From assembly GCA_030372985.1 (NCBI GenBank), contig JAUCQB010000119.1, positions 1 to 64,000 of the forward strand: 64,000 nt of DNA. The letters run 5' to 3'. The position numbers and the translations under genes are program-made. Under the pieces are notes generated by a model. The model ran no database searches and had not been told where the DNA came from. It saw only the letters and a list, made by a program, of their open reading frames with translations. The stretch comes from Phycisphaerae bacterium. GTDB lineage: Bacteria > Planctomycetota > Phycisphaerae > UBA1845 > PWPN01. Below are positions 1 through 64,000 of the stretch, piece by piece (within the stretch, counting starts at the first letter, position 1; each line of letters begins with the position of its first letter).

Positions 1-22
1 GTCAGATGTGTATAAGAGACAG
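1..22 (+). other. Nextera/Tn5 transposase adapter residue (artefact)
   Basis: Window starts GTCAGATGTGTATAAGAGACAG, the read-1 Nextera adapter 3' part including the 19-bp Tn5 mosaic end. Confidence 0.95.
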
Positions 23-636
23 GCCCGGACCTGGCGGCTGACGAACGGTTCGATGGCCTCGATGAGGGCCTGGGGCACCGGACGCACCGGGTCACTTTCC
101 TTGGCCTCGCACCGGCCGCGGCGTAGACCATCGACCGCCAGCAGGGCATGGTAGACCTCGCCGGGGATCAGTTCCTCGCTGGCTGCCCATTTGAACACGC
201 GCTTGATCCGCCCGATCCGGCAATTGATGTTTCGTCGGCAGAGGCCTTCTTGGATCATCTTCTCGCGTACGGCCCGTAGCCCCCGCGGGCCAAACTGGGC
301 GGCGGGCTGCATACCATAGAGTTCCTTCACCGGGCGCAGGGCGTCGGCGATGTTGTTCAACTCGCGAGCGACGGTACCGTCGGCGTTGCGATAGTACCGC
401 TCGCCGAACAGCCAGTAGCGGGCGATGATTTCCTTGACGGTGATCGGCACCGGACCGGCACGAAGCATACGCCCGTTGGCCAGCCACTCGGCCACCAGCG
501 TGTGGTACTTCTGCATCGCCTCGGCCGATGCGTGGTAGCCGAGGTAGAAGCGTTTGCCCGACAACTCCACATAGCCCTGGAGTGTCGCCTTGTGGATTCG
601 GAACTTGGGGACTCGTTGGGGTAATGAAGCGTTCAC
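1..636 (-). CDS. Tyrosine-type site-specific integrase, N-terminal part (3' truncated by contig end; real sequence ends at about 23)
   Basis: Manual minus-strand reading from GTG at 636: MNASLPQRVPKFRIHKATLQGYVELSGKRFYLGYHASAEAMQKYHTLVAEWLANGRM...ITVKEIIARYWLFGERYYRNADGTVARELNNIADALRPVKELYG...INCRIGRIKRVFKWAASEELIPGEVYHALLAVDGLRRGRCEAKESDPVRPVPQ; typical integrase arm-binding/core-binding layout. ORF track missed it because of the GTG start. Confidence 0.82.
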   Translation of the reverse strand, partial: MNASLPQRVPKFRIHKATLQGYVELSGKRFYLGYHASAEAMQKYHTLVAEWLANGRMLRAGPVPITVKEIIARYWLFGERYYRNADGTVARELNNIADALRPVKELYGMQPAAQFGPRGLRAVREKMIQEGLCRRNINCRIGRIKRVFKWAASEELIPGEVYHALLAVDGLRRGRCEAKESDPVRPVPQALIEAIEPFVSRQVRACLLYTSD

Positions 637-655
637 GGCCGCCTCCCGAAACGTC

Positions 656-672
656 GCGTGTACACTACACGC
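656..672. promoter_or_regulatory. Inverted repeat GCGTGTA-CAC-TACACGC upstream of integrase
   Basis: Perfect 7-bp arms, 3-nt spacer, 20 bp from the integrase start codon. Confidence 0.45.
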
Positions 673-713
673 AATTTGGCCTCGGTTACGGCCGCTCCGC
701 CTTGAAGGCGGGT

Positions 714-730
714 CCCCGCAACTAGCGGGG
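714..730. repeat. Hairpin CCCCGC-AACTA-GCGGGG between integrase and tRNA-Gly
   Basis: Perfect 6-bp arms; a second hairpin CCGCCTT-G-AAGGCGG lies at 697-711. Confidence 0.5.
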
Positions 731-751
731 TCAGCGTACTTTACGTCGAAA

Positions 752-823
752 GCGGGCGACCGGGTTCGAACCGGCAACATTCAGCTTGGAAGGCTGATGC
801 TCTACCAATTGAGCTACGCCCGC
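752..823 (-). tRNA. tRNA-Gly (anticodon TCC)
   Basis: GCGGGCG acceptor pairs CGCCCGC; anticodon stem TCAGC-CTTCCAA-GCTGA; T arm GCCGG-TTCGAAC-CCGGT. Confidence 0.95.
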
Positions 824-1038
824 AAGTCTTTATCTTTCAGGCACTTAGGTTCGCACGGGCACCCCAAAATGTACTGCGAGGTGACCGTTGTTCAGATTAC
901 ATAATACCCATCGTAGCCCCACAAACAAGCGTCTCTGGCCTGAAAACGCGGCAAGACAATCAACCTGGAAAGCCGACGGTTCTCCATGACAAGCAAACTG
1001 CTCGTGAGTGCCCCGACCATATGAAGGTGTGATGACGT

Positions 1039-2451
1039 TCAGCAGGACCGGCCCTCACCCCAAGCCGTGCCCGCCATGATTGCCAGCCGTCGGGCGTGGG
1101 TGGCGATGATGAAGTCGAGGGTGAGATCCTGCGGCAGGAACACGCCGTTGTCATCGTCCCATGAGGCCGTGGCATCGTCGAGGATCATCCACAAGGCCGT
1201 ACCCGCCAAGGGTCCTCCGTTGCTCGCCGATTGCTCACAAAAGGCGTAGTAGAGGTCGCGGAAGAAGCGCTCACGAACGGTCGTCGGCCCTCCGCCAATG
1301 CCTCGCCCGTGGTTGTCGCGAGGAATACCGAACTCCTCGAGCATGAGCGGCTTGCCGAGCACATTATGAGCATCGTCGATCCGCTGCTGGAGGAATTGCC
1401 GGACCCGGTCCATTGCCCTCGTCGTCTGCCCGATCGGGTCCCAGCCCCAGTTCTGCGGCCAGATGTGACAGGTAGCGTAATCGATTGACCAGTGCAGATG
1501 ATTGTCGATGAAGTCCTGTCCGCAGACGCACATCCAGATGTCCGTGTTGCGGCCGACATGCCCCATGTTGTAGTACCCCTCGATGCCGGTGCTGACCATA
1601 TGGTTCGGGTCGATGCTTTTGATGTGGGCGCTCATCTCGCCGATCCAGGTGTTGAGAGCTTTGGACGAGGCCCAGCCTGAGCGGGCCTCGTTGGCCAATT
1701 GCCAGGAGAAGATCGTCGGGTCGTCGCGGTACGTCCGGCCGTTGACCGTGTTCACGCGGTTGACCAGGAGAGTGATGTAGTCCTTGAACCAGCCGCGGAT
1801 GATCGGGTCGGTGTAGAACCCGTCATGATGGCGCGAGCCGAACCTCCAGACGCTGTAGCGGTTCATGCCGCCATAGTCATCCCAGTTGTTGACCAGGGTG
1901 AGCACCACGCGGATGCCGCGGGCGTCGGCGGCAGCCAGAGTCTGATCGAGTGCGATCAGCGTGGCCGTGTCGATGAAGTCGATGGGCCGCTCGCTCGGGC
2001 CAAGCTGCCGATTGGGGGCACACTGGAGACACCCGCTCTGCTCGACCAGGTCCTGAAATGCCCAGATCCGCAGCACCGTCATCGAGCGGGCCTGCATCTC
2101 ATCCAGAATCTCGTCCGCTCCAGCGTGACCGGTCCGGCGATGGATCATCTGATAGTAACTGTTGGTCCCCGCCACATAGATCCGCCGCCCATTGAGCACA
2201 AAATGCTCGCCTTCGCGATGGACGAAGCTGCGATTCTCGGCCGGGGCTGAGTCAGGACGCAATTCTGCCATGATGAGCGTCGTCCACACGAGGCACGGAA
2301 CGATCCGGTGATCACCCCATCCGAGGTGTCTCCAAGCGCGCCCTTTCCGCGCAGCCAGGGTCGCCGGATGCGTCGGCGGATCCTGCAGGAAGGCCGAAGC
2401 CTGCGTGTCTTCTCCGGCGACCAGCCTATCGAAAATCAGGCCCCGGTGCAC
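1039..2451 (-). CDS. Glycoside hydrolase family 5 (mannan endo-1,4-beta-mannosidase-like)
   Basis: FVLNGRRIYVAGTNSYYQM, VVLTLVNNWDDYGGMNRY, DDPTIFSWQLANEARS (acid/base Glu), LMLEEFGIPRDN (nucleophile Glu). The N-terminal ~60 aa may be over-called. Confidence 0.85.
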   Translation of the reverse strand: MHRGLIFDRLVAGEDTQASAFLQDPPTHPATLAARKGRAWRHLGWGDHRIVPCLVWTTLIMAELRPDSAPAENRSFVHREGEHFVLNGRRIYVAGTNSYYQMIHRRTGHAGADEILDEMQARSMTVLRIWAFQDLVEQSGCLQCAPNRQLGPSERPIDFIDTATLIALDQTLAAADARGIRVVLTLVNNWDDYGGMNRYSVWRFGSRHHDGFYTDPIIRGWFKDYITLLVNRVNTVNGRTYRDDPTIFSWQLANEARSGWASSKALNTWIGEMSAHIKSIDPNHMVSTGIEGYYNMGHVGRNTDIWMCVCGQDFIDNHLHWSIDYATCHIWPQNWGWDPIGQTTRAMDRVRQFLQQRIDDAHNVLGKPLMLEEFGIPRDNHGRGIGGGPTTVRERFFRDLYYAFCEQSASNGGPLAGTALWMILDDATASWDDDNGVFLPQDLTLDFIIATHARRLAIMAGTAWGEGRSC

Positions 2452-3073
2452 CCTGGGACAGCGAGTTCCATGCGTTCATCCTCCGTTGGCTCTGCGGCAC
2501 GGAGGCCGAAGACAAAGTCGCCGCTGAGCCCTTGCAGGATGCGACCGGTGAGCCGAGAGGCAGTCCTCAGGGCCGTTCCGAACTGGCCAAGGCCCTGCCG
2601 CGAGCGGTCGAATGCTGATCCGGTTGCCGTCCGGGACGCGCTTGGCAGACTGGTGGCACCCGTCTCCGACGCTGTCAGACGTGGCTCCTTTGGGTGGACG
2701 AGGTCGGACTGATTGAGCTGGATTCTGAACGTTTTCGAGCACGATCCGCGCCGGGTTCTCTGATGGTTTTTCGGCCGGCTGGGAGGCCGCTTGGCTTCTG
2801 CCGGCTCTGGCCTCTCCTTCTCGTTTATCAGCGTTACCCCCGCTGTTTATGGAACCGTGCAGCATCGCGCTTGTGGAAACGCCGAAATCGCTTATGATTC
2901 CTGCCGCAGATCATGGCATCCGCGATCAGACGCTGAACGACTCCATGCGTCAGCGTGGGCGAATCTGGAAGACGCGGGGCAACAACCAGGCACGCCCTGG
3001 CCACGTAGCCGGGTGAAGCCGTCTGGTGACTGTGGGTCGAAGCACCGATAGACCCCCAAACGGAGAAACCATC

Positions 3074-3382
3074 ATGAACATCGTGGGCTTGATTATTCAG
3101 TTGATCAGCGGCGCGGTCGGCGGCAATGCTGCCGGAGCACTTCTCAAGAAGTTCAGCCTTGGGACGGCCGGCAATTCCATCGTCGGCATTCTCGGTGGCG
3201 GAGTGGGCGGCCAGATTCTCGCAGCTCTCGGCGTCGGCGCCGCCGGTGCCGCTACCGGTGGGGATGCGAGTTCGCTCGACGTTGCCAGCATCATATCCAG
3301 CATCGCCGGCGGCGGCGTCGGCGGGGGCGTGCTGATGGCCATCATCGGTCTTATTCGCGGGCAAATGAAGAAGCCATCGTGA
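3074..3382 (+). CDS. Small Gly-rich hydrophobic protein (glycine-zipper-like), unknown function
   Basis: [55 protein letters not shown]...; preceded by ggagaaaccatc. Confidence 0.7.
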
Positions 3383-3440
3383 CCGCTCGCTGTGCATCGC
3401 ATGGCCGTTATCGTTCGCCAGCCAGTCTGCATCGATGACC

Positions 3441-5333
3441 CTATTCCTGCGGCTCGCGGCGATTCGTCGAGCGCGTTCCGGGTTTGACCTTGGGGTCGGG
3501 TGCAGACACTTTCGGCTGAGCCGGCGTGGTCTTGAAGATGCCGAGCAAGTTCCGTGGGCGGCTGGCCAAAGGCGATTTTTTCAGGTGCAGCTGTGTCGGC
3601 TGACCGGGGCTCTGCTGGATCTTCTCAGACACCGCCGGTTGCCCCGGCTTCACGACGCGCGGCGTTGTCTGGGCCGGCGGGGTCGACGCTTTCCCCGCCT
3701 GAGGTAGCGTCGGTCGCACCTGGGCGGGCTTTGGCGCACTCCGATCCTCTGATGGCCCTTTCTTGGGTTCGGAGGATCGGATCGTCGGGACAGGAACGGG
3801 CTGCTTCGACGTGGTCGCCGGTTTTGGGGTCTCCACGTCCTTGCGATGGTCCTTGTATTGCCGTGTTTCGGCAATGGTCTGGCGGTACTGCTTGATTCGG
3901 TCCTGCGAGACCGATTCAAACCGGACGGGCAGGTCCGGGCGTTTTACCGTCTTGCTCAGCGGCTCGACTACTTCGGGCTGAACGGTCACACGGAAGTCAA
4001 TGTCGTGCCGAGCCTCCAGTTTCGGAGGCGTCGGATACGTGCGAGGTGGCCGGGCCTCCGGATGGTCGCGCCGGTGGTTGTATTCGTCACGCAGACGCCG
4101 GGTGAACTCGTCCGGGGCCATGTGCTGCGTGGCAACATACCGGGCAAAGACCGGATCATAGCCATAGCGGCTGTTGTGGAAGGAAACCACCGGATAAATG
4201 CCCGATCGGAAGAACGCGCGATCGTAATAGTCGCCGAAGTAGAAATGGTCATATCGAGGCCGGGCGAATAGATCTCCGATGAGCAAAGACACGTTGACCA
4301 CCGCATTGGGTGAATACACAAAGGCACGGCGGGCCAGGACTTGCGGAGCCACACGGATGGGCGCGAACAGCACCCCCCGGCGAGGCACAATATGGTCCCA
4401 GTAGCCGCTCACGAAGACATAGCCGCTCGGTGTCCACACGTAGTGATCTGGAACCCAGACCCAATCATCCTTCGGCGGAATCCAGCATCCCGGCCGCCAG
4501 AGATACGTCGTTTGGCGCCACACCCAGACGCCCGGGACCCAGATGTGATTTGGCCTGGGTGGTTGACCAACCGGTCCGCTCTCGAGTGATTCGGGCGGCG
4601 GTGGCAGGTATTGCACCGTTTCAACGCTGTCGGTCTGCCAGAACCCGGAGACCCACTGGAAACCGCCCTGGACCCCGCGCCAGTAGCCCGGGACGAACTG
4701 TCTCTCCGGCGGCATGTTTCGCCAGATGCCGCTGACCCAGATGAAGTCGGAGCGCTCGTCGTCCCAGCCCCAGTAACCAGGAATCCAGGCCACATCATCA
4801 CCTTGAGGACGCTGGTCTGGCGGGACCTCATCGATCAGGGCCGGCGGGGGTTTGGAGACAATAAACCCCGGCGTTGGATCGAAAATGACGGGCACGGCAA
4901 ACGCCTCGTGCACCAAACCGCGATTCTCGACTACGTACGGACTCTCCACCGGGATGATCGGAGCGGCCGGCGCTGGCGGCACTACCGGTGCTCGCGGAAC
5001 TGCTGTGACTACTGGCGCTGGCGGCGCTACCGGGACTACTGGCGCCGGCGGGGCAGGAGGGGGCGGCTGGATGCGAACTTCTGGCGGCCGCTGTTGGATG
5101 CGGTCGCTGCTGTTTCGCCTCTCCTTGCTGTCGCGATCGCGCCGGTTCTCATCCTTCTCCCTGTCGGGTTGTCTCTCGCGCCCGCGATCATCGGGCTGTT
5201 CATACCGTTGCGGGTAGCGGTGCCGGTCTTTGCGGAAGCGATCTCCATGATCGTCTCCACATCCGGTCAGGGACATCGAAACGGCCAGAACCAACCAGAC
5301 TCCGGGTAGCAGGTATTTTACTGGATTGTTCAT
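3441..5333 (-). CDS. YXWGXW-repeat lipoprotein
   Basis: Lipobox LTGC; repeats [72 protein letters not shown]; charged/Pro-rich linkers. Confidence 0.85.
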
Positions 5334-5703
5334 AGCAGGTTCCTTCAGGCATCAGGGGCTTTGCTCAAAGCGCGGTCACCGGAAACCATGAAGCCTTGAT
5401 TCTAGCCAACCTTCACCTTCCATGCCATCATCATACCCTCTCGGCCATGCCGAGAGAGGCCCGGCCTGCTCCCGCGCGAACCCTGGGACACAATGCGCGT
5501 TCGCATGATCGGCCGCAGGCTGAGCAGTGGATTCGTCAGCATGGCTCGACTGGCGCACATGGTTGTTGCAGGGTGTCCGCTTGACCGCAGCGCCCAAGCA
5601 TATGATCCTGTCGTCCATGGACGATCTTGTGTTCACATGGCGTCTCGCCGCTGGGCCTCTGTGAGTTGCCCTGGGCGGCGGGCTGATCCGAAGGGGGCTT
5701 CAG

Positions 5704-7039
5704 ATGACTCGGCTACCGTCGATTGGGTGCCTGGTAGTGGTCCCGCAGGCTTTCAACCAGGTGCTCAGCGCCTCAGGCGCGCCGCAGGCGACGACCGCGC
5801 CGGCCTTGGCTCTGCCGACGCCTCAGCAGGTCGCTTGGCAGGACATGGAAGTGGGCATGTTCGTCCACTTCGCGCCCAATACCTGGCAGGACCAGGAGTA
5901 CGAAGATCTCTCCACGCCTTTGAGCAAGATCAACCCGGAGAAGCTGGATACGGATCAGTGGGTTCGTGCGGCCGAGGCGATGGGGGCCCGATACATCGTC
6001 TTCGTGGCCAAGCACGTCGGCGGTTTCTGCATGTGGCAGACTGAGACGACCGACTACGGCATCAAGAATACGCCGTGGCGGGGGGGCAAGGGCGACGTCC
6101 TTCGCGACCTGTCCGAATCATGTCGCAGGAAGGGCATCCAGCTCGGCGTCTATCTCAGTCCGCAGGACCGCAAGCACCGCGCGGGGATCGGCGGCAAGTG
6201 TAGCGACCCCAAGGACCAGGACACGTACAACAAGCTCTACCGTCAGCAGCTCGCCGAGGTGCTCACCCGCCACGGCACGATGGTCGAGGTCTGGTTTGAC
6301 GGCAGCAACGTGATCGACGTGGCCGACATCCTCAAGCAGTACGCCCCGAAGGCGATGGTCTTTCAGGGGCCGTGCGCGACCATCCGCTGGGTGGGCAACG
6401 AGGATGGTTTTGCTCCGTATCCGGCGTGGAACTCCGTCCCCCTGGCGGCGGCGAAATCGGGCGTGGCGACGGCCGAGCATGGAGACCCGAACGGAACCGC
6501 CTGGCTGCCGAACGAGTGCGACGCCCGCATTCGCCGCGAGTGGTTCTGGAACACGAAAAATGCCCCGACGCTCAAGACGGTCGATCAGCTCATGGAGATG
6601 TACTATCGTTCCGTGGGCCACGGGGCGGTGCTGCTGCTGAACCAGACGCCGGATACGACCGGCCTCATCCCCGAGAGCGACGTTCGGCGGGGGGCCGAAT
6701 TCGCAGCCGAGGTCAAACGCCGCTTTGGAACCAGCATCGCCGAAACCCGCGGGCAGGGCGAGACGGTTGAGCTGTCCGCTTGCCCGGCCGACGACGATAG
6801 ACCACGTCATCACCATGGAGGACATCGCCCAGGGCGAGCGGGTGCGGGAATACGTAGTCGAGGGCTGGGACGGTCATCAATGGAAAGAGCTCTGCCAGGG
6901 CACGGCCATTGGCCGCAAGAAGATCGACCGCGTCAAAGCCACGGAAGTGAGTCGGATCCGCTTGCGCATCACGGCCAGCGCCGTCACGCCGGTCATCCGT
7001 AAACTGGCGGTCTACAGAACAGCCAATAGGACACGATAG
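5704..7039 (+). CDS. Alpha-L-fucosidase (GH29) with C-terminal discoidin-like region, apparent +1-nt frameshift near 6775
   Basis: MFVHFAPNTWQDQEYED, GARYIVFVAKHVGGFCMWQTETTDYGIKNTPWRGGKGDVL, MVEVWFDGSN; the C-terminus continues in another frame (TTIDHVITMEDIAQGERVREYVVEGWDGHQWKELCQGTAIGRKKIDRV). Confidence 0.8.
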
Positions 7040-7298
7040 GTAGTTCTGACCTGTTTCCGTGGGACCCCTTTCAGGGTCCCAGCCTGAGAGGCCATCCGCC
7101 ATAGCGCCATCGCGACAAAACGGACGTGCGAATGGACACTTTTGGGTATAATGCGGGTGTGCACGGCCGGCACGTCTTTTGAGGCCGGCACCACAAGCGA
7201 CGCGCGGAATCGAGCGAGTCGGCCGTCCGATCCCGGGGATCTCGTTTCCGCGCCGCTCGAAGAGCATTTCGGTACAAACGAGCGTCGAGGGTGGCCTC

Positions 7299-8861
7299 AT
7301 GCGTACTGTACGGGCAGAGACGGCGGACTGGCTTCAGGTGCTTGCCCAGCTTGAAGATAACCCCTGGGCGATGACTCTCGTGCCGACGCTCCGGCTCCAC
7401 TGGTTCATTCGTCTGCGGTGGATCTTCCTGGCGGGGGCAGTGGCCGTTCTGGCCCTTGAACGCTTCATCCTGCCCGCCAGCCAGCGCCCGTTCTCCCTGG
7501 CCGTGCTGCTCATTGTGCTGGCCTGGGTCAATCTCATCTGGCTTGTCGTCTCGCGTTTTCTCTTCCGGCAGCTCGCCCGGAATCCGAAGGCCCTTCGCAG
7601 CCAGGTCGAGCGGTTTGCCTGGTTCGCCAACGCCCAGGTGGCGGTTGACCTGCTGCTCCTGACGGCCATCCTGCGCTACACCGGCGGCGTCGAGAATCCC
7701 CTGGCGATCTTCTACCTGTTTCACATGGCCATCGTCTCCCTGCTGCTCAAGCGATGGCAGGCGGTCCTGCAGGGCGTATGGGCCCTGTTGTTGTACGGCG
7801 TGCTGGTGTTCGGCGAGTGGCGGCAGTGGCTCACGCCGCACTACACCTTCCTGCCGACATTCGCCGCCGGCCCGTACAGCCAGCCGGAATACGTCGTAGC
7901 CGCGTTCGTAGTTGTCGCATGCGGCATCTTCGGCACGCTCTATTTCACCCTGCACATCGCCGGCCGCTTCCAGGAGCAGGAACGCCAGCTTCAGAGAGCA
8001 AACAGCGCGTTGCAGCAGTCGCAACGGGCGATTCAGGACCTCCAGCGACGACGATCGCGCTTCATGCAGACGGCGGCCCATCAGCTCAAGAGCCCTTTGG
8101 CGGCGATCCAGTCGATCACGGAACTGATCCGCGCCGGCCTGGTGCCGCCCGAGGCGATACCCGGGACCTGCGGAAAAATCGTCCATCGCTGCCAGGATGG
8201 CATCGTACAGGTCACTGAGCTGCTGACCCTGGCGCGCGTCCAGGAGGCCGATCCCGCTCGGCACCGGCAGGCGGGGTCCGATGTTCGGGAGGCCGTTTAC
8301 GAGTTGTTCAGCCGGTTTCGCCCGGTGGCGGAGGGCAAGCAGATTGAGCTGGTATCCTCCGTGCCGCCCGACGAAGAATTGACCGTTTGCGTCGACGCCC
8401 GCGACCTGCGCGACTGCGTCGGCAATCTGATCGAAAACGCGATCAAGTACACCCCCGGGCCCGGCACCGTGACGGTGACGGTCATGCCGGAGCGGTCCGA
8501 CGGCGAGCTCACCGCAGTACTCATCAACGTGACGGACACCGGCGTGGGAATCGATCCGAACCTGGCGGTGTCGCCCGACGGCGAGTCGGGCCACGAAGCC
8601 GTGTTCGACGCTTTCCGCCGGGGAGCAAACGTGATCGCGGCCGGTATCCCAGGCACGGGGCTCGGCTTGTCGATCGTTCGGGAGGTGGTTGAGCAGGCCG
8701 GTGGCCAGATTGTGGTCAGCTCTTGTCCGGGTCAGGGATCGAGCTTCAGCCTCACGTTCCCGTCGCCTTCCACCAGCAGAAGCCGGCCGCAAATCCGAAA
8801 CACGCGGGCGAGCCAAGTGGTACTCGAGGAATCGGCGGATGACGCCTCGTCCCCAGGTTAG
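7299..8861 (+). CDS. Membrane sensor histidine kinase
   Basis: Multiple TM segments, HisKA QTAAHQLKSPLAAIQSITEL, HATPase boxes NLIENAIKYTPG, DTGVGIDP, GTGLGLSIVREVVEQAGG. Confidence 0.9.
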   Translation: MRTVRAETADWLQVLAQLEDNPWAMTLVPTLRLHWFIRLRWIFLAGAVAVLALERFILPASQRPFSLAVLLIVLAWVNLIWLVVSRFLFRQLARNPKALRSQVERFAWFANAQVAVDLLLLTAILRYTGGVENPLAIFYLFHMAIVSLLLKRWQAVLQGVWALLLYGVLVFGEWRQWLTPHYTFLPTFAAGPYSQPEYVVAAFVVVACGIFGTLYFTLHIAGRFQEQERQLQRANSALQQSQRAIQDLQRRRSRFMQTAAHQLKSPLAAIQSITELIRAGLVPPEAIPGTCGKIVHRCQDGIVQVTELLTLARVQEADPARHRQAGSDVREAVYELFSRFRPVAEGKQIELVSSVPPDEELTVCVDARDLRDCVGNLIENAIKYTPGPGTVTVTVMPERSDGELTAVLINVTDTGVGIDPNLAVSPDGESGHEAVFDAFRRGANVIAAGIPGTGLGLSIVREVVEQAGGQIVVSSCPGQGSSFSLTFPSPSTSRSRPQIRNTRASQVVLEESADDASSPG

Positions 8862-8885
8862 CGTCGTCGCCCCTGTGACGCGGCG

Positions 8886-9302
8886 TTACGGCGCGGCCGT
8901 CTTGTTTTCCAGAACCCACTTCACCGCCTCGCGAACGGTGACCGGATCGAACGGCTTTTCCAGAAACAGGTCGCCCGACGCCGTCCCCGGGCACACCTCG
9001 CTGTAGTAGTCCTGCCCGATTTTCTCGCCGATCGCCGAGATCATGATGATCGGAATGGCCTTGAGTTGCTCGTCGTGCCGCATCTCGCACGCGACCCGCA
9101 GCCCCTCCGAGGGGTCCGTGAGCATGATGTCCAGCATGACAAGGTCGGGGGGCTGCCGCCGCATTGACTCCATCCCGCCCGAGCCCGTCAGCGAACATGA
9201 GACCTCATAGCCTTCCGGCTCGAGGATCATTTTCACGACCAGGTGCATGTCCGGGTCGTCGTCGATCAGCAGGATCCGGCAGTTCTTGTCGTTCATCGCC
9301 AC
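8886..9302 (-). CDS. Single-domain response regulator (receiver only)
   Basis: RILLIDDDPDMH, LVMLDIMLTD, IIMISA, FLEKPFDP; no output domain. Confidence 0.88.
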   Translation of the reverse strand: MAMNDKNCRILLIDDDPDMHLVVKMILEPEGYEVSCSLTGSGGMESMRRQPPDLVMLDIMLTDPSEGLRVACEMRHDEQLKAIPIIMISAIGEKIGQDYYSEVCPGTASGDLFLEKPFDPVTVREAVKWVLENKTAAP

Positions 9303-9325
9303 CGCCCCCTGTTTGCCTGCGCCTG

Positions 9326-9772
9326 TCAGCCGGTCGCCGCCAGTTGAAGCCTCGCACCCTGCAGGCGGCTGCTCAGCGTCCGCGAGACCTGGATCAACAG
9401 GCGGTAGCCCAGGACGGCGTCTTTTTCACAGAGCTCGCGTAACCCCGCGGCCTCGACAAGCAGAGCCCGGCCGGCTGCTCGCGCAACGCAGGTTGCAGTA
9501 TGTTTGTAGGGCTCGACAAGGGCAGACCAGCCCGTAATCTCGCCTCCGACTACAGTATCCACGACACACTGCCTGCCGCCCTGCAAGTGATACGTTACGT
9601 CGATCTCCCCCTGTCGCACGATGTACATCGAGCGAACCGGCTCACCCTCTCGCCACAACACTTCGCCGGTTTTGAACTCGCGCTCGTCGGTGATGGCCGC
9701 GACGGCTTTCAGGTGGTCGGCGGGCACGCCGGCCAGGCAGGCCAGGGACCGCAGTGTTTCGACGGGGACCAT
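9326..9772 (-). CDS. Cyclic-nucleotide-binding domain protein lacking a DNA-binding domain
   Basis: FKTGEVLWREGEPVRSMYIVRQGEIDVTYHLQGGRQCVVDTVVGGEITGWSALVEPYKHTATCVARAAG; ends without HTH. Confidence 0.82.
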   Translation of the reverse strand: MVPVETLRSLACLAGVPADHLKAVAAITDEREFKTGEVLWREGEPVRSMYIVRQGEIDVTYHLQGGRQCVVDTVVGGEITGWSALVEPYKHTATCVARAAGRALLVEAAGLRELCEKDAVLGYRLLIQVSRTLSSRLQGARLQLAATG

Positions 9773-9776
9773 GCGT

Positions 9777-10241
9777 TTATCTCCATGTGGCAAGAAGCTT
9801 CAAGACCATATCCGAAGCCCGCCCGATGCACGCTCGCACGGGCAAGGTACACTCCTGGCCGAAGGTCAGCACCTCGGCGGCTTCGACGGCGACCAGCCGG
9901 ATGTTTTCGTCATCCGGGAGCCGCGCGCCCGCTTGCCGCCCGAGAGCCAGCGCCGTGTGCAGATCGGCGTCGTGTGACGAGCCGCTGTGTCGCGTGGGTA
10001 CGTCCCGGAGCGTCAGCACGCGAATGCTTCCCGGTTCGCCGCCGTTGCAGATGGCATCCACGAGGATCACGCGGCCGTAACCGATCATTCGCTCCATCAG
10101 CCGCAGGCCGCCGTGGTAGTCCTCATCCAGTTCGACGGCCGGCAGGTCGGCAATCCGGGTCCGCAGGTGCTGGACAACGCGCAGCCCCACGCTGTCATCG
10201 GTGAGCAGGGGGTTCCCCAGGCCCAGAATGAGCGTCGTCAT
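9777..10241 (-). CDS. Hydrogenase maturation protease (HycI/HoxW family)
   Basis: MTTLILGLGNPLLTDDSVGLRVVQHL, VILVDAICNGGEPG, SSHDADLHTALALG. Confidence 0.9.
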   Translation of the reverse strand: MTTLILGLGNPLLTDDSVGLRVVQHLRTRIADLPAVELDEDYHGGLRLMERMIGYGRVILVDAICNGGEPGSIRVLTLRDVPTRHSGSSHDADLHTALALGRQAGARLPDDENIRLVAVEAAEVLTFGQECTLPVRACIGRASDMVLKLLATWR

Positions 10242-10295
10242 CACGCCTGGTGTCTGGGCCGGGTCTGCAGGCGCTGCAAGCATCGGGCGGACTCC

Positions 10296-11780
10296 CTATT
10301 TCGCCGGCCTCTGGCCTCGTGAAAGCTGCTGGATGACTTCGCCATCGGCGGAACGAATCGTGACCGTCATGGGCATCGTACCCGGCAGGCAGTGCGTTGC
10401 ACAACCGAAGCACGGGTCATATGCCCGGAAGGCCATTTCGATCTTGTTGAGCAGGGCCTCGCTGACGCTCGCTCCCTTGTGGATGAGGCTCCGCGCCGCC
10501 GTCTTGACCGAGAGCTGGATCGGAGCGTAGTTGTTGGTCGTCCCCACAATCAGGTTGACCCGCGTCAGGATGCCGCGGTCGTCGGTCCAATAGTGGTGCG
10601 TCAACGTGCCGCGCGGTGCCTCGACGCAGCCGACCCCTTCGTCCGGCTTCTCCGTGGGCAGCACGCGGTACTCCTTGCCGGTGATCTGAGGATCGGTAGC
10701 CAGTTCGACCCACCGCTCGGCCGCGTAGAGCAGTTCCACCAGGCGTGCCCAGTGCGTCGCCAGCGTGTGGTTGACCGGTTTGCCGCCCAGGACCTCATAC
10801 ATCCGCTCGCACTCCGCCTGGGCCAGAGGCGTGGCCATGCCGTCCGCCGCGTTCAGCCGCGATAGGGGGGTGGCCTTATACAGGCCGGAGTCCACCCCGT
10901 CCACGAAGCCCTTCCAGCCGATTTTCTTGAGGAACGGGAACTTCAGGTACGACCAGGGCTCGACGTGCTCGGCGATGTACTCGCGGTAGTCACGGGCACG
11001 GTATTTGGCGTGCTCGGCGCCGTCGGGACCGACGACCCGGATCATGCCATCGTAGAAGTTCACCCGATTCTCCGCGTCCACCGTGCCCATGTTGTAGGTG
11101 CGGTGCGTGTACGCCTCGCTCGTGACGAGCTTCACATAGTCCTCGTTGCCGAGGACGATCTGATTGAAAAGCTGGAGAGAGAATTTCGCGAATTCGACCG
11201 CATCCCGCCCCAGCCGCTCGATCTCGCGCCGCTGCTCCTCGGTGATGCCCCGGCTGACGCCGCCGGGAACGCCCCAGTTCGGGTGTACCGCCCGCCCGCC
11301 GATCATCTTGATCAGGCTGTGACCGTCGGCCCGCATCTTGATCACCTTGCCGGCGATTTCCATCCCTACTTTCTTGATGACGCCGAGGATATTTCGCTCT
11401 TCCTTGGGGGCGTCCGGCCCCATGACGAAATCGGGTCCCCCCAGAGCATAGAAGTGCGTTGTGTGATCCGTGGCGTAGAAAATGCAGTAGAACATCTCGC
11501 GAAGTTTTCTTGCGGTCGGGGGCGGCTCGACGTGGAACAGGGCATCCAGGGCCTTGGTGGCGGCCATGTGGTGCGCCTCGGGGCACACGCCGCAGATACG
11601 CGAGGTCAGATTCGGCATGTCTTCGGCCTGACGGCCGACGCAGAATCGCTCAAACCCGCGGAGTTCGGGGATCTGCAGGAACGTTTCCGCCACGTCCCCG
11701 GCCTCGTCGAGGAATATGTCGATTTTGCCGTGCCCTTCAAGGCGGGTGATCGGGTCGATCGTCACGTGCCTGGCGGTCAT
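10296..11780 (-). CDS. mvhA: [NiFe] hydrogenase large subunit, group 3 (MvhA-like)
   Basis: ITRLEGHGKIDIFLDEAGDV, L1 motif SRICGVCPEAHH, L2 motif DPCFGCATHCLPG. Confidence 0.93.
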   Translation of the reverse strand: MTARHVTIDPITRLEGHGKIDIFLDEAGDVAETFLQIPELRGFERFCVGRQAEDMPNLTSRICGVCPEAHHMAATKALDALFHVEPPPTARKLREMFYCIFYATDHTTHFYALGGPDFVMGPDAPKEERNILGVIKKVGMEIAGKVIKMRADGHSLIKMIGGRAVHPNWGVPGGVSRGITEEQRREIERLGRDAVEFAKFSLQLFNQIVLGNEDYVKLVTSEAYTHRTYNMGTVDAENRVNFYDGMIRVVGPDGAEHAKYRARDYREYIAEHVEPWSYLKFPFLKKIGWKGFVDGVDSGLYKATPLSRLNAADGMATPLAQAECERMYEVLGGKPVNHTLATHWARLVELLYAAERWVELATDPQITGKEYRVLPTEKPDEGVGCVEAPRGTLTHHYWTDDRGILTRVNLIVGTTNNYAPIQLSVKTAARSLIHKGASVSEALLNKIEMAFRAYDPCFGCATHCLPGTMPMTVTIRSADGEVIQQLSRGQRPAK

Positions 11781-11782
11781 GG

Positions 11783-12802
11783 TCAGTTACTCCTTTCCTC
11801 GGAGGGTTTCGGCAGAGGCAACTCGTGCCGTTGAGCGTCCGGGACTGCCGCCGCCCGCCGCAGCAGGCTCTTGGCAAGGCTGAAACGATAGAATGTCCCC
11901 ACCGGGTCGGGGATGCCCTGTTGAACGATCCGGTCGATCTCATCAGGGTCGGTCGCGTCAATGACCGAGGCCAGCGCGCCCATCAGCCGCGCCCCGAAGT
12001 CCTCGACGCCGGCGTTGGGCCCGTGGCAGCCGATGCAGGGCGAGTTCACCTGCGGGCAGAGGGCTCCGCAGCCGGCCCGGGTGGCCGGTCCGCAGCAGAC
12101 CAGTCCCTGCTCCAGCAGGCACTTGTTGTCTTCGGGAATGACCTCCCACGTACGCTTGAACTGTTTGATCTTCTTCTCTTCCCGGGTCCGCTCGCACTCA
12201 TCGCAAACCGTGGTCTGGGCTCCGATCACGGAACCGGGCGGCGGCAGCTTGCCCTCCAGAATCGCCACGACCGCGTCCCAGATCCGCGGTGCTTCCGGAG
12301 GACAGCCCGGAAGGTAGTAGTCCACGGCCACCGTCTGCCCGAGCGTTCGAAGCGTGTCGTAGAAGACCGGCAGCGTCAGATGGAACCCGTTGACCTGAGT
12401 CTCCGGCAGGGGCACGACACCTTCGGGATTGTCCGCCGAGGGGCTCTCGAGGTAGCAGGCCTCGAAGATTTCCCTGCGGTTCGTCAGATTGGCCAAACCG
12501 GGGATGCACCCTTCGGATGCACACGACCCGAAAGCCACCAGGACCTTCGATTTCTTCCGCAGCAGGCGGGCCATGTATTCCTGCTCGCTGGTGCGAATGC
12601 CGCCGTTGAACAGGCAGACGTCGATGGCCCCATCCGCCATTCTCTCGATGTCCCGGGCCTTGACATCCATGATGCACGGGCAGAACACGATGTCGAAGGC
12701 GTTGGCGACGTCCAGGATCTTCTCGTTCAGAGCGAGGATCGAGATCTCGCATCCGCCGCAGGACGCGGCCCAGTAAATCGCGAGCTTGCCCTTGTCGCTC
12801 AT
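11783..12802 (-). CDS. mvhG: [NiFe] hydrogenase small subunit (MvhG-like)
   Basis: IYWAASCGGCEISIL, AFGSCASEGCIPGLANL, YYLPGCPPEAPRIWD, C-terminal Cys cluster CGALCPQVNSPCIGCHGPN. Confidence 0.92.
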   Translation of the reverse strand: MSDKGKLAIYWAASCGGCEISILALNEKILDVANAFDIVFCPCIMDVKARDIERMADGAIDVCLFNGGIRTSEQEYMARLLRKKSKVLVAFGSCASEGCIPGLANLTNRREIFEACYLESPSADNPEGVVPLPETQVNGFHLTLPVFYDTLRTLGQTVAVDYYLPGCPPEAPRIWDAVVAILEGKLPPPGSVIGAQTTVCDECERTREEKKIKQFKRTWEVIPEDNKCLLEQGLVCCGPATRAGCGALCPQVNSPCIGCHGPNAGVEDFGARLMGALASVIDATDPDEIDRIVQQGIPDPVGTFYRFSLAKSLLRRAAAVPDAQRHELPLPKPSEERSN

Positions 12803-13296
12803 TGCGGCACCTCCATGGCTTCCGCGTGCTCGTGCAGGATCTTCTCCACGTCATCCAGGTGCGCGCCGTCCTCCGCCCAGTTCCGCGGCCAGTTCAGCGG
12901 GCCGAGCGTCCGCACGTCCTCGACCATCTCGTCGATCGCCTCGGCCAGGTGGTTTGCCTCCCCCGCCGAGGCCCAGACCAGCCGGACCCGCCTGGGATCG
13001 ATCCCCAGGGCCTCCAGCGTGTGCCTGAGCATGGTGAATCGCCGGATGGTCTTGTAATTCTGCTCAATGTAGTGGCACTCGCCGGGGTGGCAGCCCGCGA
13101 CCAGCACCCCATCGGCGCCGAGCGAGAGAGCCTTGAGGATGAAGGTGATGTCCACTCGCCCGCTGCACATCAGGCGGATGACGCGGACGTTGGGTGAATA
13201 CTTGATCCTCGCGGTCCCCGCTCCGTCGGCGGCCCGGTATGAACACCAGTTGCAGAAGAAGCCGACAATCTTCGGTTCAAACTGTTCCCGCTGCAT
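12799..13296 (-). CDS. mvhD: Methyl-viologen-reducing hydrogenase delta subunit (MvhD, 2Fe-2S)
   Basis: PKIVGFFCNWCSYRAADGAGTARIKYSPNVRVIRLMCSGRVD, LVAGCHPGECHYIEQNYK; overlaps mvhG by 4 nt. Confidence 0.92.
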   Translation of the reverse strand: MQREQFEPKIVGFFCNWCSYRAADGAGTARIKYSPNVRVIRLMCSGRVDITFILKALSLGADGVLVAGCHPGECHYIEQNYKTIRRFTMLRHTLEALGIDPRRVRLVWASAGEANHLAEAIDEMVEDVRTLGPLNWPRNWAEDGAHLDDVEKILHEHAEAMEVPQ

Positions 13297-13306
13297 GGTA
13301 CGACTC

Positions 13307-15364
13307 CTACACAATAGCCGGCTCGGATGGCGTCTCGGCCGGACCGGCGGCCGCTTCGGTTCCTCCACCCGTATCCCGAAGAAGCCCTTCAAGCTCCGCC
13401 AGGATTTGTGCGTCGCTGAAATGGGCCCCGGCGATGGCCCCGGCCGGACAGGCCGCCACGCAAGTGCCGCAACCCTTGCACAACACCGCGTTGACCTTGC
13501 TTACCTTGTCGTCTTCCACGAATTCGATCGCGCCGAACGGGCACAGGTTGTTGCAGATCCGGCATCCCGAGCAATGGTCTGCATCAATGGTGGCGACCAC
13601 GGGCTCGATCAGGACCGTTCCCTTGCTGATCATGCCGTCCACACGTGCCGCCGCCGCAGCTCCCTGGGCCACGGCATCGGGAATGTCCTTGGGACCCTGG
13701 CAGGCGCCGGCGATGAAGATCCCTTCGGTCATGGTCCCGATCGGGTCGAGCTTGGGGTGGCGCTCGATGTACCAGCCCGCCATGCTGCACGAGATCCCGA
13801 CCTTGAGGCCCGTCTCACGGGCGTCGCGCCGCGGTTCGAGCGCCCCCATGAGCACCACCATGTCCACCGGAATCCGCCGCTGCTTGCGCAGCAGCGTGTC
13901 CTCGACCTGAACAATGAGCTTGCCCTCCTCGCTCGGCGAGCGGGCCACCTCGGTGACTTCGGCCACCTTGCCCCGAATGAAGAGCATGCCCTCGGCCAGC
14001 AGCCGCCAGTAGAACTCCTCGTAGTCCTTCTTGTTGGGGCGCATGTCGATGTAACAGGCGTACACTTTCGCCTCGGTCTTCTCCATGACCAGGTGGCCCA
14101 GCTTCAGCGACAGCATGCAGCAGATGCTCGAACAGTAGGTGTTGTAGCGCTGGTCCCGGCTGCCGACGCAGTGGATGATGAGTACCGATTTCGGCTCGGT
14201 CACGCCGTCGCGAAGCACGATGCGGCCGCCGGTGGGGCCGGAGGCGTTGCACATCCGCTCGAACTCCAGGCTGGTGAACACGTTGGCCAGACGGCCGTAG
14301 CCGTACTGTGGGATGCGCCGGCAGTCGAACATGTCCCAGCCGGTCGCCAGGATGATGTTGCCCACGTCCACCTCGAGTATCTCGTCTTGCTGGTCGTAGT
14401 CGATGGCGTTGGTGGGGCAGACCTTTTCGCAGACCCGGCACTTGCCGCGCTCGAACCAGATGCAGGCCTTCGTGTCGATGACCGGAATCTTGGGGACGGC
14501 CTGCGGAAATGGCGTGTAGATCGCCTTGCGATAGCCCATGCCCGCCTCGAAATCTTCATCGACAATCTTGCGGGGACATTTCTCGATGCACAGGCCGCAG
14601 CCGGTGCAGGTCTCATCCTTGACGTGGCGTGCTTTCTTGCGGATGCGAACGTGGAAGTTGCCGATGGAGCCGGAGACTTCCTCCAGCTCCGAGTAGGTCA
14701 GCAGCTTGATGTTGTCGTGCTGCCCCACCTCCGACATCTTGGGCGTCAGAATGCAGGCGGCGCAGTCGAGGGTCGGGAACGTCTTGTCGTACTGGGCCAT
14801 GTGGCCGCCGATGCTGGGATCGCGCTCCACCAGGTACACCGGGTAGCCGGCGTCGCCCAGTTCGAGCGCCGCCTGGATGCCGGCGATACCCCCGCCCACC
14901 ACGAGCGTGTGCGGATTGACCGGAACGGGCATCGGCTCCAGCGGCTGGTGGTACTTGACCCGCTCGACGGCCCCGGCCACGAGCGATTTGACCTTGTCCG
15001 TCGCCGTCTCCTTGTGCTTGGTCACCCAGGAGACGTGCTCGCGGATGTTGGACATCTGCAGCAGGAACGGGTTCAGGCCCGCGTTCGCGCATGCACGGCG
15101 AAACGTCTTCTCGTGCAGATGGGGCGAACACGCCGCCACCACCACGCGAGTCAGGCCGTGCTCCTTTACGTCGTCCCGGATCATGGCCTGCCCGAGCGAG
15201 GAGCAGAGGAACTTGTAATCCCGCGACACGACCACCCCGTCCAGATTCTCACCGGCCCAGCGGGCGACCTCCTCGACATCAACCACTGCGGCAATATTGC
15301 TGCCGCAATGGCAGACGTAAACGCCCACCCGTTCCTTCTCGTTGTGGCATTCTTGTCCAGCCAT
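13307..15364 (-). CDS. hdrA: Heterodisulfide reductase subunit A-like FAD/Fe-S protein (HdrA)
   Basis: VYVCHCGSNIAAVVDV, LVVGGGIAGIQAALELGDAGYPVYLVERDPSIGGHMAQYDKTFPTLDCAACILTPKM, 4Fe-4S motifs CTGCGLCIEKCP, CSGCRICNNLCP, CKGCGTCVAACP. Confidence 0.93.
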   Translation of the reverse strand: MAGQECHNEKERVGVYVCHCGSNIAAVVDVEEVARWAGENLDGVVVSRDYKFLCSSLGQAMIRDDVKEHGLTRVVVAACSPHLHEKTFRRACANAGLNPFLLQMSNIREHVSWVTKHKETATDKVKSLVAGAVERVKYHQPLEPMPVPVNPHTLVVGGGIAGIQAALELGDAGYPVYLVERDPSIGGHMAQYDKTFPTLDCAACILTPKMSEVGQHDNIKLLTYSELEEVSGSIGNFHVRIRKKARHVKDETCTGCGLCIEKCPRKIVDEDFEAGMGYRKAIYTPFPQAVPKIPVIDTKACIWFERGKCRVCEKVCPTNAIDYDQQDEILEVDVGNIILATGWDMFDCRRIPQYGYGRLANVFTSLEFERMCNASGPTGGRIVLRDGVTEPKSVLIIHCVGSRDQRYNTYCSSICCMLSLKLGHLVMEKTEAKVYACYIDMRPNKKDYEEFYWRLLAEGMLFIRGKVAEVTEVARSPSEEGKLIVQVEDTLLRKQRRIPVDMVVLMGALEPRRDARETGLKVGISCSMAGWYIERHPKLDPIGTMTEGIFIAGACQGPKDIPDAVAQGAAAAARVDGMISKGTVLIEPVVATIDADHCSGCRICNNLCPFGAIEFVEDDKVSKVNAVLCKGCGTCVAACPAGAIAGAHFSDAQILAELEGLLRDTGGGTEAAAGPAETPSEPAIV

Positions 15365-15420
15365 CGATCTGGCCTCCTGTCGAGCCGCGAGATGCGGGCC
15401 CGCCAAACTGAAATTCGGCC

Positions 15421-17454
15421 TCAGGTGCCCGCTCTCACCTCTGCCTCGGCCGGCGCGGTCGCCGGCTCCTCGCGTGTCGCCTCTTCAACCAGTTCAATCA
15501 GGTCCTTCACGACGATCCTGCCTTCGAGCCCGGCGGTCTTGACCGCATCGCGGTACATGGTCAGGTCCTTCGGGCAGGCGACCACGAAGACACCCACGCC
15601 TTCCAGTGCTGCTGCCTCGCGGATCCGATTTTCGCTGGGCCTTTCCTTGACCGTGCCTTCGTCCATCCAGATCCGCCCGCCGCCGGCCCCGCAGCACAAC
15701 GCCCGGTCGCGGTTGCGCGGCATCTCCACTACCCGGCAGCCGATCGCTTGCAGCACGCGCCGGGGGGCGTCGTACACGTCGTTGTAACGCCCCAGGTAGC
15801 ACGGGTCGTGATAGGTGACGGCGCAGCCCAGCTTGCGCCGAATCGTCAGCGTCCCATCGGCGACGGCTCTGTCGATGAGCTCCGAGTAGTGAAGAATGGG
15901 CACATTCCGGCCGTCCCAGGCATATTCGTTCTTCAGCGCGTTGTACGAGTGCGGATCGGTGGTGACGATCTCCTGGAACTCGCACTTGCCCATGACCGCG
16001 GCGTTTTTCTGAGCGAGCAGTTCGAACAGTCCCTCTTCGCCGGCCCGCCTCAAATCATTCCCCGCGTTGCGCTCGCCGTCGTACAGCAGGCCGAAGTCGA
16101 TCGTGGCCTGCTGAAAGATGCGGGCGGTCGCCTGGGTGATTTCGGTCAGGGCCGGACTGTACGAAGCATAGTCGCCCACAAACCAGAGGGTCCGCGCCGG
16201 CTGCTTGCGAATGTCCTTGATCTTGAAATCCAGGCCGGTTGTCCACTTGGCCCGCTGCTTGTCGGACTTGCCGAACGAGTTGCCGTACCGCCGCAAACTC
16301 TCCAGCGCACTGGTCAGCGTCTTGTCGGCCCGCTGTTGACTCAGCAGGTACCGCCGCATGTCCACGATCGGCTGGACGTGCTCGACGAACAGCGGACACT
16401 CCTGGTCGCAGGCGTAGCAGGTCGTGCATGCCCAGATCGCCTCATCCGCGATCGCGTCGCCCGCCAGTCGCTTCTGCAGCACCGCATCGCGATCGGGGGA
16501 GGCACCGTTCCGGGCGACCAGCGCCCGGCCGCGTTCAAACAGATGGGCACGCAGCCCCATGATCAGGAGCTTCGGCGAGAGGACGGCACCGCTGCTGTAC
16601 GCCGGGCACACGTCCTGGCACCGCCCGCACTCGCTGCACGTGTACCAGTCGAGCATCTGGCGCCAGGTGAATTGTTCGATCTTCTCCACGCCTTCAGAGC
16701 CGTCGGTCCGTGCCGGGGGGGCCAGCCTGCCGGGAGGTGCCAGGTTGCGAAGGAGCACGTTGAACACCGACGTCACGACGTGGAAATGCTTGCCGAGGGG
16801 CAGGATCGTCAGGAACACCAGCACGGTGCCAAGGTGGATCCACCAGCAGACGCGCTCGGCGATGTGCTGGCTGTGGGCCGACAGGCCCTCAAAGAGCTTG
16901 CCTGCCAGGGCGGAGATCGGCTGCCAGGTCCGCGGCACGCTCGCCGCCCCGAGGTTCTGCCGGATGCCGTTCTCGCAAAGCAACGTCACCATGATGATGA
17001 GGATGAAGCAGAGCACCAGCGTCCCTTCGCCCTGGTGACTGCCCTTGTATCGTTCCGGTCGGGCGATCAGGCGGTAGTACAGGCCGTACAGGACGCCGAG
17101 GATGACCGTCAGGGCGATCAGGTCCTGCAAGAGCAGGAACGGCGCGAAAGTCGTGAAGAACGGCAGGGCAAAACCGGGGAACAGGCCCTCCACCATGGCC
17201 TGCAGGATGGTCGGGATGAGAAGCACGAATCCCCAGAAAATGAAGAAGTGCGCCAGGCCCGTTCCGGGAAAGCGGAAGATGCGTGCCTGACCGGCCACAA
17301 AGACCAGCACGGATTTCAACCGCTCGCCCCAGTTCCCGAATGGCCCGGCCGGCCGGCCCAGACGCATGTGCCGCAATCGCTGGTATACCCGATACCCGAA
17401 AATGCCAAACGAGACGATCAGACCCAGCAGCACCAGGACGGATGTGAGCGTCAT
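15421..17454 (-). CDS. FadF/HdrDE-like membrane Fe-S oxidoreductase (NarI-like TM domain + 4Fe-4S + CCG domains)
   Basis: N-terminal TM helices; CSECGRCQDVCPAYSSG, CTTCYACDQECPLFVEH; VTYHDPCYLGRYNDVYDAPRRVLQAIG...ALCCGAGGGRIWMDEG. Confidence 0.9.
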   Translation of the reverse strand: MTLTSVLVLLGLIVSFGIFGYRVYQRLRHMRLGRPAGPFGNWGERLKSVLVFVAGQARIFRFPGTGLAHFFIFWGFVLLIPTILQAMVEGLFPGFALPFFTTFAPFLLLQDLIALTVILGVLYGLYYRLIARPERYKGSHQGEGTLVLCFILIIMVTLLCENGIRQNLGAASVPRTWQPISALAGKLFEGLSAHSQHIAERVCWWIHLGTVLVFLTILPLGKHFHVVTSVFNVLLRNLAPPGRLAPPARTDGSEGVEKIEQFTWRQMLDWYTCSECGRCQDVCPAYSSGAVLSPKLLIMGLRAHLFERGRALVARNGASPDRDAVLQKRLAGDAIADEAIWACTTCYACDQECPLFVEHVQPIVDMRRYLLSQQRADKTLTSALESLRRYGNSFGKSDKQRAKWTTGLDFKIKDIRKQPARTLWFVGDYASYSPALTEITQATARIFQQATIDFGLLYDGERNAGNDLRRAGEEGLFELLAQKNAAVMGKCEFQEIVTTDPHSYNALKNEYAWDGRNVPILHYSELIDRAVADGTLTIRRKLGCAVTYHDPCYLGRYNDVYDAPRRVLQAIGCRVVEMPRNRDRALCCGAGGGRIWMDEGTVKERPSENRIREAAALEGVGVFVVACPKDLTMYRDAVKTAGLEGRIVVKDLIELVEEATREEPATAPAEAEVRAGT

Positions 17455-17491
17455 GACACGATCCTCTGCAAGTCCCAACAGCGCGGCCGCC

Positions 17492-18478
17492 CTACGCCCG
17501 TTTCAGCTTCTCCACCAGTACCGGCATCAGTTTGAGTGCGTCACAGGTCGTGCCGTAGTGAGCGACGTCGAAGATGGGTGCTTTCGCGTCGGTATTGATG
17601 CCGATCATCAGATCGGCGTCCGGAACGCCTTCCACGTGCTCCGGCGCGCCGCTGATGCCGAGTGCCAGGTAGAGCTTGGGCTTGACCTGCTTGCCGGACT
17701 TGCCGACCAGCCGAGTCATGGGCAGCCAGCCCTGGTCGATCACCGGGCGCGATCCCGCGACCACGCCGCCCAACGCCTTGGCCAGCCTCTCGGCCAGAGC
17801 GACGTTCTCCTTGTTCTGCATCCCGCGTCCAACCGAAACGAGGATCGCCTGCTTGGAGATGTCCACGTCCCCGGCCGGCGGCTCGATGTACTGCTTGAAG
17901 TGGGTGCGGGCGGCGTCGAGATCGGCGGGCGCGGGCAGGCTCTCTACCGCCGGGGCCTTCGCGACCTTGCCCTCGTCGGCCTTGTAACCCCCCGTCATGA
18001 CGGTTGCCAGACAGCTTGGTGGCGGAAGGGGCCCTTCGGCGATGATCTTGCCGCCGCAGATCAAGCTGGAGTAAACCGGGTTGCCGCCGGCGACGGCAAA
18101 GGTCCTGCACGAGACGGCGATCGGCAGGCCCAGCCGCTGGGCCACTCCACAGGCAAGATCCGTGCCCATCGCGGTGTGCCCGAAGAGGCCGATCCGCGGC
18201 TTCTGCCCGCCGAAAGCCTCCGCGACCACTCGAAGGAAGGCGTCCGGGTTGAACTCGGCCAGCCCGGCATGATCCACGCACTGCACCCGGTCAGCAGCCC
18301 CCAACGCTCCCGCCATCTTCTGGACCTCGTGCCCGATCAGCAGGGCCGAGAGCTTCGTCTTCAGCCCGTCAGCCAGTCGACGCCCGGCGGCGAGCATCGT
18401 GTACGTCAGTTCGGTCACTTCGCCTCGAAGAGTCTCAACGACAACGCAGACTTCGCCAGTCATGATGACATCTCCCAT
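17492..18478 (-). CDS. etfA: Electron transfer flavoprotein subunit alpha
   Basis: LYLALGISGAPEHVEGVPDADLMIGINTDAKAPIFDVAHYG; SVGRGMQNKENVALAERLAKALGG. Confidence 0.93.
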   Translation of the reverse strand: MGDVIMTGEVCVVVETLRGEVTELTYTMLAAGRRLADGLKTKLSALLIGHEVQKMAGALGAADRVQCVDHAGLAEFNPDAFLRVVAEAFGGQKPRIGLFGHTAMGTDLACGVAQRLGLPIAVSCRTFAVAGGNPVYSSLICGGKIIAEGPLPPPSCLATVMTGGYKADEGKVAKAPAVESLPAPADLDAARTHFKQYIEPPAGDVDISKQAILVSVGRGMQNKENVALAERLAKALGGVVAGSRPVIDQGWLPMTRLVGKSGKQVKPKLYLALGISGAPEHVEGVPDADLMIGINTDAKAPIFDVAHYGTTCDALKLMPVLVEKLKRA

Positions 18479-19249
18479 CTACGCGACTACGCCGCGATCG
18501 CGCAATAAGCCCGCAAGGGTCTCCGCAACCTCCTGGACATCTCCCTCGATCATCTCCGCGTGGGCGCCGGTCTCGGGAACGGACATCCGCGAAACCGTCA
18601 CACCGGCCTCGACCGCCTCGCCGCCTGCCTCGGCCTCGTCGATTGTGGCCGACTTCATCGCCTCCATCACCTTGCTGGTCACGATGTACCGGGGCGGCTT
18701 CTCGGCGGCCTGGATGCCAAGGACGGCCGGCTTGTTCACCTCGATGTCGGCGTTCAGCCCGCCCGGGTATTCCTTGCGGGCGATGACTGTTCCGTTCCGG
18801 GCTTCGACTCTGGTGACGTAACCGATGTAGGGCAGGCCCATCTGCTCGGCGAGCAGGGCCCCCACGAATCCGTCCAGATCATCCACCGCCTGCGTTCCGG
18901 TCAGGATCAGATCGCAGGATGTCTCTTTCAAAACGTCCTGGAAGATCGAACTCAGCCTCCGGTTGCTCACTCCCTGGTCGAAACCTTCGCCGGCGATCTT
19001 GACCACCTTGTCGGCCCCCTTGGCGACGGCGGTATACAGGGTCTCATCCACGTCACCGGAGTCGATTGTCAGCACGGTGACCGTTCCGCCGTGCCGCTCC
19101 TTCAGCAGCAGGGCTTCCTCCAGAGCGTGGTCATCCAGCTCATTGGGGATCAACCGCAGGAACGATCGGTCCAGCAGCCCCGACTGAGAGTCGATCTCCA
19201 GATCTTCCACCAGGTCGGGCACGAACTTGATCAAAACAACGATATTCAT
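18479..19249 (-). CDS. etfB: Electron transfer flavoprotein subunit beta
   Basis: MNIVVLIKFVPD; NELDDHALEEALLLKERHGGTVTVLTID; DLILTGTQAVDDLDGFVGALLAEQMGLPYIGYVTRVE. Confidence 0.93.
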   Translation of the reverse strand: MNIVVLIKFVPDLVEDLEIDSQSGLLDRSFLRLIPNELDDHALEEALLLKERHGGTVTVLTIDSGDVDETLYTAVAKGADKVVKIAGEGFDQGVSNRRLSSIFQDVLKETSCDLILTGTQAVDDLDGFVGALLAEQMGLPYIGYVTRVEARNGTVIARKEYPGGLNADIEVNKPAVLGIQAAEKPPRYIVTSKVMEAMKSATIDEAEAGGEAVEAGVTVSRMSVPETGAHAEMIEGDVQEVAETLAGLLRDRGVVA

Positions 19250-19260
19250 CGCGCAGCCTC

Positions 19261-20454
19261 CTAGCCGAAAGCGGCTTCCGCAAGAAGTTCGACCACGTCC
19301 TTCACGACCAGCTTGCCTTCATTGCCGGTGCTCTTGACCGCGTCCTCGAATCGAGGCGTCTCGTAGGGGCAAGCGACGGCCAGCACGTCCGCGCCCGCCG
19401 CAATGGCCTCGCGCACGCGCCACTCGGACGTCCGGGTGCCCGTTTTCTCCCACGAGAAACCGTCCAGCCACATCCCCCCGCCCCCGCCCCCGCAGCAGAT
19501 GCTCAGGGCCCGGTTGTGCGACATTTCCACCAGTTCCACCCCCGGAATGGCCTGGAGAAGCTGGCGAGGCTCCTCGTAGATGTTGTTTTCATTGGCCCGG
19601 CCGAGGTAACACGGGTCATGATATGTCACCCGCATCGGCCCCCGGTTCTTCAGCCAGGAGCCCAACTGCCCGATGTGTTCGAGCAAGAACTGTGTGTGGT
19701 GCTTCACAGGGAAATTGAGCCCGAGGCGGGGATATTCGTACTTCAGAGCGTTGTACGCGTGCGGATCGGCGGTCAATATCTCCTTGAACGTGTATTTGGC
19801 CATGGCCTTGGCGTTCTTGCGGGCGAGCAGCTCAAACAGGCCCCACTCGCCGGTGAACGCCTGCGTGTCCCCGTCGCTGCTCTCCTCCGGGCCAAGGATG
19901 CCGAAATTCACCCTGAGCACGTGCAGGACCTTGGCCATCGCCTTGGTGACCAACTGGACGCGTGGGTGATAGGAGCCGTAATCGCCGACGAACCACAACA
20001 CGTCTACGGGTTCCTTGTGGTTGGCCAGTATCGGCACCGGCACGGTGAAATCCTTGGTCCAGTCGGCCCGCTTCCGCGGCGACTCGCCGAGGGCGTTGCC
20101 GTAACGGCGGGAGTTGCTCAGTGCGGTCTGCAGCTCCTGCGGGATGCTCCCGCCGACGAGCATTTCCGTCTTCAGCGTTGCCAGCAGCCCCCGGGTCAGC
20201 GGGATCTTGACCGGGCAGACGCTGGCGCAGGCAAAGCAGGAGACACACAGCCAGATGGTGTCGCTCTCCAGCACCCCGTGCCAGTCGTCGGCCCGAAGGG
20301 CCGCGATCAGCGACCGGGGCGGGTGGTCCATCGCAAAGCCGTATGGACAAATGCCACTGCATGTCCCACACTGGAGACACTTGCGGATGTATTCGCCGTC
20401 GGGGGTAGCCCTGATCACCTTGTCGAGAAACTCGAATGAGGTCATGACCGACAT
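19261..20454 (-). CDS. Heterodisulfide-reductase-type soluble Fe-S protein (HdrC-HdrB fusion / HdrD-like)
   Basis: CLQCGTCSGICPYG, CVSCFACASVCPVKIPL; HDPCYLGRANENNIYEEPRQLLQAIPGVELVEMSHNRALSICCGGGGGGMW. Confidence 0.9.
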   Translation of the reverse strand: MSVMTSFEFLDKVIRATPDGEYIRKCLQCGTCSGICPYGFAMDHPPRSLIAALRADDWHGVLESDTIWLCVSCFACASVCPVKIPLTRGLLATLKTEMLVGGSIPQELQTALSNSRRYGNALGESPRKRADWTKDFTVPVPILANHKEPVDVLWFVGDYGSYHPRVQLVTKAMAKVLHVLRVNFGILGPEESSDGDTQAFTGEWGLFELLARKNAKAMAKYTFKEILTADPHAYNALKYEYPRLGLNFPVKHHTQFLLEHIGQLGSWLKNRGPMRVTYHDPCYLGRANENNIYEEPRQLLQAIPGVELVEMSHNRALSICCGGGGGGMWLDGFSWEKTGTRTSEWRVREAIAAGADVLAVACPYETPRFEDAVKSTGNEGKLVVKDVVELLAEAAFG

Positions 20455-21183
20455 GTTGGGACACCTCGCGTTTGGAGAAGCTGCATCCCCTCCCGATGAT
20501 GGACGGATCGCGTTTTGCGCACGGAAACCCGCTCTTTCCGACTGCGCGGGCAATAACAGCGACAGCGGGGCGCCGCGCCGACCGGAACTGACTGGCCACC
20601 CGATTGACGCGCTTCGGGCCTGCCCCGCTGTCGTTTACAGGATGTCGCGCGAAGGCTTCCCGAAGCGGGGCGTCGATGGCCAGTCTCCGCCCGGCGGATT
20701 TCAGTCCCGCGGCCAGTCCCCGGTTCATGAATCCACGATGAAACGCATCGCGCACAGCCTGTCGTTCGCCACGACTGCTGAGGTCTGTGAGGTGAACCAC
20801 ACGGTATCGAGAGCCGGTGGTGAAGCCGGCTGCATGAGGCGCGCACATTCCACGTAGCCATGGGGTGGCCTCCCACAGCTTCGACCGGACGGTGTGCAGG
20901 TCGAGAGCCCGAAATCTCTGTATCTGTATCAGCAGGCGCACTTGCGCAAGCGCAGTCATTCACTGCGCCGCACAAGGCCTGTCAACCAAGTTGTTATCAA
21001 GACTCTTCGCTCGAAATGACGCGACGGTGTTCTCGGAGCCCTTTTGTTTGACCCGGGGCACGTGGTCTCCGGCCGGGTCAAAACCTGCGCTCGTGAAATC
21101 TTTCACAAATATACGTCGGAAATCTCAGTGTGTCAAGTCTCGGACCATAGCATCTTTCAGCCATTCTTCTCAGTGCCGGCTCG

Positions 21184-22083
21184 CTACATGGGCCCGCCCG
21201 CGGCAAGCCACTCGGCGTACCTGCACCTGTTCGCTTTCTTGTTGAACCTGATCGCATCGACCAGGCTGATATGTCCATCGAAGTAAAGCAGGTGTGAGCG
21301 ATTCTGGTGCCAGACGCTGACGTAATCCTGCCAGCCGAGGCCCATGTCACCGTCGATGAAGCCGCTATATCCGTCGTTGAGCATGCTCTCCAGGTTGGGC
21401 GGGCTGGGCGCCCAGGTGGCCGGATCATCGTAGTTCTGAAACTCCTCGTACATCATCGCGAGCCGGCTCGGCGTGGCGTTCAGACGCTTGCCTCCGTAGG
21501 TCCAGCTTTTAGGCAGCTTGTCGGGATCGATGAAATCCGAGCGATACAGCGGTGGGCGCGAACCGTTATTGATTCTGTCGGCCTCGGCCCCGATGTGGGC
21601 GGCATAGAACTGGTGGGGATGAATCAGACGCACATAGCTGTGTATCGGTTTACTGCCTCGGAACACCCCGCCAGCCGTCTGGCCGCTGCCGATCGACGCG
21701 CCCCTGCGACTGAGCGTGTCGTCCGGGCAGAAGTAGGCCTGCGGATTCTTGACGTACCTGAAAATGTGGCCGAACCTGACCCACTGGGCGGAGTCTGCCG
21801 GGCGCGATCCGTCCTTGTACAGGGATGGAAACCAGTTGGTCATCTCGCCACCGATGCCGTCCCAGAGCCACCAGTCCGGATCAGGGAAATGCTGTCTGTG
21901 GTCCACCGCGTAAAAAGCGTGTCCCTTGTACATGGTGTCCAGGTTCGTCTTGCAGATCGTGATTTTCGCGACCTGTCTGGCCCGGTTTAACGAGGGCAGC
22001 AGAATGGCGACCAACAGCGCGATGATGGCCACGACCACCAACACCTCAATCAGCGTGAAAGCGTTCCTGGCTCTTGAGCACAT
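21184..22083 (-). CDS. Prepilin-type N-terminal cleavage/methylation protein (planctomycete pseudopilin-like)
   Basis: [35 protein letters not shown]-terminal [16 protein letters not shown]. Confidence 0.9.
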
Positions 22084-22627
22084 GCTCTCACCTCGATTTC
22101 GCGGTGCTTCCTGTCCGTTCTATCCTCTCGCACACGCGACAGGACAATCTCACAGCCCGGGCGAGGTCCGCCTTGATGGCATGCCCCTTGCTGAGCAGCA
22201 CCCGCAGAAGCCTTCTCTGATTGAGCAATCGAAAATCGCCGGCGTTGGCCACGTTATGGTCCCCAAGGCAGACCGCCTTTTTGCGGGCCGCAACCGGAAC
22301 GTACTGCGATCCAGAAAGCTGCGCGCAGGCGGCACACATCTCTGGCCGCAAGGTTCTGAAAGGCTGTCCAACCATCCCGGCACCGGCCCGGACTCAATGT
22401 GCCCCGACTTGCGCTCAACAAACTCGCCAAACCATGTTAACATCCGCCCCGGCTGGATGCAAAGCCTTTGTGCAGGGAAACTGATTGAGGAACTCTGACA
22501 GTACTTATGGGAGCGGCTGTCAGTCAGAACCGGCAAGATGCCGGCCCCATACAGGTTCGGGTTGGAGTTCAGTCGTACGCTTGCTGGGCGGTTGGACATC
22601 ACGAAAGCCGGAAATGAGGCGTGCGTT

Positions 22628-24406
22628 ATGCATATGTTGGATTGGATTGTCATTGGTCTGTACTTCGTGATCCTGCTGGGTCTGGCGTGGTGGGTGATCC
22701 TCCGCACCAAGAACACCGCCGACGATTACTTCCTGGCCGGCCGGCACCTGGGGTGGTTTGTCATCGGGGCCTCCATTTTCGCATGCAACATCGGCTCGGA
22801 GCACCTGGTCGGCCTTGCCGGCTCGGGCGCGACCGACGGGGTGACGCTGGCCCACTATGAGCTGCACGCCTGGTGCGTACTCGTGCTCGCTTGGGTTTTC
22901 GTGCCGTTTTATGCCCGATCGAAAGTCTTCACCACGCCCGAGTTCCTGGAGAAACGTTTCTCGCCCAAGAATCGTCTGCTGTTGTCTCTGATCTCCCTGT
23001 TTGCCTATGTGCTCACCAAGATCGCGGTCGGCATCTTCGCCGGCGGCGTCGTCTACAGCGCCTTGCTGCCCGACGCGAGTGTGGACATTGGGGGCATTCA
23101 TCTGGACAGTTTCTGGGTCGGGTCCATTCTGGTCGTCCTGCTCACCGGCATCTACACCGTTCTGGGCGGGATGCGTGCCGTCGCCTATACCGAGGCCCTC
23201 CAGACGTTCATCCTCATTCTCGGCTCGGCCGCGGTGACCTTCTTCGGACTCAAGGCCATCGGCGGCTGGGGGCAGTTGCGCGAGGTCTGCGGTTCGGAGA
23301 CGTTCAACCTCTGGAAGCCTCTGGTGCCTCCCGGCGTCGAGGCCACCTGGTCGCCGGTCGAAGTCAAGGACGCTGCCGGCCAGGTCGTCAAGCAGGCCTG
23401 GTATTTCAACACGAATTATCCCTGGATCGGCATGCTGTTCTGTGCCCCGATTGTGGGGCTGTGGTATTGGTGTACGGACCAGTACATCGTTCAGCGGGCA
23501 TTGGCCGCCCCAAACGAGACCCAGGCCCGCCGTGGTGCCATTTTCGCCGGTGTGCTGAAGCTGCTGCCGGTGTTCCTGTTCATCGTTCCCGGCATTATCT
23601 GTTTCGCCTTGGCCAAGAGCGGCATGCACGGGTTGCACGACGACCTCTACACCGACGGCCAGTTGGATCGCCTCAAGGCCCAGGCGGCGTATCCGTTGCT
23701 CGTGCAGCACATTCTGCCCGTGGGCGTTCGTGGGCTGGTGGTCGCCGGGTTGCTGGCCGCGCTGATGAGTTCGCTGGCGGGTGTCTTCAATGCCTCTTCC
23801 ACTCTGTTCACCATCGATTTCTACAGCAAGTTCCGGCCGAAGGCTTCGCAGGCCGAGCTTGTCTGGGTCGGACGCATGGCTACGGTCGCGATGGTGCTGA
23901 TCAGCCTCATCTGGATCCCGGTGGTACGCGGGCAAAAGGGATTGTACGACTATCTGCAGACGGTCCAGGCATACCTGGGACCGCCGATTTTCGCGGTGTT
24001 CTTCCTGGGTGTCTTCTTCCGGCGGTTGAACGCGTCCGGCTGTCTGGCGGCCCTGGTTGTCGGCTTTGCCCTGGGCGTTTTTCGCTTGGCGATTGACACC
24101 CCGGTGGCTCTCAAGCTGGCGGGTTTCGAGAATGGTTATCCGAGCGGTTCACTCTTCTGGATCGTCAACAAGATGAATTTCCAGTACTACAGCGTGATCA
24201 TCTTCGTGGTCAGCGCGTTGGTTATGACGCTGGTCAGCTACGCCACGCGCGCGCCGGATTATGAGCGTATTCGCGGCCTCACCTACGGGACGATCACCGA
24301 GGGCGACCGCCTCGAGACCCGGCGCAGCTACAATTGGCGCGATATCGCCAGCACGGCGTTGGTCCTGTGCGTGATTCTCGCCGCTTATTTGTATTTCAAT
24401 GGATAA
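22628..24406 (+). CDS. Sodium:solute symporter (SSS/SGLT family)
   Basis: NTADDYFLAGRHLGWFVIGASIFACNIGSEHLVGLAGSGA; multiple TM; ALMSSLAGVFNASSTLFTIDFY. Confidence 0.92.
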   Translation: MHMLDWIVIGLYFVILLGLAWWVILRTKNTADDYFLAGRHLGWFVIGASIFACNIGSEHLVGLAGSGATDGVTLAHYELHAWCVLVLAWVFVPFYARSKVFTTPEFLEKRFSPKNRLLLSLISLFAYVLTKIAVGIFAGGVVYSALLPDASVDIGGIHLDSFWVGSILVVLLTGIYTVLGGMRAVAYTEALQTFILILGSAAVTFFGLKAIGGWGQLREVCGSETFNLWKPLVPPGVEATWSPVEVKDAAGQVVKQAWYFNTNYPWIGMLFCAPIVGLWYWCTDQYIVQRALAAPNETQARRGAIFAGVLKLLPVFLFIVPGIICFALAKSGMHGLHDDLYTDGQLDRLKAQAAYPLLVQHILPVGVRGLVVAGLLAALMSSLAGVFNASSTLFTIDFYSKFRPKASQAELVWVGRMATVAMVLISLIWIPVVRGQKGLYDYLQTVQAYLGPPIFAVFFLGVFFRRLNASGCLAALVVGFALGVFRLAIDTPVALKLAGFENGYPSGSLFWIVNKMNFQYYSVIIFVVSALVMTLVSYATRAPDYERIRGLTYGTITEGDRLETRRSYNWRDIASTALVLCVILAAYLYFNG

Positions 24407-24576
24407 TCAAAGACGCATCGAGTGACGCGACATCCAGCGCCTTCTCGCATCGCGCGGGGGCGGGTGGTTCGCCCGCGGGGCCGAAGTTGGCCACAAGGGC
24501 GTGGCAAAGCCGTGGGCCTGCGGCTCAACGGGAAAGGTTGTAGCCTCGACTGCCGCGATCCGCTGGTAAGGGCGGG

Positions 24577-24756
24577 AATCAACCGGCTGACCACGCCGGC
24601 GATGATGAAGGGGCCTCCGGACCATGTGGCGGTCGGCACCGGCTCGCCCACGATCAGCCAGGTCGACAGTGCGTTGAGGTCGGTCTCAAGCAGGACGATC
24701 AGCGATGCCGTAGGCGCTTCCACGTGATGAAGGGCCCAGATCAACAGTACGCAGCT
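24577..24756 (-). pseudogene. Decayed C-terminal fragment of a DMT/EamA-type permease
   Basis: Minus reading SCVLLIWALHHVEAPTASLIVLLETDLNALSTWLIVGEPVPTATWSGGPFIIAGVVSRLI matches the EamA last-helices pattern; no intact gene around it. Confidence 0.6.
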
Positions 24757-24844
24757 TACTCGCCCTTGGCTCCGGCGGAGTGACCGATTGCCGATACGAC
24801 GCAGTTGATCGAAAATACAGCGGCTGACGATACCGGAGTGAGCC

Positions 24845-26116
24845 ATGCGTATTCGTGCCGCCGTGTTGACCTGTGCTCTTCTTGTATTCTTGACCTCCGG
24901 CTTCCTTGTCGGATGCCATTCGCCCCTCGAGCGGAGAGCACAGGTAGCCCATTCCGCACCGTCTTCCGTCGCCCAGACCGAACAAGCCGGCCAGGGTCGT
25001 GTGGGTCTCATCGTAGACGTTGACGAGACCATCTCCATGACCGACTACCCGAGCCTGCTGTTCGGCAGGGGGACGGACGACTCGCGGCCTCACGAGCATG
25101 CTCGGGATGTGCTCGGCAGGCTCAACCGGCACTTCGACGTGACCTACCTGACGGCTCGCCCGCAGTGGCTTACCGGCCACACCCGCAAGTGGCTCAGAGA
25201 CAAAGGCTTTCCACCTGGCATCGTGTTGACCACTGCTCGAATGCTGGACGTGTATTGGCCGGGTGCTTTCAAGAAGCGGACGATCGCTGCGCTGCGGCGC
25301 ATCTCACCCAACATCTTGATCGGCATTGGAGACCGGCACACCGACGTGGAAGCATACGTGGCCAATGGGATGCTGGCTTTTGTTGTGAATCCCCGCCCCA
25401 GCGTCACGTACCACGAACGAGCGGTGGTCCTGAAGGACTGGGGAGCGATTGAGGCCTTTTTCGAGGAGCACGGCGGCAGCCTTCGAGAACCGGAGGCCTT
25501 GCGGGCGCGATATGGCATCGGCGGGGCGCCGCTGGATCCTTCGACGGTCCGCACTCAACCGGAGGTGGACCTGTCGCTGCTTTTCGAAATCCCCGTGCTT
25601 GTCCCCACGCTGCTGGTCGAAAGCCTCGCAAAGGCCGAAGTGTCCCACGAGCAGGCCGAGGCGAAGCGTGCTCTGGAGCAGGTGACGACACCGTTTCCGG
25701 AGGTGCTTCGGCAGGTTGCGGCCAGGTTCGGCGAGGACAAGCTGCTCAAACTGAGGCTGGCGACCGAGCGCGGCACCGCGGTTTATGTCGTGACATTTCT
25801 GCAGGAAGGCAGGGTTTGCGAAGTCAAATTGGATACAACCCTGGAGACCGTGGATAAGGCGCGAGAAGTCGTGTGGATGGTAGACCAGGACAACGCCGTC
25901 GCTGCTCGCGCAGAGGCTCGCCTCACCTTCTCTGAAGCATTGAGCCGGTCAACGACGGAGGTCGAAGGGCAGGTCTATGAGATCGAACTGGAAATGGACG
26001 ACAATCGGCCGACCTACGAGACGGCGTTGATGGGTCTGGGCAGGTTCCTCGAGATTGAAGTGGACGCTGGAACCGGCGAGGTGATTGAAATCGAGGATGA
26101 GACTGCGATCCGGTGA
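24845..26116 (+). CDS. Lipoprotein with HAD (LNS2/lipin-like phosphatase) domain plus PepSY-like repeats
   Basis: Lipobox FLVGC; HAD motif I LIVDVDETI, GIGDRHTDVEAYVANGML; C-terminal FSEALSRSTTEVEGQVYEIELEMDDNRPTYETALMGLGRFLEIEVDAGTGEVIEIED. Confidence 0.78.
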   Translation: MRIRAAVLTCALLVFLTSGFLVGCHSPLERRAQVAHSAPSSVAQTEQAGQGRVGLIVDVDETISMTDYPSLLFGRGTDDSRPHEHARDVLGRLNRHFDVTYLTARPQWLTGHTRKWLRDKGFPPGIVLTTARMLDVYWPGAFKKRTIAALRRISPNILIGIGDRHTDVEAYVANGMLAFVVNPRPSVTYHERAVVLKDWGAIEAFFEEHGGSLREPEALRARYGIGGAPLDPSTVRTQPEVDLSLLFEIPVLVPTLLVESLAKAEVSHEQAEAKRALEQVTTPFPEVLRQVAARFGEDKLLKLRLATERGTAVYVVTFLQEGRVCEVKLDTTLETVDKAREVVWMVDQDNAVAARAEARLTFSEALSRSTTEVEGQVYEIELEMDDNRPTYETALMGLGRFLEIEVDAGTGEVIEIEDETAIR

Positions 26117-26339
26117 GCAGAGGCAGGGATCGCCAAGAGTCGCTCCTCTCTCGGGTCACAGGGCCAGCCCGCACGGGAAACCTGGCCGCCCTGACCATGC
26201 TGACGATCAATCGGTAGCGCGTGCTCTGCCTGAGAGGTAGTGCTGAGGTCGGGGCCGGCGATATGCTTGCAGTTCTGCCGTCCCTCGCGGTGGGCGGTTT
26301 CCCAAACGCAGCAATTCCGTTCGACTAGTGAACGTAACC

Positions 26340-26354
26340 TATTGATAATCAATA
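26340..26354. promoter_or_regulatory. 7-1-7 palindrome TATTGAT-A-ATCAATA upstream of tetR-hemerythrin gene
   Basis: Perfect inverted repeat in an AT-rich pocket. Confidence 0.45.
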
Positions 26355-26417
26355 AACTAGAACAAACGGCGATCGGGTTGAATGCCGTTGTGGCCAAGGC
26401 GTCGGTGGAGGCCTATA

Positions 26418-26437
26418 TTGTGAATGGACATTCACAA
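26418..26437. promoter_or_regulatory. Candidate TetR operator 1: TTGTGAATG-GA-CATTCACAA
   Basis: Perfect 9-bp inverted repeat directly before the probable start at 26448. Confidence 0.7.
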
Positions 26438-26447
26438 CGAGGTGCCG

Positions 26448-27689
26448 ATGAGAGCCCAGAAGTTGGATACGCAAGTCCGGCAGGAGCAGATTGCGGAGGC
26501 GGCCTTAGGTGTGGTGGCCTGCCGAGGCATGAAAGGACTCAGTGTCGCCCGGGTCGCACGGCGGATCGGTGTGGTTCCCTCCGCGATCTACCGGCACTAC
26601 GGCAGCAAGGATGAGGTACTCGATGCGGTTCTCGATCTGATTCGTGATCGCCTGCTGGCCAACGTTGCGGCCGTGTGCAACGAGAGCGGCGAGGCGTTGG
26701 ATCGCCTCCGCGGTTTGCTGGTTCGTCATGTCCGACTGCTGCGGGAGAACGAGGGCATACCACGAATCGTCTTTTCACAGGAATTGCATAACGGCGATTC
26801 CGGCCGGAAGGCTCGTATGTGCGGGACCATCAGGGAGTATCTCGGTCAGGTTGCCAAGATCGTACGTGAAGGTCAACAGAATGGCGAAATCCGCTCAGAT
26901 TTCCCGGCGGAGGTCGTGGCCATGATGTTTCTGGGGGTCATTCAACCTGCCGCGTTGCTGTGGGACCTGAGCGACGGCGATTTTGATGTGGCGAGGCACG
27001 CCGAGCGGGCGTGGGAGATCCTTGAAGAGGCCGTCCGGCCCATCGAAGGGGCAGGCCGGGCCGGTTCGGCGAAACAGAAGGAGAACGTCATGAAGGCGAC
27101 TGACATCATGCGAGAAGAGCACCGGGTGATCCAACGCGTCCTGCAGTGCCTGACCGCGGCGACTGACAGGGCCGAGAAGGACGGCACGCTGGACGGCGAC
27201 TCCATCCGGAAGATGATCGCATTCCTTGGTGAATTTGCTGATCGGTGTCACCACGGAAAAGAGGAGGCTCGATTTTTTCCGGTCGCCCGTCGCCGGGGCG
27301 TCACTTGCCTGCCGGGCAATATCGACATCCTGCTGGCTGAGCACGAACAGGGTCGAGCTCACCTTCGGGCGATGGATGAGAACCTCTCGGCGGCCGAGAA
27401 GGATGACGCCGAGGCGAAAACGCGATTCTGCCGGGAGGCGCGACAATACGTTCGCCTGTTGACGGAGCATATCGGGAAGGAAGACAATTGTCTGTTTCCC
27501 GCGGCGGACAGGGCGCTTACCGCAGCGGACCAGGAAGCACTCGTTCGGGCGTTTGAACAGATGGAACGCGAAGAGATGGGTGAGGGAGCGCATGAGCGAC
27601 TCCACGCACTGGCCGATGAACTCTGTTCACGATGGCAGGTGACGGTTCCCGCGGAATCGGGTCATTCCGGTTGTTGCCGCCACGAGTAG
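26448..27689 (+). CDS. TetR/AcrR-family regulator fused to a hemerythrin (HHE) domain
   Basis: TetR HTH: AEAALGVVACRGMKGLSVARVARRIGVVPSAIYRHYGSKDEVLDAVL; HHE: IMREEHRVIQRVL, CHHGKEEARFFPVA, LLAEHEQGRAHLRAM, YVRLLTEHIGKEDNCLFPAAD. Confidence 0.88.
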   Translation: MRAQKLDTQVRQEQIAEAALGVVACRGMKGLSVARVARRIGVVPSAIYRHYGSKDEVLDAVLDLIRDRLLANVAAVCNESGEALDRLRGLLVRHVRLLRENEGIPRIVFSQELHNGDSGRKARMCGTIREYLGQVAKIVREGQQNGEIRSDFPAEVVAMMFLGVIQPAALLWDLSDGDFDVARHAERAWEILEEAVRPIEGAGRAGSAKQKENVMKATDIMREEHRVIQRVLQCLTAATDRAEKDGTLDGDSIRKMIAFLGEFADRCHHGKEEARFFPVARRRGVTCLPGNIDILLAEHEQGRAHLRAMDENLSAAEKDDAEAKTRFCREARQYVRLLTEHIGKEDNCLFPAADRALTAADQEALVRAFEQMEREEMGEGAHERLHALADELCSRWQVTVPAESGHSGCCRHE

Positions 27690-27754
27690 GCCCCTGAGAA
27701 CCGGCCAGCCCGGGATGAGGCCGTGCTGCCGCTCGCCGGCACCTCCGGGCAAGA

Positions 27755-27776
27755 GATGTGAATGACTCTTCACATC
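27755..27776. promoter_or_regulatory. Candidate TetR operator 2: GATGTGAA-TGACTC-TTCACATC
   Basis: Perfect 8-bp arms; shares TGTGAA-N6-TTCACA with operator 1; 10 bp before the HlyD start. Confidence 0.65.
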
Positions 27777-27786
27777 GGACGCAACC

Positions 27787-28944
27787 ATGACAAAAAAACG
27801 GCTGTTGATGGCGGTATTGGCGGCCGCAGCGGCCGCGGCGCTCGGTTATGGATACCTGAGCAACAGGTCGCATGACGACCCGAACGTTATCCGCGTATCC
27901 GGCAACATCGAGGTGACCGATGCGGAGGTGAGCTTCAGGATCGCCGGACGCGTCGAGGAGCGGCTTGTATCGGAGGGAGAACTCAGTCGGCGGGGCGATG
28001 TCGTGGCCATTCTCGACAGTTCTGACCTGGTCAGCGAAGTGGCCATGCGGCGGGCGGAACTTGGGGTGGCAGAGGCGGCCTTGGCGGAACTGGAGGCCGG
28101 CTCGCGTGCGGAGGAAATTGCCCAGGCAAAGGCTGCGGCGGACAAGACGCGGGCGCATCTGGCCGAGCTGGAGGCGGGCTCGCGACCCGAGGAGATCTCC
28201 ACGGCGGAGGCCACTCTCGAACGAACAAGGGCGGATCTTGAGGACGCCCGGAGCAACTACGAACGTCTCAAGAGGCTGCGCGAGCAGCAGGTGGCGGCCC
28301 AGCAGGAGTTCGACACCTGGAGGGCTCGCTATGAAGCCGCTCAGGCTCGCTTCCGCGAAGCATCGGAGCAACTCAAGCTGGTCAAGGCCGGACCTCGCCA
28401 GGAGCAGATCGAGCAGGCGCGGGCTGATCTGGCCAAGTCGGAAGAAAACTACAAGCTTGTCAAAAACGGCCCCCGCAGGGAGACGATCGCCCAGGCCCGG
28501 GCCCGCGTCGAGCTGGCGAAGGCATCGCTTCAACTGGCGGAGACGCGCCTCGGCTACGCGAAGTTGACCGCCCCCATTTCCGGCGTCGTACTGTCCGAGA
28601 ACGTGGAACCGGGCGAATACGTGGCTCCCGGGACGCCGGTCGTCACCATCGGAGACCTGGAGAATGTCTGGCTCCGCGCGTATATCAACGAGACGGATCT
28701 GGGGCGCGTGAAGGTCGGCCTGAAGGTTCAGGTTACCACGGATACGTATCCCGGCAAGTTGTATGATGGGCGCGTTTCGTTCATCGCGTCCGAAGCGGAG
28801 TTCACGCCCAAGACCGTTCAGACCGCCAAGGAACGCATCAAGCTGGTCTATCGCATCAAAGTGGACATTCCCAATCCCGGCATGGAGCTGAAGCCCGGGA
28901 TGCCCGCCGACGGGGCCATTCTCCTCGTTCAGGATGGTGGATGA
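27787..28944 (+). CDS. HlyD/YbhG-like membrane fusion protein with internal 26-aa repeats
   Basis: N-terminal TM, GNIEVTDAEVSFRIAGRVEERLVSEGELSRRGDVVA, long coiled coil, APISGVVLSENVEPGEYVAPGTPVVTIGDLENVWLRAYI. Confidence 0.9.
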   Translation: MTKKRLLMAVLAAAAAAALGYGYLSNRSHDDPNVIRVSGNIEVTDAEVSFRIAGRVEERLVSEGELSRRGDVVAILDSSDLVSEVAMRRAELGVAEAALAELEAGSRAEEIAQAKAAADKTRAHLAELEAGSRPEEISTAEATLERTRADLEDARSNYERLKRLREQQVAAQQEFDTWRARYEAAQARFREASEQLKLVKAGPRQEQIEQARADLAKSEENYKLVKNGPRRETIAQARARVELAKASLQLAETRLGYAKLTAPISGVVLSENVEPGEYVAPGTPVVTIGDLENVWLRAYINETDLGRVKVGLKVQVTTDTYPGKLYDGRVSFIASEAEFTPKTVQTAKERIKLVYRIKVDIPNPGMELKPGMPADGAILLVQDGG

Positions 28945-29870
28945 TGGACGCCATCGTCGCGAAGGACCTGACCAAGACCTTCGGTTCTCTGACTGCAGTG
29001 AACAACCTCACGTTGACCGTCGCCCGGGGAGAGATCTTCGGTCTCGTGGGGCCCGACGGGGCCGGCAAGACCACGGCGATGCGGCTCCTGACCTCGATCA
29101 TGGCGCCCACATCCGGCGATGCCTGGGTGGCGGGTCATCACGTCGTTCACGAGGCGGAGGCGATTAAGGAACAGATCGGATACATGAGCCAGCGGTTCGG
29201 CCTGTATACCGATCTCACCGTGCTGGAGAACGTTCATTTCTACGCCGACATCTATGGCGTGCCGAGAAGGCGGCGAGACGAGAGAATCGACCGGCTCCTC
29301 GCTTTCAGCAACTTGCTGCCGTTCAAGAAGCGCCTGGCCGGCAACCTTTCGGGCGGGATGAAGCAGAAGCTCGGCCTGGTCTGCGCGCTGATCCACACGC
29401 CGAAGGTGCTCTTCCTCGACGAGCCGACCAACGGCGTGGACCCCGTATCGCGTCGCGACTTCTGGCGGATCCTGTATCAGCTCCTGCGCGAGAAGGTCAC
29501 GATCTTCGTTTCGACGGCCTATCTGGACGAGGCGGAGCGGTGCAACCGGCTGGCCCTGATGCATGCCGGCACGCTGCTGGCCATGGGAACGCCGGGCGAC
29601 GTGAAGCGGCTGATGCGGGGGACCATTGTTGAGGTTCGTTCACACCAGGCGCGCAAGGCCACAACCCTCCTGCGGGAGAGGTTGGAGGCCGATTCAGTAG
29701 GTCTTTTTGGGGACCGCGTTCACATCGTCACTCGCGAACCGGAGGCAGCGGCGATGCGAGCCAGACAGATTCTCGACGCAGGCGGCCTTGAAGTTGCCGG
29801 TGTCGGGACGATCGAACCGACGTTGGAGGATGTGTTCGTGTCGGTCCTGTCCAACCCCTTGAAGGAGTGA
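28941..29870 (+). CDS. ABC transporter ATP-binding protein (YbhF N-half-like)
   Basis: GPDGAGKTT, NLSGGMKQKLGLVCALIHTPKVLFLDEPTNGVD. Confidence 0.92.
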   Translation: MMDAIVAKDLTKTFGSLTAVNNLTLTVARGEIFGLVGPDGAGKTTAMRLLTSIMAPTSGDAWVAGHHVVHEAEAIKEQIGYMSQRFGLYTDLTVLENVHFYADIYGVPRRRRDERIDRLLAFSNLLPFKKRLAGNLSGGMKQKLGLVCALIHTPKVLFLDEPTNGVDPVSRRDFWRILYQLLREKVTIFVSTAYLDEAERCNRLALMHAGTLLAMGTPGDVKRLMRGTIVEVRSHQARKATTLLRERLEADSVGLFGDRVHIVTREPEAAAMRARQILDAGGLEVAGVGTIEPTLEDVFVSVLSNPLKE

Positions 29871-30848
29871 TTGATGGATGCCCGTGACACGGACAAGGCG
29901 GTCGCCGTCAGGGACCTCGAGAGGCGCTTCGGCAGCTTCGTCGCCGTCAATCATGTCAGCTTTGACGTCATGAAAGGCGAGATCTTTGGATTCCTCGGGC
30001 CCAACGGGGCGGGCAAGTCCACGACCATCCGGATGCTCTGCGGCATTCTTGCGCCCACGGCAGGCACGGGAACGGTCGCCGGATTCGACATACGTGATCA
30101 GACCGAGCAGATCAAGTCCCACATCGGCTACATGAGCCAGAAGTTCTCGCTGTACGAGGATTTGACCGTCGAGGAGAACATCGACTTCTACAGCGGTATT
30201 TACCGCATCCCCCCGGACAAGAAGCGCGAGCGCAAGGAATGGGTCATTGAGATGGCCGGGCTCCACGAGCATCGGCGGCTGCGGACGGGAATACTCTCGG
30301 GCGGCTGGAAGCAGCGGCTGGCGCTGGGCTGCGCGATCCTGCACGAGCCGCCCATCGTTTTTCTCGACGAGCCGACCTCGGGTGTGGATCCCCTCAGCCG
30401 TCGGCAGTTCTGGGATCTGATCTACGAGCTGTCGGGCAGGGGCGTCACGGTTTTTGTGACGACGCACTACATGGATGAGGCGGAATACTGCGACCGACTG
30501 GGACTGATCTACCGCGGCGAGTTGATTGCCCTCGGAACGCCGGGGGCCCTCAAGACCGAGCTGATGCGCGAGGATGTTCTCAGTGTGCTGTGCGAACATC
30601 CCCAGGATGCGATGCCCGAGATCGAGCAGGTCGCCGGGGTAAAGGAGGTCGCTTTGTTTGGCAGGGGCCTGCACGCCGTGGTTGAAGACGGGGCATCGGC
30701 GGCCGTCGGCGTCCGGAGCCGCCTCGTGGAGCGGGGCTACCAGGCCGTGCAAGTCGAGCAGATTGCTCCCTCGTTGGAAGACGTCTTTGTCTCCCTGATC
30801 GAGGCCCGGGACCGCCTCGAACAGCCTCAGCGGGAGGTGCGGCGATGA
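29871..30848 (+). CDS. ABC transporter ATP-binding protein (YbhF C-half-like)
   Basis: GPNGAGKST, ILSGGWKQRLALGCAILHEPPIVFLDEPTSGVD. Confidence 0.92.
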   Translation: MMDARDTDKAVAVRDLERRFGSFVAVNHVSFDVMKGEIFGFLGPNGAGKSTTIRMLCGILAPTAGTGTVAGFDIRDQTEQIKSHIGYMSQKFSLYEDLTVEENIDFYSGIYRIPPDKKRERKEWVIEMAGLHEHRRLRTGILSGGWKQRLALGCAILHEPPIVFLDEPTSGVDPLSRRQFWDLIYELSGRGVTVFVTTHYMDEAEYCDRLGLIYRGELIALGTPGALKTELMREDVLSVLCEHPQDAMPEIEQVAGVKEVALFGRGLHAVVEDGASAAVGVRSRLVERGYQAVQVEQIAPSLEDVFVSLIEARDRLEQPQREVRR

Positions 30849-31978
30849 ACCCGTTGCGCGTGTGGGCCGTTGCCCGCAAGGAATTCATTCACGTGCTGCG
30901 CGACCTCCGCAGCCTGGGCATGGCCGTCGCCATCCCGATGCTGCTTCTCCTGCTGTTTGGTTACGCCCTGACGCTCGACGTGGACCACGTACCCATGGTC
31001 GTGTGGGACCAGAGCGAGTCGCACGCAAGCCGCGAGTTTGTCAGTCGTTTCCGGGGATCCCGTTACTTCTCGATCCGGAATCACGCTCGCAGCTACCCCG
31101 AAGTGGAGCGCGCGATCGACTCCGGCGAGGCGATGATGGCTCTTGTTATCCCTCGAGGTTTCGCCGCGCACATCGAGTCCGGGCGTCCTGTTGCCGTCCA
31201 GTTGATCACGGACGGGAGTGACTCGAATACCGCGACCATCGCGATGGGCTATGCCGAAGCGATTGCCCTTACCTGGTCGCAGGAACTGGCGGTGCGTGAA
31301 ATCCGGCGAACAGGCGGGCGCGCCCTTCATGCGCCGGTGGATGTTCGGCCGAGGACATGGTCCAACCCGGACATGGAGTCCAGGAACTACATCATCCCGG
31401 GGCTGATCGCCGTGATCATGATGGCCATCGCGGCTCTTCTGACCTCACTGACCGTGGCCCGGGAATGGGAGCGGGGCACGATGGAGCAGTTGATCTCGAC
31501 GCCGGTGAAGGGGCGTGAACTCATACTCGGCAAGCTCCTTCCGTACTTCGTAATCGGCATGTTTGACGTGCTGCTGGCCGTTCTGATGGGCGAGTTCCTG
31601 TTCGAGGTGCCGCTGCGCGGGAGCGTGGCACTGCTCTTCGGCACGGCGGCGGTTTTCCTGGCGGGGGCGATGTCGCTGGGAATGGTGATCAGCATTCTGA
31701 CCAAGAGCCAGCTTCTGGTGAGCCAGCTGGCCATGGTGCTGACCTTCCTGCCGTCGTTTCTTCTGTCGGGGTTCATGTATGCGATCAGCAATATGCCCCG
31801 GCCCATCCAGGCAGCCACCTATCTGATCCCCGCCAGGTACTTTGTGAGTCTGCTGAAGGGCATTTATCTGAAGGGTGTCGGGTTGGAGATCCTCGCCGTC
31901 GAGGCTGCACTCCTGACCGGCTTCGGCGTCGGGATGGTGGCACTGGCAAACGCGATGTTCAAGAAGAAGCTGGTCTAG
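30845..31978 (+). CDS. ABC-2 type permease (YbhS-like)
   Basis: ARKEFIHVLRDLRSLGMAVAIPMLLLLLFGYALTLDVDHVPMVVWDQSES; C-terminal TM block. Confidence 0.9.
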   Translation: MNPLRVWAVARKEFIHVLRDLRSLGMAVAIPMLLLLLFGYALTLDVDHVPMVVWDQSESHASREFVSRFRGSRYFSIRNHARSYPEVERAIDSGEAMMALVIPRGFAAHIESGRPVAVQLITDGSDSNTATIAMGYAEAIALTWSQELAVREIRRTGGRALHAPVDVRPRTWSNPDMESRNYIIPGLIAVIMMAIAALLTSLTVAREWERGTMEQLISTPVKGRELILGKLLPYFVIGMFDVLLAVLMGEFLFEVPLRGSVALLFGTAAVFLAGAMSLGMVISILTKSQLLVSQLAMVLTFLPSFLLSGFMYAISNMPRPIQAATYLIPARYFVSLLKGIYLKGVGLEILAVEAALLTGFGVGMVALANAMFKKKLV

Positions 31979-31980
31979 CC

Positions 31981-33111
31981 ATGTTCGAACGCATTCGGCA
32001 GATGCTGGTCAAGGAGTTCATCCAGGTCTTTCGTGACCCGAAGATGAAGGGCATCATCTTTTTGATGCCGGTCATCCAGGTGCTGGTGTTCGGCTACGCG
32101 GTGACGACCGACGTCAAGCACGTTGCGACGGCGGTCTACGATCTGGACAACAGCGTTGCGAGCCGGGAACTCATTGCCCGTTTCGTCCAATCGGGTTATT
32201 TCGACGTTGTCAAGTACGTCGATGACGAAAACGAGGCCCGCGATCTGGTCGATCGGGGCACGGCGAGCGCTGTGCTGCGGATGAACAAGGGGTTCGAGGA
32301 CGATCTCCGGGCCGGGCGCACGGCCGACCTGCAGGTGATCGTCGACGGCACCGACTCCAACACGGCCCGTATCGTGCTCGATTACGGCGCTGAAATCGTC
32401 GGCCGTTTTTCTGAAAAGGTCCTGCTCACCCGCTACGCCCGGCTGAGGGGTCTTCCGCAGACGCCCGCGCAGGTTACCCTGGCTACGCGTGCCTGGTTCA
32501 ACGAGAACCTCGAGAGCCGCAACTTCTACGTGCCCGGAGTGATCGCCGTCATCGTCCTGCTCGTGACCCTCATGCTGACCAGCATGGCCATCGTGCGGGA
32601 GAAGGAGATCGGCACCATGGAGCAGATCATGGTCTCGCCCATTGCCCCCTACGAGTTCATCCTCGGCAAGACCGTGCCGTTCGCCCTGATCGGCTTTGCC
32701 GACGTGATCGGCATCACTCTGGTCGGCGTGTTTTGGTTCGACGTTCCGATTCGGGGCAATCTGTTGCTGCTGTTCCTGGCGACCACGTTGTATCTGATGA
32801 CGACGTTGGGCGTAGGCCTTCTGATATCGACCGTGAGTCAGACCCAACAGCAGGCCATGATGACCGTTTTTTTCTTCTATTTGCCCGCCGTGCTCCTGTC
32901 CGGTTTCATGTTCCCGATCGCCAACATGCCCGAGGTCGTACAGTGGCTGACGTACCTCAATCCGCTTCGGTACTTCCTGGTGATCGTCCGAGGCATCTTT
33001 CTGAAGGGCGTGGGGCCCGGCATCCTGTGGCCACAGATGCTCGCGCTGACGGTCATGGGCCTTGCCACTTTATGGCTGGCAACGAGGCGTTTTCACAAAA
33101 CGATGGTCTGA
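31981..33111 (+). CDS. ABC-2 type permease (YbhR-like)
   Basis: LVKEFIQVFRDPKMKGIIFLMPVIQVLVFGYAVTTDVKHV; C-terminal TM block. Confidence 0.9.
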   Translation: MFERIRQMLVKEFIQVFRDPKMKGIIFLMPVIQVLVFGYAVTTDVKHVATAVYDLDNSVASRELIARFVQSGYFDVVKYVDDENEARDLVDRGTASAVLRMNKGFEDDLRAGRTADLQVIVDGTDSNTARIVLDYGAEIVGRFSEKVLLTRYARLRGLPQTPAQVTLATRAWFNENLESRNFYVPGVIAVIVLLVTLMLTSMAIVREKEIGTMEQIMVSPIAPYEFILGKTVPFALIGFADVIGITLVGVFWFDVPIRGNLLLLFLATTLYLMTTLGVGLLISTVSQTQQQAMMTVFFFYLPAVLLSGFMFPIANMPEVVQWLTYLNPLRYFLVIVRGIFLKGVGPGILWPQMLALTVMGLATLWLATRRFHKTMV

Positions 33112-33291
33112 GTGTACGTCGAGCCGAGCAACGCGTGGTGACTGCCGGCGGCGGAACAGATCGTGAATGTGAAGAAAGGATCGATCCGTGCACCCCGGCC
33201 CGATACGCAGCTCCGGCGGAGAATCTTACCGCGATTTGCATTCACGACCGGGGAGATGATCTGATCGCACCGGCGTCGGCCATGGCCGCCG

Positions 33292-36200
33292 TTACCGTTT
33301 CTTCGGCGCAGGCCTGTCGCTCTTTTTTCGGTCTTTCAGGAGGTCGTCGAGCAGCCTCTTTGTTGCATCCTCGAGCGGCTTGGCCGGCGGTTGCGTGGAC
33401 GGTGGCTGCTTGGTCGGCGTTCCGTCCGTCGGTTCCTGCTTTGGCTTTCGGAGCGTGTCTAGGATGCCGGGCGCTTCCTTTGTTACGGCTGCCCGCATCG
33501 CGCGTTCGACCAGTGGCTTCATATCCACGCGGCTCAGGTCCACTTTCGGCAGCAGCCGATTGCCGGTCATCGGGACTGCCACGCGAGCTCCTTCCAGCAG
33601 GCGTGCGTATTCGGTCACCGGCCCGCGGACCCCGAACTTATCGAGAAGGGCGGCCCTTACAGGTACGGAGACGGTCAGATCAACCGTTTCGTCAAGCCCA
33701 ACCGAGCCGGAAAACTTCAGGTCGAAGTTTTCCGGAAACACCATCGTGAGGTTGTCGTACCAGATTCGGCCGTCCCTCAAGGTGAAGTCCACACCGTCCA
33801 TCGTCACCGCAAGCGTCTCCTGCTTATCCATCGCCCCCAATTCGATCAGCAGGGCCATCGGCCCACCGAACTGCACCTTGAAGTTCTTCAGGTCCAGTCG
33901 GCCCTTGCCGCTGCCGCTTTGTCTGATCTGATCGCTCAGCGGCAGAACGATGTCTTCGGTTGCGAGTGAGAGCGTGCCCTCGGCGCGGGTCATGAAGGCG
34001 AAAATGGGATTGATCCTGCTGAGAACGTGCCGGCCGACCTCCGGGGTGATTTGGGCTCCTTCCACCACGAGGACTTTGCCGGGCAGGCGGAAGGTCGGGT
34101 CCGGCGTGCGAAGGTCAATGACGCCGCCGAGGTGCACCTGCCCGAGACTCGCCGGGATGGCCGTCACCGGGATCGTGAGTTCTCCGTCGCGCAGGGTGGG
34201 CGAAAGCTTCGCACTGCCCAGGGCGACTCCATATGCCTTGACCGAAGTCCAGCTGATATCCAGCCCGGTGGCAACGCCGCGATACACCGGGCGGATCTCC
34301 GGTTGATGTGCCGGGCCCTTCACGGTGAACGCACCCGCGGTGGTGCCGGCAAAAGACAGGGTGTCGCGGGTTGCCGGGGCCAATTCGTGGATCAGTGCGG
34401 TGATGGAGTCCCAGGATCCCTCATAGGAGCCCGACAGATCCAGAACGCGAACGGTGGCATAGTGATCGATGGTGCCCGTCATCTTGGCCGACAAGAGTTT
34501 TGAGGCAAGCTCGAACTGCTTGATCGCGACGTTCTCCTCTCGCGTGTTGATGGCCGCGTCGTACACAAACTCGACCCGGTCTTCGTGAACAACCTGCCGG
34601 CCGGTGCCGATCTCGAAGGAATCAATGCGACCATTGCCTGTCGCGATCATGTTGCCCGCGGCCGAGGCGCAGGTGCCGGTGAGCGTCATCCGGCCGGCGA
34701 CTTGCGGCGGCGTCTTCCATTGGCCAATGCGGCCGACCGTCGCGAGGCATTGGGCCAGATCTGCGGTTGCCTCGAACTTGCCGTCCAGGGTGAGGCCCTC
34801 ACGAGTCTTCAGCAGGACTTGTCTGGCGGTCGCGTGTGCCACATCGCTGCTGAGCTCCGCGGTGTCGACGCCCAACGTGCCAAGTTCCGGTGACCAGCGC
34901 ACGTCCGACCAGCCGAGCACCGTGTCCTGCTTTGCGAGCGGCTCGCCGTCCAGGGTGACATTGCGCAACGTGGCCTGCCCGCTTGATACCATTGGCCCTT
35001 CGGCGGAGGCCCGATCGATCTTGGCTTGAACAACCGCCGTTCCCGCATAGCGATCGAGGCCCTTAACGCCGAACCCGGCCGTCTTGGAACCGAGGTAAGC
35101 CAGGTCGGCGTTCTTCACATCCGCGTCGGCGGCGTAGGTGCCGTGCTGGAGATCGAACCATCCGGAACCGGAGGCGACGATCTGGCCGTCGACATCCACG
35201 GTGAAGCTGGAGGCCACGATCTTCGTGACCCTTCCGCTCGCGAGTTCCAGATATCCCGTCTGCTTCAACGCTGCCTTGGCGGCCTCCAGGCTGCCCTTTT
35301 GCGTCTGATAGCGCAGGTCGCTGGCGACCAGGTCGCATGTCATGTCAATGCGGTCGTCGCCGGCTCGTTTGACGCCGAGCGTTCCGGTGATCTTCCCGGC
35401 CGGCGTCTGCAGGCCAATGTCCACAACCTGGCCGAGCTGCTGGTTCAGTTTCGCGAGATCCGCGGTGAGATCGGCATGCAGTTCCGAGGCGGTGCCGCTG
35501 GCGACGACCCGCGCGAACGCCGATTCGACCTCGGTTCGGTGGATCTTGAGGCCCCGGTTTGCCTCCAGCAACACGTCCCATTCGGCGACGATCGGCTCCC
35601 AGCGGGTTGTTCGTCCGTTGTCGACGGCCGTCAGTTCCGTCAGCCGGAGCGATCCTTTCAGGGTCGGTTGGGCGCCGCCGCGAATGCTCAGATTCTCGAT
35701 CTCGAGCTGCCCGCCGGTGATCTGCGCCCCGGGCCGGATGTGAAGCAGCCCCGGTACCGCCTGTGCCAGCGTGGCAAGATTCACGTTGGCGCTGGCGTCG
35801 ACAGTCAAGTCCGGCGTCGCGATCTCGTTGCCTGTCAGCACGGCGGACAACAGTTGCTGCGTAGAAACCTGGACAGGTCGATCGGACGGTGTGTACGCCA
35901 TGCGGACCTGGGCCCTGCCTGCTTGCCCGGTCAACGAGACATCCGCGGATATCGTGCTGGACACCATGCGGGCCCGACCTTCGATCGCCAGATCGGTCGG
36001 ATTGACCTGGGTCACCTCGGCCCCGGCCATCTGAATGCCGGTCGCACGCGACTTGAGGTCAACCAGCGTCTCGCCTGGTTTGAAGGTCAGCTTGGCGTCC
36101 AAGTTTGCCTTCCCGGCTGCGCTGACCTGGTCCATGACGAATTGGGTGAGACCGGCAATATCCACATCGCCGCCGGTGGCGACTCTGATCTGTCCCGACG

Positions 36201-36942
36201 CTTGAGACACGTCCAGTTGACCCTTCGTCGTGAGTTGCTGGACAGTTGCATCGACGGCCAGGGGTGAGGTATCGGCGAGCGTCGCGTGTACCGTTCCCTT
36301 CAGGTCTCGCATGGCATCCACGTCGCACTGTGCGTCCAGCTGGGGCACGTCGTACGTCCGCCCATCGGCCTGGACCAGGCGGACTGAGCCCTTGTTGAGG
36401 ATCACGCGCCCGGATAGCGACGGAAGAACAACCGCCCCGGTGCTCACAGCGGGCCTGCGAAGGCTGAAAGCCTGCACCAGGGAGATCTGATGATGCTCAT
36501 CGATGTACAGCACGGCTCGTGGTGAATTGATGCTGATTTCTCCGAGCCGCTGCCAGGATCGCAATGCGGTCCACACGCCGCCGGGCCAGGCGATGTGCCC
36601 GATGGTGAGAACCTCCTTGCCGGCTGGATCTGCCACGGTCAGCCCGGTGAGTTTCGTCGGTCCGCGCCACGACAAAGAGAGCTTTTCGACGCCGACGCGG
36701 CCTTGGATCTGACCGTTGACCTGGGAGAGGATCAGCCTGGAGCCGGTTGCGGTTGACACCAGATAGGGAGCCAGGGCAATCAGCACGATCAGAAGAACCA
36801 GGAGGCACAGCGGCACCCGGATCCACCATCGCCGGCGTCGGCGCTTGGATTGAGGCGGCGCCTGTTCCGGGCCTTGATAGCCGGCATCGGATGCCGAGGA
36901 AGCTTCAAGCGCATCCCGGTCGGGTTGGGCATTGGTGGCCAT
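33292..36942 (-). CDS. Large AsmA/TamB-like membrane-anchored periplasmic protein
   Basis: Single N-terminal TM after a basic stretch, long beta-rich repetitive domain, C-terminal VGLDETVDLTVSVPV...VPMTGNRLLPKVDLS. Confidence 0.72.
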   Translation of the reverse strand: MATNAQPDRDALEASSASDAGYQGPEQAPPQSKRRRRRWWIRVPLCLLVLLIVLIALAPYLVSTATGSRLILSQVNGQIQGRVGVEKLSLSWRGPTKLTGLTVADPAGKEVLTIGHIAWPGGVWTALRSWQRLGEISINSPRAVLYIDEHHQISLVQAFSLRRPAVSTGAVVLPSLSGRVILNKGSVRLVQADGRTYDVPQLDAQCDVDAMRDLKGTVHATLADTSPLAVDATVQQLTTKGQLDVSQASGQIRVATGGDVDIAGLTQFVMDQVSAAGKANLDAKLTFKPGETLVDLKSRATGIQMAGAEVTQVNPTDLAIEGRARMVSSTISADVSLTGQAGRAQVRMAYTPSDRPVQVSTQQLLSAVLTGNEIATPDLTVDASANVNLATLAQAVPGLLHIRPGAQITGGQLEIENLSIRGGAQPTLKGSLRLTELTAVDNGRTTRWEPIVAEWDVLLEANRGLKIHRTEVESAFARVVASGTASELHADLTADLAKLNQQLGQVVDIGLQTPAGKITGTLGVKRAGDDRIDMTCDLVASDLRYQTQKGSLEAAKAALKQTGYLELASGRVTKIVASSFTVDVDGQIVASGSGWFDLQHGTYAADADVKNADLAYLGSKTAGFGVKGLDRYAGTAVVQAKIDRASAEGPMVSSGQATLRNVTLDGEPLAKQDTVLGWSDVRWSPELGTLGVDTAELSSDVAHATARQVLLKTREGLTLDGKFEATADLAQCLATVGRIGQWKTPPQVAGRMTLTGTCASAAGNMIATGNGRIDSFEIGTGRQVVHEDRVEFVYDAAINTREENVAIKQFELASKLLSAKMTGTIDHYATVRVLDLSGSYEGSWDSITALIHELAPATRDTLSFAGTTAGAFTVKGPAHQPEIRPVYRGVATGLDISWTSVKAYGVALGSAKLSPTLRDGELTIPVTAIPASLGQVHLGGVIDLRTPDPTFRLPGKVLVVEGAQITPEVGRHVLSRINPIFAFMTRAEGTLSLATEDIVLPLSDQIRQSGSGKGRLDLKNFKVQFGGPMALLIELGAMDKQETLAVTMDGVDFTLRDGRIWYDNLTMVFPENFDLKFSGSVGLDETVDLTVSVPVRAALLDKFGVRGPVTEYARLLEGARVAVPMTGNRLLPKVDLSRVDMKPLVERAMRAAVTKEAPGILDTLRKPKQEPTDGTPTKQPPSTQPPAKPLEDATKRLLDDLLKDRKKSDRPAPKKR

Positions 36943-37077
36943 CAGTCCGAGTTCTCCTTGGCTAAGATGTTGTGACTTACCCTCAGGCAATGATAACACA
37001 TTCGGCGTTGCCTCGACAGCAGTCACGTTCGGCCGGCGTCAGTCGAAGCGCGGCCTGCTGCAAAGCCGAGAAACAGA

Positions 37078-37240
37078 TCAGAGCTCAAGCGGCAGGATCG
37101 CCGCGTGGTCGGAGTCGATCTCGACGCTTCAGGTTGAATCGCGACCAGAAGGGTAATGAGGTTCTTGAACCAGCCGTGGGTCGGTGTCGACCGCGTCGTG
37201 GTGGACGGAGCGGAAGCGCCAGATGATATGGCGGCGGGCG
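37078..37240 (-). pseudogene. Decayed fragment of a GH5 mannanase-like gene
   Basis: Minus reading IIWRFRSVHHDAVDTDP then (frameshift) HGWFKNLITLLV then DHAAILPLEL aligns with YSVWRFGSRHHDGFYTDPIIRGWFKDYITLLV...DDPTIFSWQL of the GH5 gene at 1039-2451. Confidence 0.65.
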
Positions 37241-37357
37241 GTTCCACACGGCGCGTGTTGCCCGCCGCGTTACACGAATGAAGGGCCTCTGGGCGTCGAA
37301 ACAGGCAAACGCGTTCAATTCTGTAAGGGCTTGTCGTTCATAAGGTTATGTGCTACT

Positions 37358-37440
37358 GCCGAAGGAGGGAGTCGAACCCTCATGCCCTTGCGGGCACCGG
37401 ATTTTGAATCCGGCGCGTCTGCCAATTCCGCCACTTCGGC
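37358..37440 (-). tRNA. tRNA-Leu (anticodon CAA)
   Basis: GCCGAAG/CTTCGGC acceptor; loop TTCAAAA; long variable arm TGCCCGCAAGGGCA; GGTTCGACTCC T arm. Confidence 0.95.
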
Positions 37441-37795
37441 GAGCGGGTCGTTTGTCGGGCGTGCCTGTCCTGGCATCGCCGTGCTTCCAGACAAGCCCGA
37501 TCGAGCTTCAGACAAATTAACATCCGGAAGACCGCGAGGCAAGCAGCAGTGAATAGATTGCCAGCCCGAGGGTGCATTCGTGAAAGAGAGGCCGGTGCGC
37601 GAGCATCTTGCGCCCGACGCATCCAGGCTGAAGGCTTGAAATGACAGCAGCCGACGGCAACGCCCGCGGGAGAGCGGTCGGTTCGACAGGGATTCGCCAC
37701 CTGCCTATACTTGCCAACATCCGCACCGCAAGGGGCGGTACAGCGATGCGCTCGTTCTTGGCGAGGACCTCCGGGCGTGAAAGGAGAACGTGGCC

Positions 37796-38851
37796 ATGAG
37801 TCGAGGCTCGATCTGGACGGTTGTCGCGATCACCGTGGCGGTCACATCAATCAGCTCGGCCATGGCGGCAGACGCCACGGCCGTTCGACAAGGTGGCCTA
37901 TGGGTCACCTGCGAAGGTTTTGATGGTCCGGGCAAGGGCAAGCACGTCGTTCTCATTTCCGGCGATGAGGAGTATCGCTCGGAGGAGGCGCTCACGCAGC
38001 TCGGCAAGATCCTTGCCAGGCATCACGGCTTCAAATGCACGGTGCTCTTCGCGGTGGATCCGAAAAGCGGGGCGATCGATCCTACGGTTCCGGACAACAT
38101 TCCAGGCCTTGAGGCGCTCGAAAAGGCCGACCTGATGATCATCGCCACGCGTTTTCGCGACTTGCCTGACGAGCAGATGAAGTACATCGATGAGTACGTC
38201 GCATCGGGCAAGCCGATTATCGGAATGCGGACGGCAACGCATGCTTTCAAGATCGCCAAGGGCAAGACCTACGAGCGGTACAGCTTCGACAGCAAGGTGG
38301 AGGGCTGGACGGACGGATTCGGTCGCCGCATTCTCGGCGAAACGTGGATCAGTCACCACGGTCATCACGGCAAGCAGAGTTCTCGTGGTGTCGTCGCGCC
38401 AGGGATGAAGGATCACCCGATCGTCCGCGGCTGCGAGGACATCTGGGGGCCCACCGACGTTTACACCGTGCGTCTGCCGCTGCCCGGCGACAGCAAACCC
38501 CTGATCCTGGGCCAGGTTCTGGAGGGCATGAAGCCGACCGACAAGCCGGTTTCAGACAGAAAGAACGATCCGATGATGCCCGTCGCCTGGACCAGGACCT
38601 ACCAAGGTGCCAAGGATAAGGCCGGCCGTGTGTTCACGACCACGATGGGAGCCGCAACCGATCTGGAGAGCGAGGGCCTGCGCCGCCTGCTGGTCAACGC
38701 CGCCTACTGGTGCCTGGGCATGGAAGACAAGATCCCGCCCAGAGCCAATGTCGAGATCGTCGGCGAATACAGGCCGTCGCCGTTCGGCTTCGCAGGTCAC
38801 AAGAAGGGCCTCAAGCCGGCCGACTACGCGATGAAGCCGGCCGGCAGATAA
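37796..38851 (+). CDS. ThuA-domain (trehalose utilization-like) secreted protein
   Basis: Signal peptide; KHVVLISGDEEYRSEEALTQLGKILARHHGFKCTVLF; ISHHGHHGKQSSRG; HPIVRG. Confidence 0.85.
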   Translation: MSRGSIWTVVAITVAVTSISSAMAADATAVRQGGLWVTCEGFDGPGKGKHVVLISGDEEYRSEEALTQLGKILARHHGFKCTVLFAVDPKSGAIDPTVPDNIPGLEALEKADLMIIATRFRDLPDEQMKYIDEYVASGKPIIGMRTATHAFKIAKGKTYERYSFDSKVEGWTDGFGRRILGETWISHHGHHGKQSSRGVVAPGMKDHPIVRGCEDIWGPTDVYTVRLPLPGDSKPLILGQVLEGMKPTDKPVSDRKNDPMMPVAWTRTYQGAKDKAGRVFTTTMGAATDLESEGLRRLLVNAAYWCLGMEDKIPPRANVEIVGEYRPSPFGFAGHKKGLKPADYAMKPAGR

Positions 38852-39053
38852 TGTGTCCGTCTGATCGTCAGGACTGCGTCCGTCCCAGGCGGCAAAAACA
38901 AAAAGGAGACTGGCTCGCGCCCGAAGGCATTCACTTCCTGGCGTCCTACGCGTCGTGTCGTCGCAATTCAGCGACCCCGGCACTGCCTGCGCGCGACCAT
39001 CCCGGGAACGTGTCCTCATTTGAGTCAGCGATGAGCGACTCCTGCAGTTCACT

Positions 39054-40487
39054 TCATCGCCATGCCGAGCGGAGCTCGTGTGCCGTGAGCGAGACGATGC
39101 GGGCCGTTCCTCCGGCGGCGAAGCACTCCAGCCGCGTCGGCCCCTGAGGCACCAAGCACGAGGTCAGCGAAACACGCCCGTCATTGCCGAACACTTCGAT
39201 GGATGTGCGATCCACCAGGATCTGGAGCCTCACCTTCCCGTCCACCGGCTCCAGCGGCGCCGAAGCTGCCAAGCAGTTCAAGCGCTTGTCCTTCGCCGAG
39301 TACGTGATTGCCTCGCCATGGGCCTTGATGCCCACTTCCGTCGCCTCACGCAGCTCGAACTCCGCGCGGATATCGAACAACTCCCGGGCGACACCGGCCA
39401 GCGGGTTGTCGCCTGGCTTGAGGATCACATCTCTCCATCTGTGCGTCCGGGCATGAAGTGCCTCGATTTCCTTCACCGGCGTGCGGAAGACTCGCATACC
39501 CCCCGGGAGTCTCCGCAGTCTCAGTTCGCACGGGAAGCTCATCTGCTGATTGAACGGCATCTCCGGATACTTGCCGCCGTTCATCCAGGCGATCTGGATT
39601 CGCCGGCCGTCCGATTCCGGGATGTCGCTGTATGTCTGAACAGCATAGTAGTTCTTGCCGAAATCGACCTGTTGCAGATCGCCCTCCGGTGTGAACTTCT
39701 GCCCGTCGAAATCACCGACGAAGTACTTGCCGTTTGCAGCCGTGAACACCCATTTGAGCTTGCCGGGCTGCCCCTCGACGGCCAGAGGGAAGAAGTCCGG
39801 GCATTCACCGCAGCCCGGAAGTTTGAGATCATGCAGGTGTGTCCATTCCTTCAAGTTGGGTGACGAGAACAGTGCGAACGTCTCGCCGTCAAGAAACAGG
39901 GCCATGATCCATCGCTTCGTCAGCCCGTGCCAGATCACCTTCGGGTCGCGGTTGTCCTTGACAATGTGCTTGAGCACGGGGTTCCCGTCATACTTGGTGA
40001 ACGAGCGGCCACGGTCGTTGCTGTAAGCAATACACTGGGTGAACGGCCGGCCCTGCGATTCCGGCGACGTACCGCCCGCGGCCGTGTAGATAGCCACGAT
40101 GACGTTCTCGTCACCGCTCTGGAAGCCCGCCGTGTTGTTCCAGTCCACGACTGCCGAACCTGAGAAGATCGTGCCCAACCCGTCCGGCTCGATCGCGTTC
40201 GGCAACTGCTGCCAGTGCACCAGGTCCGGGCTGAGCGCGTGGCCCCATGTCATGTTGCCCCAGTTGATTCCCTTGGGGTTGTGCTGGAAGAACAGGTGAT
40301 ACTCGCCCTTGTAGTAGACCAGGCCGTTGGGGTCATTGATCCAGTTCTTCTCCGCTGTGAAATGAAACTGCGGCCGGTACGTCTCGTGATAGACTGGGCT
40401 TGCGATGGTCACCTCGGCGGGTTTGCTCGCCCCGCCCGCAGCGGCGGCGGCGGACATCGCCATCAGACTGAACGCCAGTGCTGTCAT
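39054..40487 (-). CDS. Glycoside hydrolase family 32 (levanase/fructanase)
   Basis: FHFTAEKNWINDPNGLVYYKGEYHLFFQHNPKG; NNRDPKVIWH-type RDP motif (DNRDPKVIWH); GCGECPDFFPL (EC motif). Confidence 0.93.
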   Translation of the reverse strand: MTALAFSLMAMSAAAAAGGASKPAEVTIASPVYHETYRPQFHFTAEKNWINDPNGLVYYKGEYHLFFQHNPKGINWGNMTWGHALSPDLVHWQQLPNAIEPDGLGTIFSGSAVVDWNNTAGFQSGDENVIVAIYTAAGGTSPESQGRPFTQCIAYSNDRGRSFTKYDGNPVLKHIVKDNRDPKVIWHGLTKRWIMALFLDGETFALFSSPNLKEWTHLHDLKLPGCGECPDFFPLAVEGQPGKLKWVFTAANGKYFVGDFDGQKFTPEGDLQQVDFGKNYYAVQTYSDIPESDGRRIQIAWMNGGKYPEMPFNQQMSFPCELRLRRLPGGMRVFRTPVKEIEALHARTHRWRDVILKPGDNPLAGVARELFDIRAEFELREATEVGIKAHGEAITYSAKDKRLNCLAASAPLEPVDGKVRLQILVDRTSIEVFGNDGRVSLTSCLVPQGPTRLECFAAGGTARIVSLTAHELRSAWR

Positions 40488-40745
40488 CGTATCCCTTTCG
40501 TCATGGTCTGGAATTTCGGCTCCATCATTGTTTGATCCGATATTCTTCGGGCCATCCTCTTTGCCGTGGCCGCGCCACGTGCGTTAGCGTTGTATCGCTC
40601 GGGCCGGAATTCCGGGCCGCGTCTTTTGGCGGAATCCTTTCCGCACTCCGGCCCCAGGCGGGAATCTGGGGCCGGCGAGAACCACAACCATGCCCGCCGA
40701 AGTGGCGACGGGGGCTTCGGCACCACTTGGGGGGGCGGTCGCAGC

Positions 40746-42647
40746 TCACGGCGGCGAGCACCTGAGCAGCCTGGGCCCTCGGGCGAAGTAGACACGGCCC
40801 TGACTATCGACGGCGGCGAACTTGCCGCCCTCATCGGTCAGGTTCTCGACCGTGGCGTCGGTGCTGATTCGGGCAACATGCTTGGGGTTGACGCCGTAAA
40901 CCAGACCGTCAGGGCCGGTGGCCATGTGAGTGAAATCGGCGGCCGGGTTGGGCTTCTCGTCGATGATCTTGCCCTGTTGTCGATCGTAAACTGCAATCTT
41001 GCCGTTACCTGAGACGGCGACCTTGTTGCCCTTGAGCACGGCCAGCGCGGTTACCTTCCGCTCCTCGCGAAAAACCTTCTTGTCAGTCTTGGGGTCATAG
41101 ACGAAGAACTCACCGCCACCGGCGCCGTAGACGTACAGATCATCAGCCACGAGAGTATCAACCGCGCCGCCTTTGACAAAATCGGTGCGGACATCCATCT
41201 TTCCGGTCTTCGGGTCGCAGATGGTGAACGCACCCGTTTCGGCGCTGCGGTAGGCAGGGATGCTTCCGACATAGACATGGCCGTCCGGGCCGAGGCAGTT
41301 CGCCCGCGTGCGGTACTGGCCCTTGCCGACCGGGCCGATCTCGCGCGGGTTGGAGTCGGCTTTGAGACCGGGCTGCCAGGGCTGCTTCGGGTCGTAGATC
41401 GCCACCACCGCGTCGGTGTACGCCCCGATGTAGATCCGACCGTCGGAGCCGAGGCTCATGCTGTCCACCTGGCCGGCCCACCGCAGGGCCTTGCCCAGGT
41501 CAGTCAGCGTCCCGGTGTCCGCATCGCAGCGAAACAGGTGCATGTTGATGTAGGTGCTGCCGTAGATGTTGCCGTCGGCGCCGCGGGTCAGCGAGAAGAC
41601 GTCCATGCCGTCGCCACCTTCGGTAATCACCTTCCGGGCGACGATCTTCTTCTCCTGAAGGTCGTACGCCAGATACGACTGATCGTCCACGGTGTGCAGC
41701 CAGCGGTCGGCTTCGACGATCTTCACCTGCCCGAGGTTCTCGACCAGCAGGGTCAGCTTGCCGTCGCGCAAGTCGCAGCGGCACGCGTCCATGTTGGGTA
41801 GCGTCCACAGGTAGGCGATATGGTCATGACCCCCGCTGGAGATCATCCAGGCTTTCTGATTGGCTGGTTTGGGGATGGTGCGGACGAGTCTCATCGTGGC
41901 CGAGTCATAGATGAGCAGGACGCCGTCGAAATTGACGTTGGTCGCGACGTAATCTCCGACGGCCGTGGTGTCGTAGGCCGATGAGCTGTTGGCGTATTCC
42001 TTGGGCAGCACCTCCTGCTTCGTCCTGGTTGCCGGGTCGTATACCACGAGATGAGCCTTCATCCCGACGCCACACCAGACCTTGCCCTGCTTGTCAACGC
42101 ACAACGACCTCAGATACTGCTCGCCGGGGACCATCTCGCCGAGATCGCGGGCCCGATTCATCTTCGGGTCGTAGGCCACCAACTTGGTCTTTGGGTAACC
42201 GGCCGCACAGTAGACGGTTCCATCGTTGCCGATGGCGCAATCCCAGATGTACTGGACACCGAACTGTTTGACGGTGGTCGCAGTCAGTTCGTCAGTCTTA
42301 GGATCATAACGATAGAGGTCGCCCGGGTTGACGCCGCCGACATAGACCGAACCGTCCGTACCGACCGCGATGCCGTATCCGCCGTTCGATCCGAGTCTCT
42401 TCCGCACGGTGGTGTTTGTACGGAAGTCGTATCCGACGAGTTCCGCGCCGGTGCTGCGGTAGTACGAAGTATAGAACATCCTCCCCTCGCCCCCCGGCCC
42501 GGCTGAGAGGACGCCGCCCGTATTCTCGTAATTGACCGCGTTGACCGGGATGCCGAGGGTTTCAACCTTCCACGTCTCGGCCGGAGCGGCCTGGGTCATC
42601 GTCAGTGCAAAGAGGAACGATGCGGCTTTGCGCGAACGCGACTGCAT
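40746..42647 (-). CDS. Beta-propeller repeat protein (PQQ/SMP-30-like)
   Basis: Repeated ...DGxVYxG...YDPKT... blades (VYVGGVNPGDLYRYDPKTDEL, GTVYCAAGYPKTKLVAYDPKMN, GRIYIGAYTDAVVAIYDPKQ, HVYVGSIPAYRS). Confidence 0.8.
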   Translation of the reverse strand: MQSRSRKAASFLFALTMTQAAPAETWKVETLGIPVNAVNYENTGGVLSAGPGGEGRMFYTSYYRSTGAELVGYDFRTNTTVRKRLGSNGGYGIAVGTDGSVYVGGVNPGDLYRYDPKTDELTATTVKQFGVQYIWDCAIGNDGTVYCAAGYPKTKLVAYDPKMNRARDLGEMVPGEQYLRSLCVDKQGKVWCGVGMKAHLVVYDPATRTKQEVLPKEYANSSSAYDTTAVGDYVATNVNFDGVLLIYDSATMRLVRTIPKPANQKAWMISSGGHDHIAYLWTLPNMDACRCDLRDGKLTLLVENLGQVKIVEADRWLHTVDDQSYLAYDLQEKKIVARKVITEGGDGMDVFSLTRGADGNIYGSTYINMHLFRCDADTGTLTDLGKALRWAGQVDSMSLGSDGRIYIGAYTDAVVAIYDPKQPWQPGLKADSNPREIGPVGKGQYRTRANCLGPDGHVYVGSIPAYRSAETGAFTICDPKTGKMDVRTDFVKGGAVDTLVADDLYVYGAGGGEFFVYDPKTDKKVFREERKVTALAVLKGNKVAVSGNGKIAVYDRQQGKIIDEKPNPAADFTHMATGPDGLVYGVNPKHVARISTDATVENLTDEGGKFAAVDSQGRVYFARGPRLLRCSPP

Positions 42648-42803
42648 GGGAGAGCTCCTTCTGAACGAGGTCGGGTAGTTTATAACCGCAAGTGCGATGC
42701 GGGGCCATTGTGGTGGGATTGCCTGCCGAGGACTCGAATCGCGAGCCCAGGTTCAAGAAGAACCTGGGCCACCCGACCCAGTGGATCATTCTCCGCACAA
42801 AGA

Positions 42804-42831
42804 GACGCCCGCGGGGTTGACCGCGGGCGTC
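42804..42831. terminator. Hairpin GACGCCCGCGG-GGTTGA-CCGCGGGCGTC downstream of EF-G
   Basis: Perfect 11-bp arms; minus-strand continuation TCTTTGTG is weakly U-rich. Confidence 0.5.
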
Positions 42832-42990
42832 GGTGATGCTTCACGCTGGTAACACGGAAGCAATCGTTCTTTGGGTAGGTCGGGCTTTGCCCGACATTTT
42901 CGGCGTGCAGAGCACGCCCTACGAACTTCTACGCAGTTCTCGACCCCTCTCAATCCCCCCTTGGCAGGGGGGAAGCATGCGGCCATCCCA

Positions 42991-45081
42991 TCATCGCTGC
43001 TCGGCGGCGGCCTTCTTGCGGGCCAGGACGATCTCCTCCTGGATCTCGCGAGGCACTTGCCGATAGCAGCAGAACTCCATGGTGAACGTCCCCTTGCCCT
43101 GCGTGGCCGAGCGGACGTCCGTCGAATAGCCGAACATCTCGGCCAGCGGCACCTCGGCGTTGATCACTGCCACGTTCTGCCGCGGCTCGACGTGGGTGAT
43201 GATGCCCCTTCGGCTGGACAGATCGCCGACCACCGATCCCTGGAACTCGCCCGGCACCTCGACCTCAACCTTGACAATCGGCTCGAGCAGGGCCGGCCGC
43301 GACGCCCGGAAGGCCTCGATGAACGCATCACGGGCACAAATCTGGAAGGCCATGTCCGAGGAATCCACGGTGTGATAGCTGCCGTCTTCGAGCAGCATCT
43401 TCACCCGCACGATCTCGTATCCGGCCACCGGTCCTTTGCCGCGGGCACTCTGGAAGCCTTTGTCGCACGACGGGATGAACTCGGTCGGAATCCGTCCGCA
43501 ACTGACGACGTTCTCGAACTCGTAATCCTTCTCGGCGTTATCCGGCAGGGGGATCAGCTTGCCGATGACGTGGGCGTACTGGCCCGCGCCGCCGGTCTGC
43601 TTGCGGTGCTTATAGTTGAACGAGACTTCCTGCGTCGGGGCCTCGCGGTAGCTGACCTGCGGCCGGCCGACCAGCAGATCGAGCTTGTACTCGCGGCGCA
43701 GACGCTCGATGTAGATGTCCAGATGCAGCTCGCCCATGCCCGAAATCAGCGTTTCGCCGGTCTTCTCGTCGGTTCGCACGTGGAAGGTCGGATCCTCGCG
43801 GCAGAATCGGCCGAGGGCCTTGCTGAGCTTGTCGCGGTCGGCGGTCTTGGCGATGTTGACCGCCAGCGAGATGACCGGCTCGGCCACGAAGATGCTTTCG
43901 AGTGAGCAATTGTGTTCCAGGTCGCAGAGCGTGTCGCCCGAGTTGCAGTCGACGCCCATGAGGGCCACGATGTCGCCGGCGACCGCCCGGTCGATGTCCT
44001 CGCGGTCGTTGGCGTGCATTCGAAGGATTCGCCCGATGCGCTGCTTGCGCTGCGTGCGACTGTTGAGATAGGTCCGGCCTTTCTCGATCGTGCCCTGGTA
44101 GATCCGGGTGTACGTGAGCTGGCCGAAGGGTTCGTCGACGATCTTGAACGCCATGCCGATCGGAGCAGAGTCGGGGTCGGCCGTCAGGGCCACCTCGGCC
44201 CCTTCGTTCTCGTTGTCCTTGGCGTAGGCCATCCGGTCCAGCGGGCTGGGCAGGTACCGGCAGACCGCGTCGAGGACAAGTTGCACGCCCTTGTTCCTGA
44301 ATGCCGAACCGAGCAGGACCGGCGTGATTTCGCGGGCGATGGTTCGCTCGCGGATAATTCGGTGCAGCAGTTCCTCACCGATCGGCTTGTCTTCGAGCAT
44401 GAGCTCCATCAGCTCGTCGCTGTAGAGTGAGAGCGTATCGAGCAGGCCTTGGCGCGCACGGTCGGCGGCGTCAACCAGTTCGGCGGGAATGGGAGCGATG
44501 CGAACCTTCTCGCCCTTCTCGCCGTCGAAGTAAACCGCCTTCATGGCGACCAGGTCGACAACGCCCACATGGTTGCCTTCGAGTCCGATGGGGATCTGCA
44601 GGGCGACCGCTTCAACTCCGAGCTTCTCCTCGATCTCGTTGATCACCCGGGCGGGGTCGGCCCCGACGCGGTCACACTTGTTAATGAAAGCGATTCGCGG
44701 CACGTTGTACCGCTTCATCTGGCGGTCGACGGTCAGCGACTGCGACTGCACACCGCCCACGGCACAGAGCACCAGAATGGCCCCGTCCAGCACGCGCAGC
44801 GACCGCTCGACTTCGATCGTGAAATCCACGTGCCCGGGCGTGTCGATCAGGTTGATGGTCTTGTCGTTCCACTCGACAGTCGTGGCCGCCGAGGTGATGG
44901 TGATGCCGCGCTCCTTCTCGAGCTCCATGTGATCCATGGTGGCCCCGTCTGTGCCGTCCTTGACGTCGCCCATCCGGTGGATGCGCCCGCAGTAGTAGAG
45001 GATTCGCTCGCTGAGGGTCGTCTTGCCCGAGTCGATGTGAGCGGAGATCCCGATATTCCTTAATCTGGCCAGTCGACACAT
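42991..45081 (-). CDS. fusA: Elongation factor G (mtEFG1/spdEFG1-type P-loop)
   Basis: NIGISAHIDSGKTTLSERILYYCGRIHRMGDVKDGTDGATMDHMELEKERGITI; DTPGHVDF; NKCDRVGADP. Confidence 0.95.
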   Translation of the reverse strand: MCRLARLRNIGISAHIDSGKTTLSERILYYCGRIHRMGDVKDGTDGATMDHMELEKERGITITSAATTVEWNDKTINLIDTPGHVDFTIEVERSLRVLDGAILVLCAVGGVQSQSLTVDRQMKRYNVPRIAFINKCDRVGADPARVINEIEEKLGVEAVALQIPIGLEGNHVGVVDLVAMKAVYFDGEKGEKVRIAPIPAELVDAADRARQGLLDTLSLYSDELMELMLEDKPIGEELLHRIIRERTIAREITPVLLGSAFRNKGVQLVLDAVCRYLPSPLDRMAYAKDNENEGAEVALTADPDSAPIGMAFKIVDEPFGQLTYTRIYQGTIEKGRTYLNSRTQRKQRIGRILRMHANDREDIDRAVAGDIVALMGVDCNSGDTLCDLEHNCSLESIFVAEPVISLAVNIAKTADRDKLSKALGRFCREDPTFHVRTDEKTGETLISGMGELHLDIYIERLRREYKLDLLVGRPQVSYREAPTQEVSFNYKHRKQTGGAGQYAHVIGKLIPLPDNAEKDYEFENVVSCGRIPTEFIPSCDKGFQSARGKGPVAGYEIVRVKMLLEDGSYHTVDSSDMAFQICARDAFIEAFRASRPALLEPIVKVEVEVPGEFQGSVVGDLSSRRGIITHVEPRQNVAVINAEVPLAEMFGYSTDVRSATQGKGTFTMEFCCYRQVPREIQEEIVLARKKAAAEQR

Positions 45082-46149
45082 ACTTGCTTGTCTTTCAATC
45101 CGTTGCTGTCACGTTCTTTGCCTTGTCGTCCCCGCCGCGGTGGGGGTTTACTATTCACCCCCGGTCTGGCGGAATACCCTGCGGCGGACGGGCATTTCAC
45201 CACGTCAATGTTGAGCCTTCCCGAGGGCTCCGTTGGTTTCCTGTCAAAAGGGGGAATCCCGACCGGCGGCCTGAGTCGGCCGCGGTCGCAGGCGGTCGAT
45301 CAGGCAGGCCTGAGTTCGAGAATCACCCTCACGGTGTACTCGATCATGGCATCACCTCTTGCTGCCGCCCTGGTCCGGGGGGTCCGGGCTTCGGGGCGGG
45401 CAGATCGATACAGATAGGGCAGTATATCCTGCCTATTGATACATTTCAAGGACCGGTTCTGCCCGCGCTGGCCGGCCTGGCGCCCCGGGTCCTGCGGGCC
45501 GTGTCTGGACCGGGTACACTGCGGTGCCTGGCATGGGGCGTTTTTCGGACCCCTGACCGGCCTGAAGGGCCATCCGCATGTGCTGGCTGGATCTGGCGGC
45601 ATGGTCTTCCCTGGTTTGATCGGTTAAGCCCAGGTGGAGGAGATGTCCCCAGGCGAGCCTCCGCGCATGAAGGCCTTTCAATGCCTGTCTGATTAAGCTC
45701 CCGGTCGGGACGCTCTGAGGTGAAGAAACCCGGCGATGTGGTCCCGGCTGCGAAGGTGCTCCCTGAAAGCGTGCCGCCGCTGTGGCCCGCTTGTCGCTGA
45801 AGTGCGGTTCTTCGCATCTCCCGTCCTGTGTCAACGGATGGCGCAACCCACGGATGAGCGTGGGGGTCACAATCGGGCACCGATCCTGGCCCTTCACCCT
45901 CCGGTCGGAGCTGCTGCCTCGTTCAAGGGCCGCGATCCGGCAGTGATCGAGATCGAGCTTGGAGGCGTTTTGCGCGCCGCGAACAGCCCATCACAGGCCG
46001 GCCGATGAAGTATTCGCAAAATGAGCACACGGTTATAATGGTGTTCCAGGGGTACCATCTGTTCTGAGGTCGTGTGGCCGTAGCGGGGCGATCTCACGGA
46101 GGCCTCCTCTGGGATTTCTTACGCCGGTTGCAGGACCGGACAGGTCGAC

Positions 46150-47478
46150 ATGAAACGAAAAATCATTCTTCTGGTAGTGGTTTTAGGCTTGATCGGCGGC
46201 GGGTCGTTTGGCTACGTGCGCTTTGCCAAGGCAAGGGAGAAGCCCGCTGAAGCCCAGACCGCCAAAGTCGAGCGGGGTGTCATTCAGACCGTCGTGGCCA
46301 GCACCGGCCGCGTCGTGCCCAATCTGGATGTCCAGATCAAGTGCAAGGCCAGCGGCGAGATCATTCAACTCCCCTTCGATGTGAGCGATTCGGTCCAGAA
46401 GGACGAGTTGCTTCTCCAGATCGATCCGATCGACGAAGAACGCATGCTCCAGCAGTCCAAGGCGACGCTCGACGCTTCGCAGGCCAGACTGAAAACGGCC
46501 CAGACCAGCCTGGCAATCGCCCGGCGCGAGCTCGAGACGGAGCGGATGAGGGCCCACGCCAGCCTGAAATCCGCCGGGGCCAACGCCAAAGACGCGAGAG
46601 CCAAGGCCGAGCGAATGAAAGAACTGCTGGCCAAGAAGCTGACCAGCCCGGAAGAGGCCGAGACCGCCGACACCAACGCCGCCAAGCTGGAAGTCGAGCT
46701 GGAACTGGCGAAGATTCGGCTGGAAGAACTCAAGACCCGTGAGGAAGCCCTGGAACTCAAGGTCCAGGACGTCAAGCTGGCCGAGTCCGAGGTCGTTTCC
46801 GATGACTTGAGGTTGAAGATACAGGAGAAGCGCGTGAAAGACACGAAGGTGCTCTCACCCATCGCGGGCGTGGTCTCCGCACGCGACGTCCAGATGGGCC
46901 AGATCATCTCCTCGGGTATCAGCAACGTGGGCGGGGGTACCACCGCGATGGTGGTGTCCGACCTGTCCCGGATATTCGTCCTGGCCTCAGTCGATGAAAG
47001 CGATATCGGGCAGGTCAAGGTGGACCAGCCGGCGACGATCACCGCCGACGCCTTCCCCGGGAAGGAGTTCGAAGGCCAGGTCGTAAGAATCGCGACCCAG
47101 GGTGTGAACCTCAATAACGTGGTGACGTTCGAAGTGAAGATCGAGGTCATCGGCAAGGACAAGTCCCTGCTCAAGCCGGAGATGACCGCGAACGTCGCGA
47201 TTATCACAGCCCGGAAGGAGGACGTCCTTCTGGTGCCGGCCGAGGCGGTGGTCCGGAGGGAACGCCAGCACTGGATCGAGGTGATGAACGGGCCCACCAA
47301 AGAAGAGCGAAAAGTTGAGACCGGGCTGACCGACAACGAGAAAACCGAGATTCTCAGCGGCTTGTCCCAAGGGGAGACGGTGGTTCTGCGGACGGACGCT
47401 CCCGAAAGTCAGTGGAGTGGTCGCCGGACGACGGGTTCGCCCTTCATGGGGCCGCCGATGAGGAGGGGGCCGCGTTGA
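46150..47478 (+). CDS. MacA-like periplasmic adaptor (HlyD/RND MFP family)
   Basis: TM anchor, [45 protein letters not shown], coiled coil, [19 protein letters not shown]. Confidence 0.9.
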
Positions 47479-48149
47479 TCATCGAGGCGAGCCATCTGGT
47501 GAAGCACTATCTGGTCGGCGATACCACGGTTCGAGCGCTCGACGGAGTCAGCATGACCGTCGCTCCGGGTGAAATGGTCGCCATATCCGGCCCGTCCGGG
47601 AGCGGTAAGAGCACCCTGATGCATATTCTCGGATGCCTCGATCAGCCGGACAGCGGACAATACATTCTCGCGGGTGAGGATGTGTCGTTGCTGCGGAGAG
47701 ACGCCCTGGCGGACATCCGCAACCGTCGCATCGGCTTCGTGTTCCAGACCTTCAATCTGCTGCCGCGGCTCAGCGCGCTGGAGAACGTCGAGCTCCCGTT
47801 GCTGTATGCCGGCCAGAGCCATGCTCGGGACAAAGCGGCCGAGACGCTGAGAGCCGTCGGCCTGGGCGATCGCATGAACCACAGCCCGAACCAGCTTTCA
47901 GGCGGCCAGCGGCAGCGCGTATCGGTTGCCCGGGCGCTGATCAATGATCCCGCGCTGGTTTTGGCCGATGAGCCCACGGGCAACCTGGATACCAAGACCG
48001 GCGAGGAGATTATGGCCCTGCTGGAGTCGCTGAATGCCGGCGGCCGCACCATTGTGGTCGTTACCCACGATGCCGCGGTCGCCAGGCGGTGCCGTCGGCA
48101 GGTCTGTATCCGCGACGGGCGGATTGTGGAAAACCCTCCTCAGAACTGA
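47475..48149 (+). CDS. MacB/LolD-type ABC ATP-binding protein (TTG start overlapping upstream TGA)
   Basis: [61 protein letters not shown] overlap at 47475-47478. Confidence 0.92.
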
Positions 48150-48160
48150 GAACGCCCGAG

Positions 48161-49366
48161 ATGCTGTTCTGGATCATTGTCAAGCTGTGCCTCAAGAGCC
48201 TCTGGGCCAACAAGCTTCGGTCGTTCCTGGCCATGTTGGGTATCATCATCGGGGTGGCTGCGGTGATTGCCATGCTGGCCATTGGCAACGGGGCCCGCGA
48301 GCAGGTGCTCTCGCGGATCTCGGCGATGGGGACGAACCTGCTGGTCATCACCCCCGGGCACACCGGGTCCCGCGGGGTCACCAGCGGGCATGCCGAGACC
48401 CTCGTGCTCAGCGACGCCGAGGCCATCTGCGAACTTCCCGGCGTGCTGAGGGTCGCTCCCGCGGTTAGCGGTACACAACAGGTCAAATATGCCAACCAGA
48501 ACCAACCGGTACGCGTGGTGGGTACCTCGGCCACCTACCTGCCGATTCGCGATTTCGTCGTGGAGAAGGGCCACGCATTCACTGAGCTGGAGGCGGAACT
48601 CATGGCCCGGGTGGCCATTCTGGGCCCGGCGACGGTGGAGAAGCTGTTCGGGCCCAACGATCCGCTCGGTGAGATGATCAAGATCAAGGGGGTCAATTTC
48701 ACCGTCATCGGCGTGACCAAGGGCAAGGGCGACCAGGGCTGGTTTAACCCGGACGACACGGCCATCGTCCCGTATACCACGGCCATGAAACAGCTCCTTG
48801 GAGTCGACTGCTTGGGTGAAATCGATGTCCAGGTGGTTGAAGGGGGCGACCTGACCGCGGTTCAGGAGTCCATCACAAAACTGCTCCGCAAACGCCATCG
48901 GCTGGAAGAGGGAACCGACGACGATTTCTACGTCCGCAACCAGGCTGACTACATTCAGATGGCTACGCAGTTTAGCCAGACGTTCACCTACCTGCTCGGC
49001 GGGATCGCCAGCGTCTCGTTGCTGGTCGGCGGCATCGGCATCATGAACATCATGCTCGTGACGGTCACGGAGCGCACCCGCGAGATCGGCGTCCGCAAGG
49101 CCATTGGGGCCAGGGAGCGGAGCATTCTGCTGCAGTTTCTCATCGAGACGCTGATCATCAGCGGCCTGGGCGGGGCGCTTGGTGTGGGGCTGGGTCTTGC
49201 GGCATCCAAGGTGATCGGGGCGGTCACGCCCTTCGCAGTGTCGGTTCAGCTGTCAAGCATATTCCTGGCCCTTTCGTTTTCGGGCGCGGTCGGGGTTTTC
49301 TTCGGGTGGTATCCGGCCCGGCGGGCGGCGCTTCTCAACCCGGTGGACGCACTTCGATATGAGTGA
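48161..49366 (+). CDS. MacB-like FtsX-family ABC permease
   Basis: LWANKLRSFLAMLGIIIGVAAVIAMLAIGNGA; GGIGIMNIMLVTVTERTREIGVRKAIGARERSILLQFLIE. Confidence 0.92.
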   Translation: MLFWIIVKLCLKSLWANKLRSFLAMLGIIIGVAAVIAMLAIGNGAREQVLSRISAMGTNLLVITPGHTGSRGVTSGHAETLVLSDAEAICELPGVLRVAPAVSGTQQVKYANQNQPVRVVGTSATYLPIRDFVVEKGHAFTELEAELMARVAILGPATVEKLFGPNDPLGEMIKIKGVNFTVIGVTKGKGDQGWFNPDDTAIVPYTTAMKQLLGVDCLGEIDVQVVEGGDLTAVQESITKLLRKRHRLEEGTDDDFYVRNQADYIQMATQFSQTFTYLLGGIASVSLLVGGIGIMNIMLVTVTERTREIGVRKAIGARERSILLQFLIETLIISGLGGALGVGLGLAASKVIGAVTPFAVSVQLSSIFLALSFSGAVGVFFGWYPARRAALLNPVDALRYE

Positions 49367-51029
49367 GATCAATCGCATGCAAGGATGGCGGGTCTCGGCG
49401 AAAAGCGCTGTTGTCTGCCTGACGTCGCTGGTCTGCGGGTGCTTGAGCTCCTGCACCTCGATGGACACGACCAGCATTGCCGACTACATCGGCGCGGCTT
49501 CCGCCTCTCCGCAGGCGAGGCGGGCGGCCACGACCCGGCCGGCCAGGCGTGCGGTGGCCACTCGGCCGTCAACTCCGATGGCGCTGACCACCCGGCCGGA
49601 TGGGACGATGCAATTGACCATCACCAGCGCCATCGTGATGGCCCTGGAAAACAACCGGGCGCTGGTCGCCGAGAAACTAAATCCGCAGATCCGGCGAACC
49701 GTCGAGCAACAGGAACTGGCGGCCTTCGATCCGCTGCTGACCGGCCGAGTGAGTTACGGCCGCGAGCGGAGGAACCTGCCGTCCGTTGACGGAGAAAAGG
49801 TGTCTGAAATCACCGATGGTTTCGGCGCCCAGCTTGGTGTCGAGCAGTTCCTTCCGACCGGTACGACCCTGAGGCTGTTTGGCCAGACCGATGTCGTGCA
49901 GGGGGCTTTTCGCGAGGATGATGACTGGGCCTCGCGTGCCGAGCTGACCGCCACGCAGGCGCTGCTGCGAGGGGCGGGCGTGGATGTGAACCTAGTCAGT
50001 CTGCGACAGGCGCGGCTGGACACGCTCTCATCACAGTATGAGTTTCGGGGCTTCGCGCAGGAGCTGGTAGCAGCGGTGGAGGCGACCTATTGGGACTGCG
50101 TCCTCGCCCAGCGGCAGATTGAGATCGTCGAGAACTCGCTGGTGGTGGCCGAGCAGCAATACGAGGAAACGAAGGAGCGGATTCGGGTCGGCCAGCTCGC
50201 CGAAACCGAACTCGCCGCCGCCGAGGCTGAGGTGGCGCTGCGGCGCGAGAATCTGATCAACGCCCGCAGTGCGCTCGATACCACGCGGCTCACGCTGGCC
50301 CGACTGCTCAACCCGCCGGGGGGCCTGACCGGTCATGAGGACATCGTGTTTCAGACGCTGCCGACGGGCGTCGCGACGGAGCCCGATCCCGTCGAGCTGC
50401 ATGTCGAACTGGCCATGCGCATGCGGCCCGACCTGAACCAGGCCCGCCTGCTCGTGCAGCGCGATGAGCTCGAACTGGTCACGACCCGGAACGGCTTGCT
50501 GCCCAGGATGGATCTGTTCATCACCTTCGGCAAGACCGGCTATGCCAGTTCCTTTGGGCAGTCCGTCAGCAACACCGGTGGCGGCAACTACGACGTTCTG
50601 GTGGGGATCAGCGGAGAATACGCCCCCATCAATCGAGAGGCCAGGGCCAGGAACCAGCGGGCCATGCTCTCTCACGAACAGGCCCTCGCGTCACTGGACA
50701 ACCTCGCACAACTGGCCGAGGTCGACGTTCGCGGGGCCTACATCGAGCTGACTCGTTCCCAGGAACAGGTGCGCGCCACCGAAGCCACCCGCCGACTGCA
50801 GGAGGAGAAGCTCCGGGTCGAAACCGAGAAGCTCCGCGTCGGCAAGTCCACGTCCATTCTCGTTGCCGCCGCACAGCGCGATCTGTTGTCCAGCCAGATT
50901 GCCGAGGTCCGCGCCGTCGTCACCAACATCAAGGCGATGATTGAGCTCTACCGCATGGAAGGCTCGCTGCTGGAGCACCGGGCAATCTCCTGCCCCGGCG
51001 CCGAACCGGTTGAGCTGGCCGAGCAGTGA
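49359..51029 (+). CDS. TolC-family outer-membrane efflux lipoprotein-like
   Basis: Cys-rich signal region, TSAIVMALENNRALVAEKLNPQIRRTVEQQELAAFDPLL, long helical repeats; overlaps upstream permease by 8 nt. Confidence 0.87.
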   Translation: MSEINRMQGWRVSAKSAVVCLTSLVCGCLSSCTSMDTTSIADYIGAASASPQARRAATTRPARRAVATRPSTPMALTTRPDGTMQLTITSAIVMALENNRALVAEKLNPQIRRTVEQQELAAFDPLLTGRVSYGRERRNLPSVDGEKVSEITDGFGAQLGVEQFLPTGTTLRLFGQTDVVQGAFREDDDWASRAELTATQALLRGAGVDVNLVSLRQARLDTLSSQYEFRGFAQELVAAVEATYWDCVLAQRQIEIVENSLVVAEQQYEETKERIRVGQLAETELAAAEAEVALRRENLINARSALDTTRLTLARLLNPPGGLTGHEDIVFQTLPTGVATEPDPVELHVELAMRMRPDLNQARLLVQRDELELVTTRNGLLPRMDLFITFGKTGYASSFGQSVSNTGGGNYDVLVGISGEYAPINREARARNQRAMLSHEQALASLDNLAQLAEVDVRGAYIELTRSQEQVRATEATRRLQEEKLRVETEKLRVGKSTSILVAAAQRDLLSSQIAEVRAVVTNIKAMIELYRMEGSLLEHRAISCPGAEPVELAEQ

Positions 51030-51120
51030 AAGCAGCATCCTTATTCCCCTGACGAGACTGCGGGCCCATCCGCCTGCATCTTGCCGCATCTGTTGCTTTG
51101 CGATCACTCGTCCCTCTCGA

Positions 51121-51420
51121 TCAGAACCTCGATCGAACAAAAGACGGGGCCAGATAGGTCGCCAGGACAGCCGCTATGATGAACAGAAGGAATGCTACAG
51201 GATCCCTGCGGACCATTCCCATCGCTGCGAACACCAGCACGACCGGGATGGAAGCCAGCGCGAGCGTCCCGAAGACCATCGTTTGAGCCAGGCCCTCGAA
51301 CTTATGCCCCCCCCAGATCGCCGGGGGGATTGCGATCCAGAACGCAAGCGCGCCCACTACCGCCGCGCAGCAGGCAAACAAAGTCCAAACAGATGGGTGG
51401 TATGGTCTGAGCATGCCCAC
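51121..51420 (-). CDS. Small 3-TM hypothetical membrane protein
   Basis: WTLFACCAAVVGALAFWIAIPPAIWGG, MVFGTLALASIPVVLVFAAMGMV, FLLFIIAAVLATYLAP. Confidence 0.6.
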   Translation of the reverse strand: MGMLRPYHPSVWTLFACCAAVVGALAFWIAIPPAIWGGHKFEGLAQTMVFGTLALASIPVVLVFAAMGMVRRDPVAFLLFIIAAVLATYLAPSFVRSRF

Positions 51421-51582
51421 TGGCAGCCCTTTCCCTTTGGCAACACCGCACGGGACGCCGGGTGGTGAAGTCCACGGGTGTGGCGATGGTACATCGCACT
51501 TGCCGCAGGCTCCTCGGCAAACGGAGCCAGAATAAGGGATTTCACCGATTCAGGAGCGGTGATGTTCCCCTTTGTTGCCCCG

Positions 51583-52068
51583 TTAGAAGAGCGCCGGTTT
51601 GCCGAGCTTGCGCCGCACGACGGTAATCTGCGGCGCATGCATCATATCGTGGATGCCGATCGTGTTGAACATGGCCCCGACCGTCGGAGCATAGGTCCGC
51701 GCCTCCTCGGGCCCGGGCTTGTCGAGGTCGGTGTCGGGCAGGGCTTCCAAGTGGGCCAAGGTCGCGGCGCGCTGCTCATCGAGCCACTGGAGGTACTGCG
51801 ATTTCTTGTGGAACCTGGCCGGGTCGTCGCAGCCGGCCGTCTCCTTGGCATACGCTTCCGCAAAGCCCTTCGGCAGTGCGGGCATGACGTAGCCCAGCTC
51901 CGTGAGCCCGTTCTCGCAGATGAGCAGGTGGCCGAGCTGCCAGGCCGTGTGGTTTGCCCCGGGCACGGGTCGAACCAGCAAATCGTCGTCGGTAAGGTCC
52001 GCGAGGTATGACTTCAGAACGGAATGACACAACTCGAGCGAATGCTTGATCACATCTTTGGCGGTCAT
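51583..52068 (-). CDS. DinB-family protein
   Basis: LELCHSVLKSYLADLTDDDLLVRPVPGANHTAWQLGHLLICEN; HDMMHAPQITVVRRKLGKP. Confidence 0.85.
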   Translation of the reverse strand: MTAKDVIKHSLELCHSVLKSYLADLTDDDLLVRPVPGANHTAWQLGHLLICENGLTELGYVMPALPKGFAEAYAKETAGCDDPARFHKKSQYLQWLDEQRAATLAHLEALPDTDLDKPGPEEARTYAPTVGAMFNTIGIHDMMHAPQITVVRRKLGKPALF

Positions 52069-52355
52069 TTCAGCGTCTCCTGAGGGTGCTCCTCTTCTCG
52101 GTGAATTGCGATTCCACGTCTTTCGTGGCCGGCCCTGTTATTGTACACGATGCTTGCGGTGCAGGGCCACTCGACCTGATGTTCCGTCAGGAAGAGGGGT
52201 TTAGCAAGGGATGGCGGTGATCAGGCCGCCTTGGGAGCCCACCATGCGGCCCGTGGGTCGCTGCAGAGCAGACAGCAAAGGCTTGCCAGGCGGTGTGCAT
52301 TCTTCGCCGTCCAGCGAGCCACGTTGCGTCTGAGCCACCGCCCGACCAACAGCGA

Positions 52356-54185
52356 CTATTCGGCTGCATTCCGCTCGGCTTGCAGCAGTCCCATGAAGCG
52401 TTTGTGGGTCAGCTTGAAGATGATGCCGGTTACGAGGCAGATTGCCACGAAGACCGCGACGCTCGACCAGTTGCCGACGTAAGCCGAACTGAACGCGATT
52501 GTGCCGGCGGCGACCATGATCGCCCCGACGGCCGCAACGACCAGGCCGCTGGGGATATACAGGGCCGAGCGGGGCTGGATGCCGGCTTTTTTGGCGATCG
52601 GACCCCACCAGCCCAACGGTCGTGCCCGCTTGTAGAATTCGATCAGCCTTTCTTCCGGATCCGGCTTGGTCAGCAGGGCGACCAGAACCCAGAGCACGAA
52701 GGTCATCGCGATTGAGGACAGCACGACCGGATAACCCACGTCGCTCTTGGCGTCGACTGACAATCCGAAGAAGTCGGCGATTCGTGCGAACGTTTCGGCG
52801 ACCCATTCGAAGATGACGTACTGGTTGATCAGGAATATCGCCGGTCCGCCGAAAGACGCCGCCAGCCGTGCCTTGCCGTTGAACCGCCACCACCACCACT
52901 GACCCCAGTTGGCGGTGATTTCGGCGGAAGACAGACCGAGCATGAACAAGGAGATATTGATCACATTCTCAGCCGTCGTGGCGACTAGAATGGCCAAGCC
53001 CATGATTGCGATCATCACGATGCGGCCCACGTTCATGTAGTGGCTCATGGACGCTTGGGGCACGATCGAACGTTTATACACGTCGTTGAGGAAGACCTGT
53101 GCGCCGAAGTTCAGGTTGGAGCTGACGGTCGACATGATCGCCGCCGCCAGGCCGCTGACCGCCAGGCCCAGGAGACCGGCCGGCAGATACTCCTTCAGCA
53201 GCATGCCGTACGCGAGTTCCTTGTTGATTCGCCCGTCGTGCAGGCCGGGCCATTTGCACATCGCCCCCAGGGCCGGCATCGTGGTCACCGCCAGCAGGAA
53301 GAACAGCACGACTTCGGTCCATATGTACATCTTGGATGCTTCGCGGGCGTTCTTGCACGACAGGAGGCGCTGTCCCTCCATGGCCCCGGCCATCGGGGCG
53401 ACGTCGCCGCCATAGCCCACGGCCGTGCCCACCGTCCAGGCGATGATGCCGATGACCCCCAGGTACTCGTGGCTGGAAGGGGGGTGCCAGGTCACGACCG
53501 AGGTGCCGAACTGGCTCACCAGCGAGTCATACAAGCCTGATGGGCCGCCGAAATCAATCCAGACGGCGCCCATGAGAACGAACGCTGCGGCGATCATCAC
53601 CCAGGTCTGGATGAAGTCGGTCACCACCACGCCCACGTATCCGGATAACAGCACGTAAAGCATCAGCACGGGGATGACCACCAGGTAGGTTTCCCATTTC
53701 TCCCAGCCCAGCATGGGGTTGAGCACTTTGTGGATTCCCAGCAGGCCGGAACCGGTCCACGCGACCACGGCAATGAACGCGCTGCGGATCGAGACCCATG
53801 ACCGCATGGTCAGGGCCGGGGCTCCGACAAATCGGAACTCGTAGAACTCGGGCGAGGTGAAGATGTGGAGCCGGCGCCAGAACACCGCGAACAGAATGGC
53901 CCCGATCATCAGAGCCAGCCCGAACCTGCTGATGTACCACCAGCAGATACAGATGCCCGAGATGACGGTCATGCCGCAATAGGCGGTGATCGCGTCGGTG
54001 TTCATGCACGTGGCGGCGTAGGAAAAACCTGCCAGCCATCCGGGCATCTTGCGGTCCGCCAGGAAGTAGCTTTCCAGGTCCTTCTGGGCGCGTTTTCGGA
54101 AATAGAAACCCACGACGACAAGGCTGGTCATGTACCCGGCCAGCACCAGGTAGTCGAGCGTATGAAAAGCACTGTCAGCAAGCAT
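52356..54185 (-). CDS. Sodium:solute symporter (SSS family)
   Basis: YFRKRAQKDLESYFLADRKMPGWLAGFSYAATCMNTDAITAYCG; many TM helices; IMSTVSSNLNFGAQVFLNDVYKR. Confidence 0.92.
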   Translation of the reverse strand: MLADSAFHTLDYLVLAGYMTSLVVVGFYFRKRAQKDLESYFLADRKMPGWLAGFSYAATCMNTDAITAYCGMTVISGICICWWYISRFGLALMIGAILFAVFWRRLHIFTSPEFYEFRFVGAPALTMRSWVSIRSAFIAVVAWTGSGLLGIHKVLNPMLGWEKWETYLVVIPVLMLYVLLSGYVGVVVTDFIQTWVMIAAAFVLMGAVWIDFGGPSGLYDSLVSQFGTSVVTWHPPSSHEYLGVIGIIAWTVGTAVGYGGDVAPMAGAMEGQRLLSCKNAREASKMYIWTEVVLFFLLAVTTMPALGAMCKWPGLHDGRINKELAYGMLLKEYLPAGLLGLAVSGLAAAIMSTVSSNLNFGAQVFLNDVYKRSIVPQASMSHYMNVGRIVMIAIMGLAILVATTAENVINISLFMLGLSSAEITANWGQWWWWRFNGKARLAASFGGPAIFLINQYVIFEWVAETFARIADFFGLSVDAKSDVGYPVVLSSIAMTFVLWVLVALLTKPDPEERLIEFYKRARPLGWWGPIAKKAGIQPRSALYIPSGLVVAAVGAIMVAAGTIAFSSAYVGNWSSVAVFVAICLVTGIIFKLTHKRFMGLLQAERNAAE

Positions 54186-54197
54186 GCCGGTCGTTGC

Positions 54198-55379
54198 TCA
54201 CGCCTTGTCCTTCATGGTCTCGAACTCGCGCCAGCACATGTAAAGCCCGCGCGGGACATGGTAACAACCCTTCCACTTCCCGCCCTTGAGATCCAGCAGC
54301 GGTTCGCCACGGCGGTTCAAGTAGCCGAACCACTCGCCATATTGGGGGTCCGGAAACCGCTTCCATGTGTAGTCGTGGACTCGCTCGTACCACTGTCGGC
54401 AGTCGCTGCGCCCGGTGACGTTCCATGCGATGGCGAGTGCGACAAGCGTTTCGATGTGTACCCACCACAGCTTCTGGTCCCATTCGAGCTGCACCGGAGG
54501 CCGGTCCTTGATGTCACGGTAGTAGAGAATCCCCTCATATCGATCGTCCCAGCCGAACTGGATCAGGTTGACGATGGCGTCGACGCACTTGTCGATGACG
54601 GCCCGGTCGCCGCCAAAGCGGCGAATCGCTTCGATCATGAACCACATGGTCTCGATACCGTGGCCCGGCAGGATGATCCGGCCCTCGAAGCAGTCGGGAT
54701 GCGAGCCGTCCGGGGCCACGTTGTCCCAGGTGATCCGCCGCTCGTTGTCGTAGAAGAACGTCATAATCTCGCGGATGGAGTCGTCGATCGTCCGGTGAAT
54801 CTCATCGTCGGGCACGACGCCTTTAACTTCCAAGGCCAGATTGATCAGGATCATCGGAAAGGCCTGAGATTTCAGCGGCCGCGTGCCGGGGACCTGCTTG
54901 TTGTACTTGCCCTTGGGATTGTCCCGGCGTCTCAACACGTTGCGAAAGGTTGTGACGGCGATATCGGCGGTCTGCGAATCGCCGGAGGCCAGGGCATACT
55001 GCGCAAAGCCCATGGCCGCGAAGCAGTCGGTGAACCAGTTGTAGGGCTGAATGAGGGGCTTCCCCTCACGGGTCAGCGAGAAGTACCAGTTGCCCTCGTC
55101 GTCCGCGCCGTGCCGCTTGAGAAAATCGGCGCCGTGACGCGCGATCTCCAGCCAGGCCGTCCGCTGCTCGACCTGGCGGTACAGCATGGAGAACGTCCAC
55201 ACCTGCCTGGCCTGCAGCCAGATGAACTTGTCGGTATCGAACACGTTTCCCGCTCGATCCAGGCAGGTGAAGTAGCCGCCTTTGTCCCGGTCGATCGAAT
55301 GTTCTTCCCAGAACGGGATGACGTCTTCGAGCAGATGAGCGCGATAGAGATCGGAGAGTTCCGACAGGTTGTGGTGCAT
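54198..55379 (-). CDS. N-acylglucosamine 2-epimerase / cellobiose 2-epimerase family (AGE)
   Basis: HLLEDVIPFWEEHSIDRDKGGYFTCLDRAGN, WLQARQVWTFSMLYRQ, ILPGHGIETMWFMIEAI, KLWWVHIETLVALA, EWFGYLNRRGEPLLDLKGGKWKGCYHVPRGLY. Confidence 0.92.
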   Translation of the reverse strand: MHHNLSELSDLYRAHLLEDVIPFWEEHSIDRDKGGYFTCLDRAGNVFDTDKFIWLQARQVWTFSMLYRQVEQRTAWLEIARHGADFLKRHGADDEGNWYFSLTREGKPLIQPYNWFTDCFAAMGFAQYALASGDSQTADIAVTTFRNVLRRRDNPKGKYNKQVPGTRPLKSQAFPMILINLALEVKGVVPDDEIHRTIDDSIREIMTFFYDNERRITWDNVAPDGSHPDCFEGRIILPGHGIETMWFMIEAIRRFGGDRAVIDKCVDAIVNLIQFGWDDRYEGILYYRDIKDRPPVQLEWDQKLWWVHIETLVALAIAWNVTGRSDCRQWYERVHDYTWKRFPDPQYGEWFGYLNRRGEPLLDLKGGKWKGCYHVPRGLYMCWREFETMKDKA

Positions 55380-55661
55380 GAGATATGCCTCGACAAGTAC
55401 CCTTCTGGTGTCTCCGACAGCGGAAAGCCTGATCAGCGACTGCAGACTTCTCTTTCGTCCGGCGAACCGAGTCCCAACAGCCTAAGGACTACGCTTATCC
55501 CGTCAACTGTTTTCGAGGTCTCGCCGGTGTGTCGACTGCTTGGTCGGATCAAATGCGCAGATTTCGAACCGGCTCTGATGTAGAATCTGCACACGAGCCT
55601 TCGGGAAGATCGGCGGGCGGCGGCAAGAAGCGGTTTCGTAAGATCCCAGAGCGCGTTCGCG

Positions 55662-56498
55662 ATGAGGCAACCGCAGATACAGACGTGGGAACACGGCTCA
55701 TCAGGCCCCTTGGTTATCGTTCTGCACGGCGGGCCGGCGGCGGCCGGTTCCGCCCGGCCGATGGCCCGGGAGCTGGCGAACGAATTCCGGGTGCTCGAAC
55801 CGTGGCAGCGTGGCAGCGGGAATGAGCCGCTGACCGTGGCCCGGCATGTCGCCGACCTGCACGAGCTGATCGAGTCGCGATGTGGTCGTGAAAGGCCCGC
55901 TCTGGTGGGGGAGTCCTGGGGGGCCATGCTCGCCCTGGCGTATGCCGCGGAGCATCCCGATGCCGCCGGGCCGTTGGTTCTTGTCGGCTGCGGCACCTTT
56001 GACACGGCCAGCCGGACCAGGCTCATGCACACGCGCGAGCAACGGATCACCGAGGAGATGCGAGAGCACCTGAGAAACCTGGAGGCGGAGTGCCTTCAAC
56101 CCGCTGAGCGGATCAGGCGGATGCAGCAGGTCTTCTCGCGGGCAGACGATTATGAGCCGATCGTCGGCCGGAACGAGCAGGATATGACGCCGGAATTCGA
56201 TCTTGAGGCCCATACCGAGACCTGGAACGACATGTTGCGGCTTCAGGCCGAGGGCGTCTTTCCCGAGGCGTTTGGACGTATCAAGTCGCCTGTCCTGATG
56301 CTGCACGGTGACCACGATCCTCATCCGGGGCGAATGATCGAGGCCGTCCTGCGGCGGCACATGCCGCAACTGGAATACCACGAACTGGCCCGCTGCGGGC
56401 ACAGTCCCTGGAACGAACGCCACGCCCGCGAAGAGTTCTGTGCCGTCCTGCGGAGTTGGCTGTTCAGCAACATCGCCCCATCCAGTGCGGAATCGTGA
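55662..56498 (+). CDS. Alpha/beta hydrolase
   Basis: PLVIVLHGGPAAAGSARPMARELA, LVGESWGAMLALAYAAEHP (nucleophile elbow), LHGDHDPHPG, ELARCGHSPWNER. Confidence 0.9.
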   Translation: MRQPQIQTWEHGSSGPLVIVLHGGPAAAGSARPMARELANEFRVLEPWQRGSGNEPLTVARHVADLHELIESRCGRERPALVGESWGAMLALAYAAEHPDAAGPLVLVGCGTFDTASRTRLMHTREQRITEEMREHLRNLEAECLQPAERIRRMQQVFSRADDYEPIVGRNEQDMTPEFDLEAHTETWNDMLRLQAEGVFPEAFGRIKSPVLMLHGDHDPHPGRMIEAVLRRHMPQLEYHELARCGHSPWNERHAREEFCAVLRSWLFSNIAPSSAES

Positions 56499-56627
56499 AA
56501 GGCGACCCCGACACGACCTGCGGCCGTCGGCATTCCTTGAATCGCTCCAGAGCAGGGAGTATCTTTCTGGGTTGTTCGTGGCTTGGCCAGAGACGATTTG
56601 CGTCGATCTGAGAAGGAGCGACAGTTC

Positions 56628-57671
56628 ATGAGCGAAGAAGGCCTGTTTCAATCGCCGTGGAATTTCCTGGGCATGCCGGAGGACTTGGCCTCCCCGCAGC
56701 GAGCAAAGGCATGGTTACTGCCTGTTCCTTACGAGTCCACGACCTCTTACGGTGCGGGCACGCGCAACGGACCGGCCGCAATCATCGCCGCCTCGCGTCA
56801 GGTCGAGCTGTTCGACTGCGAGTTCGGCAACGAGCCGGCCATGGAATACGGTGTTCACACAATGAACCCGCTCGGCTTGGTCCACCGCAGCCCCGACCTC
56901 ATGGTCAAGGCGATCGAAGAGGCGGTCGCGGGGATTCTTTCGGGCACGCCACGGCCGGAGGTGCTGGTCCTTCTCGGCGGCGAGCATACGATTTCGCCAG
57001 GAGTCGCCCGAGGCATGGCCCGGTCGATCGGCAAGGACAACCTGGTCTGCGTCCAGGTGGATGCCCACGCCGATCTGCGCGACGAATATGAAGGCTCGCC
57101 GTTCAGCCACGCCTGCGCCGCCCGGCGGATTCTGGACGTCTGCCCGGTCTTCCAGATCGGCATCCGCAACATCTCGGCCGGCGAGGAGCCGTTTCGCCGC
57201 TCCTGCGACCGCGTGCACACGGTCTTTGCCGAGGAGTCCACGGCCGCCGACGGGGCGTTTCTCAAGGACCTGGCCGCGTTCGTTCGCGGCAAGCAGGTCT
57301 TTTTCACCATCGACCTGGACGGCCTCGACCCGTCGATTATGCCGGCCGTCGGCACCCCCGAGCCCGGCGGGATTCTTTGGCACCGAATGCTCGAGATCTG
57401 CCGGGTCATCACCCGCGAAGCCGCCCACATCCCGGTTTTCGACGTCGTGGAACTCGCTCCCATCCCCGGCTTTATTGCCCCGGATTTCCTGTCGGCGAAG
57501 CTGGTGTATAAGATCCTGTCGTACACGCTGGCCGATCTCAACGACGAGAGGTGGGCGCACGATCCCGAGCAGCTTGCCAGAGGGACCGCTGCACAGCAGC
57601 GGTTTGAGAAGGGGCAGTCGTGTACGCACGAGGACCTGAAAGAGCAACTGGAGCGTGAATCCCAGGAGTGA
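56628..57671 (+). CDS. speB: Agmatinase/ureohydrolase family
   Basis: LGGEHTISPG, VQVDAHADLRDEYEGSPFSHACAAR, FFTIDLDGLDPSIMPAVGTPEPGG. Confidence 0.92.
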   Translation: MSEEGLFQSPWNFLGMPEDLASPQRAKAWLLPVPYESTTSYGAGTRNGPAAIIAASRQVELFDCEFGNEPAMEYGVHTMNPLGLVHRSPDLMVKAIEEAVAGILSGTPRPEVLVLLGGEHTISPGVARGMARSIGKDNLVCVQVDAHADLRDEYEGSPFSHACAARRILDVCPVFQIGIRNISAGEEPFRRSCDRVHTVFAEESTAADGAFLKDLAAFVRGKQVFFTIDLDGLDPSIMPAVGTPEPGGILWHRMLEICRVITREAAHIPVFDVVELAPIPGFIAPDFLSAKLVYKILSYTLADLNDERWAHDPEQLARGTAAQQRFEKGQSCTHEDLKEQLERESQE

Positions 57672-57677
57672 TAGGAT

Positions 57678-57738
57678 CGGCCGTCGGCACCCCCGAGCCC
57701 GGCGGAATCCTGTGGCAACGGATGCTGGAGATCTGCCG
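57678..57738 (+). pseudogene. Agmatinase fragment (diverged partial repeat of 57343-57403)
   Basis: cggccgtcggcacccccgagcccggcggaatcctgtggcaacggatgctggagatctgccg matches the upstream speB segment with 6 differences in 61 nt, mostly at third positions. Confidence 0.8.
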
Positions 57739-57761
57739 CAGCTCGTCGGAGAACACGAACT

Positions 57762-58295
57762 ATGGACCAACTCGACTACTACCGCAAGCACCCTCCACGG
57801 TGCGTCAAGGATTTCAAAGTCCACCCTGTAATCCTCGAAGGCGCCGTCTTTGACGGTCACGGTTCCGACACCAATCCCGTATTCAGCCTGCACTGTCTTT
57901 GCGGCCATGCCAGACTCTTTGTGCTCGGGCACTATTGGCGAAATCCTTACTACGGGAACAAGTCATTCTTTGTCGACCCACTTGCGCTCCAATGCGAGGC
58001 CTGCGGCAAGGTCACGGGGCTTTTTGATGGGAGCGTTCACGGTTACGATCCTGAGTGTTGTGACTTGCACCCAGAGAGAGAAGGGCTGAGCGAACGCGTT
58101 GCGTTTGAGTGTGAGGAATGTGGACGCCAACCTTTCGTGGTCTTCGCCCGATTTGAATATCCCGATGATCTGTTCAACAAGGAGTTCGACGGCTTCCGCG
58201 GGCGCGAACAAGATCTGTTCACGTGGTTCAGCTTGCTCGGCATCTGTTCGAAGTGCTCTCGCCAGCTTGAGATCACGGATTTTGAGTGTTCCTGA
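57762..58295 (+). CDS. Hypothetical protein with four CxxC-type zinc-ribbon motifs
   Basis: CLCGHA, CEACGKV, CEECGRQ, CSKCSRQ. Confidence 0.75.
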   Translation: MDQLDYYRKHPPRCVKDFKVHPVILEGAVFDGHGSDTNPVFSLHCLCGHARLFVLGHYWRNPYYGNKSFFVDPLALQCEACGKVTGLFDGSVHGYDPECCDLHPEREGLSERVAFECEECGRQPFVVFARFEYPDDLFNKEFDGFRGREQDLFTWFSLLGICSKCSRQLEITDFECS

Positions 58296-58410
58296 TCCGA
58301 CATGAATCGTCACGAACTCAAGAGCAGGGAAGCTCTGCCCGTTGCCTGTGGGCAAGGGGCCAGACCTCGGTTCCCTGGGTTACCCGCAGCCTGGAGTTCG
58401 AGCTTTTGCC

Positions 58411-58749
58411 TCAGTCCGATCGCTCAGTGCCCAATGAATAGAGCCCGTGGCCCGCGGTTTTCAGTCGCCCCTGTCGGACCAGTTCGTCCCACACGGCCTT
58501 GGGGTACTGCATCGGTGGCTGGATGGCCTGGACGCCGGAGTGGCCGCCCTTGGTCATCGCTCCGTGGCCCAGCCGCGACTCGTCGTCCAGCCGGGTGAGC
58601 TTGAGCCGCTTTTTGAACGCCTTCATCGCGTCGCGCAGTTGGTCGGGCGTTGCCCCGCTTGGCACACAGGCCGGTTGCGGAGGGACGGGTGACTCGGCAT
58701 TGCTTTGTGAATCGATGGGTTTCTCATCCTGCATAGCTGTAGCTTTCAT
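58411..58749 (-). CDS. Hypothetical protein
   Basis: ATPDQLRDAMKAFKKRLKLTRLDDESRLGHGAMTKGGHSGVQAIQPPMQYPKAVWDELVRQGRLKTAGHGLYSL; composition and layout of a structured small protein. Confidence 0.65.
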   Translation of the reverse strand: MKATAMQDEKPIDSQSNAESPVPPQPACVPSGATPDQLRDAMKAFKKRLKLTRLDDESRLGHGAMTKGGHSGVQAIQPPMQYPKAVWDELVRQGRLKTAGHGLYSLGTERSD

Positions 58750-58951
58750 CTGACGACACGATCTGCTCGTGTGAGAGAAGCATACCAGCCGGACGGGCGA
58801 TGTCCAGCACCGATGGGGTCAGCGCGCGTGATGCCCAGGCGGCCGTATCAGAACCCCAAGCGCAACAACTTATTGCATCAAGCCTCTCGCGCAGCTGGCT
58901 GAAGCCGGCCGGCACAGAAAGATAAGAGAGAGATGATGCGGCCGCTCGAAA

Positions 58952-59013
58952 CCAGCCGTACAACGGCTGGCCTAAAGCCCGCCTTCGGCGGGGAAGCCCC
59001 GTGAAACGGGGCT
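58952..59013. repeat. Array of three consecutive perfect hairpins
   Basis: CCAGCCGT-ACA-ACGGCTGG, CCCGCC-TTC-GGCGGG, AGCCCCGT-GAA-ACGGGGCT. Confidence 0.8.
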
Positions 59014-59177
59014 AATATGAGCGGCCCTCGTCGGAGTGCTACTTCCTTGATACACACAGGTGGCAATCGCAGGATCTTGGGTAGTGCGACCGTTTTGCGA
59101 TCTGGCCCGTCGCTCGCGCTCCGGGCTCTGTAATGGCGACCCTGGGCCTCTGCCTGTGCCGTCGCGAATCCGTGAGG

Positions 59178-60308
59178 TCACCACTTCGCCACGAAGCCGG
59201 CAGTCATCCACTTGCTCGATTCGACCGAGTGGACCACGACCAGCTTGCCTGGAGTCAGTTCGCTCTTGCGGGCCATCTCGTCGAGATGCAGCAGGATCGC
59301 GGCCCCACCGACGTATCCGGTATGACCGGCCCGGAATTTGACCTGGTCCCGGGTGATCCCGAAGTAGTCCACGAACTGTCCGACACCGTTCTCGTACAAC
59401 TGCTTGCTCGGGATCGAGAAGATGCATTGGTCGATGGAGTGTGGATCCAGACGCAGCCTCTCCACCATCCTCACGACCCCCTCGTACAGGAGCCGGGCTG
59501 CGTCTCGGTGGACGGCCGTGAAGTCCTGGCTCAGATGGTGCATCCCTTCCGCGTAGATGAAGGGAATCTGCTTGTCGGGTTCCCCGAGGTTGGCGACTCC
59601 GCCGCCGGCCGTCATGCCGGGTGCGCGGTCGCCGCCTACCGACTCCACGAACGTGCCGATGATTTCATGGGGAACCTGTTGGTCGGGCGGCGAGTCAACG
59701 GCTTCCAGCACCAGCGCTCCTGCCCCATCGGCAAGAATGTAACGCAGGGCAGCCTGCTTTTTGGTGATCCGCGTCTGGTTGAAATAGCAGTTGCGAAGGT
59801 ACACGCTCGACAATTGCGGATAGACCACCAGAGCGGTGTTGACGCGACCGAGGCGTAGGGAGTCATAAGCGACCTGCACGGCCTTGCCCACACCGGAGCA
59901 GTTCGAGTGAATCTCCATCTCCATGCAGGTCTTGATCCCAAGGCGTTCCTGGAGCAAGGCTGAGGTGGGAGGGGTCGACGCATCATAGTTCGAGCTGGCC
60001 AGGATCAGCAGTTCGGCGTCCCTGGGCTGCTTGCCGGCGCACTCGAGTGCTCTCCGGCAAGCCTCCTCGCCCAACGATGCAACAGTATGTGTCAGCCGGT
60101 GGGTTTGGGGATCGACTGCAAAATGCCGCGTTTCAATGCCGCTTTCGGCCAACATGCGGGCTCCAGCCGTAGCGATGAACGACTTGACGCTATCCGGAGC
60201 GTCGGTCAGCGGCCCAAGTACGTCATCAATGTGACAGTTGCGGACGGGATCGTTTGGGAGGAACGAGCCGGTGCCGGTGATCGACACGCGTCTGAGCTGG
60301 GCACACAC
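59178..60308 (-). CDS. Beta-ketoacyl-ACP synthase III-like (FabH/OleA-related thiolase fold)
   Basis: VSITGTGSFLPNDPV, EIHSNCSGVGKAVQVAYD (active Cys), ILADGAGALVLE, FRAGHTGYVGGAAILLHLDEMA (His), VVVHSVESSKW. Confidence 0.87.
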   Translation of the reverse strand: MCAQLRRVSITGTGSFLPNDPVRNCHIDDVLGPLTDAPDSVKSFIATAGARMLAESGIETRHFAVDPQTHRLTHTVASLGEEACRRALECAGKQPRDAELLILASSNYDASTPPTSALLQERLGIKTCMEMEIHSNCSGVGKAVQVAYDSLRLGRVNTALVVYPQLSSVYLRNCYFNQTRITKKQAALRYILADGAGALVLEAVDSPPDQQVPHEIIGTFVESVGGDRAPGMTAGGGVANLGEPDKQIPFIYAEGMHHLSQDFTAVHRDAARLLYEGVVRMVERLRLDPHSIDQCIFSIPSKQLYENGVGQFVDYFGITRDQVKFRAGHTGYVGGAAILLHLDEMARKSELTPGKLVVVHSVESSKWMTAGFVAKW

Positions 60309-60823
60309 GATGATGTCCTTTCCTCAATAGAACGAGTCGGGACCTCTTCCCCTTCGGCAGGGGTCTTTGTCTCGGCCCCGGCATCGCCCTCAGGGTTCTC
60401 GCGCAAGCCGCTTCGGGCAGCCGGGTGGCCGGGCTGAGCGGTCCGGACCACCGTACACGCGTCAATGTCATTGAGGACCCGCAAAGGAGCGTCCAAGCTC
60501 TCACAATGCGGCAGGATCGCGCCACGATCCGGTCGGGACAGGCCCTTTCCCCCCGCCAATCCGGGCAGACCGAGTCTCGGTTGTCGAAGAACGGCATGAT
60601 CTGCCAGGCCGGAAGACGTGCTTTCCGGCCTGCTGAGACCGCCTCTTCTTGAAAGCCTGGCGCAGGGACAGTATGTTTCTTTGCCTTGGTATCCCGGCAC
60701 GGCGGCACGGGGTGAGGTCTGGCGCGGAGAGAGGAGCCTCAGCTTGCTGTGGCGGACGAGAGAGCCGGCGTCGGCCCCCATGGGAAAGAGAAGAAAGGGC
60801 GGCCAGGACAGAGGAGGATGATA

Positions 60824-61981
60824 ATGGCCAAGATCCAGTTGCCGAAGAAATTCACCAGCAAGTATCCCCACAAGTTCTCCAAGGGCAAACAGCATTTCCT
60901 GTGCGGCAAGCGGATTATGCCCAAGCCGATCACCGGAAAGGAATCGCTCCCGGACCTGATCGACCAGGTGTTTCTGGCCTACAACGCAAGCCGCCTTCAG
61001 GAGGCCTGTCGCCTGTTCGCCGACCGGATGCTCCAGCCTGACGTGACCGTGGGTATGAGCGTGGCAGGGGCCCTCACTCCCGCCGGACTCGGCTGCTCGG
61101 CGATCGTCCCGTTGATCAAGGCCGGCTACGTGGACTGGATCGTCGCCACCGGCGCAAACCTGTACCACGACATGCACCACGCCATGAACCTGCCGCTGTT
61201 CAGGGGCTCGCCGTTCGTGCGCGATCCGGAGCTGCGCAAGGTCGGGGTCGTGCGGATCTACGACATCCTGCTGGACTACAACGACGTCCTGATGCAAACT
61301 GACCACATTCTGCGGCAGATCCTTCTGCAGCCCGAGTTTCAGCACGAGATGGGCACGGCCGAGCTTCACCACCTGTTGGGCAAGTATTGTGCGGAGTTCG
61401 AGGAGCAGACCGGTCACAAGGATGTCTCCGTTCTTGCGGCGGCGTACCGTGCCGGCGTGCCCTGCTTCTGCCCCTCGCCGGGCGACTCGACGATCGGCAT
61501 GAACGTGGCCGGAATCGAGCTTCGGGGCAGCAAGCTGCGGGTCAATCCCTCGCGTGACGTCAATGAGACCACCGCGATCGTTCTGGATGCCAAGCTCAAG
61601 AAACGGCGGACCGGTGTTGTCCTGGTCGGTGGCGGATCGCCCAAGAACTTCACTTTGCAGACCGAACCACAGATCCAGGAAATCTTGCGGATTCCCGAAG
61701 CCGGGCACGACCTCTTCATTCAGTTCACCGACGCGAGGCCGGATACCGGCGGTCTGTCGGGCGCGACGCCGCACGAGGCCGTCAGTTGGGGTAAGGTCGA
61801 TCCCAACAAGCTTCCGGATGCGATCGTCTGTTATCTGGACTCGACGGTGGCCCTGCCCATGCTCACGCATTACGCCCTGGCCCGCCATAAACCCCGCAAG
61901 CTCAAGCGGCTCTACGATCGGCTGCCCGAACTGCGGGACCTGATCTCCAAGGAGTATTGGAAGCGCAACAAATGGTTGTGA
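60824..61981 (+). CDS. Deoxyhypusine synthase-like protein (bacterial DHS-like / homospermidine synthase type)
   Basis: [54 protein letters not shown] (candidate active-site Lys); [27 protein letters not shown]. Confidence 0.92.
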
Positions 61982-62025
61982 CCGGCTTCGTCATCACGAG
62001 TGCTCTGAAGAAACTGAGCATTGAG

Positions 62026-62125
62026 AGTGGAGAATCGAGAATGGTAAGGGCCGCTCGTTGTGCCATCGCCAGCCAATCAGGTCGAGGGTCTTTGTCGATT
62101 CTGCATTCGCCATTCTCCATTCTCC
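62026..62125. repeat. Imperfect inverted repeat GAGAATCGAGAATGG ... CCATTCTCCATTCTCC
   Basis: Arms about 15 bp near both ends of a ~100-bp intergenic segment. Confidence 0.5.
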
Positions 62126-62195
62126 AGCGTGCTCGTCTTCTGTTCCGGGCCGAGTCCTATTGACATCACTGACCAGGCTGCTCAGAGGTTCGCTC

Positions 62196-63332
62196 ATGCC
62201 CAAGAACACGTTGCTCAGGAAACTGGCGAAAGAACACGGCACGCCGCTCTTTATCGTTGATCACGATGTATTGCGGGCGAATTATGCGGAGTTCAAACGC
62301 CGGCTGCCGCGTGTCCAGGCCTACTACGCGGTCAAGGCCAACCCGGCCCCGGAAATCGTCAAGACGTTGTTTGAGACGGGGGCCAGTTTCGACGTGGCGT
62401 CGATCGGCGAGTTCCGGCTGGTATATGAGAACATCCGCGACCTGCCGCCCAAGGCCAGGCAGGACTACATCTGGGACAAGATCATCTACGCCAACCCCAT
62501 CAAGGACAAAGCCACCCTCGAGGAGCTGGACCAGTACAAGCCGCTGGTGACCTACGACAACCTGGAAGAGGTTCGTAAGATCCGCAAGCATGCCCCGCAC
62601 GCCGGCTTGGCCCTGCGCATCCGGGTCCCCAACACCGGCTCCATGGTCGAGCTGTCGAGCAAGTTCGGGGCGGCTCCCGGCGAGGCCGCCGACCTGATCG
62701 CCGCCGCTTTTGACGCCGGGCTGGTTGTCGAAGGTTTGTGTTTTCACGTCGGCAGCCAATGCACGAACATCGACAATTATGTCCAGGCCCTGAACATGTC
62801 CGCCCAGGTGCTCGATGAAACCGCCGGGCGAGGCTACAAGCTCAAGCTCCTGGACATCGGCGGCGGTTTCCCCGCCCCGTACGACGGCAGCATTCAGCGG
62901 TTCCGCGACCTGGCCAAGGTGCTGAATGCCGAATTCCGCCGCCTGTTCCCCAAGGAACTCGAAATCCTGGCCGAGCCGGGCCGTTTCATGGTGGCCACGG
63001 CCGCCACCCTGGTCGCCGAGGTGATCGGCAAGGCCCAGCGCGACGGCAAGCGATGCTATTACCTCAACGACGGCATCTACCACACCTTCTCAGGTGTGCT
63101 CTTCGACCATTGCCAGTATCGCATCAAGGCCTTCAAAAAAGGCCCGACCCAGCTCTGCGCCGTCTTCGGCCCGACCTGTGACGCCCTGGACACCATCTGC
63201 CAGTCCGAGCCGCTGCCCGAGCTGAACCTCGGCGACCTGGTCCACAGCGAGCACATCGGAGCCTACAGCCACGCATCCTCAACGTGGTTCAACGGCTTCC
63301 CGCCGGCCAAGGTAGTGCACATCAACGTGTAG
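62196..63332 (+). CDS. Type III PLP-dependent decarboxylase (ornithine decarboxylase-like)
   Basis: AYYAVKANPAPEIVKTLFETGASFDVASIGE (PLP Lys), LCFHVGSQCTN, LDIGGGFP, AEPGRFMVATAATLVAEVIGK, VFGPTCDALDTIC. Confidence 0.92.
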   Translation: MPKNTLLRKLAKEHGTPLFIVDHDVLRANYAEFKRRLPRVQAYYAVKANPAPEIVKTLFETGASFDVASIGEFRLVYENIRDLPPKARQDYIWDKIIYANPIKDKATLEELDQYKPLVTYDNLEEVRKIRKHAPHAGLALRIRVPNTGSMVELSSKFGAAPGEAADLIAAAFDAGLVVEGLCFHVGSQCTNIDNYVQALNMSAQVLDETAGRGYKLKLLDIGGGFPAPYDGSIQRFRDLAKVLNAEFRRLFPKELEILAEPGRFMVATAATLVAEVIGKAQRDGKRCYYLNDGIYHTFSGVLFDHCQYRIKAFKKGPTQLCAVFGPTCDALDTICQSEPLPELNLGDLVHSEHIGAYSHASSTWFNGFPPAKVVHINV

Positions 63333-64000
63333 ATGGCCGGGTGGCGTTAACCGAAGACGGGTCGCATGGGACTCTGCCCTCACACAGCATGTCCGGACAG
63401 ACGCCTCGCCCGCAGGGCCGCTGGACAGTGCCCATGACGACCCGCAAGGCCTCGAAACAGGAGAGGTCTTCCAGTTTGCTGCGAACCCCGTGGTTCAGAT
63501 GGGGTCTCAAGTTTCATGTCAGAAGCCCTGGTCCGCCGTTATCGAAGCGATCCTCAGGGCAAATCATCGTTTGCACAGACCGCAAGGACTTTCCGGTTCA
63601 CGGCCCACCTTGCACCAGACCTGGATGGATGGTGCGTTTGTATTCCGTTCCAGGTAGAATTCCTTGCCGGGCCGATCGGTTTTTGCGGGAGGTGGCCAAT
63701 GGCTTTTCGGCTGGGCGAGCATGTGGTTTGTGGCGAGATCATCAACACCCAGAAGAACTCCGTGCACGGGTGGCTGGGGCTTCGAGGCGTCGAGCAGCCT
63801 GCCGCGTGCTGATCGCTGACGATTGATCGCTTCGTGTTGTCAAAGAGCGGGCGATGGGGTTCTGGCCGTCTGGGCGCGGTGCGTTCGTTCACCGCTAGGG
63901 CCCGGGCGGAATGTCTCCCATCGTTCTTTTGACGGTATAATACGACGGGCGTTCCGTAGGGGGCATTGGACGCGGAGCAGGAGAGACCGGGTCGCAAGTG

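Follow-up and report, generated by a model that had tools for sequence, protein, structure and literature searches.

Within a Phycisphaerae genome, one open reading frame joins a TetR-family regulator to a hemerythrin-like protein, which raises the question of how the two came to share a frame and whether the hemerythrin part senses for the repressor. The locus lies in a window of 64,000 nucleotides, the whole stretch of DNA analysed (contig JAUCQB010000119.1, positions 1 to 64,000). The fusion is known from this one draft genome of 6.45 Mb in 272 contigs. The best explanation of the locus as a whole is probably that of an exporter autorepressor acting at two sites, which was fused to hemerythrin by a deletion, is translated in two forms and carries a hemerythrin part with a role like that of its relatives.

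The fused reading frame

The frame (26448-27689, + strand) runs unbroken from an ATG at 26448 to a stop at 27687-27689 and encodes 413 aa. The start at 26448 is backed by a Shine-Dalgarno sequence and by relatives, and the earliest ATG in this frame (26424) sits within the operator O1 described below. The frame divides as follows.

26448..27038, + strand: TetR part, aa 1-197, with HTH and ligand/dimer domain (Pfam; 74% identical to G011 tetR)
27039..27089, + strand: linker, aa 198-214, apparently the former tetR C-terminal tail (KQKEN) and one codon of former intergenic spacer (junction comparison, pLDDT)
27078..27083, + strand: internal Shine-Dalgarno sequence AAGGAG, 6 nt ahead of ATG 27090, which doubles as microhomology at the putative deletion junction (junction comparison)
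27090..27689, + strand: HHE protein, hemerythrin-like, covering aa 215-413 plus the stop codon and opening with an ATG of its own at 27090 (77% identity with the protein that stands alone in G011)

Pfam recognized TetR_N at aa 15-61 (1.1e-11; 44.7 bits against a cut-off of 24), the YsiA-like TetR_C_4 at aa 72-192 (1e-10; 42.3 bits against 21) and Hemerythrin (PF01814) at aa 218-353 (2.5e-19; score 70.4 against a gathering cut-off of 25.3). The HHE ligands H225, H268/H269, E272/E273, H299, H341 and E345 are invariant across 15 aligned relatives. The hemerythrin part is a complete HHE protein with the full set of metal ligands and a predicted di-iron site. The first-pass annotation had described one uninterrupted frame for a TetR protein and a full HHE domain, and this was borne out, as the Pfam domains, the motifs that it quoted and the ligands were all found.

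The full-length AlphaFold model contains both domains, with the TetR ligand/dimer region helical. Residues 201-213 are unstructured (pLDDT about 42) and pTM is 0.50, so the placement of the domains relative to each other is undefined. Modelled alone with AlphaFold, the hemerythrin part forms a helical bundle (mean pLDDT 93). Foldseek returned weak matches only (best 3cax, E 0.0086).

Operators and the exporter operon

Two copies of one palindrome flank the fusion gene, which is followed by the genes of an ABC exporter.

26391..26419, + strand: sigma-70-like promoter TGGCCA-17-TATATT, with the -10 box abutting O1 (consensus scan)
26419..26436, no strand assigned: operator O1, TGTGAATGGACATTCACA (palindrome search, conservation)
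27757..27774, no strand assigned: operator O2, TGTGAATGACTCTTCACA, between the fusion and hlyD (palindrome search)
27787..28944, + strand: HlyD/YbhG-like membrane fusion protein (profile matches)
28941..29870, + strand: ABC ATPase 1, DrrA/YbhF-like (profile matches)
29871..30848, + strand: ABC ATPase 2, DrrA/YbhF-like (profile matches)
30845..31978, + strand: ABC-2 permease 1, YbhS/YbhR-like (Pfam)
31981..33111, + strand: ABC-2 permease 2, YbhS/YbhR-like (Pfam)

The motif TGTGAA-N6-TTCACA occurs in exactly two copies in the 6.45-Mb genome (reversed control 0), and the number of matches expected in the window is 0.04 with one mismatch allowed. The operator is conserved before this tetR throughout the phylum, with or without hemerythrin. 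It lies at -28 to -36 from the tetR start, where it is exact in 16 of 20 loci and has one mismatch in the other four, and in most relatives a -10-like box likewise ends at the operator ahead of tetR. A second operator, close to the tetR 3' end and ahead of the following gene, is exact in G068, G455, G378 and G647 and has one mismatch in G662. Given the two operators and a phylum-wide conservation that does not require hemerythrin, the TetR part is very probably a dedicated repressor of its own gene and of the ABC exporter. We infer that it would bind TGTGAA-N6-TTCACA over its own promoter and before hlyD, keeping itself and the YbhGFSR-like exporter off until some ligand frees the DNA. Control of the downstream exporter had been proposed in the first-pass annotation, and the second conserved operator directly before hlyD supports it. 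The analysis provides a precise predicted operator for a TetR-exporter system running through the phylum.

At two loci (L046, L047), exact operators stand on both sides of tetR and no relative of the window HlyD was detected downstream in the stretch examined. The regulator there may control another target gene. Directly upstream of the fusion, the window encodes a 423-aa protein (24845-26116, + strand) with a signal-like N-terminus, possibly a lipoprotein, which unusually pairs a HAD/LNS2-like phosphatase domain (1.4e-7) with a PepSY domain at its C-terminus (5.7e-12). A second exporter cluster at 46150-51029 (+ strand) comprises an HlyD-like protein, an ABC ATPase and an outer membrane efflux protein.

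Separate genes in relatives and the origin of the junction

In G011, a member of the same family and the closest relative with both parts, tetR, DUF6448 and hemerythrin are three separate genes. The G011 tetR terminates in KRKEK and a stop, and the next gene encodes DUF6448 (PF20046, 3.3e-59). G340, from another class, has separate tetR, hemerythrin, hlyD and ABC genes in that order (HlyD-ABC-ABC). The first-pass annotation had named homologues always occurring as two separate proteins as evidence against its reading, and this is the arrangement of G011 and G340, where both parts are intact. A 475-aa frame had suggested G340 as a second fusion, which is ruled out by two stops between tetR and hemerythrin. 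No other TetR-hemerythrin fusion was found in samples of the class (299 genomes, E<=1e-20), the phylum (393 genomes, E<=1e-25) and the order (114 genomes, E<=1e-40) or in plasmids, and none is reported in the open-access literature searched. At many loci (e.g., L023, G068, G066, G208, G455, G619, G662), tetR precedes hlyD-ABC-ABC-permease-permease without hemerythrin, and in G014 and G068 it stands ahead of DUF6448 and another exporter. DUF6448 changes position yet keeps company with this regulator. At the locus L081 of G662 (994-8112), the order is tetR-hlyD-ABC-ABC-permease-permease with DUF6448 at the operon end.

The window TetR clusters with those of G011 and G003 in the tree (100/100 support). 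A combined alignment of TetR and hemerythrin homologues was left out because the hemerythrin rows were misaligned. In G003, tetR is intact and a different deletion took most of DUF6448 and hemerythrin, leaving a 61-aa remnant. The operon region seems prone to deletion, as G003 presents a second and different one. The remnant itself (L026 3416-3601) joins 14 DUF6448 codons to the last 47 of hemerythrin.

The junction can be traced base by base. Up to AAGGAG, the window sequence GCGAAACAGAAGGAGAACGTCATGAAGGCG matches the end of the G011 tetR (ACGAAACGGAAGGAGAA...), and from AAGGAG on it matches the start of the G011 hemerythrin gene (GCAAAGGAGCAACGATATGAAAGCG). The two AAGGAG copies in G011 are spaced 685 bp apart. 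Because the junction falls on this repeated Shine-Dalgarno hexamer, we infer, for both direction and mechanism, that about 0.69 kb was deleted from one Shine-Dalgarno sequence to the other. DUF6448 and the stop codon of tetR would have been lost with it, and tetR would have been joined, in a frame kept by chance, to the gene that followed, which encoded a free-standing di-iron hemerythrin-like protein. The product would be modular, its two domains connected by an unstructured linker. A single genome gives no date for the fusion.

The same junction makes it very improbable that a base error in the assembly hides a stop and that tetR and hemerythrin are really two genes overlapping at ATGA. The assembly is of draft quality, and in another frame ATGAAGG holds a TGA over the ATG, such that a single indel in the tail of tetR would be enough to produce this classical arrangement; yet the tail KQKEN matches the relatives' KRKEK/KRKEN in frame up to the junction, the codons after it match the hemerythrin start, and the junction is without a long homopolymer. 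A 6-base repeat is also too short for the usual assembly chimera. The fusion is real in this assembly, its origin is understandable and the TetR-exporter system is well-behaved.

The hemerythrin gene's own Shine-Dalgarno sequence and ATG persist inside the frame, and free hemerythrin may thus still be made. The internal duplex is predicted at -9.3 kcal/mol, compared with -8.1 and -8.2 for free hemerythrin genes, and ranks joint fourth among 78 in-frame internal ATGs. Internal initiation is suggested rather than established by these values because several internal ATGs of ordinary genes carry equally strong Shine-Dalgarno-like sequences. The cell may make the 413-aa fusion and a free hemerythrin of 199 aa. 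Compared with G011, dN is 0.153 and dS 0.81 for one half, and dN 0.144 and dS about 2.1, near saturation, for the other. Both halves are under purifying selection, which is silent on whether the fusion itself is selected. The in-frame join without stops could mean that it is. The locus offers a traceable gene fusion beside its unfused relatives, in which a deletion between Shine-Dalgarno repeats would turn adjacent operon genes into one frame and retain an internal start.

The hemerythrin part and known systems

The fusion might instead be a true one-component gas or redox sensor, in which binding of NO or O2 or oxidation of the di-iron site alters the TetR dimer so that the exporter is derepressed. 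Every metal ligand is intact, the join is in frame with purifying selection on both halves, operators stand ahead of both transcription units, and hemerythrin relatives occur beside NO reductase. Such a sensor is nevertheless doubtful, as most relatives have the same TetR and operator without hemerythrin, the genes are separate wherever both occur, the unstructured linker leaves the domain orientation undefined in the model, and G003 lost hemerythrin by deletion yet kept tetR and its operator. It is unlikely that NO, O2 or redox state, acting at the di-iron site, directly controls DNA binding by TetR at the exporter, in which case one deletion would have produced a sensor architecture. Direct gating is possible, and the evidence does not favour it over the modular reading. 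The earlier proposal that hemerythrin senses for the repressor does not find support, given the same TetR and operator without hemerythrin in most relatives. In G011 and G340, hemerythrin has a gene of its own, and loss of the gene in between accounts for the fusion in the window. If the fused hemerythrin is coupled to DNA binding, the protein would be a candidate gas-responsive repressor.

Under the modular reading, the hemerythrin part most likely serves, like its relatives, to handle or buffer NO, nitrite or iron, and would not have evolved as the repressor's sensor. The same genome encodes a second hemerythrin (the C127 copy, 36%), clustered between an Rrf2 regulator on one side and a NorB-type NO reductase followed by DUF6448 on the other (L029 174-4738), an arrangement that suggests nitrosative functions for both DUF6448 and hemerythrins of this group. 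NO reductase adjoins hemerythrin in G468 and lies nearby in G397. Hcp (hydroxylamine reductase), nitrate-reductase-type genes and a Crp/Fnr regulator are each found beside one hemerythrin locus. A consistent qNOR neighbourhood was expected for this group, yet it was beside or near only 3 of the 31 loci examined. The group profile has YtfE chains as its nearest solved structures (1.6e-14), and YtfE has a part in nitrosative stress (PMC9052748). Because of these neighbours of relatives and the YtfE matches, NO or nitrite chemistry is more plausible than oxygen sensing.

Free-standing PF01814 proteins of the same phylum (G011, G340 and the C127 copy) share the ligands and length of the window hemerythrin but are separate genes, unfused to TetR in the sampled genomes. 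The RIC/YtfE/NorA di-iron proteins are alike in the profile match to YtfE chains and in their association with NO metabolism, and the curated RIC model TIGR03652 scores 28.2 bits against a cut-off of 204.7. Hemerythrin-domain oxygen and redox sensors are comparable in that hemerythrin is a possible sensory domain of a multidomain protein (PMC9388753); the words TetR, helix-turn-helix and DNA-binding are absent from that review. Among solved structures, the best sequence matches to the TetR part are FadR/YsiA-type regulators (Bacillus; PDB 1vi0, 3whb). The FadR equivalog scores 65.4 against a cut-off of 200 bits, and this type differs in its operon and in the C-terminal hemerythrin of the window protein.

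The Escherichia coli system CecR (YbiH)/ybhGFSR likewise has a TetR-family regulator of an exporter of HlyD, ABC and two ABC-2 permeases, and differs in having no hemerythrin. The E. coli YbhF is a single protein with two ATPases, unlike the window exporter with its two ATPase genes. The window HlyD scores 267.7 with the curated YbhG model PRK03598, below the cut-off of 393. Regulation of ybhGFSR by YbiH is listed in PMC6790063, and the CecR-YbhGFSR gene layout, with TetR beside HlyD, ABC ATPases and two ABC-2 permeases, is present at the fusion locus.
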